From Magnetococcales bacterium (GTDB lineage: Bacteria > Pseudomonadota > Magnetococcia > Magnetococcales > Magnetaquicoccaceae): a DNA stretch of 43,664 nucleotides. A model generated the notes under the pieces. It made no database searches and was not told the DNA's origin. It saw nothing but the letters and a program-made list of their open reading frames with translations. This document shows positions 1 to 43,664 of this stretch, piece by piece. Each line of letters begins with the position of its first letter. The stretch's first letter is position 1. Where the stretch lies: positions 1 to 43,664 of the forward strand of contig JADGAZ010000022.1 of NCBI GenBank assembly GCA_015231755.1. The letters run 5' to 3'. The position numbers were made by a program, and so were the translations under genes.

Positions 1-242
1 CGGCGCAGCCCGCGAGCAAGACGGCTGCCCCGGCGCAAGCGGCCCCGGCGCAGCCCGCGAGCAAGACGGCTGCCCCGGCGCAAGCGGCCCCGGCGCAGCC
101 TGCGGGCAAGTCTCCGGCCCCGGCCCAGCCCGCGTCCAAGAAGTCCCCGACTCCAGCGCCAGCAGCCCCCGAGCCATCCCCGATCCCCGAGCAACCTCCG
201 GCCTCGGGACAGCCTGCCACTCCTTCCAAGCCGTGGCTGTAG
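1..242 (+). CDS. C-terminal end of a Pro/Ala/Lys-rich protein (5' truncated by window)
   Basis: An open frame enters from the left edge (codons start at position 3) and ends at TAG 240-242. The visible 79 residues are almost entirely Ala, Pro, Gln, Lys and Ser, beginning with a 15-residue unit (AQPASKTAAPAQAAP) present twice in full and once in part. The last residues are PSKPWL. Such low-complexity tails are typical of periplasmic or cell-envelope linkers, but no folded domain is visible, so no function can be given. It lies 28 bp before the next plus-strand gene and may share its operon. Confidence 0.6.
   Translation, partial: AQPASKTAAPAQAAPAQPASKTAAPAQAAPAQPAGKSPAPAQPASKKSPTPAPAAPEPSPIPEQPPASGQPATPSKPWL
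3..110 (+). repeat. 45-bp tandem repeat coding for a Pro/Ala-rich linker
   Basis: Two identical 45-bp units (3-47 and 48-92) are followed by a partial, diverged third copy from 93. The unit length is a multiple of three, so copy-number change would lengthen or shorten the linker without a frameshift. More copies may lie beyond the left edge. Confidence 0.85.
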
Positions 243-270
243 GCATGGGTGTGAACGAAGGGATGGTGCC

Positions 271-1362
271 ATGAAGAAGGAGATCCTGTTCGTCGCGGCT
301 GGAACCCGTGGTGCCAAGCTGGTGGGGGGACGGTTTCAACCGTTTGTGCCGATTCAGGGCCGGACCAGCGTGGAACACGTGCTGGCTGCGGCGGTCGAGG
401 CCAGATCCATTGATCGGATCTACGTCTGGGGAGATCGGGAGCGGTTGGAGTCGGTGTTGCGTGAGGCGGTGCTCCAGGGTGCCCGGCGGGGCATCGAGGT
501 GACGTTGCTTCAGGAAAAGAGCAACTTTGTGGAGAGTTTTTTGTCTACCACTTTGTTGTCGTTGCTGCACCGGGCAGGGCGGGGGGTGGAATCCTGGATG
601 GTGGGGGAGGAGGGGTTGGAGTCCCGTCACTGGGATTTGTGGCGGGAGTTCGGTCAGGACGATCAACTGGCTCAGGTTCCGGTCAATCTGCTGGTGAGCG
701 ATACCCCGTTGATCCAACCGGAAGAGATCGATTGTCTAGTGATGGGCAAAAATCCCCAGGCGGATCTGGTGTTGGGGCGCACGGTGCGCTCGGCCATCGA
801 CGCGCTCACCGGACGCATTTCCGAGCCATTTTGTTATGACCGGGCGGTCAAGAACTACTATACCTACTGTTCCGGGGATCGGACCTATGAACTGATCGTC
901 AACAATTTCATGGCCGGAAAACCGTTGCGGGTGCCCCGTTTGATCTGGAATCTCGCCGGGCATCTGTTCAACAACCGGACCATCATCGAGGGCGGACGCT
1001 TCAACCTGAAAAAAATCAAAGACAACGTGGTGTTCGTGCAGTCCTTGTTCTCCAAGGCCCATCTGAACGAGGCGGAAGGGGGGGCGACTTCCCGGAAGAA
1101 TTATTATCAGATGCTCAAGGCGTTTTCCTTTTTGATGCGGGCCTATTTCATCATCGTCAAGAACAAGAACGCCAACCGCAAATTCCGGGATCTGGCCATC
1201 CTGGAGGACCGGATTCGTACTTTGACCCATTGTACCATCACTTTGTTGATCAGCGATACCTCGGGTCCGGCTTTGGATATCGATACCGAATATGAAATCG
1301 AATACATCGACCGCCATTTTGAACAATTGCGGGCTTCAACGCCCCCCACGGTGCTGTTTTGA
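271..1362 (+). CDS. Nucleotidyltransferase-like (GT-A/MobA-like) protein
   Basis: 363 residues. The N-terminus (ILFVAAGTRGAKL, then PFVPIQGRTSVEHVL) resembles the nucleotide-binding start of NTP-transferases of the MobA/GlmU type: a short beta strand, a Gly/Arg loop, then a P-I-x-G-x segment and a helix. The following VSDTPLIQPEEID stretch resembles the metal-binding part of that fold (a D-x-P motif). The C-terminal half has no motif I recognise. GAAGGGA lies about 8 bp before the ATG. It is followed after 27 bp by hda. The family assignment is by motif only; the substrate is unknown. Confidence 0.5.
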   Translation: MKKEILFVAAGTRGAKLVGGRFQPFVPIQGRTSVEHVLAAAVEARSIDRIYVWGDRERLESVLREAVLQGARRGIEVTLLQEKSNFVESFLSTTLLSLLHRAGRGVESWMVGEEGLESRHWDLWREFGQDDQLAQVPVNLLVSDTPLIQPEEIDCLVMGKNPQADLVLGRTVRSAIDALTGRISEPFCYDRAVKNYYTYCSGDRTYELIVNNFMAGKPLRVPRLIWNLAGHLFNNRTIIEGGRFNLKKIKDNVVFVQSLFSKAHLNEAEGGATSRKNYYQMLKAFSFLMRAYFIIVKNKNANRKFRDLAILEDRIRTLTHCTITLLISDTSGPALDIDTEYEIEYIDRHFEQLRASTPPTVLF

Positions 1363-1389
1363 CGGAATGGGAGGGGACAAGGTGGGCCG

Positions 1390-2118
1390 ATGAGTCACGG
1401 ACAACAGATTCTGGAACTGGGACTGGATCCGGTTTTCACTTTTGACAACCTGATTGTGGGCGACTCCAATCGTCTGGCCTGCGCGGCGGTACGGGGTCTG
1501 ATGGAGGGGGTTGCCGCCAGTCTGATTTTGACCGGGGGTGCCGGGTGTGGCAAGACCCATTTGCTGCACGCCGCCGTCGGTTGGCAACGGCGGTTGCGGG
1601 GTGGGGATGGAGCGGCTTTTCTGGATCCCGAGGCCTTGGCCCGGGCTTTGGAAGGGGGCGGGGAGGGGGAGTTGACCCGGTTTTTGGCCCGCTGGCAGGG
1701 GGATGTGTTGGTGGCGGTGGATAATCTGGAGCGTCTGGGCAGCGGGTCGCCGGCGTTGCAAGAGGGGCTGTTGTTTCTTTTCAATCATCTGCGTGAAAAT
1801 GGCGGGCGTCTGCTCATCGCCTCCCGCCTTTCTCCCACCCATCTGGAGTGGCTGCGTCCGGATCTGCGTTCCCGGTTGTTGTGGGGATCGGTGATGGAGA
1901 TCGCGCCGCCGGATGATGTGGAACTGGAGGCCATTCTCACCAAACTGGCGGCGGATCGTCAGGTGCGTTTGGGGCCCGAGCTGATCAAGTTCTTGTGCGT
2001 GCGTCTGCCCCGGCGGATTCCGGATCTGGCCGCGGCCCTGGAGCGTCTGGACCGGGCCGGCCTGGAGCTGAAACGACCCCTGACCGTGCCTTTGGCCAAG
2101 GAGATCCTGACGCTGTGA
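1390..2118 (+). CDS. hda: Hda-like DnaA-homologue AAA+ protein
   Basis: 242 residues with the layout of Hda, the DnaA paralogue that, with the sliding clamp, stimulates ATP hydrolysis on DnaA after initiation. Visible features: the DnaA-type start (DPVFTFDNLIVGDSNRLA), a Walker A GGAGCGKTH near residues 51-59, a Walker B-like strand VLVAVDNLE near residue 105, and a C-terminal lid helix region with SRLLWG. There is no C-terminal DnaA DNA-binding domain, so it is not DnaA itself. A short DnaA-like helicase loader is a less likely alternative. It lies between the nucleotidyltransferase-like gene and a glycosyltransferase, all on the plus strand. Confidence 0.8.
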   Translation: MSHGQQILELGLDPVFTFDNLIVGDSNRLACAAVRGLMEGVAASLILTGGAGCGKTHLLHAAVGWQRRLRGGDGAAFLDPEALARALEGGGEGELTRFLARWQGDVLVAVDNLERLGSGSPALQEGLLFLFNHLRENGGRLLIASRLSPTHLEWLRPDLRSRLLWGSVMEIAPPDDVELEAILTKLAADRQVRLGPELIKFLCVRLPRRIPDLAAALERLDRAGLELKRPLTVPLAKEILTL

Positions 2119-2158
2119 ATCCGTGTCGCGGCCTTGTCGGCGTGGGGGGATGAGGGCC

Positions 2159-3349
2159 ATGTCCCCTGTGCGCATCGTCACCTTTTCCACCCTGTTTCCC
2201 CATCGGGACAGTCCGGTGCATGGGATTTTCGTGGGAGAGCGGTTGCGTCATCTGGTGGCCTCCGGAGGCGTGGAGGCCAGGGTGGTGGCGCCCATTCCCT
2301 GGTTTTTCGTCACCCGGCCTTGGCTCAACCGTTATGCCTGGGAGGGCCGCGAGGCTCCGGCCCAGGAAACCTTCGCCGGGATTCCCGTCGCGCATCCCCG
2401 CTATTTTCTGCCTCCCAAGATCGGCATGACCGCCGCCCCGTTTCTGCTGGCCGCCGGCGCGGCCTCCGCGTTGGGGGAACTGCGGCGGGAAGGGTTTGAT
2501 TTCGATCTGATCGACGCCCACTATTTTTATCCCGACGGGGTGGCGGCCATGCTGCTGGGCCAATATTTTCGCAAGCCGGTGGTGATCACCGCCCGGGGCA
2601 GTGATCTCAACCAGATTCCCGTCCACCGGTTGCCACGGGCCATGATCCTCCAGGCCGCCCGCAAGGCCCATGGCCTGATCACCGTCAGCGCCGCCTTGAA
2701 ACAGGTCCTGACCGGCATGGGGCTGGCGGATTCACGGGTCACGGTGTTGCGCAACGGGGTGGACCTGGAACGGTTTGCTCCGGTGGAGCGGAGCATGGCC
2801 CGGAAGAGCCTCGGCTGGAGCCGTCCGACCTTGTTGTCCGTGGGTTATCTCATCGAGCGCAAGGGCCATGATCTGATCCTGCGGGCCTTGCCGGAGTTGC
2901 CCGGTGTGGAACTGGCGATTGTCGGCACCGGCCCGTTGCGAGAGGCGTTGGCGGGCCTGGCGGGATCGCTGGGGGTGGCTGACCGGGTGCGTTTTGTGGG
3001 AGAGGTGCCCCAGGAGCGACTGAAAACCTATTACAGCGCCGCCGATGCCTTGGTGCTGGCCTCCAACCGGGAGGGGTGGGCCAATGTGTTGCTGGAGGCC
3101 ATGGCCTGCGGAACCCGTGTGGCGGCCACCAATGTTTGGGGCGCACCGGAGGTGGTCACCGCTCCGGAGGCCGGCCTGTTGATCGATGCCCGTACCCCGT
3201 CGGCCATCGCCGCCGCCGCCGGTCAGCTTCTGACCACTCCGTCGGATCCCGTCGCCACCCGTCGGCATGCCGAGCGGTTCTCCTGGGAGGCTACCACCCA
3301 GGGACAACTTGAACTTTTCAATGACATCCTAGGGAGAGTGCCTGCATGA
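2159..3349 (+). CDS. Family 4 glycosyltransferase (GT-B fold)
   Basis: About 396 residues. The N-terminal half begins VRIVTFSTLFPH and contains DLIDAHYFYPDG, typical of GT-B acceptor domains. The C-terminal half has SVGYLIERKGHD (donor phosphate-binding region) and EGWANVLLEAMACG, which carries the E-x7-E motif of retaining GT4 enzymes. It should transfer a sugar from an activated donor to a lipid or polysaccharide precursor at the cytoplasmic face of the membrane; the substrate cannot be told. The open frame extends upstream to a GTG at 2123, but the ATG at 2159 has GATGAGGG just before it and is followed directly by the conserved first strand. It overlaps the next gene by ATGA. Confidence 0.82.
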   Translation: MSPVRIVTFSTLFPHRDSPVHGIFVGERLRHLVASGGVEARVVAPIPWFFVTRPWLNRYAWEGREAPAQETFAGIPVAHPRYFLPPKIGMTAAPFLLAAGAASALGELRREGFDFDLIDAHYFYPDGVAAMLLGQYFRKPVVITARGSDLNQIPVHRLPRAMILQAARKAHGLITVSAALKQVLTGMGLADSRVTVLRNGVDLERFAPVERSMARKSLGWSRPTLLSVGYLIERKGHDLILRALPELPGVELAIVGTGPLREALAGLAGSLGVADRVRFVGEVPQERLKTYYSAADALVLASNREGWANVLLEAMACGTRVAATNVWGAPEVVTAPEAGLLIDARTPSAIAAAAGQLLTTPSDPVATRRHAERFSWEATTQGQLELFNDILGRVPA

Positions 3350-4098
3350 AACCCGCCGATTCCCCATCCCGAACCTCCTCCTCTGGTTTTGATGCGCCCC
3401 TGTCCAAAATGGGGGGGGTGCCGTCTGCTTCCCCCCGGGTTTCATGGTCCGAAGTGTTCTGGTCGTGGCTGGTGGCGTTTTGGAACCTGTTGCTGGTGAC
3501 GGTTCTGAAACGCCTCTTGTTGCCCGTTGATTCCCCATCCCGGATCTCCCCATTCCGGTTTGATGCGCTCTTGGCCAAAATGGGGGGGGTGCAGCCTGTT
3601 CCCCCCCGGGTTCCATGGCCCGAGGTGTTCTGGTCGTGGCTGGGGGCGTTTTTGGGCATCCTGTTGGTGGCGGTTCTGGACCACCTCTTGTTGCAAGGAA
3701 GCGACTGGATGTTGATGCTCGGCAGTTTCGGCGCTTCGGCGGTACTGCTCTACGGCGCTCCCGCCAGCCCCCTGGCCCAGCCCCGCAACCTGTTGCTGGG
3801 CCATTTTCTCTCCGCCCTGGTGGGGGTGTCCGTGGCCCAAACCCTGCCCGATCTGGTGTGGCTCGCCGCCCCCCTGGCGGTTTCGTTGGCCATCGGAGTC
3901 ATGCATCTGGCCCGTTGCCTCCATCCCCCCGGCGGTGCCACCGCCCTGATCGCGGTCATCGGTTCCGGGCAGATCCACGCCTTGGGCTTTTGGTATGCCC
4001 TGGTTCCGGTACTGGTGGGAGCCAGCCTGATGCTGGTGGTGGCGCTGGTGGTCAACAATCTGGCTCCGACCCGTCGTTATCCGTTGTGGTGGTTTTAG
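3346..4098 (+). CDS. HPP-family integral membrane protein with duplicated N-terminus
   Basis: 250 residues. The C-terminal 140 residues match the HPP family: several hydrophobic segments, GSFGASAVLLYGAPASPLAQPRN split across the first helices, the signature HPPGGATAL, and a final VNNLAPTRRYPLWWF-type end. HPP proteins are four-helix membrane proteins; some are implicated in nitrite transport, most are uncharacterised. The N-terminal about 115 residues consist of two diverged copies of a 57-residue unit containing a predicted membrane segment, an arrangement I do not recognise from the family. The start overlaps the glycosyltransferase stop (ATGA), implying translational coupling. Confidence 0.78.
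   Translation: MKPADSPSRTSSSGFDAPLSKMGGVPSASPRVSWSEVFWSWLVAFWNLLLVTVLKRLLLPVDSPSRISPFRFDALLAKMGGVQPVPPRVPWPEVFWSWLGAFLGILLVAVLDHLLLQGSDWMLMLGSFGASAVLLYGAPASPLAQPRNLLLGHFLSALVGVSVAQTLPDLVWLAAPLAVSLAIGVMHLARCLHPPGGATALIAVIGSGQIHALGFWYALVPVLVGASLMLVVALVVNNLAPTRRYPLWWF
3358..3699 (+). repeat. 171-bp direct duplication within the HPP gene
   Basis: Copy 1 is 3358-3528 and copy 2 is 3529-3699. Both begin gattccccatccc and share aaaatggggggggtgc and gttctggtcgtggctg at the same offset of 171 bp. The offset is exactly 57 codons, so the frame is kept. The copies differ at many positions, so the event is not very recent. Confidence 0.9.
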
Positions 4099-4215
4099 AT
4101 CACGTTTCGGGTGAGTCATTCGTCATTGATGATGATCCGTATGGGGGCTGTCTGGGAGGCGGGGAGATCACCATCCGGACCTGTTGCTGTCGACGCATAC
4201 AACGAGGAGTCCCCG

Positions 4216-5229
4216 ATGCCCACATTCTTCCTGATGATTTTCTCCTTGGTGATGGCCCTGTTTGCCTCCCCCTGGGCCGCGGGGGCCGAAGAGGAGGCGT
4301 TGGTGATCTATTCGGCCCGCAAGGAGCATTTGCTCAAACCGCTGCTGGACATCTATCGGCAAAAGATCGGCGGCGTGGCCATCCGTTATCTCACCGACGG
4401 CGAAGGCGCGCTGCTGGCCCGGTTGCAGGCGGAAGGGAGCGCCACTCCGGCGGATCTGCTGATCACCGTGGATGCGGGCAACCTGTGGAGCGCGGCGGAA
4501 AAAGGGATGCTGGCCCCCGTCGATTCCCCGGTGCTGACCGCCAACATCCCCGAACCGTTGCGGGATCCCGGGAATCGTTGGTTCGGGCTGTCGGTGCGGG
4601 CGCGCACCATCGTTTACAGCACCGAACGGGTCAAAATTTCCGAATTGAGCACTTATGAGGACTTGGCCAATCTGTCGTGGAAAGGGCGTCTGTGTCTGCG
4701 CAGCTCCGAAAAGATCTACAACCAGTCTCTGGTGGCCATGCTGATCGCCCGCCTCGGGGAACCGGCCACGGAAAGAATGGTGCGGGGCTGGATGGCCAAT
4801 CTGGCGGCTCCGGTCTTTTCCAACGATACCAAGCTCATGGAGGCCATGGTGGCGGGACGGTGTGACGTGGGGATCGTCAATACCTACTACTTTGGCGCCT
4901 TGCAGAAAGACAAACCCAAGACATCCCTGGCCCTCTTCTGGGCCAATCAGCAGACCAGCGGCACTCACATCAACATTTCCGGGGCCGGCGTCACCAGACA
5001 CGCCAAACATCCCGCCGCCGCCCTCAAGCTGCTGGAATGGCTGTCCACCCCCGAGGCCCAAGGCCTGTTCGCCGAGCTGAACATGGAGTATCCCGCCAAT
5101 CCCCAGGTCAAACCCCATGCCTTCGTGGCCACCTGGGGAGATTTCAAGGGAGAGGCCCTCAATGTCTCGTTGGCGGGCCGGTTTCAGGCCGACGCGGTAC
5201 GCCTGATGGATCGGGCCGGGTATCCATGA
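4216..5229 (+). CDS. Periplasmic Fe(III)-binding protein of an ABC importer (FutA/FbpA-like)
   Basis: About 337 residues. A signal peptide (hydrophobic FFLMIFSLVMALF, likely cut after AAGA) is followed by ALVIYSARKEH, the usual start of mature ferric-binding proteins. Near residue 217 is NTYYFG; adjacent tyrosines at this place are iron ligands in the FbpA/FutA family. The start at 4216 has GAGGAG 6 bp upstream and begins the signal peptide, so the longer frame from 4111 is rejected. No permease or ATPase gene is next to it; the next gene downstream is convergent. It could supply iron for biomineralisation, which is inference. The 117 bp between it and the HPP gene shows no clear promoter or terminator. 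Confidence 0.85.
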   Translation: MPTFFLMIFSLVMALFASPWAAGAEEEALVIYSARKEHLLKPLLDIYRQKIGGVAIRYLTDGEGALLARLQAEGSATPADLLITVDAGNLWSAAEKGMLAPVDSPVLTANIPEPLRDPGNRWFGLSVRARTIVYSTERVKISELSTYEDLANLSWKGRLCLRSSEKIYNQSLVAMLIARLGEPATERMVRGWMANLAAPVFSNDTKLMEAMVAGRCDVGIVNTYYFGALQKDKPKTSLALFWANQQTSGTHINISGAGVTRHAKHPAAALKLLEWLSTPEAQGLFAELNMEYPANPQVKPHAFVATWGDFKGEALNVSLAGRFQADAVRLMDRAGYP

Positions 5230-5272
5230 TCCGGCTTCCGGGTTTCGGTTGGTATTCGGGTGGGGCGGCGGT

Positions 5273-8200
5273 CTAACGTCCGGAAAACTCCCGCAATACC
5301 TCCAGCAGACGTTTTTTGGCAATGGGTTTGGAAAGATAATAGTCACAGCCTGCGGCCATGGCTTCGGTGGAGGCCTCCTGCATGGCGTGGGCGGTCAGGG
5401 CGATCACCGGGGTCGGAATCGCGTTTTGTTCCTGCTCCCAGGCCCGGATGCGGCGGGTGGCGGCGTAGCCGTCCAGGATGGGCATTTGGATATCCATCAG
5501 CACGATGTCGAATTTTCCCTTTTCAAACAACTCGCAGGCTATGCCCCCGTTTTCGGCGAAGGTCAGGCGGTGGGGACCGTTTTTCAAGAAGGCCTTGATC
5601 AGGGTGCGGTTGTCCTCCGAATCCTCGGCCATCAGGATCGACAGACCGGTTTCCGTGCCCGGGGGGGCGGTGGTGGATTGGTGGGGCTCCCTGGCCCCCT
5701 GACGCACCACCGAAACCAGCGCCAGAGGCGCGTCCGGATCGGCGATCGGCAGATCCAGGGTGAAGAAAAACCGGCTGCCTTGTCCCTCCTCGCTTTCCAC
5801 CCCGATTTTGCCCCCCATGCGCTCCACCAGCAGGGCGCAGATGGACAGCCCCAGTCCGGTGCCGCCATAACGACGGGTGGTGGAGAGGTCCGCCTGCCGG
5901 AAGGGTTGAAAAATGCTCGCCAGCTTGTCCGTCGGAATGCCGATGCCGCTGTCGGCGATGGTGAAGGCGATGCGTCCCGTGCGTTCCGGCGCAACCGTGA
6001 GGCTCACTTCGCCCTCGCGGGTGAACTTGACGGCATTGCCCAGCAGATTCAGCAGAATCTGTCTCAGTCGGTTGGGATCCCCCAGCACATGACGCGGCAA
6101 GCCCGGATCCAGGAAGCGGGTCAGGCGAATGCCCCGGTCTCGGGCCTGGATGGCCAGGATTTCGGCAGAGCCGTTGACCATCGCCGGCAGATCGAAACAG
6201 GAGCGTTCCAGATCGAACTGACCCGCCTCGATCTTGGAGAAGTCCAGCACATCATTGACCAAAGCCAGCAGGGATTCGCTCGCCTTGCGGGCCATTTCCA
6301 GATAACGGCGTTGCTCCGGGGTGGCATCGGCTTCGATCAGCAGCTCGTTGACCCCGAGAATGGCGTTGAGAGGGGTGCGGATTTCGTGGCTCATGTGGGC
6401 CAGGAAGGTGGATTTGGCCCGATTGCCGGATTCGGCGGTCTCTCTGGCCCGTTCGGCCACTTCCTGGGCCGCTTTCAGTTCGGCGGTGCGGACCTGGACC
6501 TCCCGTTCCAGGGCGTTCCGGCCCCGTTTCAATTCGAGATGGGTCTGCACCCGACGTTTGACGATTTCCCCCTGGTAGGGCTTGGTGATATAGTCCACCC
6601 CCCCAAGGCGGAATCCTTCGCTTTCGTCCGCCACCTGCTTTTTGGCCGTGACGAAGATGACCGGCACGTCCCGGGTGAGGGGATTTTCCCGCAACTGGCG
6701 GCAGACCTCGTAGCCGTTCATTTCGGGCATCATGATGTCCAGCAGGATCAGATCCGGCGGCTCCCGGCCCATGGCGGCGCGCAGGGCCTGAGGGCCGTTC
6801 AGGGCCACCAGCCGGTGGTGTTCTTCGAGCAGTTCCTTCAACAGGTCCACATTGCTGGGTTGATCGTCCACGATCAATACCCGGCTGACCGGAGGCTCTT
6901 CTTCCGGGGGCGGGGTGGGGCTTGGTTCTTGACCGAACAGCCGTCCCAGGGAGCGGGCCAACTCCTCGGCTTCGGCGAAACGGTACACCTCGATCTGTTT
7001 GACCAGCTCCTGAAAGGTGAAAAAAGCCTCGGTGGGCTGCAACAACTGACCCAGCTCGGACAGCCATGGCTCCACCTCGATACTGGCGTTCATCAGGCGA
7101 TCCAGCAGCAGCGACAACAGCCGCATCAACGTTTTCTGGTCCGGACCCTGTTCCCCATCGCCCTGGAGCGGGCCTTCCCGAATCACCGGGGTGGGAGGGG
7201 CCAATCCCACGCCCAGTCCGATTAAAATGGCCCGCATCCTTTGGCTGAAGGTGGCCAGCGCGGCTTGACGCAGCACCACTTCGCCCTGGATCAGGGCGTT
7301 TTCCAGCTCTTCGGCGGCCTCGGCCACGGAGATGGCCCCCAGATTGCGCGCCGCCCCTTTCAGGGCGTGCAGACGGGGCAGGGTCTCGGCAAATTTCTCC
7401 TCGGCGAATCGGTCCCGCAACTCTTCGAGGATCCCTTCGTATTCGCGACGGAATCGCACCAGCAAACGACGGTGCAAGGTCCGATTGCCTCCGATCCGCT
7501 CCAGTCCCGCCAGCAGATCCAGACCCGGAATGCGCGCCAGGGCGTGATCGAGCTTGGGAAAGCCTTCCGGCTCCTCCCAGTCGGTGAAGGGGGGAATCGT
7601 TTTGCTCAACAGGCCGTGGAGCCGTTCTGCCCGGGGGGGCAGCTCCAGATGGTCCCGTATGCCCGCGTCCAGACAGTGTTTCTTCTCTTCCCAACCCGCG
7701 TGGGACAGCAGCGCGATCCCCGGCAGATTCCGGCATCCCGGCTGGGCCCGCAGACGGATCATGGTTTCCGGACCGCCCCATTCTGGCAACTGGTAATCCA
7801 TCAGCACCGTGTCGAAAGCGAACCGGCTGGTCAACTCCAGGGCCATGGCGCCGGTTTCGGCCACTTCGACCACCAGTCCGATCCGTTCCAGCAACTCCCG
7901 AATGATGCGGGGGGTCACCTCTCCGGCCTGGGCCAGCAGTACCCGGGCGCCACCGATGCGGGCCCCGGTCTCTTCCTCCTGCCCCAGCAGTTTTTCCCGC
8001 CGTCGGTCCGGTTGACCGGATTCGTGATCCTCGCCTTCCGACGACAGTCCCCGGATCAGTCGGGAACGGGTCACGGGCTTGTCGATGAAGCCGTCCATGC
8101 CCGCTTTTTCCATGCGGCTGATGGCCTCCCCCACCCCGAAGGGGGTGAGCAGATGGATCAGGGGTTGCGGGGGTTTGGGCACGACCGCTTCCAGGGCGGC

Positions 8201-10336
8201 GCGCATCTCCACGGCGGCGGCGTCTCCATCCATGCCCGGCATGCGCCAGTCCAGCAGCACCCGGGTGAAGGGAATCCCCTGGCCGGTGTTGCAGGCCAAC
8301 AGCCGTTCCACCGCCTCGGCCCCGGATGATACCACCTCCGGCTCCAAGAATAGCTCCTTGAGCAGTCCGACCAGGGAGTCGCGCACCTCCGGGTTGTCAT
8401 CGGCCACCAGCACCCGTTCCCCCCACATGGATTCGGGCAGCATGATGTTCTTGCGGCGATTCTGACCGTGCAGCCCCACGCAGGCCTCGAACCCGAATTC
8501 ACTCCCCTGACCGGGAACGCTGTTGGCCCACATCCGTCCGCCCATCAGGGAGACCAGCCGTTTGCAGATGGACAGCCCCAGACCGGTGCCGCCGAATTTG
8601 CGGGTGGTGGAGCCGTCCGCCTGTACAAACGGGGCAAACAGATTGGGTAGAATGGCCGGATCCACCCCGATGCCCGTATCCCGCACCCCGCAGTTCAGGC
8701 AGACCCGTTCCTCCTCGGCGAGTCTCGGGGTGAGGGTCACGGTGATGCTGCCTTGCTCGGTGAACTTGACCGCGTTGCGGATCAGGTTGATCAGCACCTG
8801 TTCCAGCCGGATCACATCCCCGAACAGCACCGTGTCGAAATCGGCGGGAATCGAAAAGATCAGTTCGATCCGCTTGTCGGCCACCTGCTTGCTGAACAGA
8901 TCGGCGAGCCGTTCCACCAGCAGATGCAGATCGAAGGGGACCGGATCCAGGGTCATGTGACCCGCTTCCAGTTTGGAAAAATCCAGCAGATCGCTGATGA
9001 TCCCCATGAGTGAGCGGGAGGCGTTTTCGATTTTGCTCACATAATCCCGCACCCTCGGGGCCAGTTCGGCCTTGAGGGCCAGTTCGGTGAAGCCCAGCAC
9101 GGCGTTCATCGGGGTGCGGATTTCGTGGCTCATGTTGGCGATGAAATCGCTTTTGGCCACATTGGCCATCTCCGCCACGGCCAGGGTCTCTTCCAGGGAC
9201 TTGACCAACTGTTTGCGGTCGGTGACATCTTGCAAGAAGCCGGTGAATTGCAGTTTGCCCTCCTGGACCACGGAGGTCAGGGAGATTTGCAGATCGATGG
9301 TCTGACCATTCACCCGCAGACCCGGATGCTCCATGCGTCGTCTGAGCCGGGGCGCCTGAATCCCTTCGGCCACCACTTTTTGCAAGGCGTTCCGGTGGGC
9401 GGCGCGCAACGGCTCGGGAATGATGAACTCCCCGATGGGTCTGCCCAGTATCAATGCCTTGGAAAAACCGAACAACTGCTCTGCCGCCGGATTGAACTCC
9501 AGCACCCGGCCCGCGTCATCCGTGGTGATGATGGCGTCCAGGGCGTGGCTCAAGATGGCCTGATGCCGATCCAGCAGACGGGCGATGTCGTGATAGCGTT
9601 CGATGTTTTCGATGTTCTGGTAGACCCGGCAGAGCAGTTCCTCGGGCTGATAGGGCTTGACCAGAAAATCGTTGGCCCCGGCCTTGATGAACTGGGCGGC
9701 CAGATCCGCGTTGCCATAGGAAGAGAGGCCAATGGCGGCCACATCGTTGCGGGAGTGGGCGGCCCGCAGCTTTTGGATGAATTTCACCCCGTCCATGCCG
9801 GGCATCTGGTAGTCGGTGATCACCAGATGCACGACCTGTTCCCTCAGAATCTGGAGGGCGCTTTCGCCGTCTTCCGCGTCCATCAGGGTGAATCCATGGC
9901 GTTCCAGAAAACGGCACAACACCACCCGGGCGCTGCGGGAGTCGTCCACCACCAGGATGCGGGCATTGCGGTTTTTCTGGATGCGGTCGATGGCGTGAAT
10001 CACCGAATCCACCACCCGCGGGTTGTCCTTGATGAAATAGTCCAGCAATCCTTTTTTGAGGCAGGTTTCCCGCAGATCGGGCTTGAAGATGCCGGTCAGG
10101 GCAATGGAAGGGATGGCGTTGGCCACCAGCAGATCGACAATCTCTCCATCCGGAGCGTCGGGGAGATTCAGATCCAGTATGGCCAGAAAAAACCGTTTCA
10201 GATGGGCCTTGAGGATCGCGTTGGCTTCGGCGAGGCTTCTGGCCAGCATCACCTCGACCCCTAGAGCCTTCTGGATGCGGGCTTTCAGCAAGGAGGCGAA
10301 GCTGCTGGAGTCTTCAACGATCAGAATGGTGTTCAT
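5273..10336 (-). CDS. Giant double-core hybrid histidine kinase (6 REC, PAS, 2 HisKA/HATPase, Hpt)
   Basis: 1687 residues without a membrane segment. Domains in order: REC1 (1-120, Asp55), REC2 (126-242, Asp175), PAS (about 255-375), HisKA1 (His404 in SHEIRTP), HATPase1 (about 505-620, NAVKFT and GGTGLGLS), REC3 (640-765, Asp696), REC4 (796-910, Asp847, without the usual acidic pair), Hpt (about 945-1040, His990 in [11 protein letters not shown]), REC5 (1152-1268, Asp1200), HisKA2 (His1317), HATPase2 (about 1418-1530), REC6 (1566-1687, Asp1615). Both kinase cores keep the phospho-acceptor His, N box and G boxes, so both look active. GGAG lies 8 bp before the ATG. It is the last gene of an operon with two HlyD-type adaptors (20 bp gap). 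No output domain is present, so the phosphate must go to a separate partner. Confidence 0.9.
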
Positions 10337-10356
10337 CGATGCGTCTCCAACCGCTT

Positions 10357-11694
10357 TTACAATCCCATGGACTGGCGCAAGGCCGCCAGAGGCCGTCGGA
10401 ACAGATGATAAAACAGGTTGACCCGTTCGCCAATCATTTTGGCGGTTCCTTTCAGTCCCATGCGGGGGGGAGGAGAGCCGGGCAGAAAACGGGCCATGAT
10501 CCGATAGGCCAACACCCCTTCGGGGGTGAGTTCGGCATCATGGGCCGCCCGGATCAACTCCCCTTCCAAAGGATGGAGCGGGTCCACATGCAAAAACATC
10601 AAGATCCGTGCGCCGGGGTTCAAGACCACCGCGTCGGCCACCGGCAGGCGGATGTCCAACTCCACCCGTTGCGGATCCGCCACGATCATCACCTTTTCCC
10701 CCACCACCACCGGTCTGCCCCGCCAGGCGTTGGGGTCGGAAAACAAGGCGACCCCATCCAGCGGCGAGCGGGTCTCGGCCCGCTGCAACAAGGATTCGGC
10801 ATAGTCGGCCTCGGCCCGTTTTTCGGTCAGTCTGGCCTCCAGCAGGGGCAGGGATGCCTTGGCCTCCGGATCGGCGAAGGAGAGTTGACGCCCCTTGAAC
10901 CGTTCCGCCTGGGCGGTCTCCAGGGCCAGTCGCGCCATCTCCCGACGGTTGGTCAGGGTGGTGGCCTCCATGCGAAACAACAGATCTCCGCTGCGCACCA
11001 GAGCATTGGGCTCCACCGCCACCGCCTCGATCGCGCCATCCAGGGGGGCGGCGATCACCACAGGCTCCGCCGGAACCACCGTGGCCGGCGCCAGGGCGGA
11101 TTGTTCCACCGGTATCCATCCCAGTCCGATCCCTCCCGCCATCGCCAGGGCGGCTATCCACCAGCCGCGGGTGACGATGGGGCGACGGGTCCGGGGTTCC
11201 AACGCTTGCCAGGCATGGGCGAACCCTTCCCCCAGACGGGCGGCCAGATCCTGTTCCCCGTCGCTCCAGGGGTGATCCCGCAACGCCAGCAGGGCGCCGA
11301 TCCACTGGCGGTCCGGGGTGATCAACGGCATCCACAGGCCGTGGGGCGGGGCCAGACCGGACCAGGACTCCCCCCACTCCCCCGGACAGTCCGTTGCGGT
11401 CACGGCATGGGGCTGGCCCGCCGTTTCTCCCTGGGCCAACACCGCGCACACCCCCCCGGCCCACAGGATCATCGGGGCGCGGGGATCCGGTTCCGAAATC
11501 CCGGAAGCCCCCTCGATCCGGCCTTTCGTTCCCCGCTGCCAGAAAAAAACCGTGCTGGCCGGCAGCAAGGACTGCAACCGGTTCACCATCAGAAAACGCA
11601 ACGCCACCCGGTTTTCGGCCCGCCGCGTCGACAGTTCCAGATCCAGCAGCGCGGCGCATACCGCCAGTCTGCGGGTTTCCAACTCGGCGTTCAT
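10357..11694 (-). CDS. GAF-like plus HlyD-type membrane-fusion protein
   Basis: 445 residues. Residues 1 to about 165 resemble a cytoplasmic GAF-like module (FLMVNRLQSLLPASTVFFW and WMPLITPDRQWIGALLALRD). A single membrane helix follows (WWIAALAMAGGIGLGWIPV, about 178-198). The periplasmic part has a lipoyl/barrel-sandwich half motif (VIAAPLDGAIEAVAVEPNAL with GDLLFRME), a helical hairpin, the second half (RSPLDGVALF) and a beta-barrel region (GEKVMIVADPQRVELDIRLP). This is the architecture of adaptor proteins of secretion or efflux systems. The start overlaps the upstream adaptor stop (ATGA). No transporter or outer-membrane channel gene is adjacent. Confidence 0.75.
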   Translation of the reverse strand: MNAELETRRLAVCAALLDLELSTRRAENRVALRFLMVNRLQSLLPASTVFFWQRGTKGRIEGASGISEPDPRAPMILWAGGVCAVLAQGETAGQPHAVTATDCPGEWGESWSGLAPPHGLWMPLITPDRQWIGALLALRDHPWSDGEQDLAARLGEGFAHAWQALEPRTRRPIVTRGWWIAALAMAGGIGLGWIPVEQSALAPATVVPAEPVVIAAPLDGAIEAVAVEPNALVRSGDLLFRMEATTLTNRREMARLALETAQAERFKGRQLSFADPEAKASLPLLEARLTEKRAEADYAESLLQRAETRSPLDGVALFSDPNAWRGRPVVVGEKVMIVADPQRVELDIRLPVADAVVLNPGARILMFLHVDPLHPLEGELIRAAHDAELTPEGVLAYRIMARFLPGSPPPRMGLKGTAKMIGERVNLFYHLFRRPLAALRQSMGL

Positions 11695-12467
11695 GAGCCG
11701 GAAGCCGGTCCGTTGAAATGGGCCATGCCGCTCATCCCCGCCAGCAATCCCTCCCGTTTGCCCTCGATGGCCCCCACGATCCCCAGGGACTGGCTGGCCG
11801 GATCGATGCGTGCCCCGATCCGCACCACCCGGGCCGTATAGTCCAGCCCGGTTTCATCCAATCGCAGGGTGAAGGCCATCCCGGTCTTCAGCCAGGCCAG
11901 CCAGCGGGATGGGACGATCAGTCGCGCTTCCAGAGAGGCCTCGTCCAGCATTTCCACCAGGGGAACCCCCTGGCTCACGCTTTGATGCAATCCCACCTTC
12001 ACCCCCGTGATCCGACCGTCAAAGGGGGCCGCCACCGGGCACATCGCCACCGTGGCGCGGGCTTCGGAAAGTTCGGCTTCGTATTTGGTCACGTCGGCTC
12101 CGGCCACGTCGGACTCCAGGGAACTGCCGGATTTCAGCTTTTCCAGACGGCGTTGCACCTCCAGCTTGAAACGGGCCGCTTTGAGTTCCGCCTCGACTCT
12201 GGCCCGGCGGGCTTCGTGTATGGCGCAATCCATGGAGGCCAGCAGTTGTCCCTGCCGCACGCTATCCCCCTCTTTGACCGCCAGTTTTTCCACCCGTCCG
12301 GGAATCCGGCTGGACAAGACCGTCTCCCGACCCGCTGCCAGCAGCACCCGCGCCGACCATCCCTCGCCGTTGCCGTCGGCCTGGACCGGGGCGGCGCACC
12401 CCAGAAATCCCCATACAAACCAGACGATCCCCCATCCTTTCCCCTGGAGTGCCCTGTCACCGCTCAT
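11691..12467 (-). CDS. HlyD/RND-type periplasmic adaptor
   Basis: 258 residues. An N-terminal hydrophobic segment (GIVWFVWGFLGCAAPVQA) is a signal peptide, possibly with a lipobox-like Cys. The mature part has the two lipoyl half motifs (SSRIPGRVEKLAVKEGDSVRQG and APFDGRITGVKVGLHQSV, each quoted only in part of the domain) separated by a coiled-coil hairpin rich in Ala, Glu and Arg, then a beta-barrel. It is short for an RND adaptor (usually 350-400). It is the first gene of the operon leading to the GAF-HlyD protein and the giant kinase. GAGGG lies 5 bp before the ATG. Confidence 0.75.
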   Translation of the reverse strand: MSGDRALQGKGWGIVWFVWGFLGCAAPVQADGNGEGWSARVLLAAGRETVLSSRIPGRVEKLAVKEGDSVRQGQLLASMDCAIHEARRARVEAELKAARFKLEVQRRLEKLKSGSSLESDVAGADVTKYEAELSEARATVAMCPVAAPFDGRITGVKVGLHQSVSQGVPLVEMLDEASLEARLIVPSRWLAWLKTGMAFTLRLDETGLDYTARVVRIGARIDPASQSLGIVGAIEGKREGLLAGMSGMAHFNGPASGS

Positions 12468-12719
12468 GGGTCCCTCTTTTTATGAAGGTAAATCTTCACG
12501 GAAAAAATACCGCTCATTGCCTGTGATCGGTCTTTAGCATAACCGATTTTTCAGCAAATGTATGGACGATAAATGGACTGAATCGACTGAGAACCGTTAC
12601 GCTTCGTGACAGGTTCTGATATGCTGAATCCAGTTTGACACCCGCATCATTCTTTCGATCGGGTGAGGCCAATCACCATCGACCCTTTGCTGCGGAAGGA
12701 CCGAGGCTCCAGATCCGTC
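12468..12719 (+). promoter_or_regulatory. Divergent intergenic region with a small inverted repeat
   Basis: These 252 bp separate the adaptor-kinase operon (minus) from the GGDEF-EAL gene (plus), so both promoters should lie here. An inverted repeat ATCGGT (12526-12531) / ACCGAT (12542-12547) followed by TTTTT on the plus strand could be an operator or a weak hairpin. A TTGACA occurs on the plus strand near 12633 but has no convincing -10 box at 17 bp. Promoter positions are not settled. Confidence 0.35.
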
Positions 12720-15248
12720 ATGTCCATGCGATTTCAGTTTATTGTGTTGTTTGCCGTACCACTGCTCGTCGGAGTGGGATGGATCGCGGCCCTCTCTTTC
12801 CACTGGACCGAACGGGCCATGGTGGAAAGCGCGTTGCTCGCCATGGATCAATCCAATCTGGCCGTGGTCCGGGAGATCGACAACGGTTTGGAACGCAATG
12901 CCAATCTTCCGGGTGATGGTTCCCGGCCCGCTGCCCATCCGGTCGATGGCCCCCTGACGGAAGGGGCCGGGATCTGGTTGCAAGATGTCTTGCGTCGTAT
13001 GGCGGGGCATCGGGATCCTTTTCTTCATGTCCTCATTTTAGACCCCGCGGGACGGGTGATCGCCGACAGCCTGCGGGAGACCCCCTTGCAGGCCGGTTCC
13101 AGTCCTCAGGAGTCCGTCGGGGCGCAACGGGAGCCGGATTTTCCCTCTGCCGTCGCCCTCCACGCCTCGGAGCGGTGGAAATCCATCCTGGAACGGATGC
13201 GCACTGGCGCCAGCGGCAGCGACTGGTTTGAAGAGGCGGGAGAACGTCACCATGTGGTCTTTCATCCCCTGCCGGCCTTGGTGGGTTGGAGTGTCGTCCA
13301 GGTGCGTCCCCATCATGCCCTGGTGTCGGGTGGTCGCAACAGCCTCAATGAATTGCGTCTGGCTCTGGTCCTGATCACGGTGGCCACGTTGCTGCTGGCT
13401 GTGGCCTTGATCCGCAACCGGGTGGGACGGATCGTCACCCCCTTGACCGACCTGACCCGCGCCATGGACCTCATGGCTCAAGGCTCCCTGGACTTTTTTC
13501 GGCGTGTCCCCGAAAAGGGAGAGGACGAAGTCGCCCTGCTGGCCCGCACCTTCAACCGCATGCTCGCCACCCTCGACAAAAACACTGATGCCAAGGTCTA
13601 TACCGAGCAGATCCTCGGAGCCATGGTGGATGGCTTCTTGGTGCTGGATCGGGAAATCCGCATCCAGCGGGTCAACGTCGCCCTGGTGACCCTGCTGGAA
13701 GAAACAGAGGAAAAACTGATCGGACGCCATCTGGACGCGCTGCTTCCGGATCCCTCTTTTTGCGCGATCATGTATCGGGATCTGCTGTCCGACCGTCAGT
13801 TTCGTTTTCAAGAGACGGTCTTTCTCACCGCCGATGGCCGTCAGGTGGCGGTTTCCATCTCCAGCAGCCTGTTGCGCCAGGATGACGAGATCGTGGGCAC
13901 GGTCATTTTGGTGCAGGATATCCGTCAGCGCAAACGCAACGAAGAACAGCTCCATTTTCTGGCCAATTTCGACGTGTTGACCCATCTGCCCAACCGGTCG
14001 TTGCTGGTGGAGCGTCTGAGTCAATCCCTGGTGCGGGCGCCCTGGCGCAACACCAGTGTGGGGCTGATGCATTGCGCCCTGGACCGCTTCAAGACCATCA
14101 ACGAAACCTTGGGACACCGGGCCGGGGATGAACTTCTCAAGGAAGTCGCCAACCGCCTCCAGTCCAACGTGCGGGAGGGGGATACGGTGGCCCGGGTGGG
14201 CGGGGATGAATTCCTGATTCTGCTCAAGGACATGGCCCGCGCCGAGGATGTGATCCATCTGGCCAGGAAAATCTCCAACGCCATCGCCATGTCCGTCACC
14301 TTGTCCAATGGGCAGGAGGTGTTCATCACCGCCAGCATCGGGATCAGTCTGTTTCCGGAAAACGGCACCAGCACCGATGAACTGCTCAAGAATGCCGATC
14401 TGGCCACCCAGTTTGCCAAGGCCCAGGGCAAGAATCAATTCAGTTTCTTCTCGGCGGAAATGAATCGCAAAGGCGCCCAGCGGCTGTCGATGGAGCGGGA
14501 TTTGCGCCGGGCCATCGAGCGGTGTGAACTGGAGGCCCATTATCAACCCCGCTGGGATTTGAAACAGGATCGGCTGGTGGGGGCGGAGGCTTTGGTGCGC
14601 TGGCGCCGGGGGGGCGAAAAACTGGTTTCCCCCGGGGAGTTTTTACCTTTGGCGGAAGAGTTGGGACTGATCGAGGCTATCGATTTATGGATGGTGCGGG
14701 AGGTGTGTCGTCAGGCGCGGCAATGGTTGGATGCGGGACGACCCCCGTTGCGCCTGTCGGTCAATCTGTCCCACCATCTGTTTGGTCGCACCGATCTGGT
14801 GGAGGTGATCCGGCAGATCATCACCGAAAGCGCCCTGGAACCCCATGCCCTGGAACTGGAGTTGACCGAAGCCATCGTCATGCACGACGTGGGACACGCC
14901 ATGAACGCCCTCCAGGCGTTCCGGGAGATGGGGATCCATCTGGCAGTGGACGATTTTGGCACCGGCTACTCGTCGTTTTCCCATTTGCGCCGTTTGCCGG
15001 TGCATGTGCTCAAGATCGACCGCTCCTTCGTGCGGGAGATCACCACCCATCGGGAGGACGCGGCCATCACCCACGCCATCATCTCTCTGGCCCACACCCT
15101 GGGGCTGCGGGCCACCGCCGAAGGGGCCGAGGAACAGGCCCAGCGCGATCTGTTGACCCGTTTGGGGTGCGACGAGTTGCAAGGCTATCTGATCAGCCGA
15201 CCCCTCCCCGCCAAGGAGATGGAAGAGCGGTTCCTTCCGAAAGGATGA
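12720..15248 (+). CDS. Membrane GGDEF-EAL c-di-GMP enzyme with HAMP and PAS
   Basis: About 842 residues. Membrane helix 1 (about 5-25), a periplasmic sensor region of roughly 185 residues, membrane helix 2 (about 212-232), HAMP, PAS (about 300-410), GGDEF (about 425-590) and EAL (about 600-835). The cyclase domain has an intact RVGGDEF and an RxxD inhibitory site (REGD) five residues before it. The EAL domain keeps GAEALVRW, the Asn of SVNLS, ELTEA, DDFGTGYSS, LKIDRSFV, AEGAEE and LQGYLISRP. Both activities are therefore plausible. A GTG at 12663 would add 19 residues; ATG 12720 fits the membrane-helix start better. It is convergent with the CZB gene (26 bp gap). Confidence 0.9.
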   Translation: MSMRFQFIVLFAVPLLVGVGWIAALSFHWTERAMVESALLAMDQSNLAVVREIDNGLERNANLPGDGSRPAAHPVDGPLTEGAGIWLQDVLRRMAGHRDPFLHVLILDPAGRVIADSLRETPLQAGSSPQESVGAQREPDFPSAVALHASERWKSILERMRTGASGSDWFEEAGERHHVVFHPLPALVGWSVVQVRPHHALVSGGRNSLNELRLALVLITVATLLLAVALIRNRVGRIVTPLTDLTRAMDLMAQGSLDFFRRVPEKGEDEVALLARTFNRMLATLDKNTDAKVYTEQILGAMVDGFLVLDREIRIQRVNVALVTLLEETEEKLIGRHLDALLPDPSFCAIMYRDLLSDRQFRFQETVFLTADGRQVAVSISSSLLRQDDEIVGTVILVQDIRQRKRNEEQLHFLANFDVLTHLPNRSLLVERLSQSLVRAPWRNTSVGLMHCALDRFKTINETLGHRAGDELLKEVANRLQSNVREGDTVARVGGDEFLILLKDMARAEDVIHLARKISNAIAMSVTLSNGQEVFITASIGISLFPENGTSTDELLKNADLATQFAKAQGKNQFSFFSAEMNRKGAQRLSMERDLRRAIERCELEAHYQPRWDLKQDRLVGAEALVRWRRGGEKLVSPGEFLPLAEELGLIEAIDLWMVREVCRQARQWLDAGRPPLRLSVNLSHHLFGRTDLVEVIRQIITESALEPHALELELTEAIVMHDVGHAMNALQAFREMGIHLAVDDFGTGYSSFSHLRRLPVHVLKIDRSFVREITTHREDAAITHAIISLAHTLGLRATAEGAEEQAQRDLLTRLGCDELQGYLISRPLPAKEMEERFLPKG

Positions 15249-15274
15249 AACCGGCTCTGTCCGTTTTTGGGGCG

Positions 15275-16102
15275 TCACCGCCCCAGCAGATTGATGGGGG
15301 AGGCCACCTCTCCGGATTGCAGAAAAGCCAATTCGATCCGCGTCAGCAGATACAAAACCTCCCGCCCCAGATTGACCACTTCATTGAAGACATCTTCGGA
15401 TCTGCGGAAATTTTTCCGGCGCAACAAACGGATGGTCTCTTCGGCCCTGGTGTGGAACAATTGGTGCTTTTCATCCAACTCTTGAACAATGCCAATGATT
15501 CTTTTGCTTTTGAGTCCCACTTCCTGGATCCATACCCCCACACTGCAAACATCGGAAGGTTCCAAAGTCGAATCCTTGCCCCAGTGCTGGAAGGCCCGCA
15601 GCAGTTGACGGGACCAACGCAGGTGCATCAATCGGGCATGACTGACCTCCAGAACCCCCCGTTTTTCGATCTCCCCTGAATCGGGGATGTGGATGTTGAA
15701 CAAACGATGGATGAAACTCTTGACCGGATGGGCGGAAAAATCGCTCAAGGGTTTGTGTTCCAGGTAATCCAGTTCCGCTTCGGTGATGAAATAGACGATA
15801 TCGCGGCTCAGGCTGCGTACCCGGTTCATCTCCCGTTCGATGTTCTCCTCCGAATCCATGGCAATCAACGAGACCAGACGATCGGCGGCTTGATGAAACT
15901 GCTCGTGCACCCCCACCAGACGCCGCACCGGATCCAGATGGTACAACTCCCGGATTCCGTCTCCATGCAGCCATACGCCCAGTTCACAATCCACATGGGA
16001 GGTCAGGTGGATCGTTTTTCGATGCTTTTGGACCATTTCTTCCAGTTCGGATTCCCAAAGCACATGGGCCATGCGGGCGATGCCGAGATCTACCTGATTC
16101 AT
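15275..16102 (-). CDS. Tandem CZB (chemoreceptor zinc-binding) domain protein
   Basis: 275 residues from the ATG at 16102. Two CZB-type four-helix domains are visible. Domain 1 has His13 (HVLW), Cys39 (CELGVWL), His66 and His70 (HEQFH). Domain 2 has His160 (HLRW), Cys186 (CSVGVWI), His213 and His217 (HQLFH). These are the 3His/1Cys zinc ligands of the family, complete in both. CZB domains sense zinc or oxidants such as HOCl and are usually fused to chemoreceptors or diguanylate cyclases; here they stand alone without an output domain. An upstream in-frame ATG at 16207 is less likely because conserved sequence begins at the later start. It is the last minus-strand gene of the cassette after mamT. 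Confidence 0.8.
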   Translation of the reverse strand: MNQVDLGIARMAHVLWESELEEMVQKHRKTIHLTSHVDCELGVWLHGDGIRELYHLDPVRRLVGVHEQFHQAADRLVSLIAMDSEENIEREMNRVRSLSRDIVYFITEAELDYLEHKPLSDFSAHPVKSFIHRLFNIHIPDSGEIEKRGVLEVSHARLMHLRWSRQLLRAFQHWGKDSTLEPSDVCSVGVWIQEVGLKSKRIIGIVQELDEKHQLFHTRAEETIRLLRRKNFRRSEDVFNEVVNLGREVLYLLTRIELAFLQSGEVASPINLLGR

Positions 16103-16148
16103 TGCGTGTATCCCGTTGAATGGATGGAGTGTTGAGCATGGATGGAGA

Positions 16149-16340
16149 TCATTGGGAACCCTGGGGATCTTTTTTCCGATGGTGGTTTCCAACGGTTTGT
16201 GGAGCATTGGCCATCGTGTTGAACCACGTGTTCTTGCCGGAGTGGGCCAGACCCATGATCACCAGAACAGGGGCGCAGTCGGCCTGCTTCCAGGAAACCG
16301 GAAACGGCAGAAGCGTGGTGGTGAGGGTGCTGACAGACAT
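16149..16340 (-). pseudogene. Truncated P-loop NTPase/GTPase-like gene
   Basis: A 63-residue open frame starts at ATG 16340 with AAAGGAG 6 bp upstream, a strong ribosome-binding site. Its middle reads VLVIMGLAHSGKNTWFNTM, a hydrophobic strand followed by a Walker A-like loop (GLAHSGKN) and helix, as in small Ras/Arf/MglA-type GTPases. The frame stops 20 residues later, before any G2-G5 motif. A normal domain needs about 170 residues, so this looks like a 5' remnant of a gene whose rest was deleted or replaced up to the CZB gene. A genuine 63-residue protein cannot be excluded. Confidence 0.55.
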
Positions 16341-16373
16341 CGGTACTCCTTTGGATGCGACCGGTTGCCACGG

Positions 16374-18398
16374 TTATCGGATTCCGACGGTTTTGGCGAT
16401 GTAGCCAACCGAAACCGCTGAAATATCCCGCAGATGATGGATTCCGTCGGGAGTCTTTTTGACCACTTTGCTGATGCTGACCCCCTTTTTGGTGCTCTTC
16501 GAGAAGGGATCCCAGAAGGCCGCCGGCACCACCACGGTTCCATCCTGACCGAATTCAAACAGATACGCGATTCCCCGATCAACCTGAAACACAATCCTGA
16601 TTGCGGAGATGGAATCGGGAGTGATGGTAAACTGATCCTCGGGCCGGAAGGCGGTATGTCCCATCATTTGGGCAATCGAGAACAGCACATCTCCATCTTT
16701 GTTGCGTTCGTAGGTCAAACCACCTCGCACGGTCCCCTTGGCGGGGGTGATTTTCAGGTAGGGCTCCTGAAGCAGGCGGTTGATGGGTAAATGATATTTG
16801 GCAAACCGCACCTGAAACGGAGCCGTGCTGTTTGGATCCTTGTCGGTCTGTTCCGCCGTCGCGGGTTTGGTTTCCTTGTTGGCTGGAACCTTGGAGTCCG
16901 CATCCGCCACCACGGTTCCCTTGGCCGTTGGGGTCTCTTTGCCAGAGGGGGCTGTGGCGGGAGACGGGGTTTCCGGCTTGGACATGGCTTGGTTAGCCGC
17001 CGGGGTCTCCTTGCCAGGGGTGGCCGTGGCGGGAGACGGGGTTTCCGGCTTGTTGGTAGGCGTGGCGGCGGCTTGGGTCTCCGCTGGCAACGCCGGCGCC
17101 GGTTTGGACTCAGGCGTCGCTGCGGTGGTGGATTGGGGGGCCGGTACGGTTGTCGGGGCGGTGGTGACGGGTTTGCTGTCTTCTGTCGGCGGACGCACCG
17201 CAGCCGGGGGGGCTGGCTGGAGGGTGACCGGGGCGGCGGGTGCGGGGGATGCGCTTTTGGACTCCGTTACCAGCACCGGCGGTTTGGGCGCGGGATCCGA
17301 TACCTTGGCAACCGTGGTCACCTGGGTTTGGGCAACAGGGGCAGGGGGCGTGGGATCCACGGGCCGCCCCAGGACCACCCAGACCGATGCCGCCACCAAT
17401 AGGCCCCCGGCGGCGATGCCACCCAAGGTCCGAAGATGCTGCCGCTTGCGTTGGAGTTGGCGTTCGTTTTCGAGGAGCACGGCTTGTCGTTGTTTTTCTT
17501 GCTCCTGATCTTCCAGCGCCAAGCGTTGCCGTTTGATCTCATCCAGATGCGCTTGACGGATGCGGTCTTCGATGTCTCCCAGTTGTTCTTCCTCTTCGTA
17601 CACCTCCGGTTCCGGCAGATCGTCGGATTCGGGGTCTTCCTCAGGAGCCGGCGAGAGGTCCACCAGCTCGATTTTTTTCATCTCTTCCGGGATCGGCAGC
17701 AAAACAATCCGTTCGGAAGGCAGTTGGGACAATCCCAACAGCAGATCCTGCTGCAACACCGTGGAAACCAGCAACCGAACCACACCCACCCGGATGCCAT
17801 CACGCCAGTCGATACGATGGCCCAGATCCGGCAGCGACGCCACCAGGGTGCCGACCACCTGGACCGCCTCTTTGACCTCGTTGAATTTTTTCCGATTGAC
17901 CTCCGGAGTGCCGGAGAGGGGAATGTGGATTGAAAAGAAATGCAGTCCTTGAAGCACAGCCTGTGATACGGCCTGGGGATAATGCCGGAGATCAAAATGG
18001 GGGGGATCGCTGTAAACCGCCAGAATGGCTTGAATGGCAACCGTTTCCGAATCGATGGAAATCGCTTCGCACGCCGTCACGTCATTCAGCAATTGTTGCA
18101 GTTTTTTCAATCCGGACAGCAGCACCTGAACGCTTTCCGGCTGGACAAAAATCATGGCTTCCCGCATCCGGGTAATCAGGGATTCCATGGATTGACTCAA
18201 CGAGACGATGTGCGTCAGATCATGAAAAATGGCCGAACCACCAATGCCACGGATGGTTCTCAATAAGGAATCCAGGACGTTGGCACCGGTGGTTGGATCC
18301 CCATCCATCAGGGAGGGCACCTGTGGCAGGATCGCGTCCAGGCGTTTTTGGGCTTCTTGAACGAGCAGCTTGACTTGAGAAAGATCGGTATCCAACAT
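16374..18398 (-). CDS. Membrane protein with degenerate CheA-like Hpt domain, coiled coil and Pro/Thr-rich linker
   Basis: 674 residues. Residues 1-115 resemble a CheA-type Hpt helical bundle (LLRTIRGIGGSA, then LSQSMESLITRMRE), but the phospho-acceptor His is replaced by Arg50. Residues about 125-235 form an alpha/beta-looking domain of unknown type. A charged region (ESDDLPEPEVYEEEEQ) and coiled coil (about 265-320) lead to one membrane helix (about 323-345). A Pro/Ala/Thr/Lys-rich linker (about 350-520) with repeats follows, then a C-terminal domain (about 525-674) that I do not recognise. The topology suggests a cytoplasmic N-terminus and a periplasmic or magnetosome-lumen C-terminus. GGAGG lies about 8 bp before the ATG. 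Confidence 0.75.
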   Translation of the reverse strand: MLDTDLSQVKLLVQEAQKRLDAILPQVPSLMDGDPTTGANVLDSLLRTIRGIGGSAIFHDLTHIVSLSQSMESLITRMREAMIFVQPESVQVLLSGLKKLQQLLNDVTACEAISIDSETVAIQAILAVYSDPPHFDLRHYPQAVSQAVLQGLHFFSIHIPLSGTPEVNRKKFNEVKEAVQVVGTLVASLPDLGHRIDWRDGIRVGVVRLLVSTVLQQDLLLGLSQLPSERIVLLPIPEEMKKIELVDLSPAPEEDPESDDLPEPEVYEEEEQLGDIEDRIRQAHLDEIKRQRLALEDQEQEKQRQAVLLENERQLQRKRQHLRTLGGIAAGGLLVAASVWVVLGRPVDPTPPAPVAQTQVTTVAKVSDPAPKPPVLVTESKSASPAPAAPVTLQPAPPAAVRPPTEDSKPVTTAPTTVPAPQSTTAATPESKPAPALPAETQAAATPTNKPETPSPATATPGKETPAANQAMSKPETPSPATAPSGKETPTAKGTVVADADSKVPANKETKPATAEQTDKDPNSTAPFQVRFAKYHLPINRLLQEPYLKITPAKGTVRGGLTYERNKDGDVLFSIAQMMGHTAFRPEDQFTITPDSISAIRIVFQVDRGIAYLFEFGQDGTVVVPAAFWDPFSKSTKKGVSISKVVKKTPDGIHHLRDISAVSVGYIAKTVGIR
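16930..17052 (-). repeat. 72-bp direct repeat in the Pro/Thr-rich linker
   Basis: A near-identical 51-bp segment occurs at 16930-16980 and again at 17002-17052, a 72-bp (24-codon) period. It encodes KPETPSPATA followed by a GKETP motif. The period keeps the reading frame, so the linker can vary in length. Confidence 0.8.
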
Positions 18399-18442
18399 GG
18401 CAAGACCTCCAGGCCGGGGAAAGGCTATAATTATTTGTGTTG

Positions 18443-19378
18443 CTAGGAAAATTTGAAGAAATTATCAAATTTCATATGGTCGAACGCCATTCGGACATGG
18501 GGGCTGCAATGGATGATCGATATATCCCGTCCCTGGTTTTCACGATTGTACTGGTTCAGCAGCAACATGGTTCCGAAGGCCGCTTTTCCGATGTGTACGG
18601 TGTCCTGGAAATCAAGAATGTATTTTGTCTTTCCGGAACGCCCGCGGTAGATTTTCGCAAAATTGTTTCTGCAATTGTAGTCAAACATTTTGGCGATCCG
18701 AATGGTGACCGTGACTTGTCCATCCGCGTCCTGTGCAACGCTGACTTTGAACTTGTGGGCTTCGTCCTCGTCGGAATCTTCAGCCAGGAGGGTGATATTG
18801 ATGCCCGGAATATCCAACTGTGACAGGGTATTGAACACCTCTTTGTTGCAATGGGAAATCTGTATAGTGTCGCGTTCCCCCTGGTTGTGGGCTTCCAGGT
18901 GCAGCAGCATGGCCAATCCCGAGGCCGTAACGCTGGTGACATTGGCAAAGTTGAAGCGATACCGCCAGGACGGGGGTCTGTCTTGGTAGATCTTGATGAA
19001 ATCATTCCAGAATTCGGCACTGAAATCCCCCCGGAAATGGACGATAGTTTCCATCTGGGTATGATCGATAAACTTGATCCCACTGCGGGAGGATTCGATC
19101 AGTTTCGGGAATACGCTTTTTTCTTCGAGCGTCACCAAAGAGATTCCGGTTTTGGTCACCCGTGCGACCGAGACCTTTTCTTCGAGGGGTACCCCCTCCA
19201 ACACGAATTTCAGGACACCTTTCTGGCCCACTTCAATGGGATACTGGGTTGGCAGCACCAGAAACAAGGCATGGGTGTTGACATCCAGCGCATTGCCGGA
19301 ATATCCGTTGAACTCCATGGGCAGTCCACAAAAGACCCGGTCATTTCTTCTTCTGTTGGTTGCGATTGCCATGGCCAT
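18443..19378 (-). CDS. PilZ-like plus two STAS-like domains
   Basis: 311 residues. Residues 1-95 resemble PilZ: an RRRNDR motif near the N-terminus and a beta-rich region, but the second PilZ motif (D/N-x-S-x-x-G) reads DVNTHA, so c-di-GMP binding is uncertain. Two STAS-like halves follow (about 105-200 and 210-311), each with the hydrophobic strand-loop-helix signature (NFANVTSVTASGLAMLLHL and LDFQDTVHIGKAAFGTMLL). The second lacks the usual loop Ser. The ATG at 19378 is 1 bp after the receiver gene stop and has GGGGAG 6 bp upstream, so the two are probably translationally coupled. A scaffold or anti-sigma-antagonist-like role is inference. Confidence 0.65.
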   Translation of the reverse strand: MAMAIATNRRRNDRVFCGLPMEFNGYSGNALDVNTHALFLVLPTQYPIEVGQKGVLKFVLEGVPLEEKVSVARVTKTGISLVTLEEKSVFPKLIESSRSGIKFIDHTQMETIVHFRGDFSAEFWNDFIKIYQDRPPSWRYRFNFANVTSVTASGLAMLLHLEAHNQGERDTIQISHCNKEVFNTLSQLDIPGINITLLAEDSDEDEAHKFKVSVAQDADGQVTVTIRIAKMFDYNCRNNFAKIYRGRSGKTKYILDFQDTVHIGKAAFGTMLLLNQYNRENQGRDISIIHCSPHVRMAFDHMKFDNFFKFS

Positions 19379-19379
19379 T

Positions 19380-19796
19380 TCAAGTCTCCCCACCGATATG
19401 ATCCGGGATCAGATTGAATTTACGTAGTTTTTCCAATAAGACCTGCCGCGTGACCGGTTTGGTCAGATAATCCGAACATCCCCCCTTGAAATAGGCCTCC
19501 ATGGCCTGCAACGAAGAATCCATGCCGGTGACCATGATGACGGGGGTCTCTTTGGCGTCCGCCGCAATCCGTTTTTCGGCGGCCCGAATGCGGGTCAGGG
19601 TCTTTTGACCATCCATCACCGGCATGATGATATCCAGCAACACCAGATTGTAAGGGTCACCATCCTCCAAGTCGGCAACGAACAATTCCAAGGCAGCCTT
19701 GCCATCGCTGACCATGTCGCAGTGGGCATATTCTTTCAGGTAATCTCTCAATAATTTTCTATTGTTCAATTCGTCATCAGCGATTAAAATTTTCAT
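19380..19796 (-). CDS. Single-domain response regulator (CheY-like)
   Basis: 138 residues, receiver domain only. The acidic pair (IADDE, residues 5-9), phospho-acceptor Asp55 (LVLLDIIMPVMDG), the Thr/Ser position (VTGMD) and conserved Lys (YLTKPV) are all present. The start at 19796 has GAAGAGGA about 8 bp upstream and overlaps the kinase stop by 20 bp. It is the likely acceptor of the neighbouring kinase and could act as a CheY-like diffusible output. Confidence 0.88.
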   Translation of the reverse strand: MKILIADDELNNRKLLRDYLKEYAHCDMVSDGKAALELFVADLEDGDPYNLVLLDIIMPVMDGQKTLTRIRAAEKRIAADAKETPVIMVTGMDSSLQAMEAYFKGGCSDYLTKPVTRQVLLEKLRKFNLIPDHIGGET

Positions 19797-22700
19797 GTTT
19801 TTGGTCCTCTTCAATCAGGAAGTGAATGAGACTTTCCACATACTGTTCCAGGTTCCGGCACATCATCAACGCATCTTCCCACGCTTCCGTTTCCACTTGT
19901 CCAATCATTCGGATGGTTTGGGTGACGATACGAGAGGCGCCAATCTGGGCGGCCATGGATTTCAGCCATGTTCCTTCCCGAATCACGGTGCCGGAATTTT
20001 CCTGCATTAATGATTTTTTTAATTTTTCCAGATGCTCGAATGCCTCTTTGATGAATGACTGTTTCAGGATGATCAGATTGGTCGGATCCGTTTCCACGGG
20101 GTTCAGAACAATCTCCCGGTTGACGGGGGGTTGGCCGGTTTTTCTTTTTTTGGAGAACGAGGCTACAATGTTGATCAATTCGATCGGCAGGTAGGGCTTC
20201 AGCAAAAAACCATTCATCCCCACTTCCAGACATCTTTTTTTTTCGTTCATCATGACCATGGCGGTCACCGCCACAATGGGCACCTGTGGATCGCCAACCT
20301 CTTGTCGGGAACCCGAACGAATGCGCCGGGTGGTCTCGAACCCATCCATTTCCGGCATCTGCAAATCCATCAGGATCAAATCGAACCGTGCGCCCTTTGT
20401 CAGTATGAGCAGGGCTTCCACGCCATTGCTGGCCACCGTGACCTTGTGGTCTTGTGTGTGCAGAATGTTCATGGCCAACTTCTGGTTTTCCGGCAGATCC
20501 TCCACCAGCAAGATTTCCAGAGGTTGAATATCCGTTCTTTTACGCAGTGGTTCGTTTTCTTCGTATTTGTGATTCGGTTCGTTCAGAACCGGGGAGATGA
20601 TATGCAGAATTTTCTTAAGAAGATGCTGATTCCTGATGGGCTTCTTCAATGAGATCGCATTCTTGAAGAGACCTTCCAGAATGAAATTACGCAAGGAAAG
20701 ATGCGAAGAAATCATCAGGATGATTTTGTTCGAATAGGCGGGATAGTGCGCTTCATCGATCAAACCGGCTTCGGCTTCCTGCACGATCTCTTCATCCACC
20801 ATGATGACATCAAAGGGATTGTCGCTGTGTGTCCGCATGCAATCCATCATGGCTGGCGCATGCGAGACCATTTCCACAGAGGCGCCAAAATGCAACAACA
20901 GACTGTGGAGGATGGCGCGCCCGGTGGGATGGTTGTCCACCAACAAGATGCGTCGATCCTGAAGGGGAGTCGGGTGGGATTGGTATGCCTCCGGGCCTTG
21001 TTTCATCCAGGAGTCCGCCACCGGATCCTGTCGGCTCAAACCGAGTCGAATGGTGAAATAAAACATGCTCCCGTGTCCAACCTGACTTTCAACCTGTAGG
21101 CTTCCTCCCATCAAATAAACCAGATGTTTGGAAATGGTCAGACCCAGACCCGTTCCGCCATATTTGCGGGAAATGGAGCCATCCGCTTGCACAAAACTTT
21201 GAAAGATCAAATGCAGTTGTTCATCCGGGATGCCGATGCCGGTATCCGAGACGGAAAAGCGCACATGAATGGCATCCTCGGGGGCTTTTTCCAGGGGGGC
21301 TTCCCGTTGGACCGAGAGGACTATTTCGCCTTCGTGGGTGAATTTGATGGCATTGTTGATCAGGTTCACCACAATTTGTTTCAGACGCAGCGGATCCCCG
21401 TCCAGCAGGGCCGGCAGATCCGGGGCGATCTGACAATAAAATCCTAAGCCCTTCTGGTGGGCCTTGATGGCCAACATGTCGCAGGCGTTTTCCAACTGAC
21501 CCACTAGGTCAAACGGGACATACTCCAAGGCGAAGTGACCCGCCTCGATCTTGGACAGGTCCAGAATGCCGTTGATGAGATCCAGCAGGGATAACGAAGA
21601 GGAACGCACAATTTGCAGATTGCTGAAGATTTCATCTTTGGACAATTGGGCACTTAAAACCAGATCGGTCATGCCGATGATGGCATTCAAGGGACTTCTG
21701 ATTTCATGGCTCATGTTGGCCAGAAATTCACTTTTGGCTTTGCTGACCGCTTCCGCTTTTTCCCGCGCGTCTTGCAACTCCTGGTCGATTCTGGAACGCA
21801 CAATGATATTGGCCAGGGCCTGACCAATGGAATTGAACATCAGATTGTCAAAAATCTCCTTCATGATGGAACTGGAAACCACCAGTCTCAAGATGCCAAG
21901 ATTCTCGTTGCCGGAGAACAGCGGGATGCAGTAATCGATTTTCCCTTCCATTTTTTCCTGGATTGTCATGTCGGAACCCAGAGAATAAACGCTCATCATG
22001 GGATCGGAAAACATGGAAACAATGCAAGAGGAACACTCGTCGGAAACGTTTGTGCATTGATGCTGCTGCGGAAAACAGTTGTCCGGCTCTTGCGCCACCA
22101 GATTGAAGCCGTTCGTGACGCGATCCCATAAAAAAATCGCTACGTGAATGTTTTCGGAAGCCAGCCAGGGCAGCCTGACAATAAAACCAAGGGCGCGCTG
22201 CAACTGCTCTTGCAGGGAGCGGGTTTCCAGGGAGAGATGCAGCAGATGATTGACCGTTTTCTGGGTCTGCAAAGAGATGGTGGCGTTGCGTTCGGAACTG
22301 CGTACCCGATCGATTTCAATCATTTTGTCTTTGAAGCTGTTTTCCGCGACCAGCAAGGTGTCCTTCAATGCCAAGGAGAGCTGTTTGTAGGCCGTGATAT
22401 CGCGAATGCTGGCCACACAATGAATCACACCGTTGATCAGAGTCAGGAACAAGGAGAGTTCCAGATCAATCCGGGCGCCATTGGAATGCAGTCCTTGCAG
22501 GAAAATTCTTCTCAGAAAACGCGGTGTCAGATTGGGTTGTTCCCGCAGCGCTTTGATGCCCTTCTGATGGGCGAAACGGAACTCCGGAGGAATGATCAGC
22601 TTGGCAATATCTTTGCCGATGACCTCATCGCGGGAAAATCCGAATAACTCTTCCGCGGATTGGTTGAAGACGATGATCCGATCTTGAAGATCCGTAATGA

Positions 22701-23178
22701 TCAGCGCGTCCAGACCGTAATCGATCAGACTGCGGGCCAATCCTTCCAGTTTATGGGAACTGCCCATCGCACAGGACAGACCTTTTGAATCCGTGTTCCG
22801 CAGCACATTGAAATCATGCACGCGTTGGAGCAACAGAAACGGTTGAACCGGCAAATAGATGAAATCGTCCGCTCCGCATTCCATGGCGCGGGCTTCCGAG
22901 GTGATCATGTAATAACGGGAGAAAAGAATGATTGGAATGGTGCAGGAGGGTTCTTCGGACTTCAGTTGATGGCAGATTGCGTAACTATCAAAGTTCCGGA
23001 TCGTGATATCCAGGAAAATGACCAATGGTGATGGCGATTTTTTGGCAAGACGGAGAATGGCCTCCGCGCTTTCGATACCCTCGACCCGGTATCGGCTGGA
23101 CAGGATACTTTTGGGAGAACCCGGTTCCTCATGTTGCGCGTCGGCAATGAGGATCGTGGCGGTTTCATTTTCCAACAT
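19777..23178 (-). CDS. Hybrid histidine kinase REC-PAS-GAF-HisKA-HATPase-REC-REC with degenerate Hpt
   Basis: About 1133 residues from the ATG at 23178 (GGAGGGGG 3-5 bp upstream). Order: N-terminal REC (Asp57), PAS (about 130-270, LDALIITDLQDRIIVFN), a GAF-like domain (about 320-460) that is Cys-rich (CFPQQHQC, ECSSC), HisKA (His491 in SHEIRSP), HATPase (GGTGLGLT), a diverged REC, a canonical REC (Asp938 in LMDLQMPEMDG), and a C-terminal helical region that aligns with Hpt (TWLKSMAAQIGA) but has Thr1070 where His is expected. No membrane segment is apparent. It overlaps the upstream gene by 14 bp and the downstream receiver gene by 20 bp. Confidence 0.87.
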   Translation of the reverse strand: MLENETATILIADAQHEEPGSPKSILSSRYRVEGIESAEAILRLAKKSPSPLVIFLDITIRNFDSYAICHQLKSEEPSCTIPIILFSRYYMITSEARAMECGADDFIYLPVQPFLLLQRVHDFNVLRNTDSKGLSCAMGSSHKLEGLARSLIDYGLDALIITDLQDRIIVFNQSAEELFGFSRDEVIGKDIAKLIIPPEFRFAHQKGIKALREQPNLTPRFLRRIFLQGLHSNGARIDLELSLFLTLINGVIHCVASIRDITAYKQLSLALKDTLLVAENSFKDKMIEIDRVRSSERNATISLQTQKTVNHLLHLSLETRSLQEQLQRALGFIVRLPWLASENIHVAIFLWDRVTNGFNLVAQEPDNCFPQQHQCTNVSDECSSCIVSMFSDPMMSVYSLGSDMTIQEKMEGKIDYCIPLFSGNENLGILRLVVSSSIMKEIFDNLMFNSIGQALANIIVRSRIDQELQDAREKAEAVSKAKSEFLANMSHEIRSPLNAIIGMTDLVLSAQLSKDEIFSNLQIVRSSSLSLLDLINGILDLSKIEAGHFALEYVPFDLVGQLENACDMLAIKAHQKGLGFYCQIAPDLPALLDGDPLRLKQIVVNLINNAIKFTHEGEIVLSVQREAPLEKAPEDAIHVRFSVSDTGIGIPDEQLHLIFQSFVQADGSISRKYGGTGLGLTISKHLVYLMGGSLQVESQVGHGSMFYFTIRLGLSRQDPVADSWMKQGPEAYQSHPTPLQDRRILLVDNHPTGRAILHSLLLHFGASVEMVSHAPAMMDCMRTHSDNPFDVIMVDEEIVQEAEAGLIDEAHYPAYSNKIILMISSHLSLRNFILEGLFKNAISLKKPIRNQHLLKKILHIISPVLNEPNHKYEENEPLRKRTDIQPLEILLVEDLPENQKLAMNILHTQDHKVTVASNGVEALLILTKGARFDLILMDLQMPEMDGFETTRRIRSGSRQEVGDPQVPIVAVTAMVMMNEKKRCLEVGMNGFLLKPYLPIELINIVASFSKKRKTGQPPVNREIVLNPVETDPTNLIILKQSFIKEAFEHLEKLKKSLMQENSGTVIREGTWLKSMAAQIGASRIVTQTIRMIGQVETEAWEDALMMCRNLEQYVESLIHFLIEEDQKHENFNR

Positions 23179-23755
23179 GCGCCCCCTCCGCAATACTTTC
23201 CACCGCATGAGAAAGACCGAAGGTGACTACATAAGGGATGATATGTTTTTCCGACCCGATTTTGATCTCAAACAATCCACGGCGGGAGGTTTGTTTCCAG
23301 ACCACCCGATACCGGACCATGAATCCGGGATCGGTGGAAAAATTGATCTTGACCCGGCGGGTGATCTGGGTGCCAAACTCGATATGCAGACTTTTTTTCA
23401 ACTCTTTTTGAACCATGCTTTCCAGTATGATCCAAAGGGAGGCCTTGAAATGGTTGCCGAAAGACTGTTGATCGGTGATGGACAGGCTGATGTTGGCCGT
23501 CCGGGTGAATTCGTGCTCGCTGCTTAACACCTTGTTGCCGTAGCGATTGTCCAGGGGGACTTCCTCGGTGGCCAGCACAATGGAATCTTCTCCAATAATG
23601 CTTTCGCGCATGAATTCGATGGTGGAAGAGGCGGTTTCCGGCAGCCGCTCCAGCGGGGGACGGTCAAAGGTTTGATCGGCGATGATCGGAATGTATTTCT
23701 TGCCCAGCAATCCGCCAACCACGGCAGCCACACCATAGGGAATGAGTTGAAGCAC
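23165..23755 (-). CDS. Small protein with N-terminal hydrophobic anchor, function unknown
   Basis: 196 residues from the GTG at 23755, chosen because GAGGAGG lies 5 bp upstream; the longer frame from 23815 has no such site. The N-terminus (LIPYGVAAVVGGLLGKKY) is a glycine-rich hydrophobic segment that could insert in a membrane. The rest is predicted beta-rich with alternating hydrophobic residues (FTRTANISLSITD, HIEFGTQITRRVKINFS). I do not recognise the family. It sits between a coiled-coil gene and the hybrid kinase, which it overlaps by 14 bp, suggesting a shared role. Confidence 0.65.
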   Translation of the reverse strand: MLQLIPYGVAAVVGGLLGKKYIPIIADQTFDRPPLERLPETASSTIEFMRESIIGEDSIVLATEEVPLDNRYGNKVLSSEHEFTRTANISLSITDQQSFGNHFKASLWIILESMVQKELKKSLHIEFGTQITRRVKINFSTDPGFMVRYRVVWKQTSRRGLFEIKIGSEKHIIPYVVTFGLSHAVESIAEGAHVGK

Positions 23756-23825
23756 GGAAGCCTCCTCGGATTGATGCTGGTATGGTGGATTCCAATAAGA
23801 ACAACACGTTGGCACACAATAAAGG

Positions 23826-24740
23826 CTAGACGCCCGGTTGCAATGCTTCCAATTGTTTCAACTGTTCGAGGTATTCCATGTGTTTCATCAGTTCCATTTG
23901 TTTGATGCGATCCATTTGCACTACATGGTCTTGATGCATGCGACGCATTTCTCCCAGGAAGTTGGGGAAATCTTCGTGGAGTTGGGCCATCAGATCATGG
24001 GCCTGGACAATGGTTTCCAGATTGCCGCGAAACAGTTGTCCGACATTCTGGAACGGCGTCACCACAATTTGCAAAGCCTGCTGGGTGCGTTCAAAAGAGG
24101 CCTGACATTTTTCAATCTCCTTGCCGACATTTTGCAGCATTTCGGAGATTTCGCGATCCGTTCCGGAACGGTTGCCGCTGAGCATTTCATTCAGTTGCAG
24201 CAAGGCATTGTTTTTCATCTCCTCGGCCTGACGCCCTTCTTCTTCGAGCATTTCGATCAGGGGCTTCAGATAAATCATGATGCGAGGATCAATACGCTTC
24301 TCCAGGGTCTGGAGAATGGTGCTTTGTTGCGTCTGGAACTGGTTGAACAGATCCGGAACCTGGGACAAAACCTCCAGGTTTTCCGCCATGGGAGAGGCGA
24401 CCGCAACCGGAGTGCTGCCGGCTTTTTCGATCAGTTTGGCCATGGATTCCTGCAGATCGGATACATCTTTGCGAACCGCCGCCAAGCCGGCTTTCATCTC
24501 TTCGGCGATGACCGACTTGGCCGATTTGGCAAAGGAGGCGCCATCCGACAGGCTGTCCGCCTTGCGCATGAAACTGGTGATGGCGGCAGCGGTAGTTTCA
24601 ATCTTGCCGAGCTTCTCATCCAAACTTTTGACATGAACCGCTGTCGAAAGATGTACCTCCACCACCTTCTTCAGCAGATCTTCCATGATGGTGATCCGGT
24701 TCTGGAGTCCCGCGTCTGAAGACATGACGTGTTGAGGCAT
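23826..24740 (-). CDS. Coiled-coil protein directly after mamT, function unknown
   Basis: 304 residues, almost entirely helical with heptad-like spacing (IMEDLLKKVVEVHLS, KSLDEKLGKIET, VSDLQESMAKLIEKA). The C-terminal about 45 residues are rich in Met, His, Gln and Leu (MRRMHQDHVVQMDRIKQ, then MELMKHMEYLEQL). No membrane helix or signal peptide is visible. It starts 20 bp after the mamT stop with AAGGAG 9 bp upstream of the ATG, so it is probably transcribed with the mam operon. It resembles the signalling helices of chemoreceptors in composition only; no family is claimed. Confidence 0.65.
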   Translation of the reverse strand: MPQHVMSSDAGLQNRITIMEDLLKKVVEVHLSTAVHVKSLDEKLGKIETTAAAITSFMRKADSLSDGASFAKSAKSVIAEEMKAGLAAVRKDVSDLQESMAKLIEKAGSTPVAVASPMAENLEVLSQVPDLFNQFQTQQSTILQTLEKRIDPRIMIYLKPLIEMLEEEGRQAEEMKNNALLQLNEMLSGNRSGTDREISEMLQNVGKEIEKCQASFERTQQALQIVVTPFQNVGQLFRGNLETIVQAHDLMAQLHEDFPNFLGEMRRMHQDHVVQMDRIKQMELMKHMEYLEQLKQLEALQPGV

Positions 24741-24760
24741 TCTGGTCGCTCCTTTTATAC

Positions 24761-25276
24761 TTATTTGATTTGTACATACACCAAAATATCATGACATTTG
24801 ATGCATCTCCCCGAAGGGGGATGGGGTCGGGTCGAGTTGGGCATGATCGGCGGTCCGACTTTGTAATAGGCGGACACCTGTTCCCAGACTTTGGCAACCG
24901 GGGTGGCAGGTTGACTGCCCGGCGGTGCTCCTCCCCGAATCAAATGACAATTGGTACACGGTCCCCAGGAGGGGTGGGGCATCTTGGCTCCTGGCTCGAT
25001 GGTGGGAATGCGCTTGACCAGCATTCTTTGCAACGAGTTGGACGGTGGATTGACCAGTTGCAGCACCGGTTCTTGCAAAGAGGGTTGAGTCGGCTTGGGA
25101 ATGGATCCAAAAACCTCTCCTTCAACCTGTGAGGTGGGTTCATCCGTGAACAGGGTGGACCACAAGGATGCGCCCTTGTCCGATCTCCACAGGAGGCCCA
25201 ATCCAATCAAGGCGATCAAAACGATCACTGCAAGAGTGGCCCAGCGGCCGGAGGTGTTGGATTGGGTACCGTTCAT
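24761..25276 (-). CDS. mamT: MamT, magnetosome protein with two magnetochrome (CXXCH) motifs
   Basis: 171 residues. A single N-terminal membrane helix (LAVIVLIALIGLGLLW, about residues 15-31) anchors a periplasm/lumen-facing domain. Two c-type haem motifs, CTNCH and CIKCH, lie in the C-terminal third, each preceded by the P-H-P-x-x-G-x-C pattern typical of magnetochromes. In MamT these are known to affect crystal growth, presumably through iron redox. The ATG at 25276 is 7 bp after the mamS stop; a longer frame overlapping mamS is not preferred. Confidence 0.88.
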   Translation of the reverse strand: MNGTQSNTSGRWATLAVIVLIALIGLGLLWRSDKGASLWSTLFTDEPTSQVEGEVFGSIPKPTQPSLQEPVLQLVNPPSNSLQRMLVKRIPTIEPGAKMPHPSWGPCTNCHLIRGGAPPGSQPATPVAKVWEQVSAYYKVGPPIMPNSTRPHPPSGRCIKCHDILVYVQIK

Positions 25277-25283
25277 CGCCCGC

Positions 25284-25865
25284 CTATCGCAACTTGTTGG
25301 ACCAAAGAGCAAAGCCTTCATCATTGCGCAGTTGACACAGTCTGCCGTTGATGCGAATCCGCTTGGCGTAGATCAGGGGAGACGTGCCGTTTCGTTCAAA
25401 CGAAAAACCCGAGCCATCCACCGCGACATCATGGGCCAGCGGACAGCCCAGATATTTGAGAAACCAACCCGGTCCCACGGAAATACGCATTTCCTGGCCA
25501 TTGGCGCCGTTGATCCACAGATGCAGTTGCCCATCGCTTTGGGGTTGTTCGGAAATCTGTTGCACGGTTCCGGCGAATTTGACCGTGGGCGACTGCTGCA
25601 ACAAAACCAGACCGGAAGCCCCGGCTCCGGCGCCATCGGTGGGGGTGCGGGCGGCGGCCACGGGAATCATGCGCAACGCCTCTTGTCCTGGCGGTTTCAA
25701 CAGGGCGTTGGTCCCCACCTGAGGGGTGGTGGCCGCAACGGGAAGCGTCTGGGGTTTGGTGGGTTCCCAGAACCGGTCCGGCAACAACGACGCGACCATC
25801 ACTCCAACCACAAAGACCATGCCGGCAACCACGATCCATTCGCCAGGTTCCATCGACCGTTTCAT
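25284..25865 (-). CDS. mamS: MamS-like magnetosome protein
   Basis: 193 residues. One N-terminal membrane helix (WIVVAGMVFVVGVMVASLL) is followed by a Pro/Ala-rich linker and a C-terminal beta-rich domain (VKFAGTVQQISEQ, LHLWINGANGQEMRISVGPGWFL). This agrees with MamS, which in Magnetospirillum is needed for normal crystal size. Its place between mamB and mamT matches the conserved mamQ-B-S-T order, which supports the name. Gaps are 12 bp to mamB and 7 bp to mamT. Confidence 0.82.
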   Translation of the reverse strand: MKRSMEPGEWIVVAGMVFVVGVMVASLLPDRFWEPTKPQTLPVAATTPQVGTNALLKPPGQEALRMIPVAAARTPTDGAGAGASGLVLLQQSPTVKFAGTVQQISEQPQSDGQLHLWINGANGQEMRISVGPGWFLKYLGCPLAHDVAVDGSGFSFERNGTSPLIYAKRIRINGRLCQLRNDEGFALWSNKLR

Positions 25866-25877
25866 GAGATCCGCCCC

Positions 25878-26759
25878 TTAGTCCCGAACATCCGGTGTGA
25901 GGTAGAATTGGATGCTGCCAATATTTTCGACACTCTGCATGATCTTCTCCTTGAGAGCCGCCAGGATCAGATCCCCTTCAAACACCTTGAGATCCTTGTT
26001 CACCCGCAGATCCGCCTCGATATACAGGCTTTCTCCCAGGCTCCGGGCCCGCAAATAGTTGATGCCCATGACGCGGGGAAAGGTGCGGATGATCTTGTAA
26101 ACCCCTTCCAACTCCTCCACATCCGGGGAGGCGTCCATCAGATTGTTCACCGCTTCGACCATCAGTTCGATGCCGATCTTGATCACCAGAATCGACAACA
26201 GAATGGCGGCCAGGGGGTCGGCGATGGGAAAATCCAGAATGGTGGCGAAAAACAGTCCGATCACCATGCCGATGGAAGAAAACGCGTCCGAACGATTGTC
26301 CCAGGCATTGGCCATGATGGCCGGGCTGTTGTTTTCAATGGCCACGCAGCGTTGGTATTGATACATCAGTTCATTGCCGATGGTGGAAACCACGGCACCC
26401 AGCAAAGCCATGCGGTCCGGTGTGGCGAAGGTGTTGTTGATGATGCTCAACAAGGCATCCACCAGAATGAAAATTGATCCGATCACCAGGATCAGTCCCA
26501 CGATCCCCGAGGAAATATGCTGAATCTTGCCATACCCGTAGGCGAATTTTTCGTCCGCGGGCTTGTCGGAAAGTCTGAGGCTGAACAGGGTAAACACACT
26601 GGCCAACAGGTCGGCCAGCGAATGGAACGCATCGGCCATGAGGGCCGCGCAATTGGTCACCAGGGACATGACCACCTTGTAGGCCACCATGAATACATTG
26701 AACCAGATCGAATACCAAGTCACATCATCGCGACATTGAACACAGTGTGGGTACTTCAT
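25878..26759 (-). CDS. mamB: MamB, CDF-family iron transporter of the magnetosome membrane
   Basis: 293 residues, the length of a cation diffusion facilitator. Six membrane helices are followed by a cytoplasmic domain of about 80 residues. An N-terminal Cys6-x-x-Cys9 pair, MADAFHSLAD (His46, Asp50) in helix 2 and DNRSDAFSS in helix 5 correspond to the CDF metal site. MamB works with MamM and also takes part in forming the magnetosome vesicle. GAGG lies about 11 bp before the ATG. The 220-bp gap upstream (26760-26979) is the widest inside the mam cluster. Confidence 0.93.
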   Translation of the reverse strand: MKYPHCVQCRDDVTWYSIWFNVFMVAYKVVMSLVTNCAALMADAFHSLADLLASVFTLFSLRLSDKPADEKFAYGYGKIQHISSGIVGLILVIGSIFILVDALLSIINNTFATPDRMALLGAVVSTIGNELMYQYQRCVAIENNSPAIMANAWDNRSDAFSSIGMVIGLFFATILDFPIADPLAAILLSILVIKIGIELMVEAVNNLMDASPDVEELEGVYKIIRTFPRVMGINYLRARSLGESLYIEADLRVNKDLKVFEGDLILAALKEKIMQSVENIGSIQFYLTPDVRD

Positions 26760-26979
26760 AAGGTATCGGCCTCGCCGGAAATCAGGAATGCCCTGTGACC
26801 CAAAGTCACGTCAATGGGTGCATGTTCAATACAGTGTCTCCCTGCCATGACCAGTCATGACAGAGATGAAGTCGTGTGACTCCCAGAAACAACCTTGTCG
26901 GTTGTCCGGTGCGCCAAATCCGGGATGAAAGCCACGTCGTCACGCCAAGCATCCGCGCTCCGGGCTGTCATCGGGGTGT
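26760..26979 (-). promoter_or_regulatory. mamQ-mamB intergenic spacer with an inverted repeat
   Basis: This 220-bp spacer is long compared with the other mam junctions (mostly under 100 bp). It contains the short inverted repeat CATGA (26846-26850) / TCATG (26855-26859). No convincing promoter or terminator is seen. It may hold an internal promoter for mamBST and the downstream signalling genes. Confidence 0.3.
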
Positions 26980-28635
26980 TCATGGGGTGGCCAAGTCCGA
27001 TGGTTCCGCGGTCTTGGTCACCACAGGTTTGGCCGAAGCGATGGAGACTTTGTCCGTGGGCGCGGTGGTCCCGCCTGCCGCTTTGGCCGCCTTGGAGGAT
27101 TTTGTTCCATTGTCTGTTTTGGCCGCGGGTTTTCCGGTCCCTTCCGTTGCCTTGGCGGGTTGGGCTGGTGAGGCCCCCATCGGTTTGTCCGTTCCTTTTT
27201 GAGCGTTGACCGGTGGGGCTTTTCCTCCCGTTTCCGGTTTGGCGGCGGCGGAAGCGGGAGCTTTGCCCTTGGGGTTTGGGGATTCGTGATCCACATTGCC
27301 CAGCGTGTCGGTACTCGGCTTCGGTGGTTCCGGATGAACCGCTGCGTCATCGGATGGCGGTGTCTCCTTGGCCGGCGGACTGACCAACTTGTTTTCCGAG
27401 ATCAAACGCATGCTCTTTTTGGCATCCGGTTCCACCGGGTCGGCTTTCCGGGTTTGGGATGCGTCTGTCCCCATATCCGGCGCGGGCATGGCCGGCGGAT
27501 TGGATTCGGCAGGGGAGACGGCCTTTTCAGGTTTGGGTTCCGCGGGGAGGGGTTGTCCCGGCGGCAGCCGACCGTTTTCCGGTTGCGAGGGGGCCGGAGC
27601 CGCTTTGTCTCCGGTTTTTTCACCCGTTCCGGGTTGGACTTTGTCGGACTCGGGTTGGACCTTGCCTGGAGGAACCGCCGGAGTCGGGGCGGCGGTACCG
27701 GTTTCGGGGGCGGCGGCACCGGGGGCGTTGGGTAGCGGAGTGCCGGTACCGGTTTCCGGTTTGTTGACCTCTTTGTGATGGGTGTTGGTCAATTCCACTT
27801 CCGGAATCAGACGCATGAATTTTCTGGAATCCAGGTCCATGTTCATGTTGTCCGGGCCCGTGCCGGCGGTGAAATATTGATAACGCTCAAACCCCAAGAT
27901 CCGGGACATGATCGACCAGGGGAAGGAGGTGATCAACGTGTTGTACAATTTGACTTCCGTATTGTATTCATCACGTCGCTGACTGATCATGTTTTCGATA
28001 TCCACCAGTTTGTCCATCAGTTGCTGGTAGGTGGTCGATGTTTTGATGTCAGGATACTGCTCGACCAGTCCAAAGAGCCGGGAAAGGGCTTCCATGGGGG
28101 AGCTGGGCGTCGGCGTCGGTACCGCTGGACTGGGAAACGGTTGTGAGGCCGAAAGTTTCTGGGGCGGGGCGGAGGCATGGGACTGGGCCGGTTGACCGGA
28201 TGATCCCTGTTGACCGTTGTTCCCCCCCGAGGTGGTTTGTCCCATCATGCCCAGGCGTCCATCCGAAACATAGCGGAACACTTCCTGTTCCAGCATGGCA
28301 TGGTTCAAGGTCAGATTGACCAAGTTGCCAAACAGGTTGGAACGCCGTTGCAGGGCATCGTGAATGTGTCCACGGGAAGAGAGAACCTGTTCTTCCGCAG
28401 CCACGAACCGGTTGAAATTGTAAAACGTGGTCACGATCAAAAAGACGATGGCACTGATGCTGGAGACCAGTATCAACGACTTGGACTTGATGGGAGGGAG
28501 AGTGGTGGCATGGGTGGCCTCTTCCTCCTGATAAAGCTGGCGCATCAGTTTACGCATGCGTTGCATGCGTTCACTGCTGGTCAACTCCAGCCCGATGTCA
28601 TCCATCTCGTCCATAGGATCTTTTTTATCCGACAT
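26980..28635 (-). CDS. mamQ: MamQ (LemA family) with a long Pro/Lys-rich C-terminal extension
   Basis: 551 residues. Residues 1 to about 290 fit MamQ: an N-terminal helix, one membrane segment (LILVSSISAIVFLIVTTFY, about 53-71) and a LemA-type helical domain (FVAAEEQVLSSRGHIHDALQ start, YNTEVKLYNTLITSFPWS end). MamQ is required for magnetosome vesicle formation. MamQ is usually about 270 residues; here a further about 260 residues, rich in Pro, Ala, Lys and Thr, follow. A Gly/Ser/Gln-rich insert also splits the LemA part (about 135-180). The tail repeats a short motif (RKFMRLIPEVEL and KKSMRLISENKL). It starts 19 bp after mamA. Confidence 0.88.
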   Translation of the reverse strand: MSDKKDPMDEMDDIGLELTSSERMQRMRKLMRQLYQEEEATHATTLPPIKSKSLILVSSISAIVFLIVTTFYNFNRFVAAEEQVLSSRGHIHDALQRRSNLFGNLVNLTLNHAMLEQEVFRYVSDGRLGMMGQTTSGGNNGQQGSSGQPAQSHASAPPQKLSASQPFPSPAVPTPTPSSPMEALSRLFGLVEQYPDIKTSTTYQQLMDKLVDIENMISQRRDEYNTEVKLYNTLITSFPWSIMSRILGFERYQYFTAGTGPDNMNMDLDSRKFMRLIPEVELTNTHHKEVNKPETGTGTPLPNAPGAAAPETGTAAPTPAVPPGKVQPESDKVQPGTGEKTGDKAAPAPSQPENGRLPPGQPLPAEPKPEKAVSPAESNPPAMPAPDMGTDASQTRKADPVEPDAKKSMRLISENKLVSPPAKETPPSDDAAVHPEPPKPSTDTLGNVDHESPNPKGKAPASAAAKPETGGKAPPVNAQKGTDKPMGASPAQPAKATEGTGKPAAKTDNGTKSSKAAKAAGGTTAPTDKVSIASAKPVVTKTAEPSDLATP

Positions 28636-28654
28636 GAGCGGTCAAATCCAGTTT

Positions 28655-29317
28655 CTAGCTGTCCTGAATGGCTTCTTTGAGTTCAGAGGTCTTTTTGAAA
28701 AAGACCACGGCCTCGTCATGTTTGCCCTGCTGGTCCAGCACGAAACCAATCGACTGATAGACCTTGATCTCGGAGGGACGAATGGCCAACGCCTGCTGGA
28801 ACGCTTCAATGGCCGCGTCGTATTCACCCAGATGATCCAGGGCCAGTCCCAACCGATAGTGCATGTTGAAATTGTTGGGGGCCTTTTCGATCGCGCCTTT
28901 GAGAACCGTCACCGCTTTCTGGTAATCCTTGGCCTGAATGTAGGCCATGCCTAAAATGGAGTTGACCCGGGTGCTGGAGGGATCCTTTTCACGGGCTTTT
29001 TCCAGGGTGAGAATCCCTTCCCGGGTTTGTTCGGTCTTGAGATAACCATATCCCAGGTGAAACAGGGTCTCTTCATCCTGGGGCCATTGCCGCACCACCT
29101 GCTCCAACAGGGGCAAGGCCTGCCAGTAACGACCGTGTTTGATATGGTCGATACCGCGGTCGCGATAAAATTTGGCCCGCATTTCACCATCCACGGTGAA
29201 GACCGCATTGAAGGTGTCGATGGAACGGACCGCCGCACGCTGGACCACACCCAGAAACGCGTAAGAAAACAGTCGGACTTCATCCATTATATTGACAGGG
29301 GAACGCATATTGCTCAT
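28655..29317 (-). CDS. mamA: MamA, TPR magnetosome-associated protein
   Basis: 220 residues forming about five tetratricopeptide repeats (for example HIKHGRYWQALPLLEQVV, TLFHLGYGYLKTEQTREGI, YRLGLALDHLGEYDAAIEAF). No signal peptide is present, as expected for a cytoplasmic coat protein that self-assembles around the magnetosome. The position between mamP and mamQ is that of mamA in known clusters. Length agrees with the usual about 217 residues. Confidence 0.9.
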   Translation of the reverse strand: MSNMRSPVNIMDEVRLFSYAFLGVVQRAAVRSIDTFNAVFTVDGEMRAKFYRDRGIDHIKHGRYWQALPLLEQVVRQWPQDEETLFHLGYGYLKTEQTREGILTLEKAREKDPSSTRVNSILGMAYIQAKDYQKAVTVLKGAIEKAPNNFNMHYRLGLALDHLGEYDAAIEAFQQALAIRPSEIKVYQSIGFVLDQQGKHDEAVVFFKKTSELKEAIQDS

Positions 29318-29341
29318 GGAGTTTTGATCCTTTTCCAGTCT

Positions 29342-30277
29342 TTAATTAATAATCGGATGACAGGCTTGACACGGTCCCCGATCCTTGTGGGGAGAGGTCA
29401 TTCCCATCCGTATGGGAGGAGGAGGCAGGATGATGCCATCGGGATCCGGCACGATATGGCCCGTGGTGCCGATGGCGTGACATTGGGTGCAAGGCCCGCG
29501 ATAAGGATGGGGCATGATTTCGCCGGGCAGGATCATGGGGGCGGTTTCCACCTGGGCAAAGCCCAGATTGCTCTTGGCCACCAACATGAATTGCTGCATG
29601 AGTCCACGACGAAACACCAGAATCGAGGCGGATTTGGCCATTTGCACCTTTTTGGTTTCGGCGAGCAGCTCTTCCAGACTCCGGACCGGATTGCCGTTCA
29701 CGGCCACAATCACATCACCGGCCAGCAGTCCGGCTTCGGCGGCATTGAGGGTGACTTCGTCGATCAACAGTCCTTCCAGTTCGATCGGCAGCTTGAGTTT
29801 CTTTTTCAGTTCAAGGGACAAAGGCAGCGCTTCCAACCCTTTCCAATGCCCTTCGGACAGTTTGGCCTTGGGATTGACAAACGGTTTGAGGGTCGGATCT
29901 GCTCCGGTATGGCCCACCAGGGAAGGCAGGGGGGCGTTTGCAACCGGTGGGGTGGCCATCATTGCGGGGGCGGAGGATGGCAGGCGGTTTGGAACCGGTG
30001 GAGCGGCCATTCCAGGAGCCGTCATGGTGCCGACTGGAGGACGACCGGGCTGAACCGGCAGCTCCATCCTGTTCATGGTTTCGGTTCCCACACGGTTGGA
30101 GGCCGTGGGGGCGGACACGGTTGGGCTGAGGGCTGGAGCAGGGTTGGCCTGTCCCACCGGGGCGGTTGCCGAACCCGGTTGCCCTTTCGGTTTGGGATCT
30201 GAAAAGAGGGCCACGATGATGAACGCGATCACCATGAGAAAGCCCGCAGTAACGATCGTGGCGGGGTTTGGTCTCAT
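29342..30277 (-). CDS. mamP: MamP, PDZ and double magnetochrome iron-oxidising protein
   Basis: About 312 residues from the ATG at 30277, which overlaps the mamO stop (ATGA) and has AAGGA about 10 bp upstream. One membrane helix near the N-terminus ([17 protein letters not shown]), a Pro/Ala-rich linker, a PDZ domain ([19 protein letters not shown] then [12 protein letters not shown]) and two c-type haem motifs (CTQCH, CQACH) at the C-terminus. MamP is known to bind iron and oxidise Fe(II), helping form mixed-valence magnetite. The linker is longer than in Magnetospirillum MamP (about 270 residues). Confidence 0.92.
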
Positions 30278-32232
30278 ATCAGAAACATCCTTACCGCAAT
30301 GACGAACATCAACGCCGCATAAATCCAGCGCAACATATTCAGGGGGATTACCGAGGTCAGCCATGCGCCGACCATGCCACCCACAAAGGCGCCGGGTGTC
30401 AGGATCAGGGCCATCAGGATCGGGGTCTGCAATTCAAAAGAACCGGTTTGCACCCCATGCCACAAGGCCACCACCGATCCGACCAACGAGGAGAAGAACA
30501 CCAATGTCGCACTGTTGGCAATGGCGTTTCGCAAGGGCATGCGGGCGATGTACCGTTGCAACGGGACTTCGATCACGCCTCCGGTAATGCCCAAAATACC
30601 GCTGATGACACCCATGGGCAGTCCAAGAACCCCGTGACGTGTTTTGGTGTTCTGCCAATGGGGGGGGGGAAGATCATCGTTGATCTGGTTGCCGAAATAT
30701 TTTTGCAGCCAGGGCAGGAAGGAGGATCCGGATTTTTTGGCAACCGTTTCATCTTCCAGCAGGGAATCCGGTTTACGCGGACCGGAGCGGGATTCGGAGA
30801 TTTCCACCAACATTTTGATGCCCAGCAGCAAAGCAAACACCCCCAACATCCATTGAATGGCGGTTTTGCTCATGACATTGCCGATGAAATAGCCCAACAC
30901 CATGCCGCCCATGGCCCAAGGAATCAAGGGTTTGCACTGGTCGAAGCGCAGCAGTCCCTGACGCTGATAACGCAGCATGGCCGCGCCATACATGAAAATA
31001 TTGGTGATGTAGGCCACGGGACGGACCAGCAGCAATCCATATCCAAAGAACCACATCAACCCCGTGACCTTGATGATGCCGCCACCCATGGTCATCATGC
31101 CACCGCTGATCCCGGAAATGAATCCAAGGAACAGCAGACCCAGGAAGTTTGCCGGCGTGTATCCCCAGATACGCAGAGTGGGGGCGTGGGTGGGATCTTG
31201 CACAGCACCCACCGGATCCACCGTTTGGGTCAGGGCCACATGTTTGCCCAGGCTCAGTCCCAGAATCCCTTGCACTTTTTTCCACCAGATATCGGCGGTT
31301 CTGGGGGGGTGGGGCGGAGCGGTGGCGGGTTGGGGATTGGGTACCGGAGTGGCCATCGGATCGGTCACCGTTCCCGCGGCCACGGCGGAACTCTTGTGTA
31401 CAAAGGTGACCACCTCTTGAAAATGGGTCACCAGAATGTTGGTCGGAATCGCGAACCCCAAGACATTGCCCACCCCATCTTGAATCGCCATATTGATGCC
31501 CACCAGATGTCCCTGATTGTTGACCAGGGGGCCACCGCTTTGCGCCCAATGAAAGACGGCGTCGGTTTGCATCAGATGGGTCAGGCTGCGATCCTTGATG
31601 ATTACCGGTTCGGTCAGGTCCATTTTGGCGACGGTGCCGATCCGTTGCAGGGCTTCGGTACCCAGGGGATCTCCCCAGGCCTGGACCTGATCCCCGACCT
31701 TGAGCACAGGGGTTTGTTCCAGGGCCAGATAGGGAAAGATGTCCTGGGAGACGATTTTGATCAGGGCCAGATTGTGTTGCGGCAGCACCTTGACCGTTTT
31801 GGCCGGATATTGCCGCGGTCCGAACGGAGTCTGGACGCGGACCTGAATTTCGGAAAGATCCTGGATCAGGTGCAGGGCCGTCACCACGTACCCTTTGGGA
31901 TTGATCAGAATTCCGGAACCCGCGCTGACATAGGATCCCACCGGGCTGTTGGGAGCCTTGTTGAGTCCGGCGATGTTCACCATGGCCACCCGGATGGGAT
32001 TGAATTCCTGCTCGGCGGGAGTCAAGGCGATATTCTGGGCTGCGAGGGACGAGGCGGCATCCGTCGGCACATGGGTCAGCATGCCCATGCCCAACTGCTC
32101 CGGGTGATCGCGCACCAGATGGATACCCCAGGCAATGGTGCCAAAAAAGAGCAGCACCAGCAAGGCAGCGGGAATCCTCCATGCCTGCCGGCAGAATGGA
32201 ATGATGTGCGGAGAGGGAGTGAATGATCTCAT
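30274..32232 (-). CDS. mamO: MamO, HtrA-like domain fused to a TauE/SafE membrane domain
   Basis: About 652 residues from the ATG at 32232; a TTG at 32268 would add 12. After one membrane helix comes a trypsin-like domain. Its triad positions read His121 (TALHLI), Asn154 (HNLALIK, where active homologues have Asp) and Ser232 (QSGGPL), so protease activity is doubtful. The C-terminal half (about 365-652) is an eight-helix TauE/SafE-type permease domain ([33 protein letters not shown]). This fusion is the hallmark of MamO, which is needed for magnetite nucleation and for MamE-dependent proteolysis. It overlaps mamP by 4 bp. Confidence 0.93.
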
Positions 32233-32326
32233 TTCAGTTTCCGGAAGAAGCCTTCTGTCCAGATCCAATGCTTTTGATGCCCAAGTGCTGTCTGGTTTTT
32301 TCGATGCGTCGTTTGATTAAAGAATC

Positions 32327-33664
32327 TTAAGGAGCGATCATCAGTATGTACACGGATGAAAGGCTCAAGAAAATGAGTGCCATGGGTACCCCCCAATGCA
32401 GATAACCATGAAAATCCAGAATGGCCCCGGGAACCTGTTGTTCTTTGGGCATATGGCGGGCGTAGTTGGCCATGAAGCTGGCCACCACCGGACCGGCGGT
32501 GGCACCCGAAAGGGTGGCCGAAGACCCGGCCAGCACCCCCAGGGAAAGCGCCCACCAGATGGCATCCCCGGAAATATTGGCGCTCATGGCCTGGACTACC
32601 GGAATGAGCAGGGCCGTGGTGGGGCCGGCGTTGAACAACGGGGTCACCAAACCGGCCAGCCACATCAACACCAACAGCGAAAGCGTGGTATTGCCGCCAC
32701 CCAGGGTGTCGATGATGGTGCGAAACAGTTCCAGCACACCCGCGGCCTGCAGTCCCCCCACCATGATGAACAATCCCAAGAAAAACAGGATGTCCCCGCC
32801 ACTCATGGCTTCAAACAGTTGGTTTCTGGGCAATTTTCCAAGGGCCAGCATGGCCAGTCCCGCCACGAACGACAGGGTGGCCGGCTGCATGCCCAGGGGT
32901 TTGGCCAAAAAAAAACCCACCAAGGTCAACATGAAAACCCACATCCCCACTTTCAGCAGGTAGGGATCCACCGTCATGGCCGTCTCGCCATTCTGGTTCG
33001 GGGAGAGTTCCAGCAGCGCCTGATGAATGGCTTCCAGGTCGATGGAGGTGGAGTCGTGTGTGGTGATCTCTTTTTGAAAATAAAGGAGCAGTGTGGCCAG
33101 AAGCACCAGACAGGGTACCATCATGCCCATAATGAAATCATCAAAATGCAGCCGCGCCACCGAGCCGATAATCATGTTGGGAAAATCCCCCACCAATGTG
33201 GAGGCGCCACCCAGGTTGGAGGCGATCAATTCCGCCGCCACGATGGGTGCGGCGGCCATTTTCAGGGAGTGGCACAGCACCAGCGTCAGGGGCAGCAGAA
33301 TGACCATGACGGAGAGATTGTTGAAACACAAGGAGATCGCATAGGTGATCAGAACCAGCAGGGTCATGATCAGCAGTCGGTTGCCTCCCGAATAACGGAC
33401 AGCCTTGAAGGCCAGATTGTGAAACACCCCGGAGCGGAACAGGGCGTTGGAGATCAACGACATGCCGAACAGCAACGCCAAGCTGTCAAAATAGATCGCC
33501 TGGATGGCCTCTGCAAAGATGTAGAAGTCCAAGGCCCATCCCAGAAACAAAAACGCCAGCGCGCCCCCCAGCATGGCCAGACCGCGATCCACCAGATCCA
33601 TTTGCACCAGAACAAAAATTCCGGAGAACAGGGTCAGGGAGAGCACGATCAAGGTGGTGTCCAT
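32327..33664 (-). CDS. mamN: MamN, ion permease of the ArsB/NhaD/CitM type
   Basis: 445 residues with about 11-12 membrane helices. Features of the ion-transporter superfamily include AELIASNLGGASTLVGDFPN in the middle and AGSSATLSGATAGPVVASFM near the end, two related re-entrant loop motifs. MamN is thought to export protons from the magnetosome lumen to favour magnetite precipitation. The ATG shares one base with the mamM stop. The gap to mamO is 94 bp and contains no recognisable signal. Confidence 0.92.
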   Translation of the reverse strand: MDTTLIVLSLTLFSGIFVLVQMDLVDRGLAMLGGALAFLFLGWALDFYIFAEAIQAIYFDSLALLFGMSLISNALFRSGVFHNLAFKAVRYSGGNRLLIMTLLVLITYAISLCFNNLSVMVILLPLTLVLCHSLKMAAAPIVAAELIASNLGGASTLVGDFPNMIIGSVARLHFDDFIMGMMVPCLVLLATLLLYFQKEITTHDSTSIDLEAIHQALLELSPNQNGETAMTVDPYLLKVGMWVFMLTLVGFFLAKPLGMQPATLSFVAGLAMLALGKLPRNQLFEAMSGGDILFFLGLFIMVGGLQAAGVLELFRTIIDTLGGGNTTLSLLVLMWLAGLVTPLFNAGPTTALLIPVVQAMSANISGDAIWWALSLGVLAGSSATLSGATAGPVVASFMANYARHMPKEQQVPGAILDFHGYLHWGVPMALIFLSLSSVYILMIAP

Positions 33665-34656
33665 CAGGGGGTCAATCCCTTCTTGGAGGCGTCCGACTGG
33701 GCCTGCAATTGGGAAAGCTTCTGACGCATCTCGACGATTTCGTTTTCCATGTGGCGCAGTTCCGGCAAAGAGCCGTCAGCGGATTTGAAATGAACGCTGA
33801 CTTCTCCCAGATGCGAGATGCCGTTGACCAGCCGTTCTTCCACCCACAGACTGATCTCCTTGCCCCGTTCCACCGTCAATTCGGGATCGACTCCGATCAC
33901 CAAAGAGATCCAGATATCCTGACCCACCCGCCGGGTCAGGATATTTTCGACGGTTTGCACACCGGAAACGGTGCGGGTCAAATCCCGCACCTTCTGGATG
34001 ATCTCTTTCGGAGCCGAGACATCCATCAACCCCTGGAGGGCTTCCCAGGAGATTTTCACCCCGAGATGAAACAGGTCCAGACACTCTCCGACCGCCACCA
34101 AAGTGTCGAGCCAGGGCATGTTCAGATAGTGGGATCCGATGATGCCCAAGGCCACCGCCATGGACGAAATGCCATCCGACTTTTGATGGGCCGACAGGAT
34201 CGACACGATGGGGCTGTTGATCTGGTGGGCCACACAACGGGTGTAGTACCACAGGAAAATATTGGCCCCCACCACAAACAGGGCTGTCCAGAGGGCGATC
34301 AGGTGGGGAGCCTTGTGGGTGGTTCCGGCACCGGACAGCAGCTTGTCCGCCTCGAAATAAATGAACAACCCGGTGATCACGATCATGGACAGGCCGACGA
34401 TCAGGGAAAACAGAAACTCGGCCTTGCCATGTCCGAACTGGTGTTCCTGGTCCAGGGGCTGTTTGGAAAATTTCAGCCCGAAAAGAATCAGGAAGGAGGT
34501 CAACACATCCTTGACCGAATACAGCGCGTCGATCAACAGCGCCTGGGATCCGGAAATGAGTCCGACAAAGACCTTCAGGATGGACAGGCCGATATTGGAG
34601 ATCAGCCCGATCCATCCCACCGAACGGTAACAGATGATGCATTGTGGGTAATTCAT
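33664..34656 (-). CDS. mamM: MamM, CDF-family iron transporter
   Basis: 330 residues. Six membrane helices and a C-terminal cytoplasmic domain. IDALYSVKD places Tyr46 and Asp50 as in the known MamM metal site, and HQKSDGISS supplies the helix-5 His and Asp. An N-terminal Cys6-x-x-Cys9 pair is present. MamM imports iron and stabilises MamB. A C-terminal extension (MENEIVEMRQKLSQLQAQ) looks like a short coiled coil. The start overlaps the mamL stop by 4 bp (ATGA). Confidence 0.93.
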   Translation of the reverse strand: MNYPQCIICYRSVGWIGLISNIGLSILKVFVGLISGSQALLIDALYSVKDVLTSFLILFGLKFSKQPLDQEHQFGHGKAEFLFSLIVGLSMIVITGLFIYFEADKLLSGAGTTHKAPHLIALWTALFVVGANIFLWYYTRCVAHQINSPIVSILSAHQKSDGISSMAVALGIIGSHYLNMPWLDTLVAVGECLDLFHLGVKISWEALQGLMDVSAPKEIIQKVRDLTRTVSGVQTVENILTRRVGQDIWISLVIGVDPELTVERGKEISLWVEERLVNGISHLGEVSVHFKSADGSLPELRHMENEIVEMRQKLSQLQAQSDASKKGLTP

Positions 34657-34874
34657 GGCCCATCATTCCTGCGTCGGTTACGTATGACTTTGCGCGCCAA
34701 ATGATTGACGGTTGCCAATAAAAATCCGCAGATGAATGCCCCTGATAAGATCAATATCATGGGCAATTCAATCGGCGGCCCCACAATCAGCCTGATCTGC
34801 ACGGTATGCATGTTCTGGGATGCAAAAATCAACAATAATAGCGACAGAATCAAGGAGATGAAAGATTTGGTCAT
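34653..34874 (-). CDS. mamL: MamL, small membrane protein for magnetosome vesicle formation
   Basis: 73 residues: two membrane helices (FISLILSLLLLIFASQN and LPMILILSGAFICGFLLATV) and a strongly basic C-terminal tail (RKVIRNRRRND). The LapA-like domain and basic tail are typical of MamL, which is required for vesicle formation. It lies between mamF and mamM and overlaps mamM. Confidence 0.9.
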   Translation of the reverse strand: MTKSFISLILSLLLLIFASQNMHTVQIRLIVGPPIELPMILILSGAFICGFLLATVNHLARKVIRNRRRNDGP

Positions 34875-34927
34875 CCCTTCTTTCCTCTCTTGTCATGCCT
34901 TTGCAGTCCCACCATCATGCCGGATTC

Positions 34928-35248
34928 CTAGATATTTTCCGCCCAATTGCCGATCAACGGCAGTTTCCAGGCCCGACTCGTGATCACCGAAATCAGACCG
35001 ATGACGGAAAACACGAAACACAACAGGCTGGAAATACCGAAGAAAGCCCGTCCGAGGCCCGGTACCACCAGGCTGTAAATGGCCAGGACTTCCCACATCC
35101 ACAAGACAATGCCCTGACGGGCGTGAAAACGCACATAAGGATCATCGCGATTCACGACCAGGGGAACCAGAGACAGAATTCCCAGATAACTCATACCCGC
35201 CAACATTTTGGAACCCACACTGCGGGTCAGGGGTAAGGTGGTTGCCAT
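34928..35248 (-). CDS. mamF: MamF, magnetosome membrane protein (DUF4870-like)
   Basis: 106 residues from the ATG at 35248 (GGAG 8 bp upstream); a longer frame from 35317 would overlap mamK. Three membrane helices with the family signature YLGILSLVPLVVNRDDPYVRFHARQG near the first loop (quoted in part: FHARQGIVLWMWE). MamF is an abundant magnetosome protein involved in crystal size. A paralogue lies at 42137-42463. Confidence 0.9.
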   Translation of the reverse strand: MATTLPLTRSVGSKMLAGMSYLGILSLVPLVVNRDDPYVRFHARQGIVLWMWEVLAIYSLVVPGLGRAFFGISSLLCFVFSVIGLISVITSRAWKLPLIGNWAENI

Positions 35249-35288
35249 GTCTGACACTCCATTCGTAAGGGGGGTTGACGATTCCCGT

Positions 35289-36332
35289 TCACTTGGCCGA
35301 TTTGGACACGTGTCCAACCTGTTCCCAGTACTGGGGAGGCAATTCCATGGCCAACTTCAAAGCTCCCATGCCACCGCAGAAATCCGGATCCGGCACCTGA
35401 CGCACCACCACATTGCCGAATTCTTTCATCATGGTGGCAATCAGTTCCTCGATTCCCCGGATTCGGGAACCACCGCCGGTCAGGTAGATATTCTGGAGCG
35501 CCTCTTCCTGATCTTCCGGATCGAAGACCGTGATCAGGGTTTGGAGATGTTCCACAATTTCGGTGACGATGGCTTCGCAGGCGGTGCGGACCTCTCTGGT
35601 CAGATTGATCGAAACCGGTTTGCCAGCCACACGCAAATTGGCGACGATCTCTTCTTTGGGGGTGCCGACAAACGCATACTGTTCTTTGATCTTGCGGGCC
35701 AGATTATTGGTCATCTGGACATTGGGATGATTCTCCCGGATCATGTTTTCCAGCAGCAGATCGATATAGTTACCCGCCTTGAGCACCGTGACCTGTTCGT
35801 TCATGCCCGGAATCGTACCCATCATGGCGCAGATGTCCGTCGTCCCCGCACCGATATCGATGATGATGGCATTGTTCAACTGATCGATGGCGTAGGCCGC
35901 CATGAAGGGCTCGGAGACCACCATGGACAGATCCAGCAACTCCTGGGTGATTTTCAGGAGTTGATTCTTGTTGAACATGGAGGCCCGCGCCGGCACACCC
36001 AACACACCGTAGATCTGGTCACCCGGTTGGGGATTGGCCAGGCTGATGGCGTGTTTGATGAGCAGTTTGGCCGCTTCGGCGGCTTGGTCGTTGGCATCCT
36101 TGAGGACGCCGTCTTCCAAGGGATAGTGGATGTTCAGATACGATTGCCGTTTGAGGGCGTCTTCCCCGATCATATGGGTGTGATGCATCAATTTGACGCC
36201 AATGATATCTTTGGGATAACCAACCACGGAGCGGACGGATGCCCGGGTGCCACGATTGGAAAGGACCATGGTCCGGGATGTGCCCAGATCGATTCCGAGT
36301 AGAAGAGGACTGCGATCAGTGTGTTGCATCAT
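35289..36332 (-). CDS. mamK: MamK, actin-like filament protein
   Basis: 347 residues from the ATG at 36332 (AAGGGA 7 bp upstream), the usual MamK length. Actin-fold motifs: phosphate-1 loop IDLGTSRTM, phosphate-2 loop IIDIGAGTTD and adenosine loop YLTGGGSRI. MamK filaments position the magnetosome chain. The longer open frame beginning at 36392 has no ribosome-binding site and its extra residues do not look conserved. The gap to mamF is 40 bp. Confidence 0.93.
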   Translation of the reverse strand: MMQHTDRSPLLLGIDLGTSRTMVLSNRGTRASVRSVVGYPKDIIGVKLMHHTHMIGEDALKRQSYLNIHYPLEDGVLKDANDQAAEAAKLLIKHAISLANPQPGDQIYGVLGVPARASMFNKNQLLKITQELLDLSMVVSEPFMAAYAIDQLNNAIIIDIGAGTTDICAMMGTIPGMNEQVTVLKAGNYIDLLLENMIRENHPNVQMTNNLARKIKEQYAFVGTPKEEIVANLRVAGKPVSINLTREVRTACEAIVTEIVEHLQTLITVFDPEDQEEALQNIYLTGGGSRIRGIEELIATMMKEFGNVVVRQVPDPDFCGGMGALKLAMELPPQYWEQVGHVSKSAK

Positions 36333-36406
36333 ATCTATCGATCCCTTGTGTGGATGGAAATGGGGAGAGTCGGTTTTGTCCGTCAAGGACAAACGTTGGT
36401 GCCATC

Positions 36407-38407
36407 CTATTTTTTCGTGGTTTTGAATGCCCGGAAAACCGCTCCGATCGCACCCACCACCGGCATCGTCACGATACCAATGGTGCCCAATGCAATGTTG
36501 CCGGCGCCCACGATAATATTGGCCACACCACCACCAGCCCCTTGCACACCTTTGGCAATTTTCTGGGCGGCACGATCCGTTCCGGTTGGTTTGGGTCCTG
36601 TCACCTCTTCATCGGGTTCCTCTTCGGGACCGACGACTGTGGTTTTCACTTTGTCGGCCACGGTTTGACTTTCCTGGACCATGGCGCCGATCATGTCACC
36701 CAGCGCATTGAAAATCCCGGTTCCGAGGGATTCGATGGGCACCTGCAAGGTGCCATTTTCGTCAACTTTGCGATGACGGTTGGTGCTTTTGCTTTTCGGG
36801 GGCGCCGCGGAAGGGGCGCCGGAGTCGGCTGTTTTGGCCTGGGCCGGTTTGATGACCGGTTCATCGTCCAACGGCTCTTCCCCTTTCAGTTGACGCAGGA
36901 AAGCCTCGCTGAGGCGGGCCTGGGTCGGGGAGGGCAGTGTATCGATTTTGGGCCGCGACATCGCGGGGGCTCTGGAAATGGGCGGAACCAGAATACCCGG
37001 TTGCAGCTTTTGGCTCTCATCGGCGGCTGCGGTTTGTTGCGTCATGAACTGGAATTTGGCCACCGGCGGCAGTTCCGTGCCGCTTTCCGTGGTGCTGACC
37101 GCTTCCACGCCGGTCGCAGTCGTGCGAACCGTGGTGGTGACATCCTCTTGAATGGTGAAGGTCGAATGGGGTTTGACATCGCCCACCGGTTCCAGGGTGG
37201 GAACAGCCGTGACCGGCTCCTCTTGCGACTCTTCCTGGGCGGCTGATTTGGCCTTCAGGGATGAGCGCAGATCAAACCCTTCTTCCATACGCTTGGAGGC
37301 GGCGTCACGGATCATTTTGAGCACCCGTTCTTTTTCAGCCGCGGCCACGTAGGGATCCTTGCGGGGCATGGCGGAGGAGGGGGATTCCTCCTTGTCTGAA
37401 GGCTCTGGGGCTGAAGGCTCTGGTTTGGCCTCGGGAGTCACCGCGGGGGTGCCTGTCCGGGCCAGATCCGTGAACCGGTCCACCAGACCCGACAATTCCG
37501 CCTTTTTCTCTGCCGCAGGCTCTTCGGATGGGGCGGGCGTAACCTCTGCCTTTTTCTCGACAGCCGGTGAGAGGGGAGGAGTCGAGGAGAGGATCGCGGG
37601 TTTGGGATCCGCGGCCTTGATCGAGACCGTCACTTCCGGCTTGCCGGCCATCTCAGGCACAGGGGCAGGGGGCGGGACGGGTTTGGGGGCTTCGATTTTG
37701 GCGTTGCTGATCCAGGGATCATCCTTGTTGATCGCCGGGGTGACAGGAGCCTCCGCCTTTTTGTCTTCCGGAGCCGTCGTGATGGCTTCCGGTTTGGCCT
37801 CTGGTTTGACTTCCGGTTTGGCTTCCGGTTTGGCTTCCGGTTTGGCTTCCGGTTTGGCTTCCGGTTTGGCTTCCGGTTTGACTTCCGTCAGCTTGGGGGC
37901 GTCAACCACGGAAGGGGCTGCCAGGGGTTCAGGTTTTTTGTCCTCGGGTTTGGACGCTGCGGCCACAGGCGCAACCGCGGGCGCTTCCTCTTTTTTCTCC
38001 GGGAGTTTGGCAGCCTCCACCACCGGCTTGTCCGCTTCAGGCTTGGCCACGGCCGACACGGGAGCCGTTTCGTCCTTGGTGATTTTGAGCTCCACCTTGG
38101 GAGGCTCGATCACCAGGGGCTTGGGAGCCTCGGATTTGGGAGCCGCGTCCACCGAAATTCTGACGGACGGCGCGGGCATGGGGGCAGGCTTCACCTCGGT
38201 CACAGTTTTTTTCTCATCCGGTTTGGGGGCCGCTGGATTGGCCTTCAATTTATCGTTGATCTGACGTTGAAGAACCGCATCCAGATGGTTGGCAACCGCA
38301 TTGCCCTCTGGATCGGAACGTTCTTCCGCAGCGCCCGGTTTTCCACCCATGGTCTGCGCTTTCAAATCCTTCTTCCCGCCTCCCGGTCCATCTTTGATCT
38401 TTTCCAT
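36407..38407 (-). CDS. Low-complexity KPEA-repeat protein in the mamJ position
   Basis: 666 residues. Most of the protein is disordered and rich in Pro, Ala, Glu, Lys and Val, with a run of KPEA repeats (about residues 177-208). Near the C-terminus is a short Gly/Ala-rich hydrophobic region (GGVANIIVGAGNIALGTIGIV, then MPVVGAIGAVFRAFKTTKK), probably a membrane-associating hairpin, preceded by an acidic stretch (EEEPDEEV). In Magnetospirillum the gene between mamE and mamK is mamJ, an acidic repeat protein that tethers magnetosomes to MamK. Position and character match, but no sequence homology can be claimed by eye. GGAG lies 9 bp before the ATG. Confidence 0.8.
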   Translation of the reverse strand: MEKIKDGPGGGKKDLKAQTMGGKPGAAEERSDPEGNAVANHLDAVLQRQINDKLKANPAAPKPDEKKTVTEVKPAPMPAPSVRISVDAAPKSEAPKPLVIEPPKVELKITKDETAPVSAVAKPEADKPVVEAAKLPEKKEEAPAVAPVAAASKPEDKKPEPLAAPSVVDAPKLTEVKPEAKPEAKPEAKPEAKPEAKPEVKPEAKPEAITTAPEDKKAEAPVTPAINKDDPWISNAKIEAPKPVPPPAPVPEMAGKPEVTVSIKAADPKPAILSSTPPLSPAVEKKAEVTPAPSEEPAAEKKAELSGLVDRFTDLARTGTPAVTPEAKPEPSAPEPSDKEESPSSAMPRKDPYVAAAEKERVLKMIRDAASKRMEEGFDLRSSLKAKSAAQEESQEEPVTAVPTLEPVGDVKPHSTFTIQEDVTTTVRTTATGVEAVSTTESGTELPPVAKFQFMTQQTAAADESQKLQPGILVPPISRAPAMSRPKIDTLPSPTQARLSEAFLRQLKGEEPLDDEPVIKPAQAKTADSGAPSAAPPKSKSTNRHRKVDENGTLQVPIESLGTGIFNALGDMIGAMVQESQTVADKVKTTVVGPEEEPDEEVTGPKPTGTDRAAQKIAKGVQGAGGGVANIIVGAGNIALGTIGIVTMPVVGAIGAVFRAFKTTKK
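37784..37881 (-). repeat. 12-bp tandem repeat encoding KPEA
   Basis: About eight units of gcttccggtttg (plus-strand reading), some with one base changed (acttccggtttg, cctctggtttg). The unit is four codons, so changes in copy number keep the frame. Slippage here would change the length of the disordered region. Confidence 0.9.
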
Positions 38408-38462
38408 CGGACTTTTCTCCTGTCAGCCGTTATTCACTGGCAAAAATAGGCATCTATCGCTG

Positions 38463-40556
38463 TTACTGTAATGTCACGAACATTCGTTTGCCATCCCGCT
38501 CGACATCCAGAAGGATGGTCTTGGCGGTTGCTGCGGATTTGATGGCTTTATCCAATTCGGCATTGGAAGTGACCGGAAGCGAGTTGATGGCCACAATGAT
38601 ATCGTTGGCGCGGATACCCGCTTTATCGGCCTGCAACCCGGGATCGGTTTCCTGAACCATGGCCCCCTGTTTGTTTTTGAGGGCCGGATTCTTGGTGATC
38701 ATGCTGGGCTGGATGGGTTGCAGCTCCATGCCAAACCATTCAAACTCGGTTGGGGCCGGAGGCGTGGTTTTGGCCGGTTTCCCACCCGGGGCCGGGGTCA
38801 TGGTTGCCATATTGGGGGCGGTGACCATGGGTTGAACCACCGTGTTGACCGGCGGTGGGGTCATGGTAATCCCCACTTCCATGCGTTTTTGCTTGCGCAC
38901 CATGGAGAGCCGCGCCTTGTCACCCACGGCAAGGCTGTTCAAACGTTGTTGCAGCTCTTCCGGATTGCGCACCCAACGTCCGTTGACCTTGAAAATGATG
39001 TCACCCGCCAGCAAGCCTCCCGTTTCCGCCATGGAACCGGGCTGAACGCTTTGAATGAACACACCAGCCGAATAGGGGGGTTGAAACCGTTTGACGATCA
39101 CACTGTCCAGCGGTTTGAAGTCCGCGCCACTGATCAGCGGGATGGTGGTGGTCGGCGTGGCCACGGCTTGTGGGGTCGCCGGAGTCATGGTTTGCGGTGT
39201 CGCCGGGGCCATGGTCTGGGCCGAAGCGGCGGGAAGCGCCACGTTGATGCCATTGGCCCCACCCGGCGTGGCGGCGGGATTGGCGATGGTTTGATTGACC
39301 AGTTGTCCGCTACGCAGGATCACATGGCAGTTTTCGCACTGGCCACGGTCTCCGTGGGGCGCCACGGCATTGGCGGGAATGGGGGGGGGACCGGTGCGGG
39401 TGGTGGCGGCCACGGCGCGACCTTGTCCGATCCAACCGGGTTGCATCATGGCCGGGGTCACATCCGGAATGGTGATCAACTCGGAGATGAACTCACGCAC
39501 ACTGTTCACCGGCACCGCGAAGCCAACACCGGAGAAGGCCTGGGTCGGAGAGTAGATGGCGGTATTGATGCCCACCACATAGCCGTAACGGGAAACCAGA
39601 GGTCCGCCGGAATTGCCCTGATTGATGGCGGCATCGGTTTGAATCAGATCCTTGTGGATCGTGCCTTCGATGGTCACGGCCTTGCGGGAGCCGGAGACAA
39701 TGCCTTTGCTGACGGTTTGATCCAGTCCGAAGGGACATCCCACCGTGATCACCGGATCCCCCACCTGAATCAGATCGCTGTTGCCCAGGGGAGCGGGTTG
39801 CAACGGCATGGGTACATTGATTTTCAGCAGCACCAGATCCCGGGCCGGATCCAGACGTACCACGTCGGCGGGATAACGTTGCATCCCCTGGGCACCGAAA
39901 ACGGTCACGAAGACGTTCTGGGAATTTTCCACCACGTGAAAATTGCTGACGATATAGCCATCCGCCGAGACAATCACCCCGGAGCCGATGCTTTCCATGG
40001 CCACACCGGAGAAGGGGCTGGCGAATTTCAAGCCATCGGGCGCGGCCGGATTGGGTTGCGGAAGCGCATTCGGTTGTTGTGGTCCCATCGCCTGTTGTGT
40101 GGCGGGTGTCATGGCCACCGGAGAGGCGGGGCTGCGGTTCTGGGTGCTGACATTGACCACGCTGGGTAAAATCGAACGCACCACCGTGGGGAAGGATTCC
40201 GGATCCGTCGGAGAACCCGTGCCCATGGTTCCCTGGGACTTTTGCTGCGGCCACAAGAAGCCGGCGTTTTGGCCATCCAGCATGGGCTGGGGGGCTTGCA
40301 TGGCGGGTTGAACGGCTTGCAGGCCGGGTGGGGCCATTTGCACAGGAGTTCCCGGCAATTCGGCGATTGCCTGAATCCCACGCTGACCGATGTCCCGGGT
40401 GGTGGCCAGAGCCTTTTCGGAATCGATACCGATCTCGTCCAGAAAATAATTCAAATACCAGTAACTTCCCATCAGGCCAAAAACAGCCAGGGCACCAATA
40501 ATATAAAGGTATTTTCTGTATTGCAGACCGCATTCGACGCTTTTGTTGGGAAACAT
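38463..40556 (-). CDS. mamE: MamE, HtrA-type protease with one magnetochrome and two PDZ domains
   Basis: 697 residues. One membrane helix (about 17-38), a Pro/Gln/Met-rich linker, then a trypsin-like domain with an intact triad: His207 (SNFHVV), Asp240 (ARDLVLLKI), Ser316 (GNSGGPL). A single c-type haem motif CENCH (407-411) follows, then PDZ1 (about 470-565) and PDZ2 (about 600-695). MamE cleaves itself, MamO and MamP and localises other proteins. Magnetospirillum MamE carries two CXXCH motifs; only one is visible here. It starts 6 bp after mamI. Confidence 0.93.
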   Translation of the reverse strand: MFPNKSVECGLQYRKYLYIIGALAVFGLMGSYWYLNYFLDEIGIDSEKALATTRDIGQRGIQAIAELPGTPVQMAPPGLQAVQPAMQAPQPMLDGQNAGFLWPQQKSQGTMGTGSPTDPESFPTVVRSILPSVVNVSTQNRSPASPVAMTPATQQAMGPQQPNALPQPNPAAPDGLKFASPFSGVAMESIGSGVIVSADGYIVSNFHVVENSQNVFVTVFGAQGMQRYPADVVRLDPARDLVLLKINVPMPLQPAPLGNSDLIQVGDPVITVGCPFGLDQTVSKGIVSGSRKAVTIEGTIHKDLIQTDAAINQGNSGGPLVSRYGYVVGINTAIYSPTQAFSGVGFAVPVNSVREFISELITIPDVTPAMMQPGWIGQGRAVAATTRTGPPPIPANAVAPHGDRGQCENCHVILRSGQLVNQTIANPAATPGGANGINVALPAASAQTMAPATPQTMTPATPQAVATPTTTIPLISGADFKPLDSVIVKRFQPPYSAGVFIQSVQPGSMAETGGLLAGDIIFKVNGRWVRNPEELQQRLNSLAVGDKARLSMVRKQKRMEVGITMTPPPVNTVVQPMVTAPNMATMTPAPGGKPAKTTPPAPTEFEWFGMELQPIQPSMITKNPALKNKQGAMVQETDPGLQADKAGIRANDIIVAINSLPVTSNAELDKAIKSAATAKTILLDVERDGKRMFVTLQ

Positions 40557-40562
40557 TGCGTT

Positions 40563-40787
40563 TTACTCGTCCGATTGTGAAGAAGGTTCCGTCAATTCCG
40601 CATCCAGAGGTTGTGCGGATTGGCCATTGCGAATTTTGGAGACCCCGGCCCCCAATGCCACCAGTCCCAGCACCACCAGCAGCAAAGGCACCAGTCCACG
40701 CAGCATTTCCACGATGGACCACCACCAAGTGGCAACACCCCACAAACCAAGCGCCATTGAGATCAATCCGAACACGATTCTGGGCAT
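40563..40787 (-). CDS. mamI: MamI, small magnetosome membrane protein
   Basis: 74 residues from the ATG at 40787 (AGGAAGGA about 10 bp upstream; a TTG two codons earlier is possible). Two membrane helices (IVFGLISMALGLWGVATW and LVPLLLVVLGLVALGAG) and a polar acidic tail. MamI is needed for vesicle formation together with MamL, MamQ and MamB. Its position between mamH and mamE is conserved. Confidence 0.9.
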   Translation of the reverse strand: MPRIVFGLISMALGLWGVATWWWSIVEMLRGLVPLLLVVLGLVALGAGVSKIRNGQSAQPLDAELTEPSSQSDE

Positions 40788-40812
40788 GACCAACCAATCC
40801 TTCCTAAGTTGA

Positions 40813-42147
40813 CTAAATGGACGACAAGTTAAACTCTTCCACCGGTTTGCGTTGGCCTTTCACGGTGTTCATGACCATCAGCGAGTATCCGAACAGCAAG
40901 ATGTTCACGATGCCCGTGAAGATAAAAGGCGTTGTCGGGCCAAGCCAGTCGAAAAGAATGCCACCGACTTGCAGAAAGAAAATCACTCCAAAGCATCCGA
41001 CGGTGTTGAACACCCCCAGAACCGAGCCTCGGATCTCTTCCGGAGCCAGATCCAGGGCCAGGGTTTGCGGGACCAGGATGCATCCGGCCTGTCCGACGCC
41101 GATCACGATGATCGGCAGCACGATCCACCAGGAAAAGGGGTTGAAGATCAGTCCCATGGAGGCGAATCCGACGCCGGAGAGCAGCAGGCCGATGGCCACG
41201 GCCGGAATGCGACCCAATCGTTTGGTGACCCGACCCCAAATGGGGATCGAGATCAGCACCACCAACCCCAGCAATCCAATCACCAGTCCGGCGCGGGAAG
41301 CGGCTTGCGCATGGCTGGTTTTTTCCATCAGGTCGGCAAAATAGATAAACCAAGTCATCAAAAACAGTCCGACAATCACCATGTCGTTGCGGGAGGTGAA
41401 GGCGGACATGAAACTGAGCCGCAACCCTTGCTCTTTTTTGACCAGTTGCCAGACTTCCCGAAATGGAAAGCTTTGGTCCACTATTTTGGGTTGAGCTGTT
41501 TCCACCAGCAACCGTTTGGCGAGCCAAGCGCCGGTGAGGGCGAAAATCGCCGCCAGCCACATGGTCATGGTCACGCCGATCTGTTCGGGCAGTTGCATGA
41601 ACACCGCATAGACCAGGGTAACACCAAACGCCATCATGAAGCCAACATTGGCCAGCAGCAGAGGCCGATCTTCCTGTCTGGTGTAGTCACCGGTGAGGGT
41701 GGCCACCTGCGGCCAGATCAAGGTGCCCCCCAAAGACATCAAGACCCGCACCACATAAAAGATCACCAGGGCGTTGAAGCCCAACAGGGCGCCGATTTCC
41801 TTGTCGAAGGGGGCGAGCATGGCGGTCACCCCGGCCAACAAAAAACCGTAGACGATCAGGGGAACCCGTCCGATCCGGTCCGAAATGTACCCCAGATAAC
41901 CCACGAAAAACAGATCCACCAACTCGGTGATCACCTGGATGTTGGCATTGACGAATCCGGCATTTTCCCGGGCCAAACCCAGCACCTGACTCAAATACAG
42001 CGGCTGCAACGCCAACACCAGAGTCAAAAAGATCATGACAATGGCGACCACCAGATACAGGGCGTTATGGTGATGTCCCTGGAGTTCGATGGCGCGGGTA
42101 TCTTCCGCGTCTCCGGCATCCTTTTCGGTGGCTGAATCAGTGGGCAC
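40813..42147 (-). CDS. mamH: MamH, major facilitator superfamily transporter
   Basis: 444 residues with about 12 membrane helices. The loop after helix 2 has GYISDRIGRVPLIV, the MFS signature, and there is a related GRVTKRLGRIPAV in the second half. MamH is thought to take part in iron uptake into the magnetosome. The GTG start (GGAGA 8 bp upstream) overlaps the upstream mamF-like gene by 11 bp. Confidence 0.9.
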   Translation of the reverse strand: MPTDSATEKDAGDAEDTRAIELQGHHHNALYLVVAIVMIFLTLVLALQPLYLSQVLGLARENAGFVNANIQVITELVDLFFVGYLGYISDRIGRVPLIVYGFLLAGVTAMLAPFDKEIGALLGFNALVIFYVVRVLMSLGGTLIWPQVATLTGDYTRQEDRPLLLANVGFMMAFGVTLVYAVFMQLPEQIGVTMTMWLAAIFALTGAWLAKRLLVETAQPKIVDQSFPFREVWQLVKKEQGLRLSFMSAFTSRNDMVIVGLFLMTWFIYFADLMEKTSHAQAASRAGLVIGLLGLVVLISIPIWGRVTKRLGRIPAVAIGLLLSGVGFASMGLIFNPFSWWIVLPIIVIGVGQAGCILVPQTLALDLAPEEIRGSVLGVFNTVGCFGVIFFLQVGGILFDWLGPTTPFIFTGIVNILLFGYSLMVMNTVKGQRKPVEEFNLSSI

Positions 42148-42463
42148 GATGACCGTCTCCCACAGGTTCGGCGCGAAGATAGGTGGCCAGGGTGGCGATA
42201 AACGGTATTTTCCAGCATTGGTTCAATGCGACCGACAGCAGACCGAACGCGCTCAAAAACAGCACCATCACGGTTGACGTGCTGAACAGATACGGTCCCA
42301 GTCCCGGAATGTGCATCGCGAAAAAGGACAGAACCGACCAGATCCACAAGACCAATCCCTGACGGGCATGGAAATCGACATAACGATCATTTTGGTTGAG
42401 CAGTACGGGCACCAGACAGAGAATACCCATATAGCTCAAGGCAGCCATCATTCTGATTTTCAT
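42137..42463 (-). CDS. mmsF: Second MamF/MmsF-family protein
   Basis: 108 residues with three membrane helices and the family signature (YMGILCLVPVLLNQNDRY, then FHARQGLVLWIW). It is clearly a paralogue of the MamF at 34928. MmsF is a master regulator of crystal size in Magnetospirillum magneticum; whether this copy is MmsF or a second MamF cannot be decided by eye. No good ribosome-binding site is seen before the ATG at 42463; one at 42451 is an alternative. It lies just downstream of a strong hairpin. Confidence 0.8.
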   Translation of the reverse strand: MKIRMMAALSYMGILCLVPVLLNQNDRYVDFHARQGLVLWIWSVLSFFAMHIPGLGPYLFSTSTVMVLFLSAFGLLSVALNQCWKIPFIATLATYLRAEPVGDGHRAH

Positions 42464-42497
42464 GGGCGCAGTTTCGTCAGATCAGAATGTTGTGACA

Positions 42498-42539
42498 CCC
42501 CGCATCCGGAAACCTCTTGCGAGATTCTCGGATGCGGGG
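42498..42539 (-). terminator. Strong stem-loop between mamD and the mmsF-like gene
   Basis: A perfect 11-bp inverted repeat, CCCCGCATCCG (42498-42508) and CGGATGCGGGG (42529-42539), encloses a 20-nt loop that can itself form CTC/GAG. The stem is very GC-rich. On the minus-strand transcript no U-tract follows, so it may be a leaky terminator or an RNA-processing or stabilising element that sets mamD expression apart from mamH and later genes. Confidence 0.65.
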
Positions 42540-42587
42540 ACCTTTAGTCAGTTTTCCGGAACGTCTTCATGAAGCGCGGTTCGGAAT

Positions 42588-43463
42588 TCAGCTGAGGGCG
42601 TCTTCCAGTTCGCCGTCTTCTTGAGAGCGTTTCATGTAGCTGTAGATGCCCACACCCACAGCGGCCACGGCGCCCACCAGCAGAATCGGTCCCCAGGCGC
42701 CCAGGCCAAGACCCAGACCCAGGCTGGTTCCGGATCCGGTCCAGATGGTGCCACCACCGGTGGCGATGCCCTTGGCACCCACAGCGGCTTTGGCGCCACC
42801 GGTCAGCGTGGCGGAACCGGTGATCGCCGATCCACCGGCCATGGTGTTGGCACCACTGGCAATGGCTCCGGTTCCCACCGTGGATCCCGTCGCGACAACC
42901 GCTCCGGTACCACCGGCGACGCTGCCGCCTTTGCACAGGGCCGCTCCACCTTTGCCCGCACCGGCGCCTATACCCATGCCTTTGCCAGCGCCCATGCCTT
43001 TGCCGGCCATGGATGCGCCCTTGCCCGCTTTGGCGCCATTGCATACCACGGCGCCCTTGCCGGCACCGGTGGCTCCTTTGGCTGCGGTGCCTTCCATTTC
43101 AAAGCCCATCTGCTGCATGACCACGCCGCCGCCAGCGGCGCTCTTGGCCGCCACGCCGCCGATGCCGGGATGCAACACCAACCATTTGCCAGCCGCCGCC
43201 GTACCGATGGGGCTTTGGCCCACGGTCACGGTTTTGCCAACCAGGGCGGAAAGCTGACCGGCCTGCCGCGCCCCTTCGAGCTTGAGGGCCACCATGCCAT
43301 TTCCGGCGCCATTCCCGGCGAGGGGATGCAGGAAAATCCAGTTGGCCATGCCATCACCCGTCGCCACGGTGCTGCCCACCGTAAACGACTGGCCGGCCAG
43401 CATGGGCACTTGGGCTGCCTGAGCGGCCCCGCTCAACTTGAACATCAGTGTTTCCCCTGCCAT
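42588..43463 (-). CDS. mamD: MamD-like (Mms7 family) Gly-rich crystal-associated membrane protein
   Basis: 291 residues. The N-terminal half has two related Gly-rich beta segments (AGQSFTVGSTVATG and VGKTVTVGQSPIG, each followed by a WxxLHP motif). The middle is Gly/Ala/Lys-rich with GKG repeats and three Cys residues. Near the C-terminus a Leu-Gly repeat (SLGLGLGLGAW) runs into a membrane helix (ILLVGAVAAVGVGIYSYM) and an acidic tail (QEDGELEDALS). The LG repeat followed by an acidic tail is the hallmark of Mms6/MamD/MamG-type proteins that bind the magnetite surface. It is the first gene of the minus-strand mam series in this window. Confidence 0.85.
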   Translation of the reverse strand: MAGETLMFKLSGAAQAAQVPMLAGQSFTVGSTVATGDGMANWIFLHPLAGNGAGNGMVALKLEGARQAGQLSALVGKTVTVGQSPIGTAAAGKWLVLHPGIGGVAAKSAAGGGVVMQQMGFEMEGTAAKGATGAGKGAVVCNGAKAGKGASMAGKGMGAGKGMGIGAGAGKGGAALCKGGSVAGGTGAVVATGSTVGTGAIASGANTMAGGSAITGSATLTGGAKAAVGAKGIATGGGTIWTGSGTSLGLGLGLGAWGPILLVGAVAAVGVGIYSYMKRSQEDGELEDALS

Positions 43464-43469
43464 TGCATC

Positions 43470-43475
43470 TCTCCT
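43470..43475 (-). promoter_or_regulatory. mamD ribosome-binding site
   Basis: AGGAGA on the minus strand, 6 nt before the ATG at 43463. It fixes the mamD start. Confidence 0.8.
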
Positions 43476-43481
43476 ACTCGT

Positions 43482-43510
43482 TATATGTTAACAGCCAGTC
43501 GCAGAATCAA
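43482..43510 (-). promoter_or_regulatory. Candidate sigma70-type promoter of mamD and the mam operon
   Basis: On the minus strand TTGATT (43505-43510) and CATATA (43482-43487) are 17 bp apart, a good spacing for -35 and -10 boxes. The -10 box is about 20 bp before the mamD start codon, giving a very short leader. Seen by eye only. Confidence 0.5.
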
Positions 43511-43584
43511 ATCTTGCTTATGCGCCAATGACCAGTTTGAATGAACGACAGTTCAGGTTGACAGATCAACTTTGGATCGGACAA

Positions 43585-43664
43585 TCTTGTTCTTGTTCTT
43601 GTTCTTGTTCTTGTTCTTGTTCTTGTTCTTGTTCTTGTTCTTGTTCTTGTTCTTGTTTTTGTTC
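43585..43664. repeat. (TCTTGT)n hexanucleotide microsatellite at the right edge
   Basis: Twelve perfect TCTTGT units (43585-43656) are followed by one unit with a C-to-T change and run to the window edge. It lies about 75 bp upstream of the candidate mamD promoter. It might also be the end of a minus-strand gene with a Gln-Glu repeat ending in DCPIQS (stop near 43560), but no start is available in the window, so this cannot be decided. Confidence 0.95.

What the first reader, a model, noticed from the sequence alone, without database searches (positions are those of the whole stretch)
15275..24740. Signalling cassette joined to the 3' end of the mam operon
Eight genes follow mamT on the same strand with gaps of at most about 70 bp and several overlaps: coiled-coil protein, anchored unknown protein, hybrid kinase, lone receiver, PilZ-like/STAS/STAS protein, membrane protein with degenerate Hpt, truncated P-loop gene and tandem CZB protein. 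The 20-bp junction with mamT and an in-place ribosome-binding site suggest co-transcription. I know of no described magnetosome gene set of this composition. It could couple phosphorelay, zinc/redox sensing and scaffolding to magnetosome assembly, chain positioning or magneto-aerotaxis.
Basis: partly seen in the sequence, partly recalled or inferred. Interest (0 to 1): 0.8.

Follow-up and report, generated by a model that had tools for sequence, protein, structure and literature searches.

The report
Signalling arm of magnetosome-linked Zorya-like motor
Behind the magnetosome genes of many freshwater magnetic cocci sits a conserved set of signalling genes, inherited together with them and tied to genes for a rotary motor otherwise known from phage defence, which suggests a motor-and-signalling complex working with the magnetic organelle.

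Summary
The gene run is real. Its first gene directly follows mamT in 19 of 48 Magnetococcales genomes; the set is complete in 13. On a mam-gene tree its presence needs one change and cuts across host groups, so it travels with the mam operon. Full-length copies of its PilZ-STAS-STAS protein occur in 18 of 398 sampled genomes, all Magnetococcales. The seven intact genes are under purifying selection. The "truncated P-loop gene" is a 5' remnant of feoB.

New here: a link to a Zorya-type motor. Sixteen of the 19 genomes carry a distinct ZorA-ZorB pair. ZorC follows in 15, with an EH domain and, in 9 of 15 by Pfam, a C-terminal Hpt; no ZorD is in the fetched loci. In the window's genome this unit starts about 750 bp beyond the window end. 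In three genomes it directly continues the cassette. In MC-1-type cocci ZorA/ZorB-like genes themselves follow mamT, and the cassette's first protein matches the tail of that ZorA.

Best reading: signalling and adaptor arm of a peptidoglycan-anchored motor acting with magnetosomes. Linkage is shown; function is inferred. The gene set was noted in print in 2019 (PMC6783814) but, in the parts I read, not analysed.

The parts
24761..25324 (-). mamT, last gene of the mam operon
   Evidence: NCBIfam NF040992 215.9 bits over cut-off 200
23826..24740 (-). coiled-coil protein 'cc' (304 aa); its C-terminal 195-268 matches the tail of mamT-linked ZorA-like proteins
   Evidence: directly after mamT in 19 of 48 genomes; cc HMM finds the C-terminal tail in G038, G037 and G007 (30.7, 26.5, 18.8 bits; best of 126 controls 6.2 bits), weak in G013, not in G003 and G039; hhalign P 95.2, E 2.6e-8
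23165..23755 (-). anchored protein 'anch' (196 aa): N-terminal helix plus elongated beta domain; widespread Magnetococcales gene, often on mam contigs
   Evidence: 45 of 48 genomes of the order, 45 of 398 in the phylum sample; model pLDDT 79
19777..23208 (-). soluble hybrid histidine kinase: degenerate REC-PAS-GAF-like region-HisKA-HATPase-degenerate REC-intact REC-Hpt without His
   Evidence: Pfam; ortholog alignment of 16; soluble and GAF-like are my reading of the sequence
19380..19796 (-). lone receiver domain, most constrained of the cassette genes
   Evidence: PF00072 1.6e-20; dN/dS 0.044 and 0.078
18443..19393 (-). PilZ-STAS-STAS protein; here both STAS phospho-sites and the second PilZ motif are lost
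   Evidence: fold model pLDDT 88.5, Foldseek hits to STAS and PilZ structures, motif table of 16 orthologs
16374..18398 (-). membrane protein: CheA P1-like Hpt without His, one TM helix, Pro-rich region, conserved C-terminal domain
   Evidence: residues 7-126 are 36% identical to the start of the genome's own CheA, G000:C4:52053-52412; Arg instead of His in 15 of 15; TM helix read from the sequence
16149..16340 (-). 5' remnant of feoB (63 codons)
   Evidence: 44% identity over 64 columns to intact FeoB of G036 at the same place, E 1.7e-13; G036 gene is FeoB by Pfam
15275..16102 (-). tandem CZB (zinc-binding) protein, 275 aa
   Evidence: PF13682, two stretches; His/Cys/His/His ligands kept in both domains in 13 of 13 orthologs

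Best explanation
The cassette is the signalling and adaptor arm of a magnetosome-island complex built around a Zorya-type motor. Shown: the genes are inherited with the mam operon, and 16 of 19 carriers hold a distinct ZorA-ZorB pair, mostly with a ZorC bearing an Hpt domain, in some genomes directly continuing the cassette. Inferred: ZorA5ZorB2-like motors in the inner membrane grip peptidoglycan and use ion flow; the cc protein (a free module like the end of a ZorA tail), anch, the PilZ-STAS-STAS scaffold and the Hpt/TM protein dock on them at the membrane. The hybrid kinase phosphorylates the lone receiver, which binds the mostly His-less Hpt domains of the membrane protein and of ZorC as a reversible plug. 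Tandem CZB adds zinc/redox input and FeoB/DtxR, where present, iron supply. The output is most likely positioning or anchoring of magnetosomes in cells that lack MamJ and MamY.
For: Synteny mamT-cc-anch in 19 of 48 genomes, complete set in 13. Mam tree: the cassette needs 1 change (SH-aLRT 99). G044 carries it although its MamB is 49-53% identical to seven congeners and on average 80% to the other carriers; G023, G025, G026 and G035 lack it although in the window's family, and group with non-carriers. MAI-class ZorB in 16 of 19 carriers, one side of a branch with SH-aLRT 99, pairing G015 with G044 as the mam tree does. Zor genes directly behind the cassette in G006, G027 and G032; behind cassette genes, feoB and dtxR in L131 (only ZorA reached). 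ZorC: EH_Signature in 15 of 15, Hpt in 9 of 15 at E 0.001. cc matches the tail of the mamT-linked ZorA but not that of the carriers' own ZorA. ZorB Asp kept in 16 of 16. Motor and tail roles from PMC11890865 (passages seen).
Against: No expression, localisation or phenotype data. In the window's genome the Zor genes are on the same contig but in another, oppositely oriented unit, so co-regulation is not given. Three carriers lack a found MAI-class ZorB (G021, G031, G034; completeness 91, 88, 57%). HK is absent at the locus in G006, and neither HK nor CZB hits the L131 piece held, so those parts look dispensable. Hpt His is present in ZorC of 5 of 15 and in HK of 3 of 16, so the docking-plug idea does not hold everywhere. 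Coiled-coil similarity can mislead: G003 and G039 were not matched by the cc HMM, G013 only by several weak pieces, and single pieces of the carriers' ZorA reach about 9 bits.
Confidence: 0.45

Rival explanations
1. The cassette is a chemosensory add-on that tunes magneto-aerotaxis: hybrid kinase, receiver, CheA-derived P1 domain and CZB feed the flagellar chemotaxis system, and the Zor genes are a separate matter.
For: Hpt/TM N-terminus resembles the genome's own CheA, whose cluster also holds a single STAS protein; CZB occurs in chemoreceptors (recalled); published reading 'chemotaxis proteins'.
Against: No CheW, MCP or CheA kinase core found by Pfam in the cassette proteins (MCPsignal for cc only 0.35); P1 His lost in 15 of 15; Zor genes repeatedly join the cassette.
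Confidence: 0.25
2. The Zor genes and perhaps the cassette are an island-borne phage defence that helps keep the magnetosome island.
For: ZorA1, ZorB1 and ZorC1 models match; the window's genome also has a canonical ZorB-class gene on another contig.
Against: No ZorD-like gene in any of 16 fetched MAI-class loci, while 5 of 7 canonical loci have it and the two others stop near contig ends (ZorD named by model in two of the five); ZorC matches only about the first 310 of 462 positions and most carry Hpt after that; ZorB tracks the mam lineage.
Confidence: 0.15
3. Iron supply control: CZB, kinase and DtxR-FeoB adjust iron uptake for magnetite.
For: Intact feoB and dtxR inside the cassette in G036; beside MAI-class Zor: G028 (feoB), G029 (both), G022 (both), G020 (dtxR), G027 (a distant FeoB-like gene); between cassette genes and ZorA in L131.
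Against: feoB is only a remnant in the window and there is no room for it at this spot in G030; most cassette proteins have no known link to iron.
Confidence: 0.1
4. Bystander genes carried with the island, of no role for magnetosomes.
For: No functional data; some members come and go.
Against: Purifying selection, for most genes at the level of mamS and mamT; fixed order over large divergence; match to the mam lineage.
Confidence: 0.05

Closest known systems
Genes downstream of mamT in Ca. Magnetaquicoccus inordinatus UR-1 (Koziaeva 2019, PMC6783814)
   Same: Same locus: G020:C525 has the length of RXIU01000008, 44,671 bp; shared order reported for WMHbinv6, YD0425bin7 and WMHbin3; authors suggest a role in clustered magnetosomes
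   Different: Not dissected in the parts read; a gene directly after mamT (by position our cc) was called phage-related; EH-signature, MotB and apolipoprotein genes of the island were listed but not linked to Zorya or to the cassette
Zorya type I defence system (ZorA, ZorB, ZorC, ZorD)
   Same: ZorA1, ZorB1 and ZorC1 models match, ZorB Asp kept
   Different: No ZorD in the loci; ZorC mostly with C-terminal Hpt; a receiver follows in G027 and G032; placed in the magnetosome island
Hybrid two-component phosphorelays
   Same: HisKA, HATPase and last REC of the kinase and the lone receiver keep their motifs
   Different: Hpt domains of kinase and membrane protein lack His in the window's genome
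MamJ/MamY/MamK chain-positioning systems of Magnetospirillum
   Same: Proposed job: placing magnetosomes (inference)
   Different: MamJ and MamY reported absent from this group (PMC6783814); the proteins here are other ones

Membership tests
Magnetosome (mam) operon extension | fixed position next to mam genes in relatives | tested here: met
   cc directly after mamT in 19 of 48 genomes
Magnetosome (mam) operon extension | co-inheritance with the mam genes | tested here: met
   1 change on the mam tree, SH-aLRT 99
Magnetosome (mam) operon extension | one transcript with mamT | not testable with these tools
   no terminator-like excess over shuffles; RNA data needed
Zorya type I defence (island ZorABC) | ZorA MotA-like channel with long tail | tested here: met
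   PDLC00605 4.7e-46 for the window's genome
Zorya type I defence (island ZorABC) | ZorB with ion-carrying Asp and OmpA-like domain | tested here: met
   PDLC00610 3.2e-65; Asp in 16 of 16; Pfam OmpA only below cut-off
Zorya type I defence (island ZorABC) | ZorC alike over its whole length | tested here: not met
   about 1-310 of 462 positions match in the two scanned; Hpt at the C-terminus in 9 of 15 at E 0.001
Zorya type I defence (island ZorABC) | ZorD effector beside ZorC | tested here: not met
   none in 16 fetched loci, flanks limited
Zorya type I defence (island ZorABC) | protects against phages | not testable with these tools
   needs plaque assays
Four-step phosphorelay | kinase His and receiver Asp | tested here: met
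Four-step phosphorelay | phospho-accepting His in Hpt | tested here: not met
   window: Thr in HK, Arg in membrane protein; His in 3 of 16 and 0 of 15 orthologs
CZB zinc sensor | three His and one Cys ligands | tested here: met
   both domains, 13 of 13; ligand motif recalled
PilZ c-di-GMP receptor | RxxxR and D/NxSxxG motifs | tested here: not met
   RxxxR in 16 of 16; full second motif in 0 of 16; motifs recalled
STAS partner-switching antagonist | phosphorylatable Ser/Thr | tested here: not met
   site Ala, Pro or His in STAS1 of 13 of 16 including the window (Ser in 3), no Ser in STAS2 of 16; site placed by eye against the genome's single STAS protein
FeoB (16149-16340) | complete GTPase and membrane domains | tested here: not met
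   63 codons only

The most novel reading that the evidence does not exclude
A Zorya-type, peptidoglycan-anchored, ion-driven motor was recruited as a magnetosome machine in Magnetococcales, with its effector exchanged for a phospho-signalling and scaffold module: an organelle-linked rotary motor that senses or places magnetosomes.
Probability: 0.3. Interest if true: 0.9.

Novelty: new variant of a known kind. Interest (0 to 1): 0.68.

Why it matters
How magnetotactic cocci place magnetosomes without MamJ and MamY is open (PMC6783814). The linked ZorAB-type genes, the tail-like protein and the His-less Hpt domains give named candidates. It would also be a case of a phage-defence motor, or its ancestor, at work in organelle biology, and would link Zorya-type motors to two-component signalling.

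Tried and rejected
Rejected: cc as a phage protein (PHROGs best 0.0014, against the match to ZorA tails). Rejected: cc as the split-off tail of the carriers' own ZorA (whole-protein HMM E 0.5 or worse, single pieces up to 9.2 bits; hhalign P 5.5). Rejected: a complete phosphorelay within the cassette of this genome. Not claimed: c-di-GMP or partner-switch control.

Led nowhere: anch has no Pfam match over cut-off, no PADLOC or PHROGs match and no PDB sequence match (best 0.64). Its model resembles aerolysin-type elongated beta folds (VIA Z 8.5, rmsd 4.7, 136 aligned; Foldseek TM under 0.4 for the best rows). That is middling; a fold says nothing on function, and I infer none. Papers: one search found 0; word finds in PMC12791574 and PMC8786505 found nothing. 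No held paper has both 'magnetosome' and 'Zorya' (0). One search (two of three of zora*, zorb*, magnetosome*) gave 155 papers, 10 listed; two of those hold 'magnetosome' and one word beginning with 'zorb', which I did not look at. Of the listings only PMC6783814 (passages, section 18, first part of section 24), PMC3934378 (passages), PMC12791574 and PMC8786505 were opened.

Against my reading: the window's Zor unit is not in one run with the cassette; three carriers lack it; HK and CZB are missing in some carriers; in G015 about 860 bp lie between cc and anch. Host family labels need 12 changes on the mam tree, but with 12 families the least possible is 11, so that measure alone shows little; the case rests on f14 and f1 being split. 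In 22 of 48 genomes no ZorB hit at E 1e-14 or better lies on a contig with mamT or anch (my count, including the five MAI-class loci on separate contigs); f6 and f14 genomes have ZorB-like proteins of about 390-430 aa whose role I did not work out. ZorB tree: long branches meet for the mamT-linked class and for G006, so their places are unsure; it used 29 rows that I picked, not all hits. Six of 15 ZorC do not reach E 0.001 for Hpt.
Full report
Setting. The window is part of contig C22 of a 3.84 Mb Magnetococcales draft genome (97.84% complete; order inferred from relatives). It holds a mam operon on the minus strand; MamK, M, N, O, P, A, Q, B, S and T were named by NCBIfam (MamO and MamQ below their curated cut-offs). 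The run 24740-15275 follows mamT on the same strand.

Check of the observation. Coordinates, strand, gaps and overlaps are as stated. Two corrections: the CZB gene more likely starts at about 16102, and the small P-loop ORF (16340-16149) is a 5' remnant of feoB. Relative G036 has at this place an intact FeoB of 661 aa (PF02421 1.8e-36) and a DtxR-type regulator with a FeoA domain; the remnant aligns with its start (44% over 64 columns, E 1.7e-13; DNA 50 of 65 bases). Promoter- and terminator-like sites are at shuffle level.

Conservation. In 48 genomes of the order, mamT matches in 47, although in three of these (G005, G016, G024) only weakly, as other magnetochrome proteins do. I fetched the DNA behind mamT in the other 43 and used the window for the own genome. 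The gene after mamT is cc, then anch, in 19 of 48 genomes: the window's (G000), G006, G015, G017-G022, G027-G034, G036 and G044 (in G015 with about 860 bp between cc and anch). The whole set cc-anch-HK-RR-STAS-Hpt/TM-CZB is present in 13 of them; G015, G019 and G031 end at contig borders; G017 lacks CZB there, G006 lacks HK and CZB there, G018 is rearranged. In G020-G022 a 305-aa gene with a receiver stands between Hpt/TM and CZB, in G036 feoB-dtxR. Between the window and G030 or G036 dN/dS is 0.04-0.33 for the seven intact cassette genes (undefined for CZB against G036), against 0.02-0.17 for mamB, mamS and mamT; the highest values are those of Hpt/TM.

Inheritance. On a tree of joined MamB, MamS and MamT from 44 genomes the 19 carriers are one side of a branch (SH-aLRT 99; 1 change; 0 of 500 shuffles as low). 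This cuts across host groups: G044 belongs to a genus whose seven other members lack the set, its MamB is 49-53% identical to theirs and on average 80% to the other carriers, and it pairs with G015 of another family; G023, G025, G026 and G035, of the window's own family, lack the set and group with non-carriers. (Family labels need 12 changes where 11 is the least for 12 families, so that count alone says little.) In a phylum sample the PilZ-STAS-STAS protein was found full-length in 18 of 398 genomes, all of the order; a 19th hit, G025, is a 92-position partial. anch was found in 45 of 398, again only in the order. A pattern-based scan of named genomes gave 36 anch loci: 33 from records named Magnetococcales or UR-1, two labelled Thiotrichales (L131, L138) that also carry the STAS and Hpt/TM genes (L131 with mamB, mamS, mamT and cc too), and one gammaproteobacterial bin (L155) where anch follows two MamK-like genes, which I read by eye. 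So the set moves with magnetosome genes.

The Zorya link. In several lineages without the set, the genes after mamT are different. In G037 (one contig of 4,719,581 bp, the size I recall for Magnetococcus marinus MC-1), G038, G039, G003, G013 and G007 a protein of 469-2222 aa follows whose N-terminal part hits PADLOC ZorA1 (best E 3e-18, 8.7e-22, 9e-19, 1.8e-13, 1.6e-20, 7.5e-22). Then comes a ZorB1-like protein (G037 5.8e-27, G038 6e-27, G039 1.6e-30, G013 2.5e-33, G007 1.4e-45), in G003 on another contig beside anch, and in G037-G039 and G007 then anch. An HMM of cc finds the C-terminal tail of three of these six (G038 30.7, G037 26.5, G007 18.8 bits), G013 only by several weak pieces (16.0 bits in all, best 9.0), and not G003 or G039; the best of 126 shuffled or reversed controls has 6.2 bits. 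Profile against profile, cc 195-268 matches the end of these tails (P 95.2, E 2.6e-8, 27% identity over 74 columns), while tails of the carriers' own ZorA do not (P 5.5).

In the carriers a second, distinct ZorB class (309-322 aa) is found: in 16 of 19 carriers and, by score and length, in none of the 29 other genomes (loci; lengths). In 11 of the 16 it is on the contig of mamT, in G017, G019, G029, G033 and G044 on another contig. In the window's genome ZorA is C22:44416-48303, ZorB 48314-49282 and ZorC about 49279-50553, plus strand, starting about 750 bp beyond the window end. ZorC was found in 15 of the 16 loci (G019 ends first); all 15 have EH_Signature and 9 reach E 0.001 for a C-terminal Hpt (window's genome 2.2e-5, 25.0 bits over cut-off 24.6); PADLOC ZorC1 matches the two scanned over about 1-310 of 462 positions. 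No ZorD-like gene is in the 16 loci; five of seven canonical Zorya loci of these genomes have one (confirmed by model in two) and the other two stop near contig ends. The order mamT-cc-anch-RR-STAS-Hpt/TM-ZorA-ZorB-ZorC is one run in G006, the deepest carrier on the mam tree as drawn. In G032 and G027 ZorA overlaps the CZB gene, and ZorB, ZorC and a receiver follow. In L131 Hpt/TM, FeoB, DtxR and ZorA follow each other with larger gaps. MAI-class ZorB is one branch (SH-aLRT 99), and its pairing of G015 with G044 repeats the mam tree. The simplest history (inference) is that cassette and Zor genes formed one unit behind mamT, which was split in most genomes.

How it may work. Kept in the compared orthologs: kinase His, the ATP-site glycines and the last receiver's Asp and Lys (16), and the zinc ligands of both CZB domains (13). 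Lost: Hpt His of the membrane protein in 15 of 15 (Arg), of HK in 13 of 16, of ZorC in 10 of 15; the STAS1 phospho-site in 13 of 16, that of STAS2 and the second PilZ motif in 16 of 16. The ZorB carboxylate is Asp in 16 of 16 island and 7 of 7 canonical proteins; among six mamT-linked ones it is Glu in four and absent in G007 and G014. In Zorya, peptidoglycan binding, ion flow and the ZorA tail matter for defence (PMC11890865, passages). I therefore propose a motor whose tail and adaptor proteins are read or blocked by a receiver that docks on mostly His-less Hpt domains; the likely output is magnetosome placing. Linkage is shown; every functional step is inferred.

Known and new. Koziaeva 2019 (section 18 and first part of section 24 read) described the genes behind mamT in UR-1 and relatives, thought of clustered magnetosomes, and listed EH-signature, MotB and apolipoprotein genes elsewhere on the island. 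New here, as far as the searches reach: the domain anatomy and its lost phospho-sites, spread and co-inheritance, the feoB remnant, the ZorC-Hpt fusion, and the link of both island types to Zorya-like motors. Most subscription journals were not searchable.

Noticed in passing
G000:C22:44416-50553 (L113), starting about 750 bp beyond the window end: Island-type ZorA-ZorB-ZorC(Hpt) genes followed by a CDF transporter gene similar to MamB
   Followed up: yes
L057 (G037, likely MC-1), L059, L058, L098, L066, L062: ZorA/ZorB-like genes directly after mamT in lineages without the cassette; carboxylate of ZorB changed to Glu or lost
   Followed up: partly
G000:C1:307567-308259 (L119): A second, canonical ZorB-class gene near a contig end of the same genome
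   Followed up: partly
window 5273-10336, minus strand: 1687-aa hybrid kinase with two kinase cores, six receivers and an Hpt, outside the cassette
   Followed up: no
window 12663-15248, plus strand: GGDEF-EAL protein convergent with the CZB gene, stops 26 bp apart
   Followed up: no
L108:8036-15030: CheA cluster with CheW-like, MCP-like, STAS and receiver-PP2C-HATPase genes; its CheA N-terminus resembles the cassette's Hpt/TM protein
   Followed up: partly
L155:3118-7168: Gammaproteobacterial bin with two MamK-like genes (by eye) followed by an anch relative
   Followed up: partly
L131 and L138: Two bins labelled Thiotrichales carry anch, STAS and Hpt/TM genes; L131 also has cc behind mamT
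   Followed up: partly
window 42588-43463, minus strand: Gly/Ala-rich protein with internal repeats (MamD-like by recall); similar ORFs lie near the Zor genes in some relatives
   Followed up: no
G000:C22:43528-43920 (L113): Simple-sequence tract with a run of masked bases at and just beyond the window end
   Followed up: no

Follow-up and report, generated by a model that had tools for sequence, protein, structure and literature searches.

The magnetosome cluster and the CZB2 gene

The window, i.e. the whole stretch of DNA that was analysed (43,664 nucleotides from a Magnetococcales bacterium, GenBank assembly GCA_015231755.1, contig JADGAZ010000022.1), carries a mamAB magnetosome operon. MamT, MamS, MamB, MamA, MamP, MamN and MamM were identified as NCBIfam equivalogs above cut-off; MamO and MamQ scored below the cut-off, yet matched the expected profile. 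MamE and MamK were assigned by Pfam domain content and synteny, and MamH by its MFS Pfam match and position. Directly past mamT a signalling array begins, the last gene of which encodes the stand-alone tandem CZB protein CZB2 (Table 1). No plasmid match was obtained.

Table 1. Features of the CZB2 locus, with positions in the window.
Feature	Position	Strand	Evidence
CZB2, stand-alone tandem CZB protein, 275 aa	15275..16102	-	ORF, Pfam, ortholog alignment, profile match, AF2 model
C-terminal CZB domain (H160, C186, H213, H217)	15434..15625	-	PF13682 28 bits; 3T9O alignment E 6e-7
N-terminal CZB domain (H13, C39, H66, H70)	15872..16066	-	PF13682 above cut-off
Decayed 5' feoB remnant, 63-codon ORF	16149..16340	-	tblastn E 2e-9
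p674: His-less HPt-like N-terminus, hydrophobic (membrane-like) segment, conserved C-terminal domain	16374..18398	-	Hpt 19 bits; conserved LRTxRG motif without His
STAS-like protein, array member	18443..19393	-	
Single-domain response regulator (CheY-like), 79-94% identity across the array	19380..19814	-	
Hybrid histidine kinase (PAS-HisKA-HATPase-Rec-His-less HPt)	19777..23208	-	
p216: N-terminal hydrophobic helix and beta-rich domain; array member	23165..23815	-	
p304: coiled-coil protein, first gene past mamT	23826..24740	-	
mamAB operon: mamT, S, B, Q-like, A, P, O, N, M, K, 666-aa gene, mamE-type protease, mamH-type MFS	24761..42147	-	

Two further genes of the operon may be mentioned. 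The MamQ homolog (26980-28635) is unusually long, with 551 aa compared to a profile of 221 positions. For the 666-aa gene between mamK and mamE (36407-38407) no Pfam match was found; it sits at the maq1 position as in PMC6783814.

The CZB2 ORF is free of internal stop codons. An in-frame ATG further upstream would give a protein of 310 aa (15275-16207). This start was rejected, since ortholog alignments begin at the methionine of the 275-aa form; the additional 35 codons run over the feoB remnant. The remnant lies directly upstream of CZB2 within the 271-bp gap to p674, in which no σ70-like promoter was found, and shares 45% identity with residues 1-53 of the FeoB encoded in genome G008, the P-loop Ser being replaced by Asn. 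In G008, a full feoB is located between p674 and CZB2. Most simply, the window would once have had the same gene order and then lost feoB.

Few array genes are as well conserved as the CheY-like receiver, whose phospho-site residues are intact. The phospho-His is missing from the C-terminal HPt of the hybrid kinase as well as from the HPt-like N-terminal part of p674, which makes a classical phosphorelay via these domains unlikely. Any control of a receiver at this locus would more likely work by the kinase acting directly or by protein binding than by transfer via the HPts. For p216, the predicted fold has a pLDDT of 77.7 and its structural matches are weak. Its beta-rich domain shows a weak similarity to aerolysin-like folds (TM at most 0.44), which may reflect only a shared long-strand topology. 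The adjacent GGDEF-EAL gene (12663-15248, plus strand) was considered as a c-di-GMP partner and discarded as the main one, since it runs convergently to CZB2 and is not a conserved neighbour.

Beyond the window, ZorA-, ZorB- and ZorC-like genes (PADLOC 155, 218 and 175 bits) are found on the same contig (L089 817-6954, i.e. G000 C22:44416-50553). The ZorC-like gene has a C-terminal HPt-like domain; no ZorD was seen at this locus, where a MamB-like CDF gene comes next. In two other genomes (G001 and G002) CZB2 is immediately followed by the ZorA/B/C-like trio. For the trio's locus, PMC6783814 lists genes for EH-signature, MotB and apolipoprotein products without linking them to Zorya.

Domain content, metal ligands and origin of the tandem

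Pfam CZB (PF13682) matches CZB2 twice, with 52.9 bits for the whole protein at a cut-off of 29.4. Taken by itself, the N domain scores 34.2 bits and the C domain 28.0 bits, slightly below the cut-off. A profile of the orthologs was aligned to the CZB crystal structure of DgcZ (3T9O) with an E-value of 6e-7, placing H160, C186, H213 and H217 on the zinc-ligand positions. The two domains, both genuine CZB, the eight ligand residues and the lack of an effector domain were all read correctly in the first-pass annotation. Searches of Pfam and NCBIfam returned no domain beyond CZB, and specifically neither an MCP signalling domain nor GGDEF nor the FeoC winged-helix family. The NCBIfam model of DgcZ matched in its CZB part only (49 bits versus a cut-off of 256). 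CZB2 therefore consists of two CZB domains without an effector domain. With its 3His/1Cys ligand set and the CxxG/W motif of alpha-3, it is assigned to the CZB domain family PF13682, and Zn2+ binding is predicted.

Among the aligned two-domain orthologs (27-89% identity), none of the eight ligands varies, so the two-site match is not due to chance. Each half also carries a Trp at position +3 from the first His; in the two-domain orthologs W16 is nearly invariant and W163 invariant. According to a survey of CZB proteins (PMC8262984), this Trp is the signature of the cyclase subgroup. The AlphaFold2 (AF2) model of CZB2 reached a pLDDT of 84.7 and a pTM of 0.84. When the model was compared to 3T9O using Foldseek, a probability of 0.96, a target TM of 0.68 and an rmsd of 2.9 over 112 columns were obtained with a non-significant E-value of 2.0. 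As whole-model E-values were not significant, assignment of the CZB fold is based mainly on sequence.

In a tree of single CZB domains, computed from short alignments and therefore uncertain at its deep nodes, the C halves of CZB2-type proteins come together as one clade (100/99) and the N halves as one group (72/78), and all CZB-only domains are separated from the CZB domains of MCP and CheW proteins of the same genome (100/99). This grouping, together with the invariant ligands, indicates that the tandem arose once and early and that both sites have been constrained since. Judged by the alignments and the tree, the domain pair is the product of one ancient internal duplication. E. coli DgcZ (PDB 3T9O, 4H54) shares with CZB2 the CZB fold, the 3His/1Cys ligands and the Trp at +3. 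DgcZ, however, has one CZB domain fused to GGDEF and forms a homodimer, whereas CZB2 has two in one chain and no effector. The fused tandem could act as a single-chain pseudo-dimer, comparable to the CZB homodimer of DgcZ.

The first-pass annotation had described CZB as normally a single module on a chemoreceptor or cyclase. This was overstated, as both the tandem and the CZB-only architecture have precedents. CZB-only proteins make up 27.1% of CZB proteins according to the survey (PMC8262984), and the window's own genome encodes a chemoreceptor of 670 aa whose N-terminal region, probably periplasmic, contains two CZB domains in tandem (L081 4782-6794, G000 C21). Another protein of this genome contains a CZB domain apparently inserted within a CheW domain (L006 1234-2067, G000 C11). 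The surveyed CZB-only proteins resemble CZB2 in having no other recognisable domain; in the excerpt (PMC8262984) they are uncharacterised, and tandem, magnetosome-linked members are not described.

Two predicted high-affinity sites and no effector domain would also suit a protein that passively buffers zinc or serves as a metallochaperone and takes no part in signalling. We consider this improbable: in characterised proteins CZB sites are regulatory, and the cotranscription-like spacing with the kinase/receiver array suggests signalling.

Genomic distribution and neighbourhood

The gene order mamB-S-T-p304-p216-kinase-receiver-STAS-p674-CZB2 is shared by 13 Magnetococcales genomes, UR-1 (Ca. 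Magnetaquicoccus inordinatus) and WMHbinv6 among them, and in several of the 13 CZB2 starts only about 4-16 bp past p674. The suggestion of the first-pass annotation that CZB2 is a sensor or adaptor for its neighbours gains from this operon-like setting with the kinase and p674; the role itself is a reasonable assumption for two CZB domains without an effector in a conserved array. Further context came to light in the present analysis, namely the magnetosome cluster itself, FeoAB, a DtxR-type regulator and hemerythrins as neighbours, and pairs of single-CZB and MamB-like CDF genes.

In 48 Magnetococcales genomes, 36 two-domain (in 34 genomes) and nine single-domain CZB-only genes were found; 38 of the genomes have at least one. 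None was found in the other ten, among them the near-complete MAGs G026, G032, G035, G036 and G042. Hence, CZB-only genes are not essential for magnetosomes. Of the 45 CZB-only genes, tandem or single, 22 have mamB, mamE or mamK within 30 kb, compared with 0 of 97 other CZB genes of the same genomes (Fisher p 1e-13, not corrected for phylogeny, while the 22 linked genomes are related). The linked genes come from six family-level groups and show at least three different arrangements. For about half of the CZB-only genes no mam marker is found within 30 kb, some contigs being short. In other families, a two-domain CZB gene is found near mamH, mamE or mamK and sometimes adjoins p216 (L041, L046, L048), and in the f11 genomes a single-CZB gene is close to mamH, next to a Na/alanine symporter gene. 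By its recurrent mam linkage in several lineages, CZB2 is probably an accessory gene of the magnetosome cluster.

Outside the order, 350 Pseudomonadota genomes were sampled. MamB above cut-off was detected in three of them, and the only genome with a two-domain CZB-only gene (G122, C26:95405-96250, not beside mam genes) was one of these three. This co-occurrence, one case in three, is no more than suggestive.

Five genomes from four family-level groups (G008, G018, G023, G037, G041) have CZB2 adjoining feoB, accompanied by feoA or a gene for a DtxR/FeoA-domain protein; the orders feoA-feoB-CZB2 and CZB2-feoA-feoB are among those seen. The DtxR/FeoA-domain protein is present in G008 and G018; in G043, feoA alone is adjacent. 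A single-domain CZB gene lies directly downstream of a MamB-like CDF gene in four genomes (G000, G013, G017, G022), including that of the window (CDF and CZB pair at L078 7395-8766, G000 C3:37394-38765, also given as C3:37403-38765). These arrangements, and the feoB remnant upstream of CZB2 in the window, raise the possibility that CZB2 occupies the place of FeoC and controls or stabilises FeoB, with the single-CZB relatives doing likewise for the MamB-like CDF. Like CZB2, FeoC is a small cytosolic protein, encoded past feoB in some loci and proposed to be a metal/redox sensor. It is, however, a winged-helix protein and not a CZB protein, differing in fold and ligands, and can only serve as an analogy in the way it works. 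Moreover, most array members have no adjacent feoB; by a 2.6-kb criterion, FeoB adjacency applies to 4 of the 45 CZB-only genes and may only reflect the presence of both genes in the same island. A purely accessory function in iron transport is thus rather unlikely.

Oxygen-related genes are also found nearby. A Rec-hemerythrin gene is directly upstream of CZB2 in three genomes (G011, G015, G012), and a hemerythrin-PilZ gene is near CZB2 in L062 and its relatives.

Proposed role of CZB2

We somewhat favour the reading that CZB2 is a stand-alone, cytosolic tandem CZB metal/redox sensor of the magnetosome cluster which signals via the cassette and/or iron transport. For this reading we infer metal binding, conformational signalling, partner and output as follows. 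Each half would hold a 3His/1Cys metal site, the occupancy of which would be set by labile metal and the redox state (Zn2+ in the precedents DgcZ, TlpD and McpA). A change in occupancy would alter the helical bundle of CZB2. The altered bundle would then act on the cassette of hybrid kinase, CheY-like receiver, STAS-like protein and HPt-like p674, and possibly also on Fe(II) import through FeoB. In this way, the handling of iron in magnetosomes, or else magneto-aerotaxis, would be adjusted to the oxic-anoxic interface. The CZB domains of DgcZ, TlpD and McpA respond to zinc and oxidants; by analogy, both halves of CZB2 most likely bind metal, and their occupancy would be reported to the cassette, FeoB or both.

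The chemoreceptors TlpD and McpA share with CZB2 a CZB domain as sensor and are precedents for the sensing of HOCl, O2 and redox via Zn2+ (PMC6715182, PMC13370339). They have an MCP signalling domain, which CZB2 lacks, and the domains of CZB2 form a clade apart from the MCP CZB domains of its own genome. A 2026 preprint argues that it is the availability of Zn2+ by which redox is read, and that attraction to O2 is mediated by McpA (PMC13370339). Following this model, CZB2 might provide input to magneto-aerotaxis only, reading O2 or redox via labile Zn2+ and passing it by the hybrid kinase and the CheY-like receiver to flagellar behaviour, with no role in biomineralization. The high conservation of the receiver and the hemerythrin neighbours speak for such an input. 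The array, however, is devoid of MCP, CheA and CheW genes, and the associations with FeoAB and CDF would be left unexplained. We regard a role confined to taxis as possible, if doubtful.

No link of magnetosomes to CZB or a similar zinc-binding domain was found in the open-licence PMC literature, and, within that literature, a conserved tandem CZB-only family linked to the magnetosome cluster and with iron-transport neighbours appears undescribed. The sensor reading would take CZB biology beyond taxis and c-di-GMP and into an organelle gene cluster. CZB2 is also a naturally occurring example of two CZB domains paired in one chain.

To our knowledge, the sensing of metal and redox conditions which gates magnetite formation in magnetotactic bacteria is poorly understood. 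As a small, purifiable protein with predicted ligands open to mutation, CZB2 is a candidate for such a sensor. A wider proposal can be made only tentatively: CZB-only proteins, tandem or single, could serve magnetosome biology as a dedicated metal/redox sensing component, both in Magnetococcales and in at least one magnetotactic genome outside the order. They would tie Fe(II) import and efflux (FeoB, MamB-like CDF), as well as hemerythrins that sense O2, to a kinase-receiver cassette which sets the timing and amount of magnetite formation. The retention of CZB2 relatives in magnetosome clusters across the order points to a metal/redox sensor for making or using the organelle.
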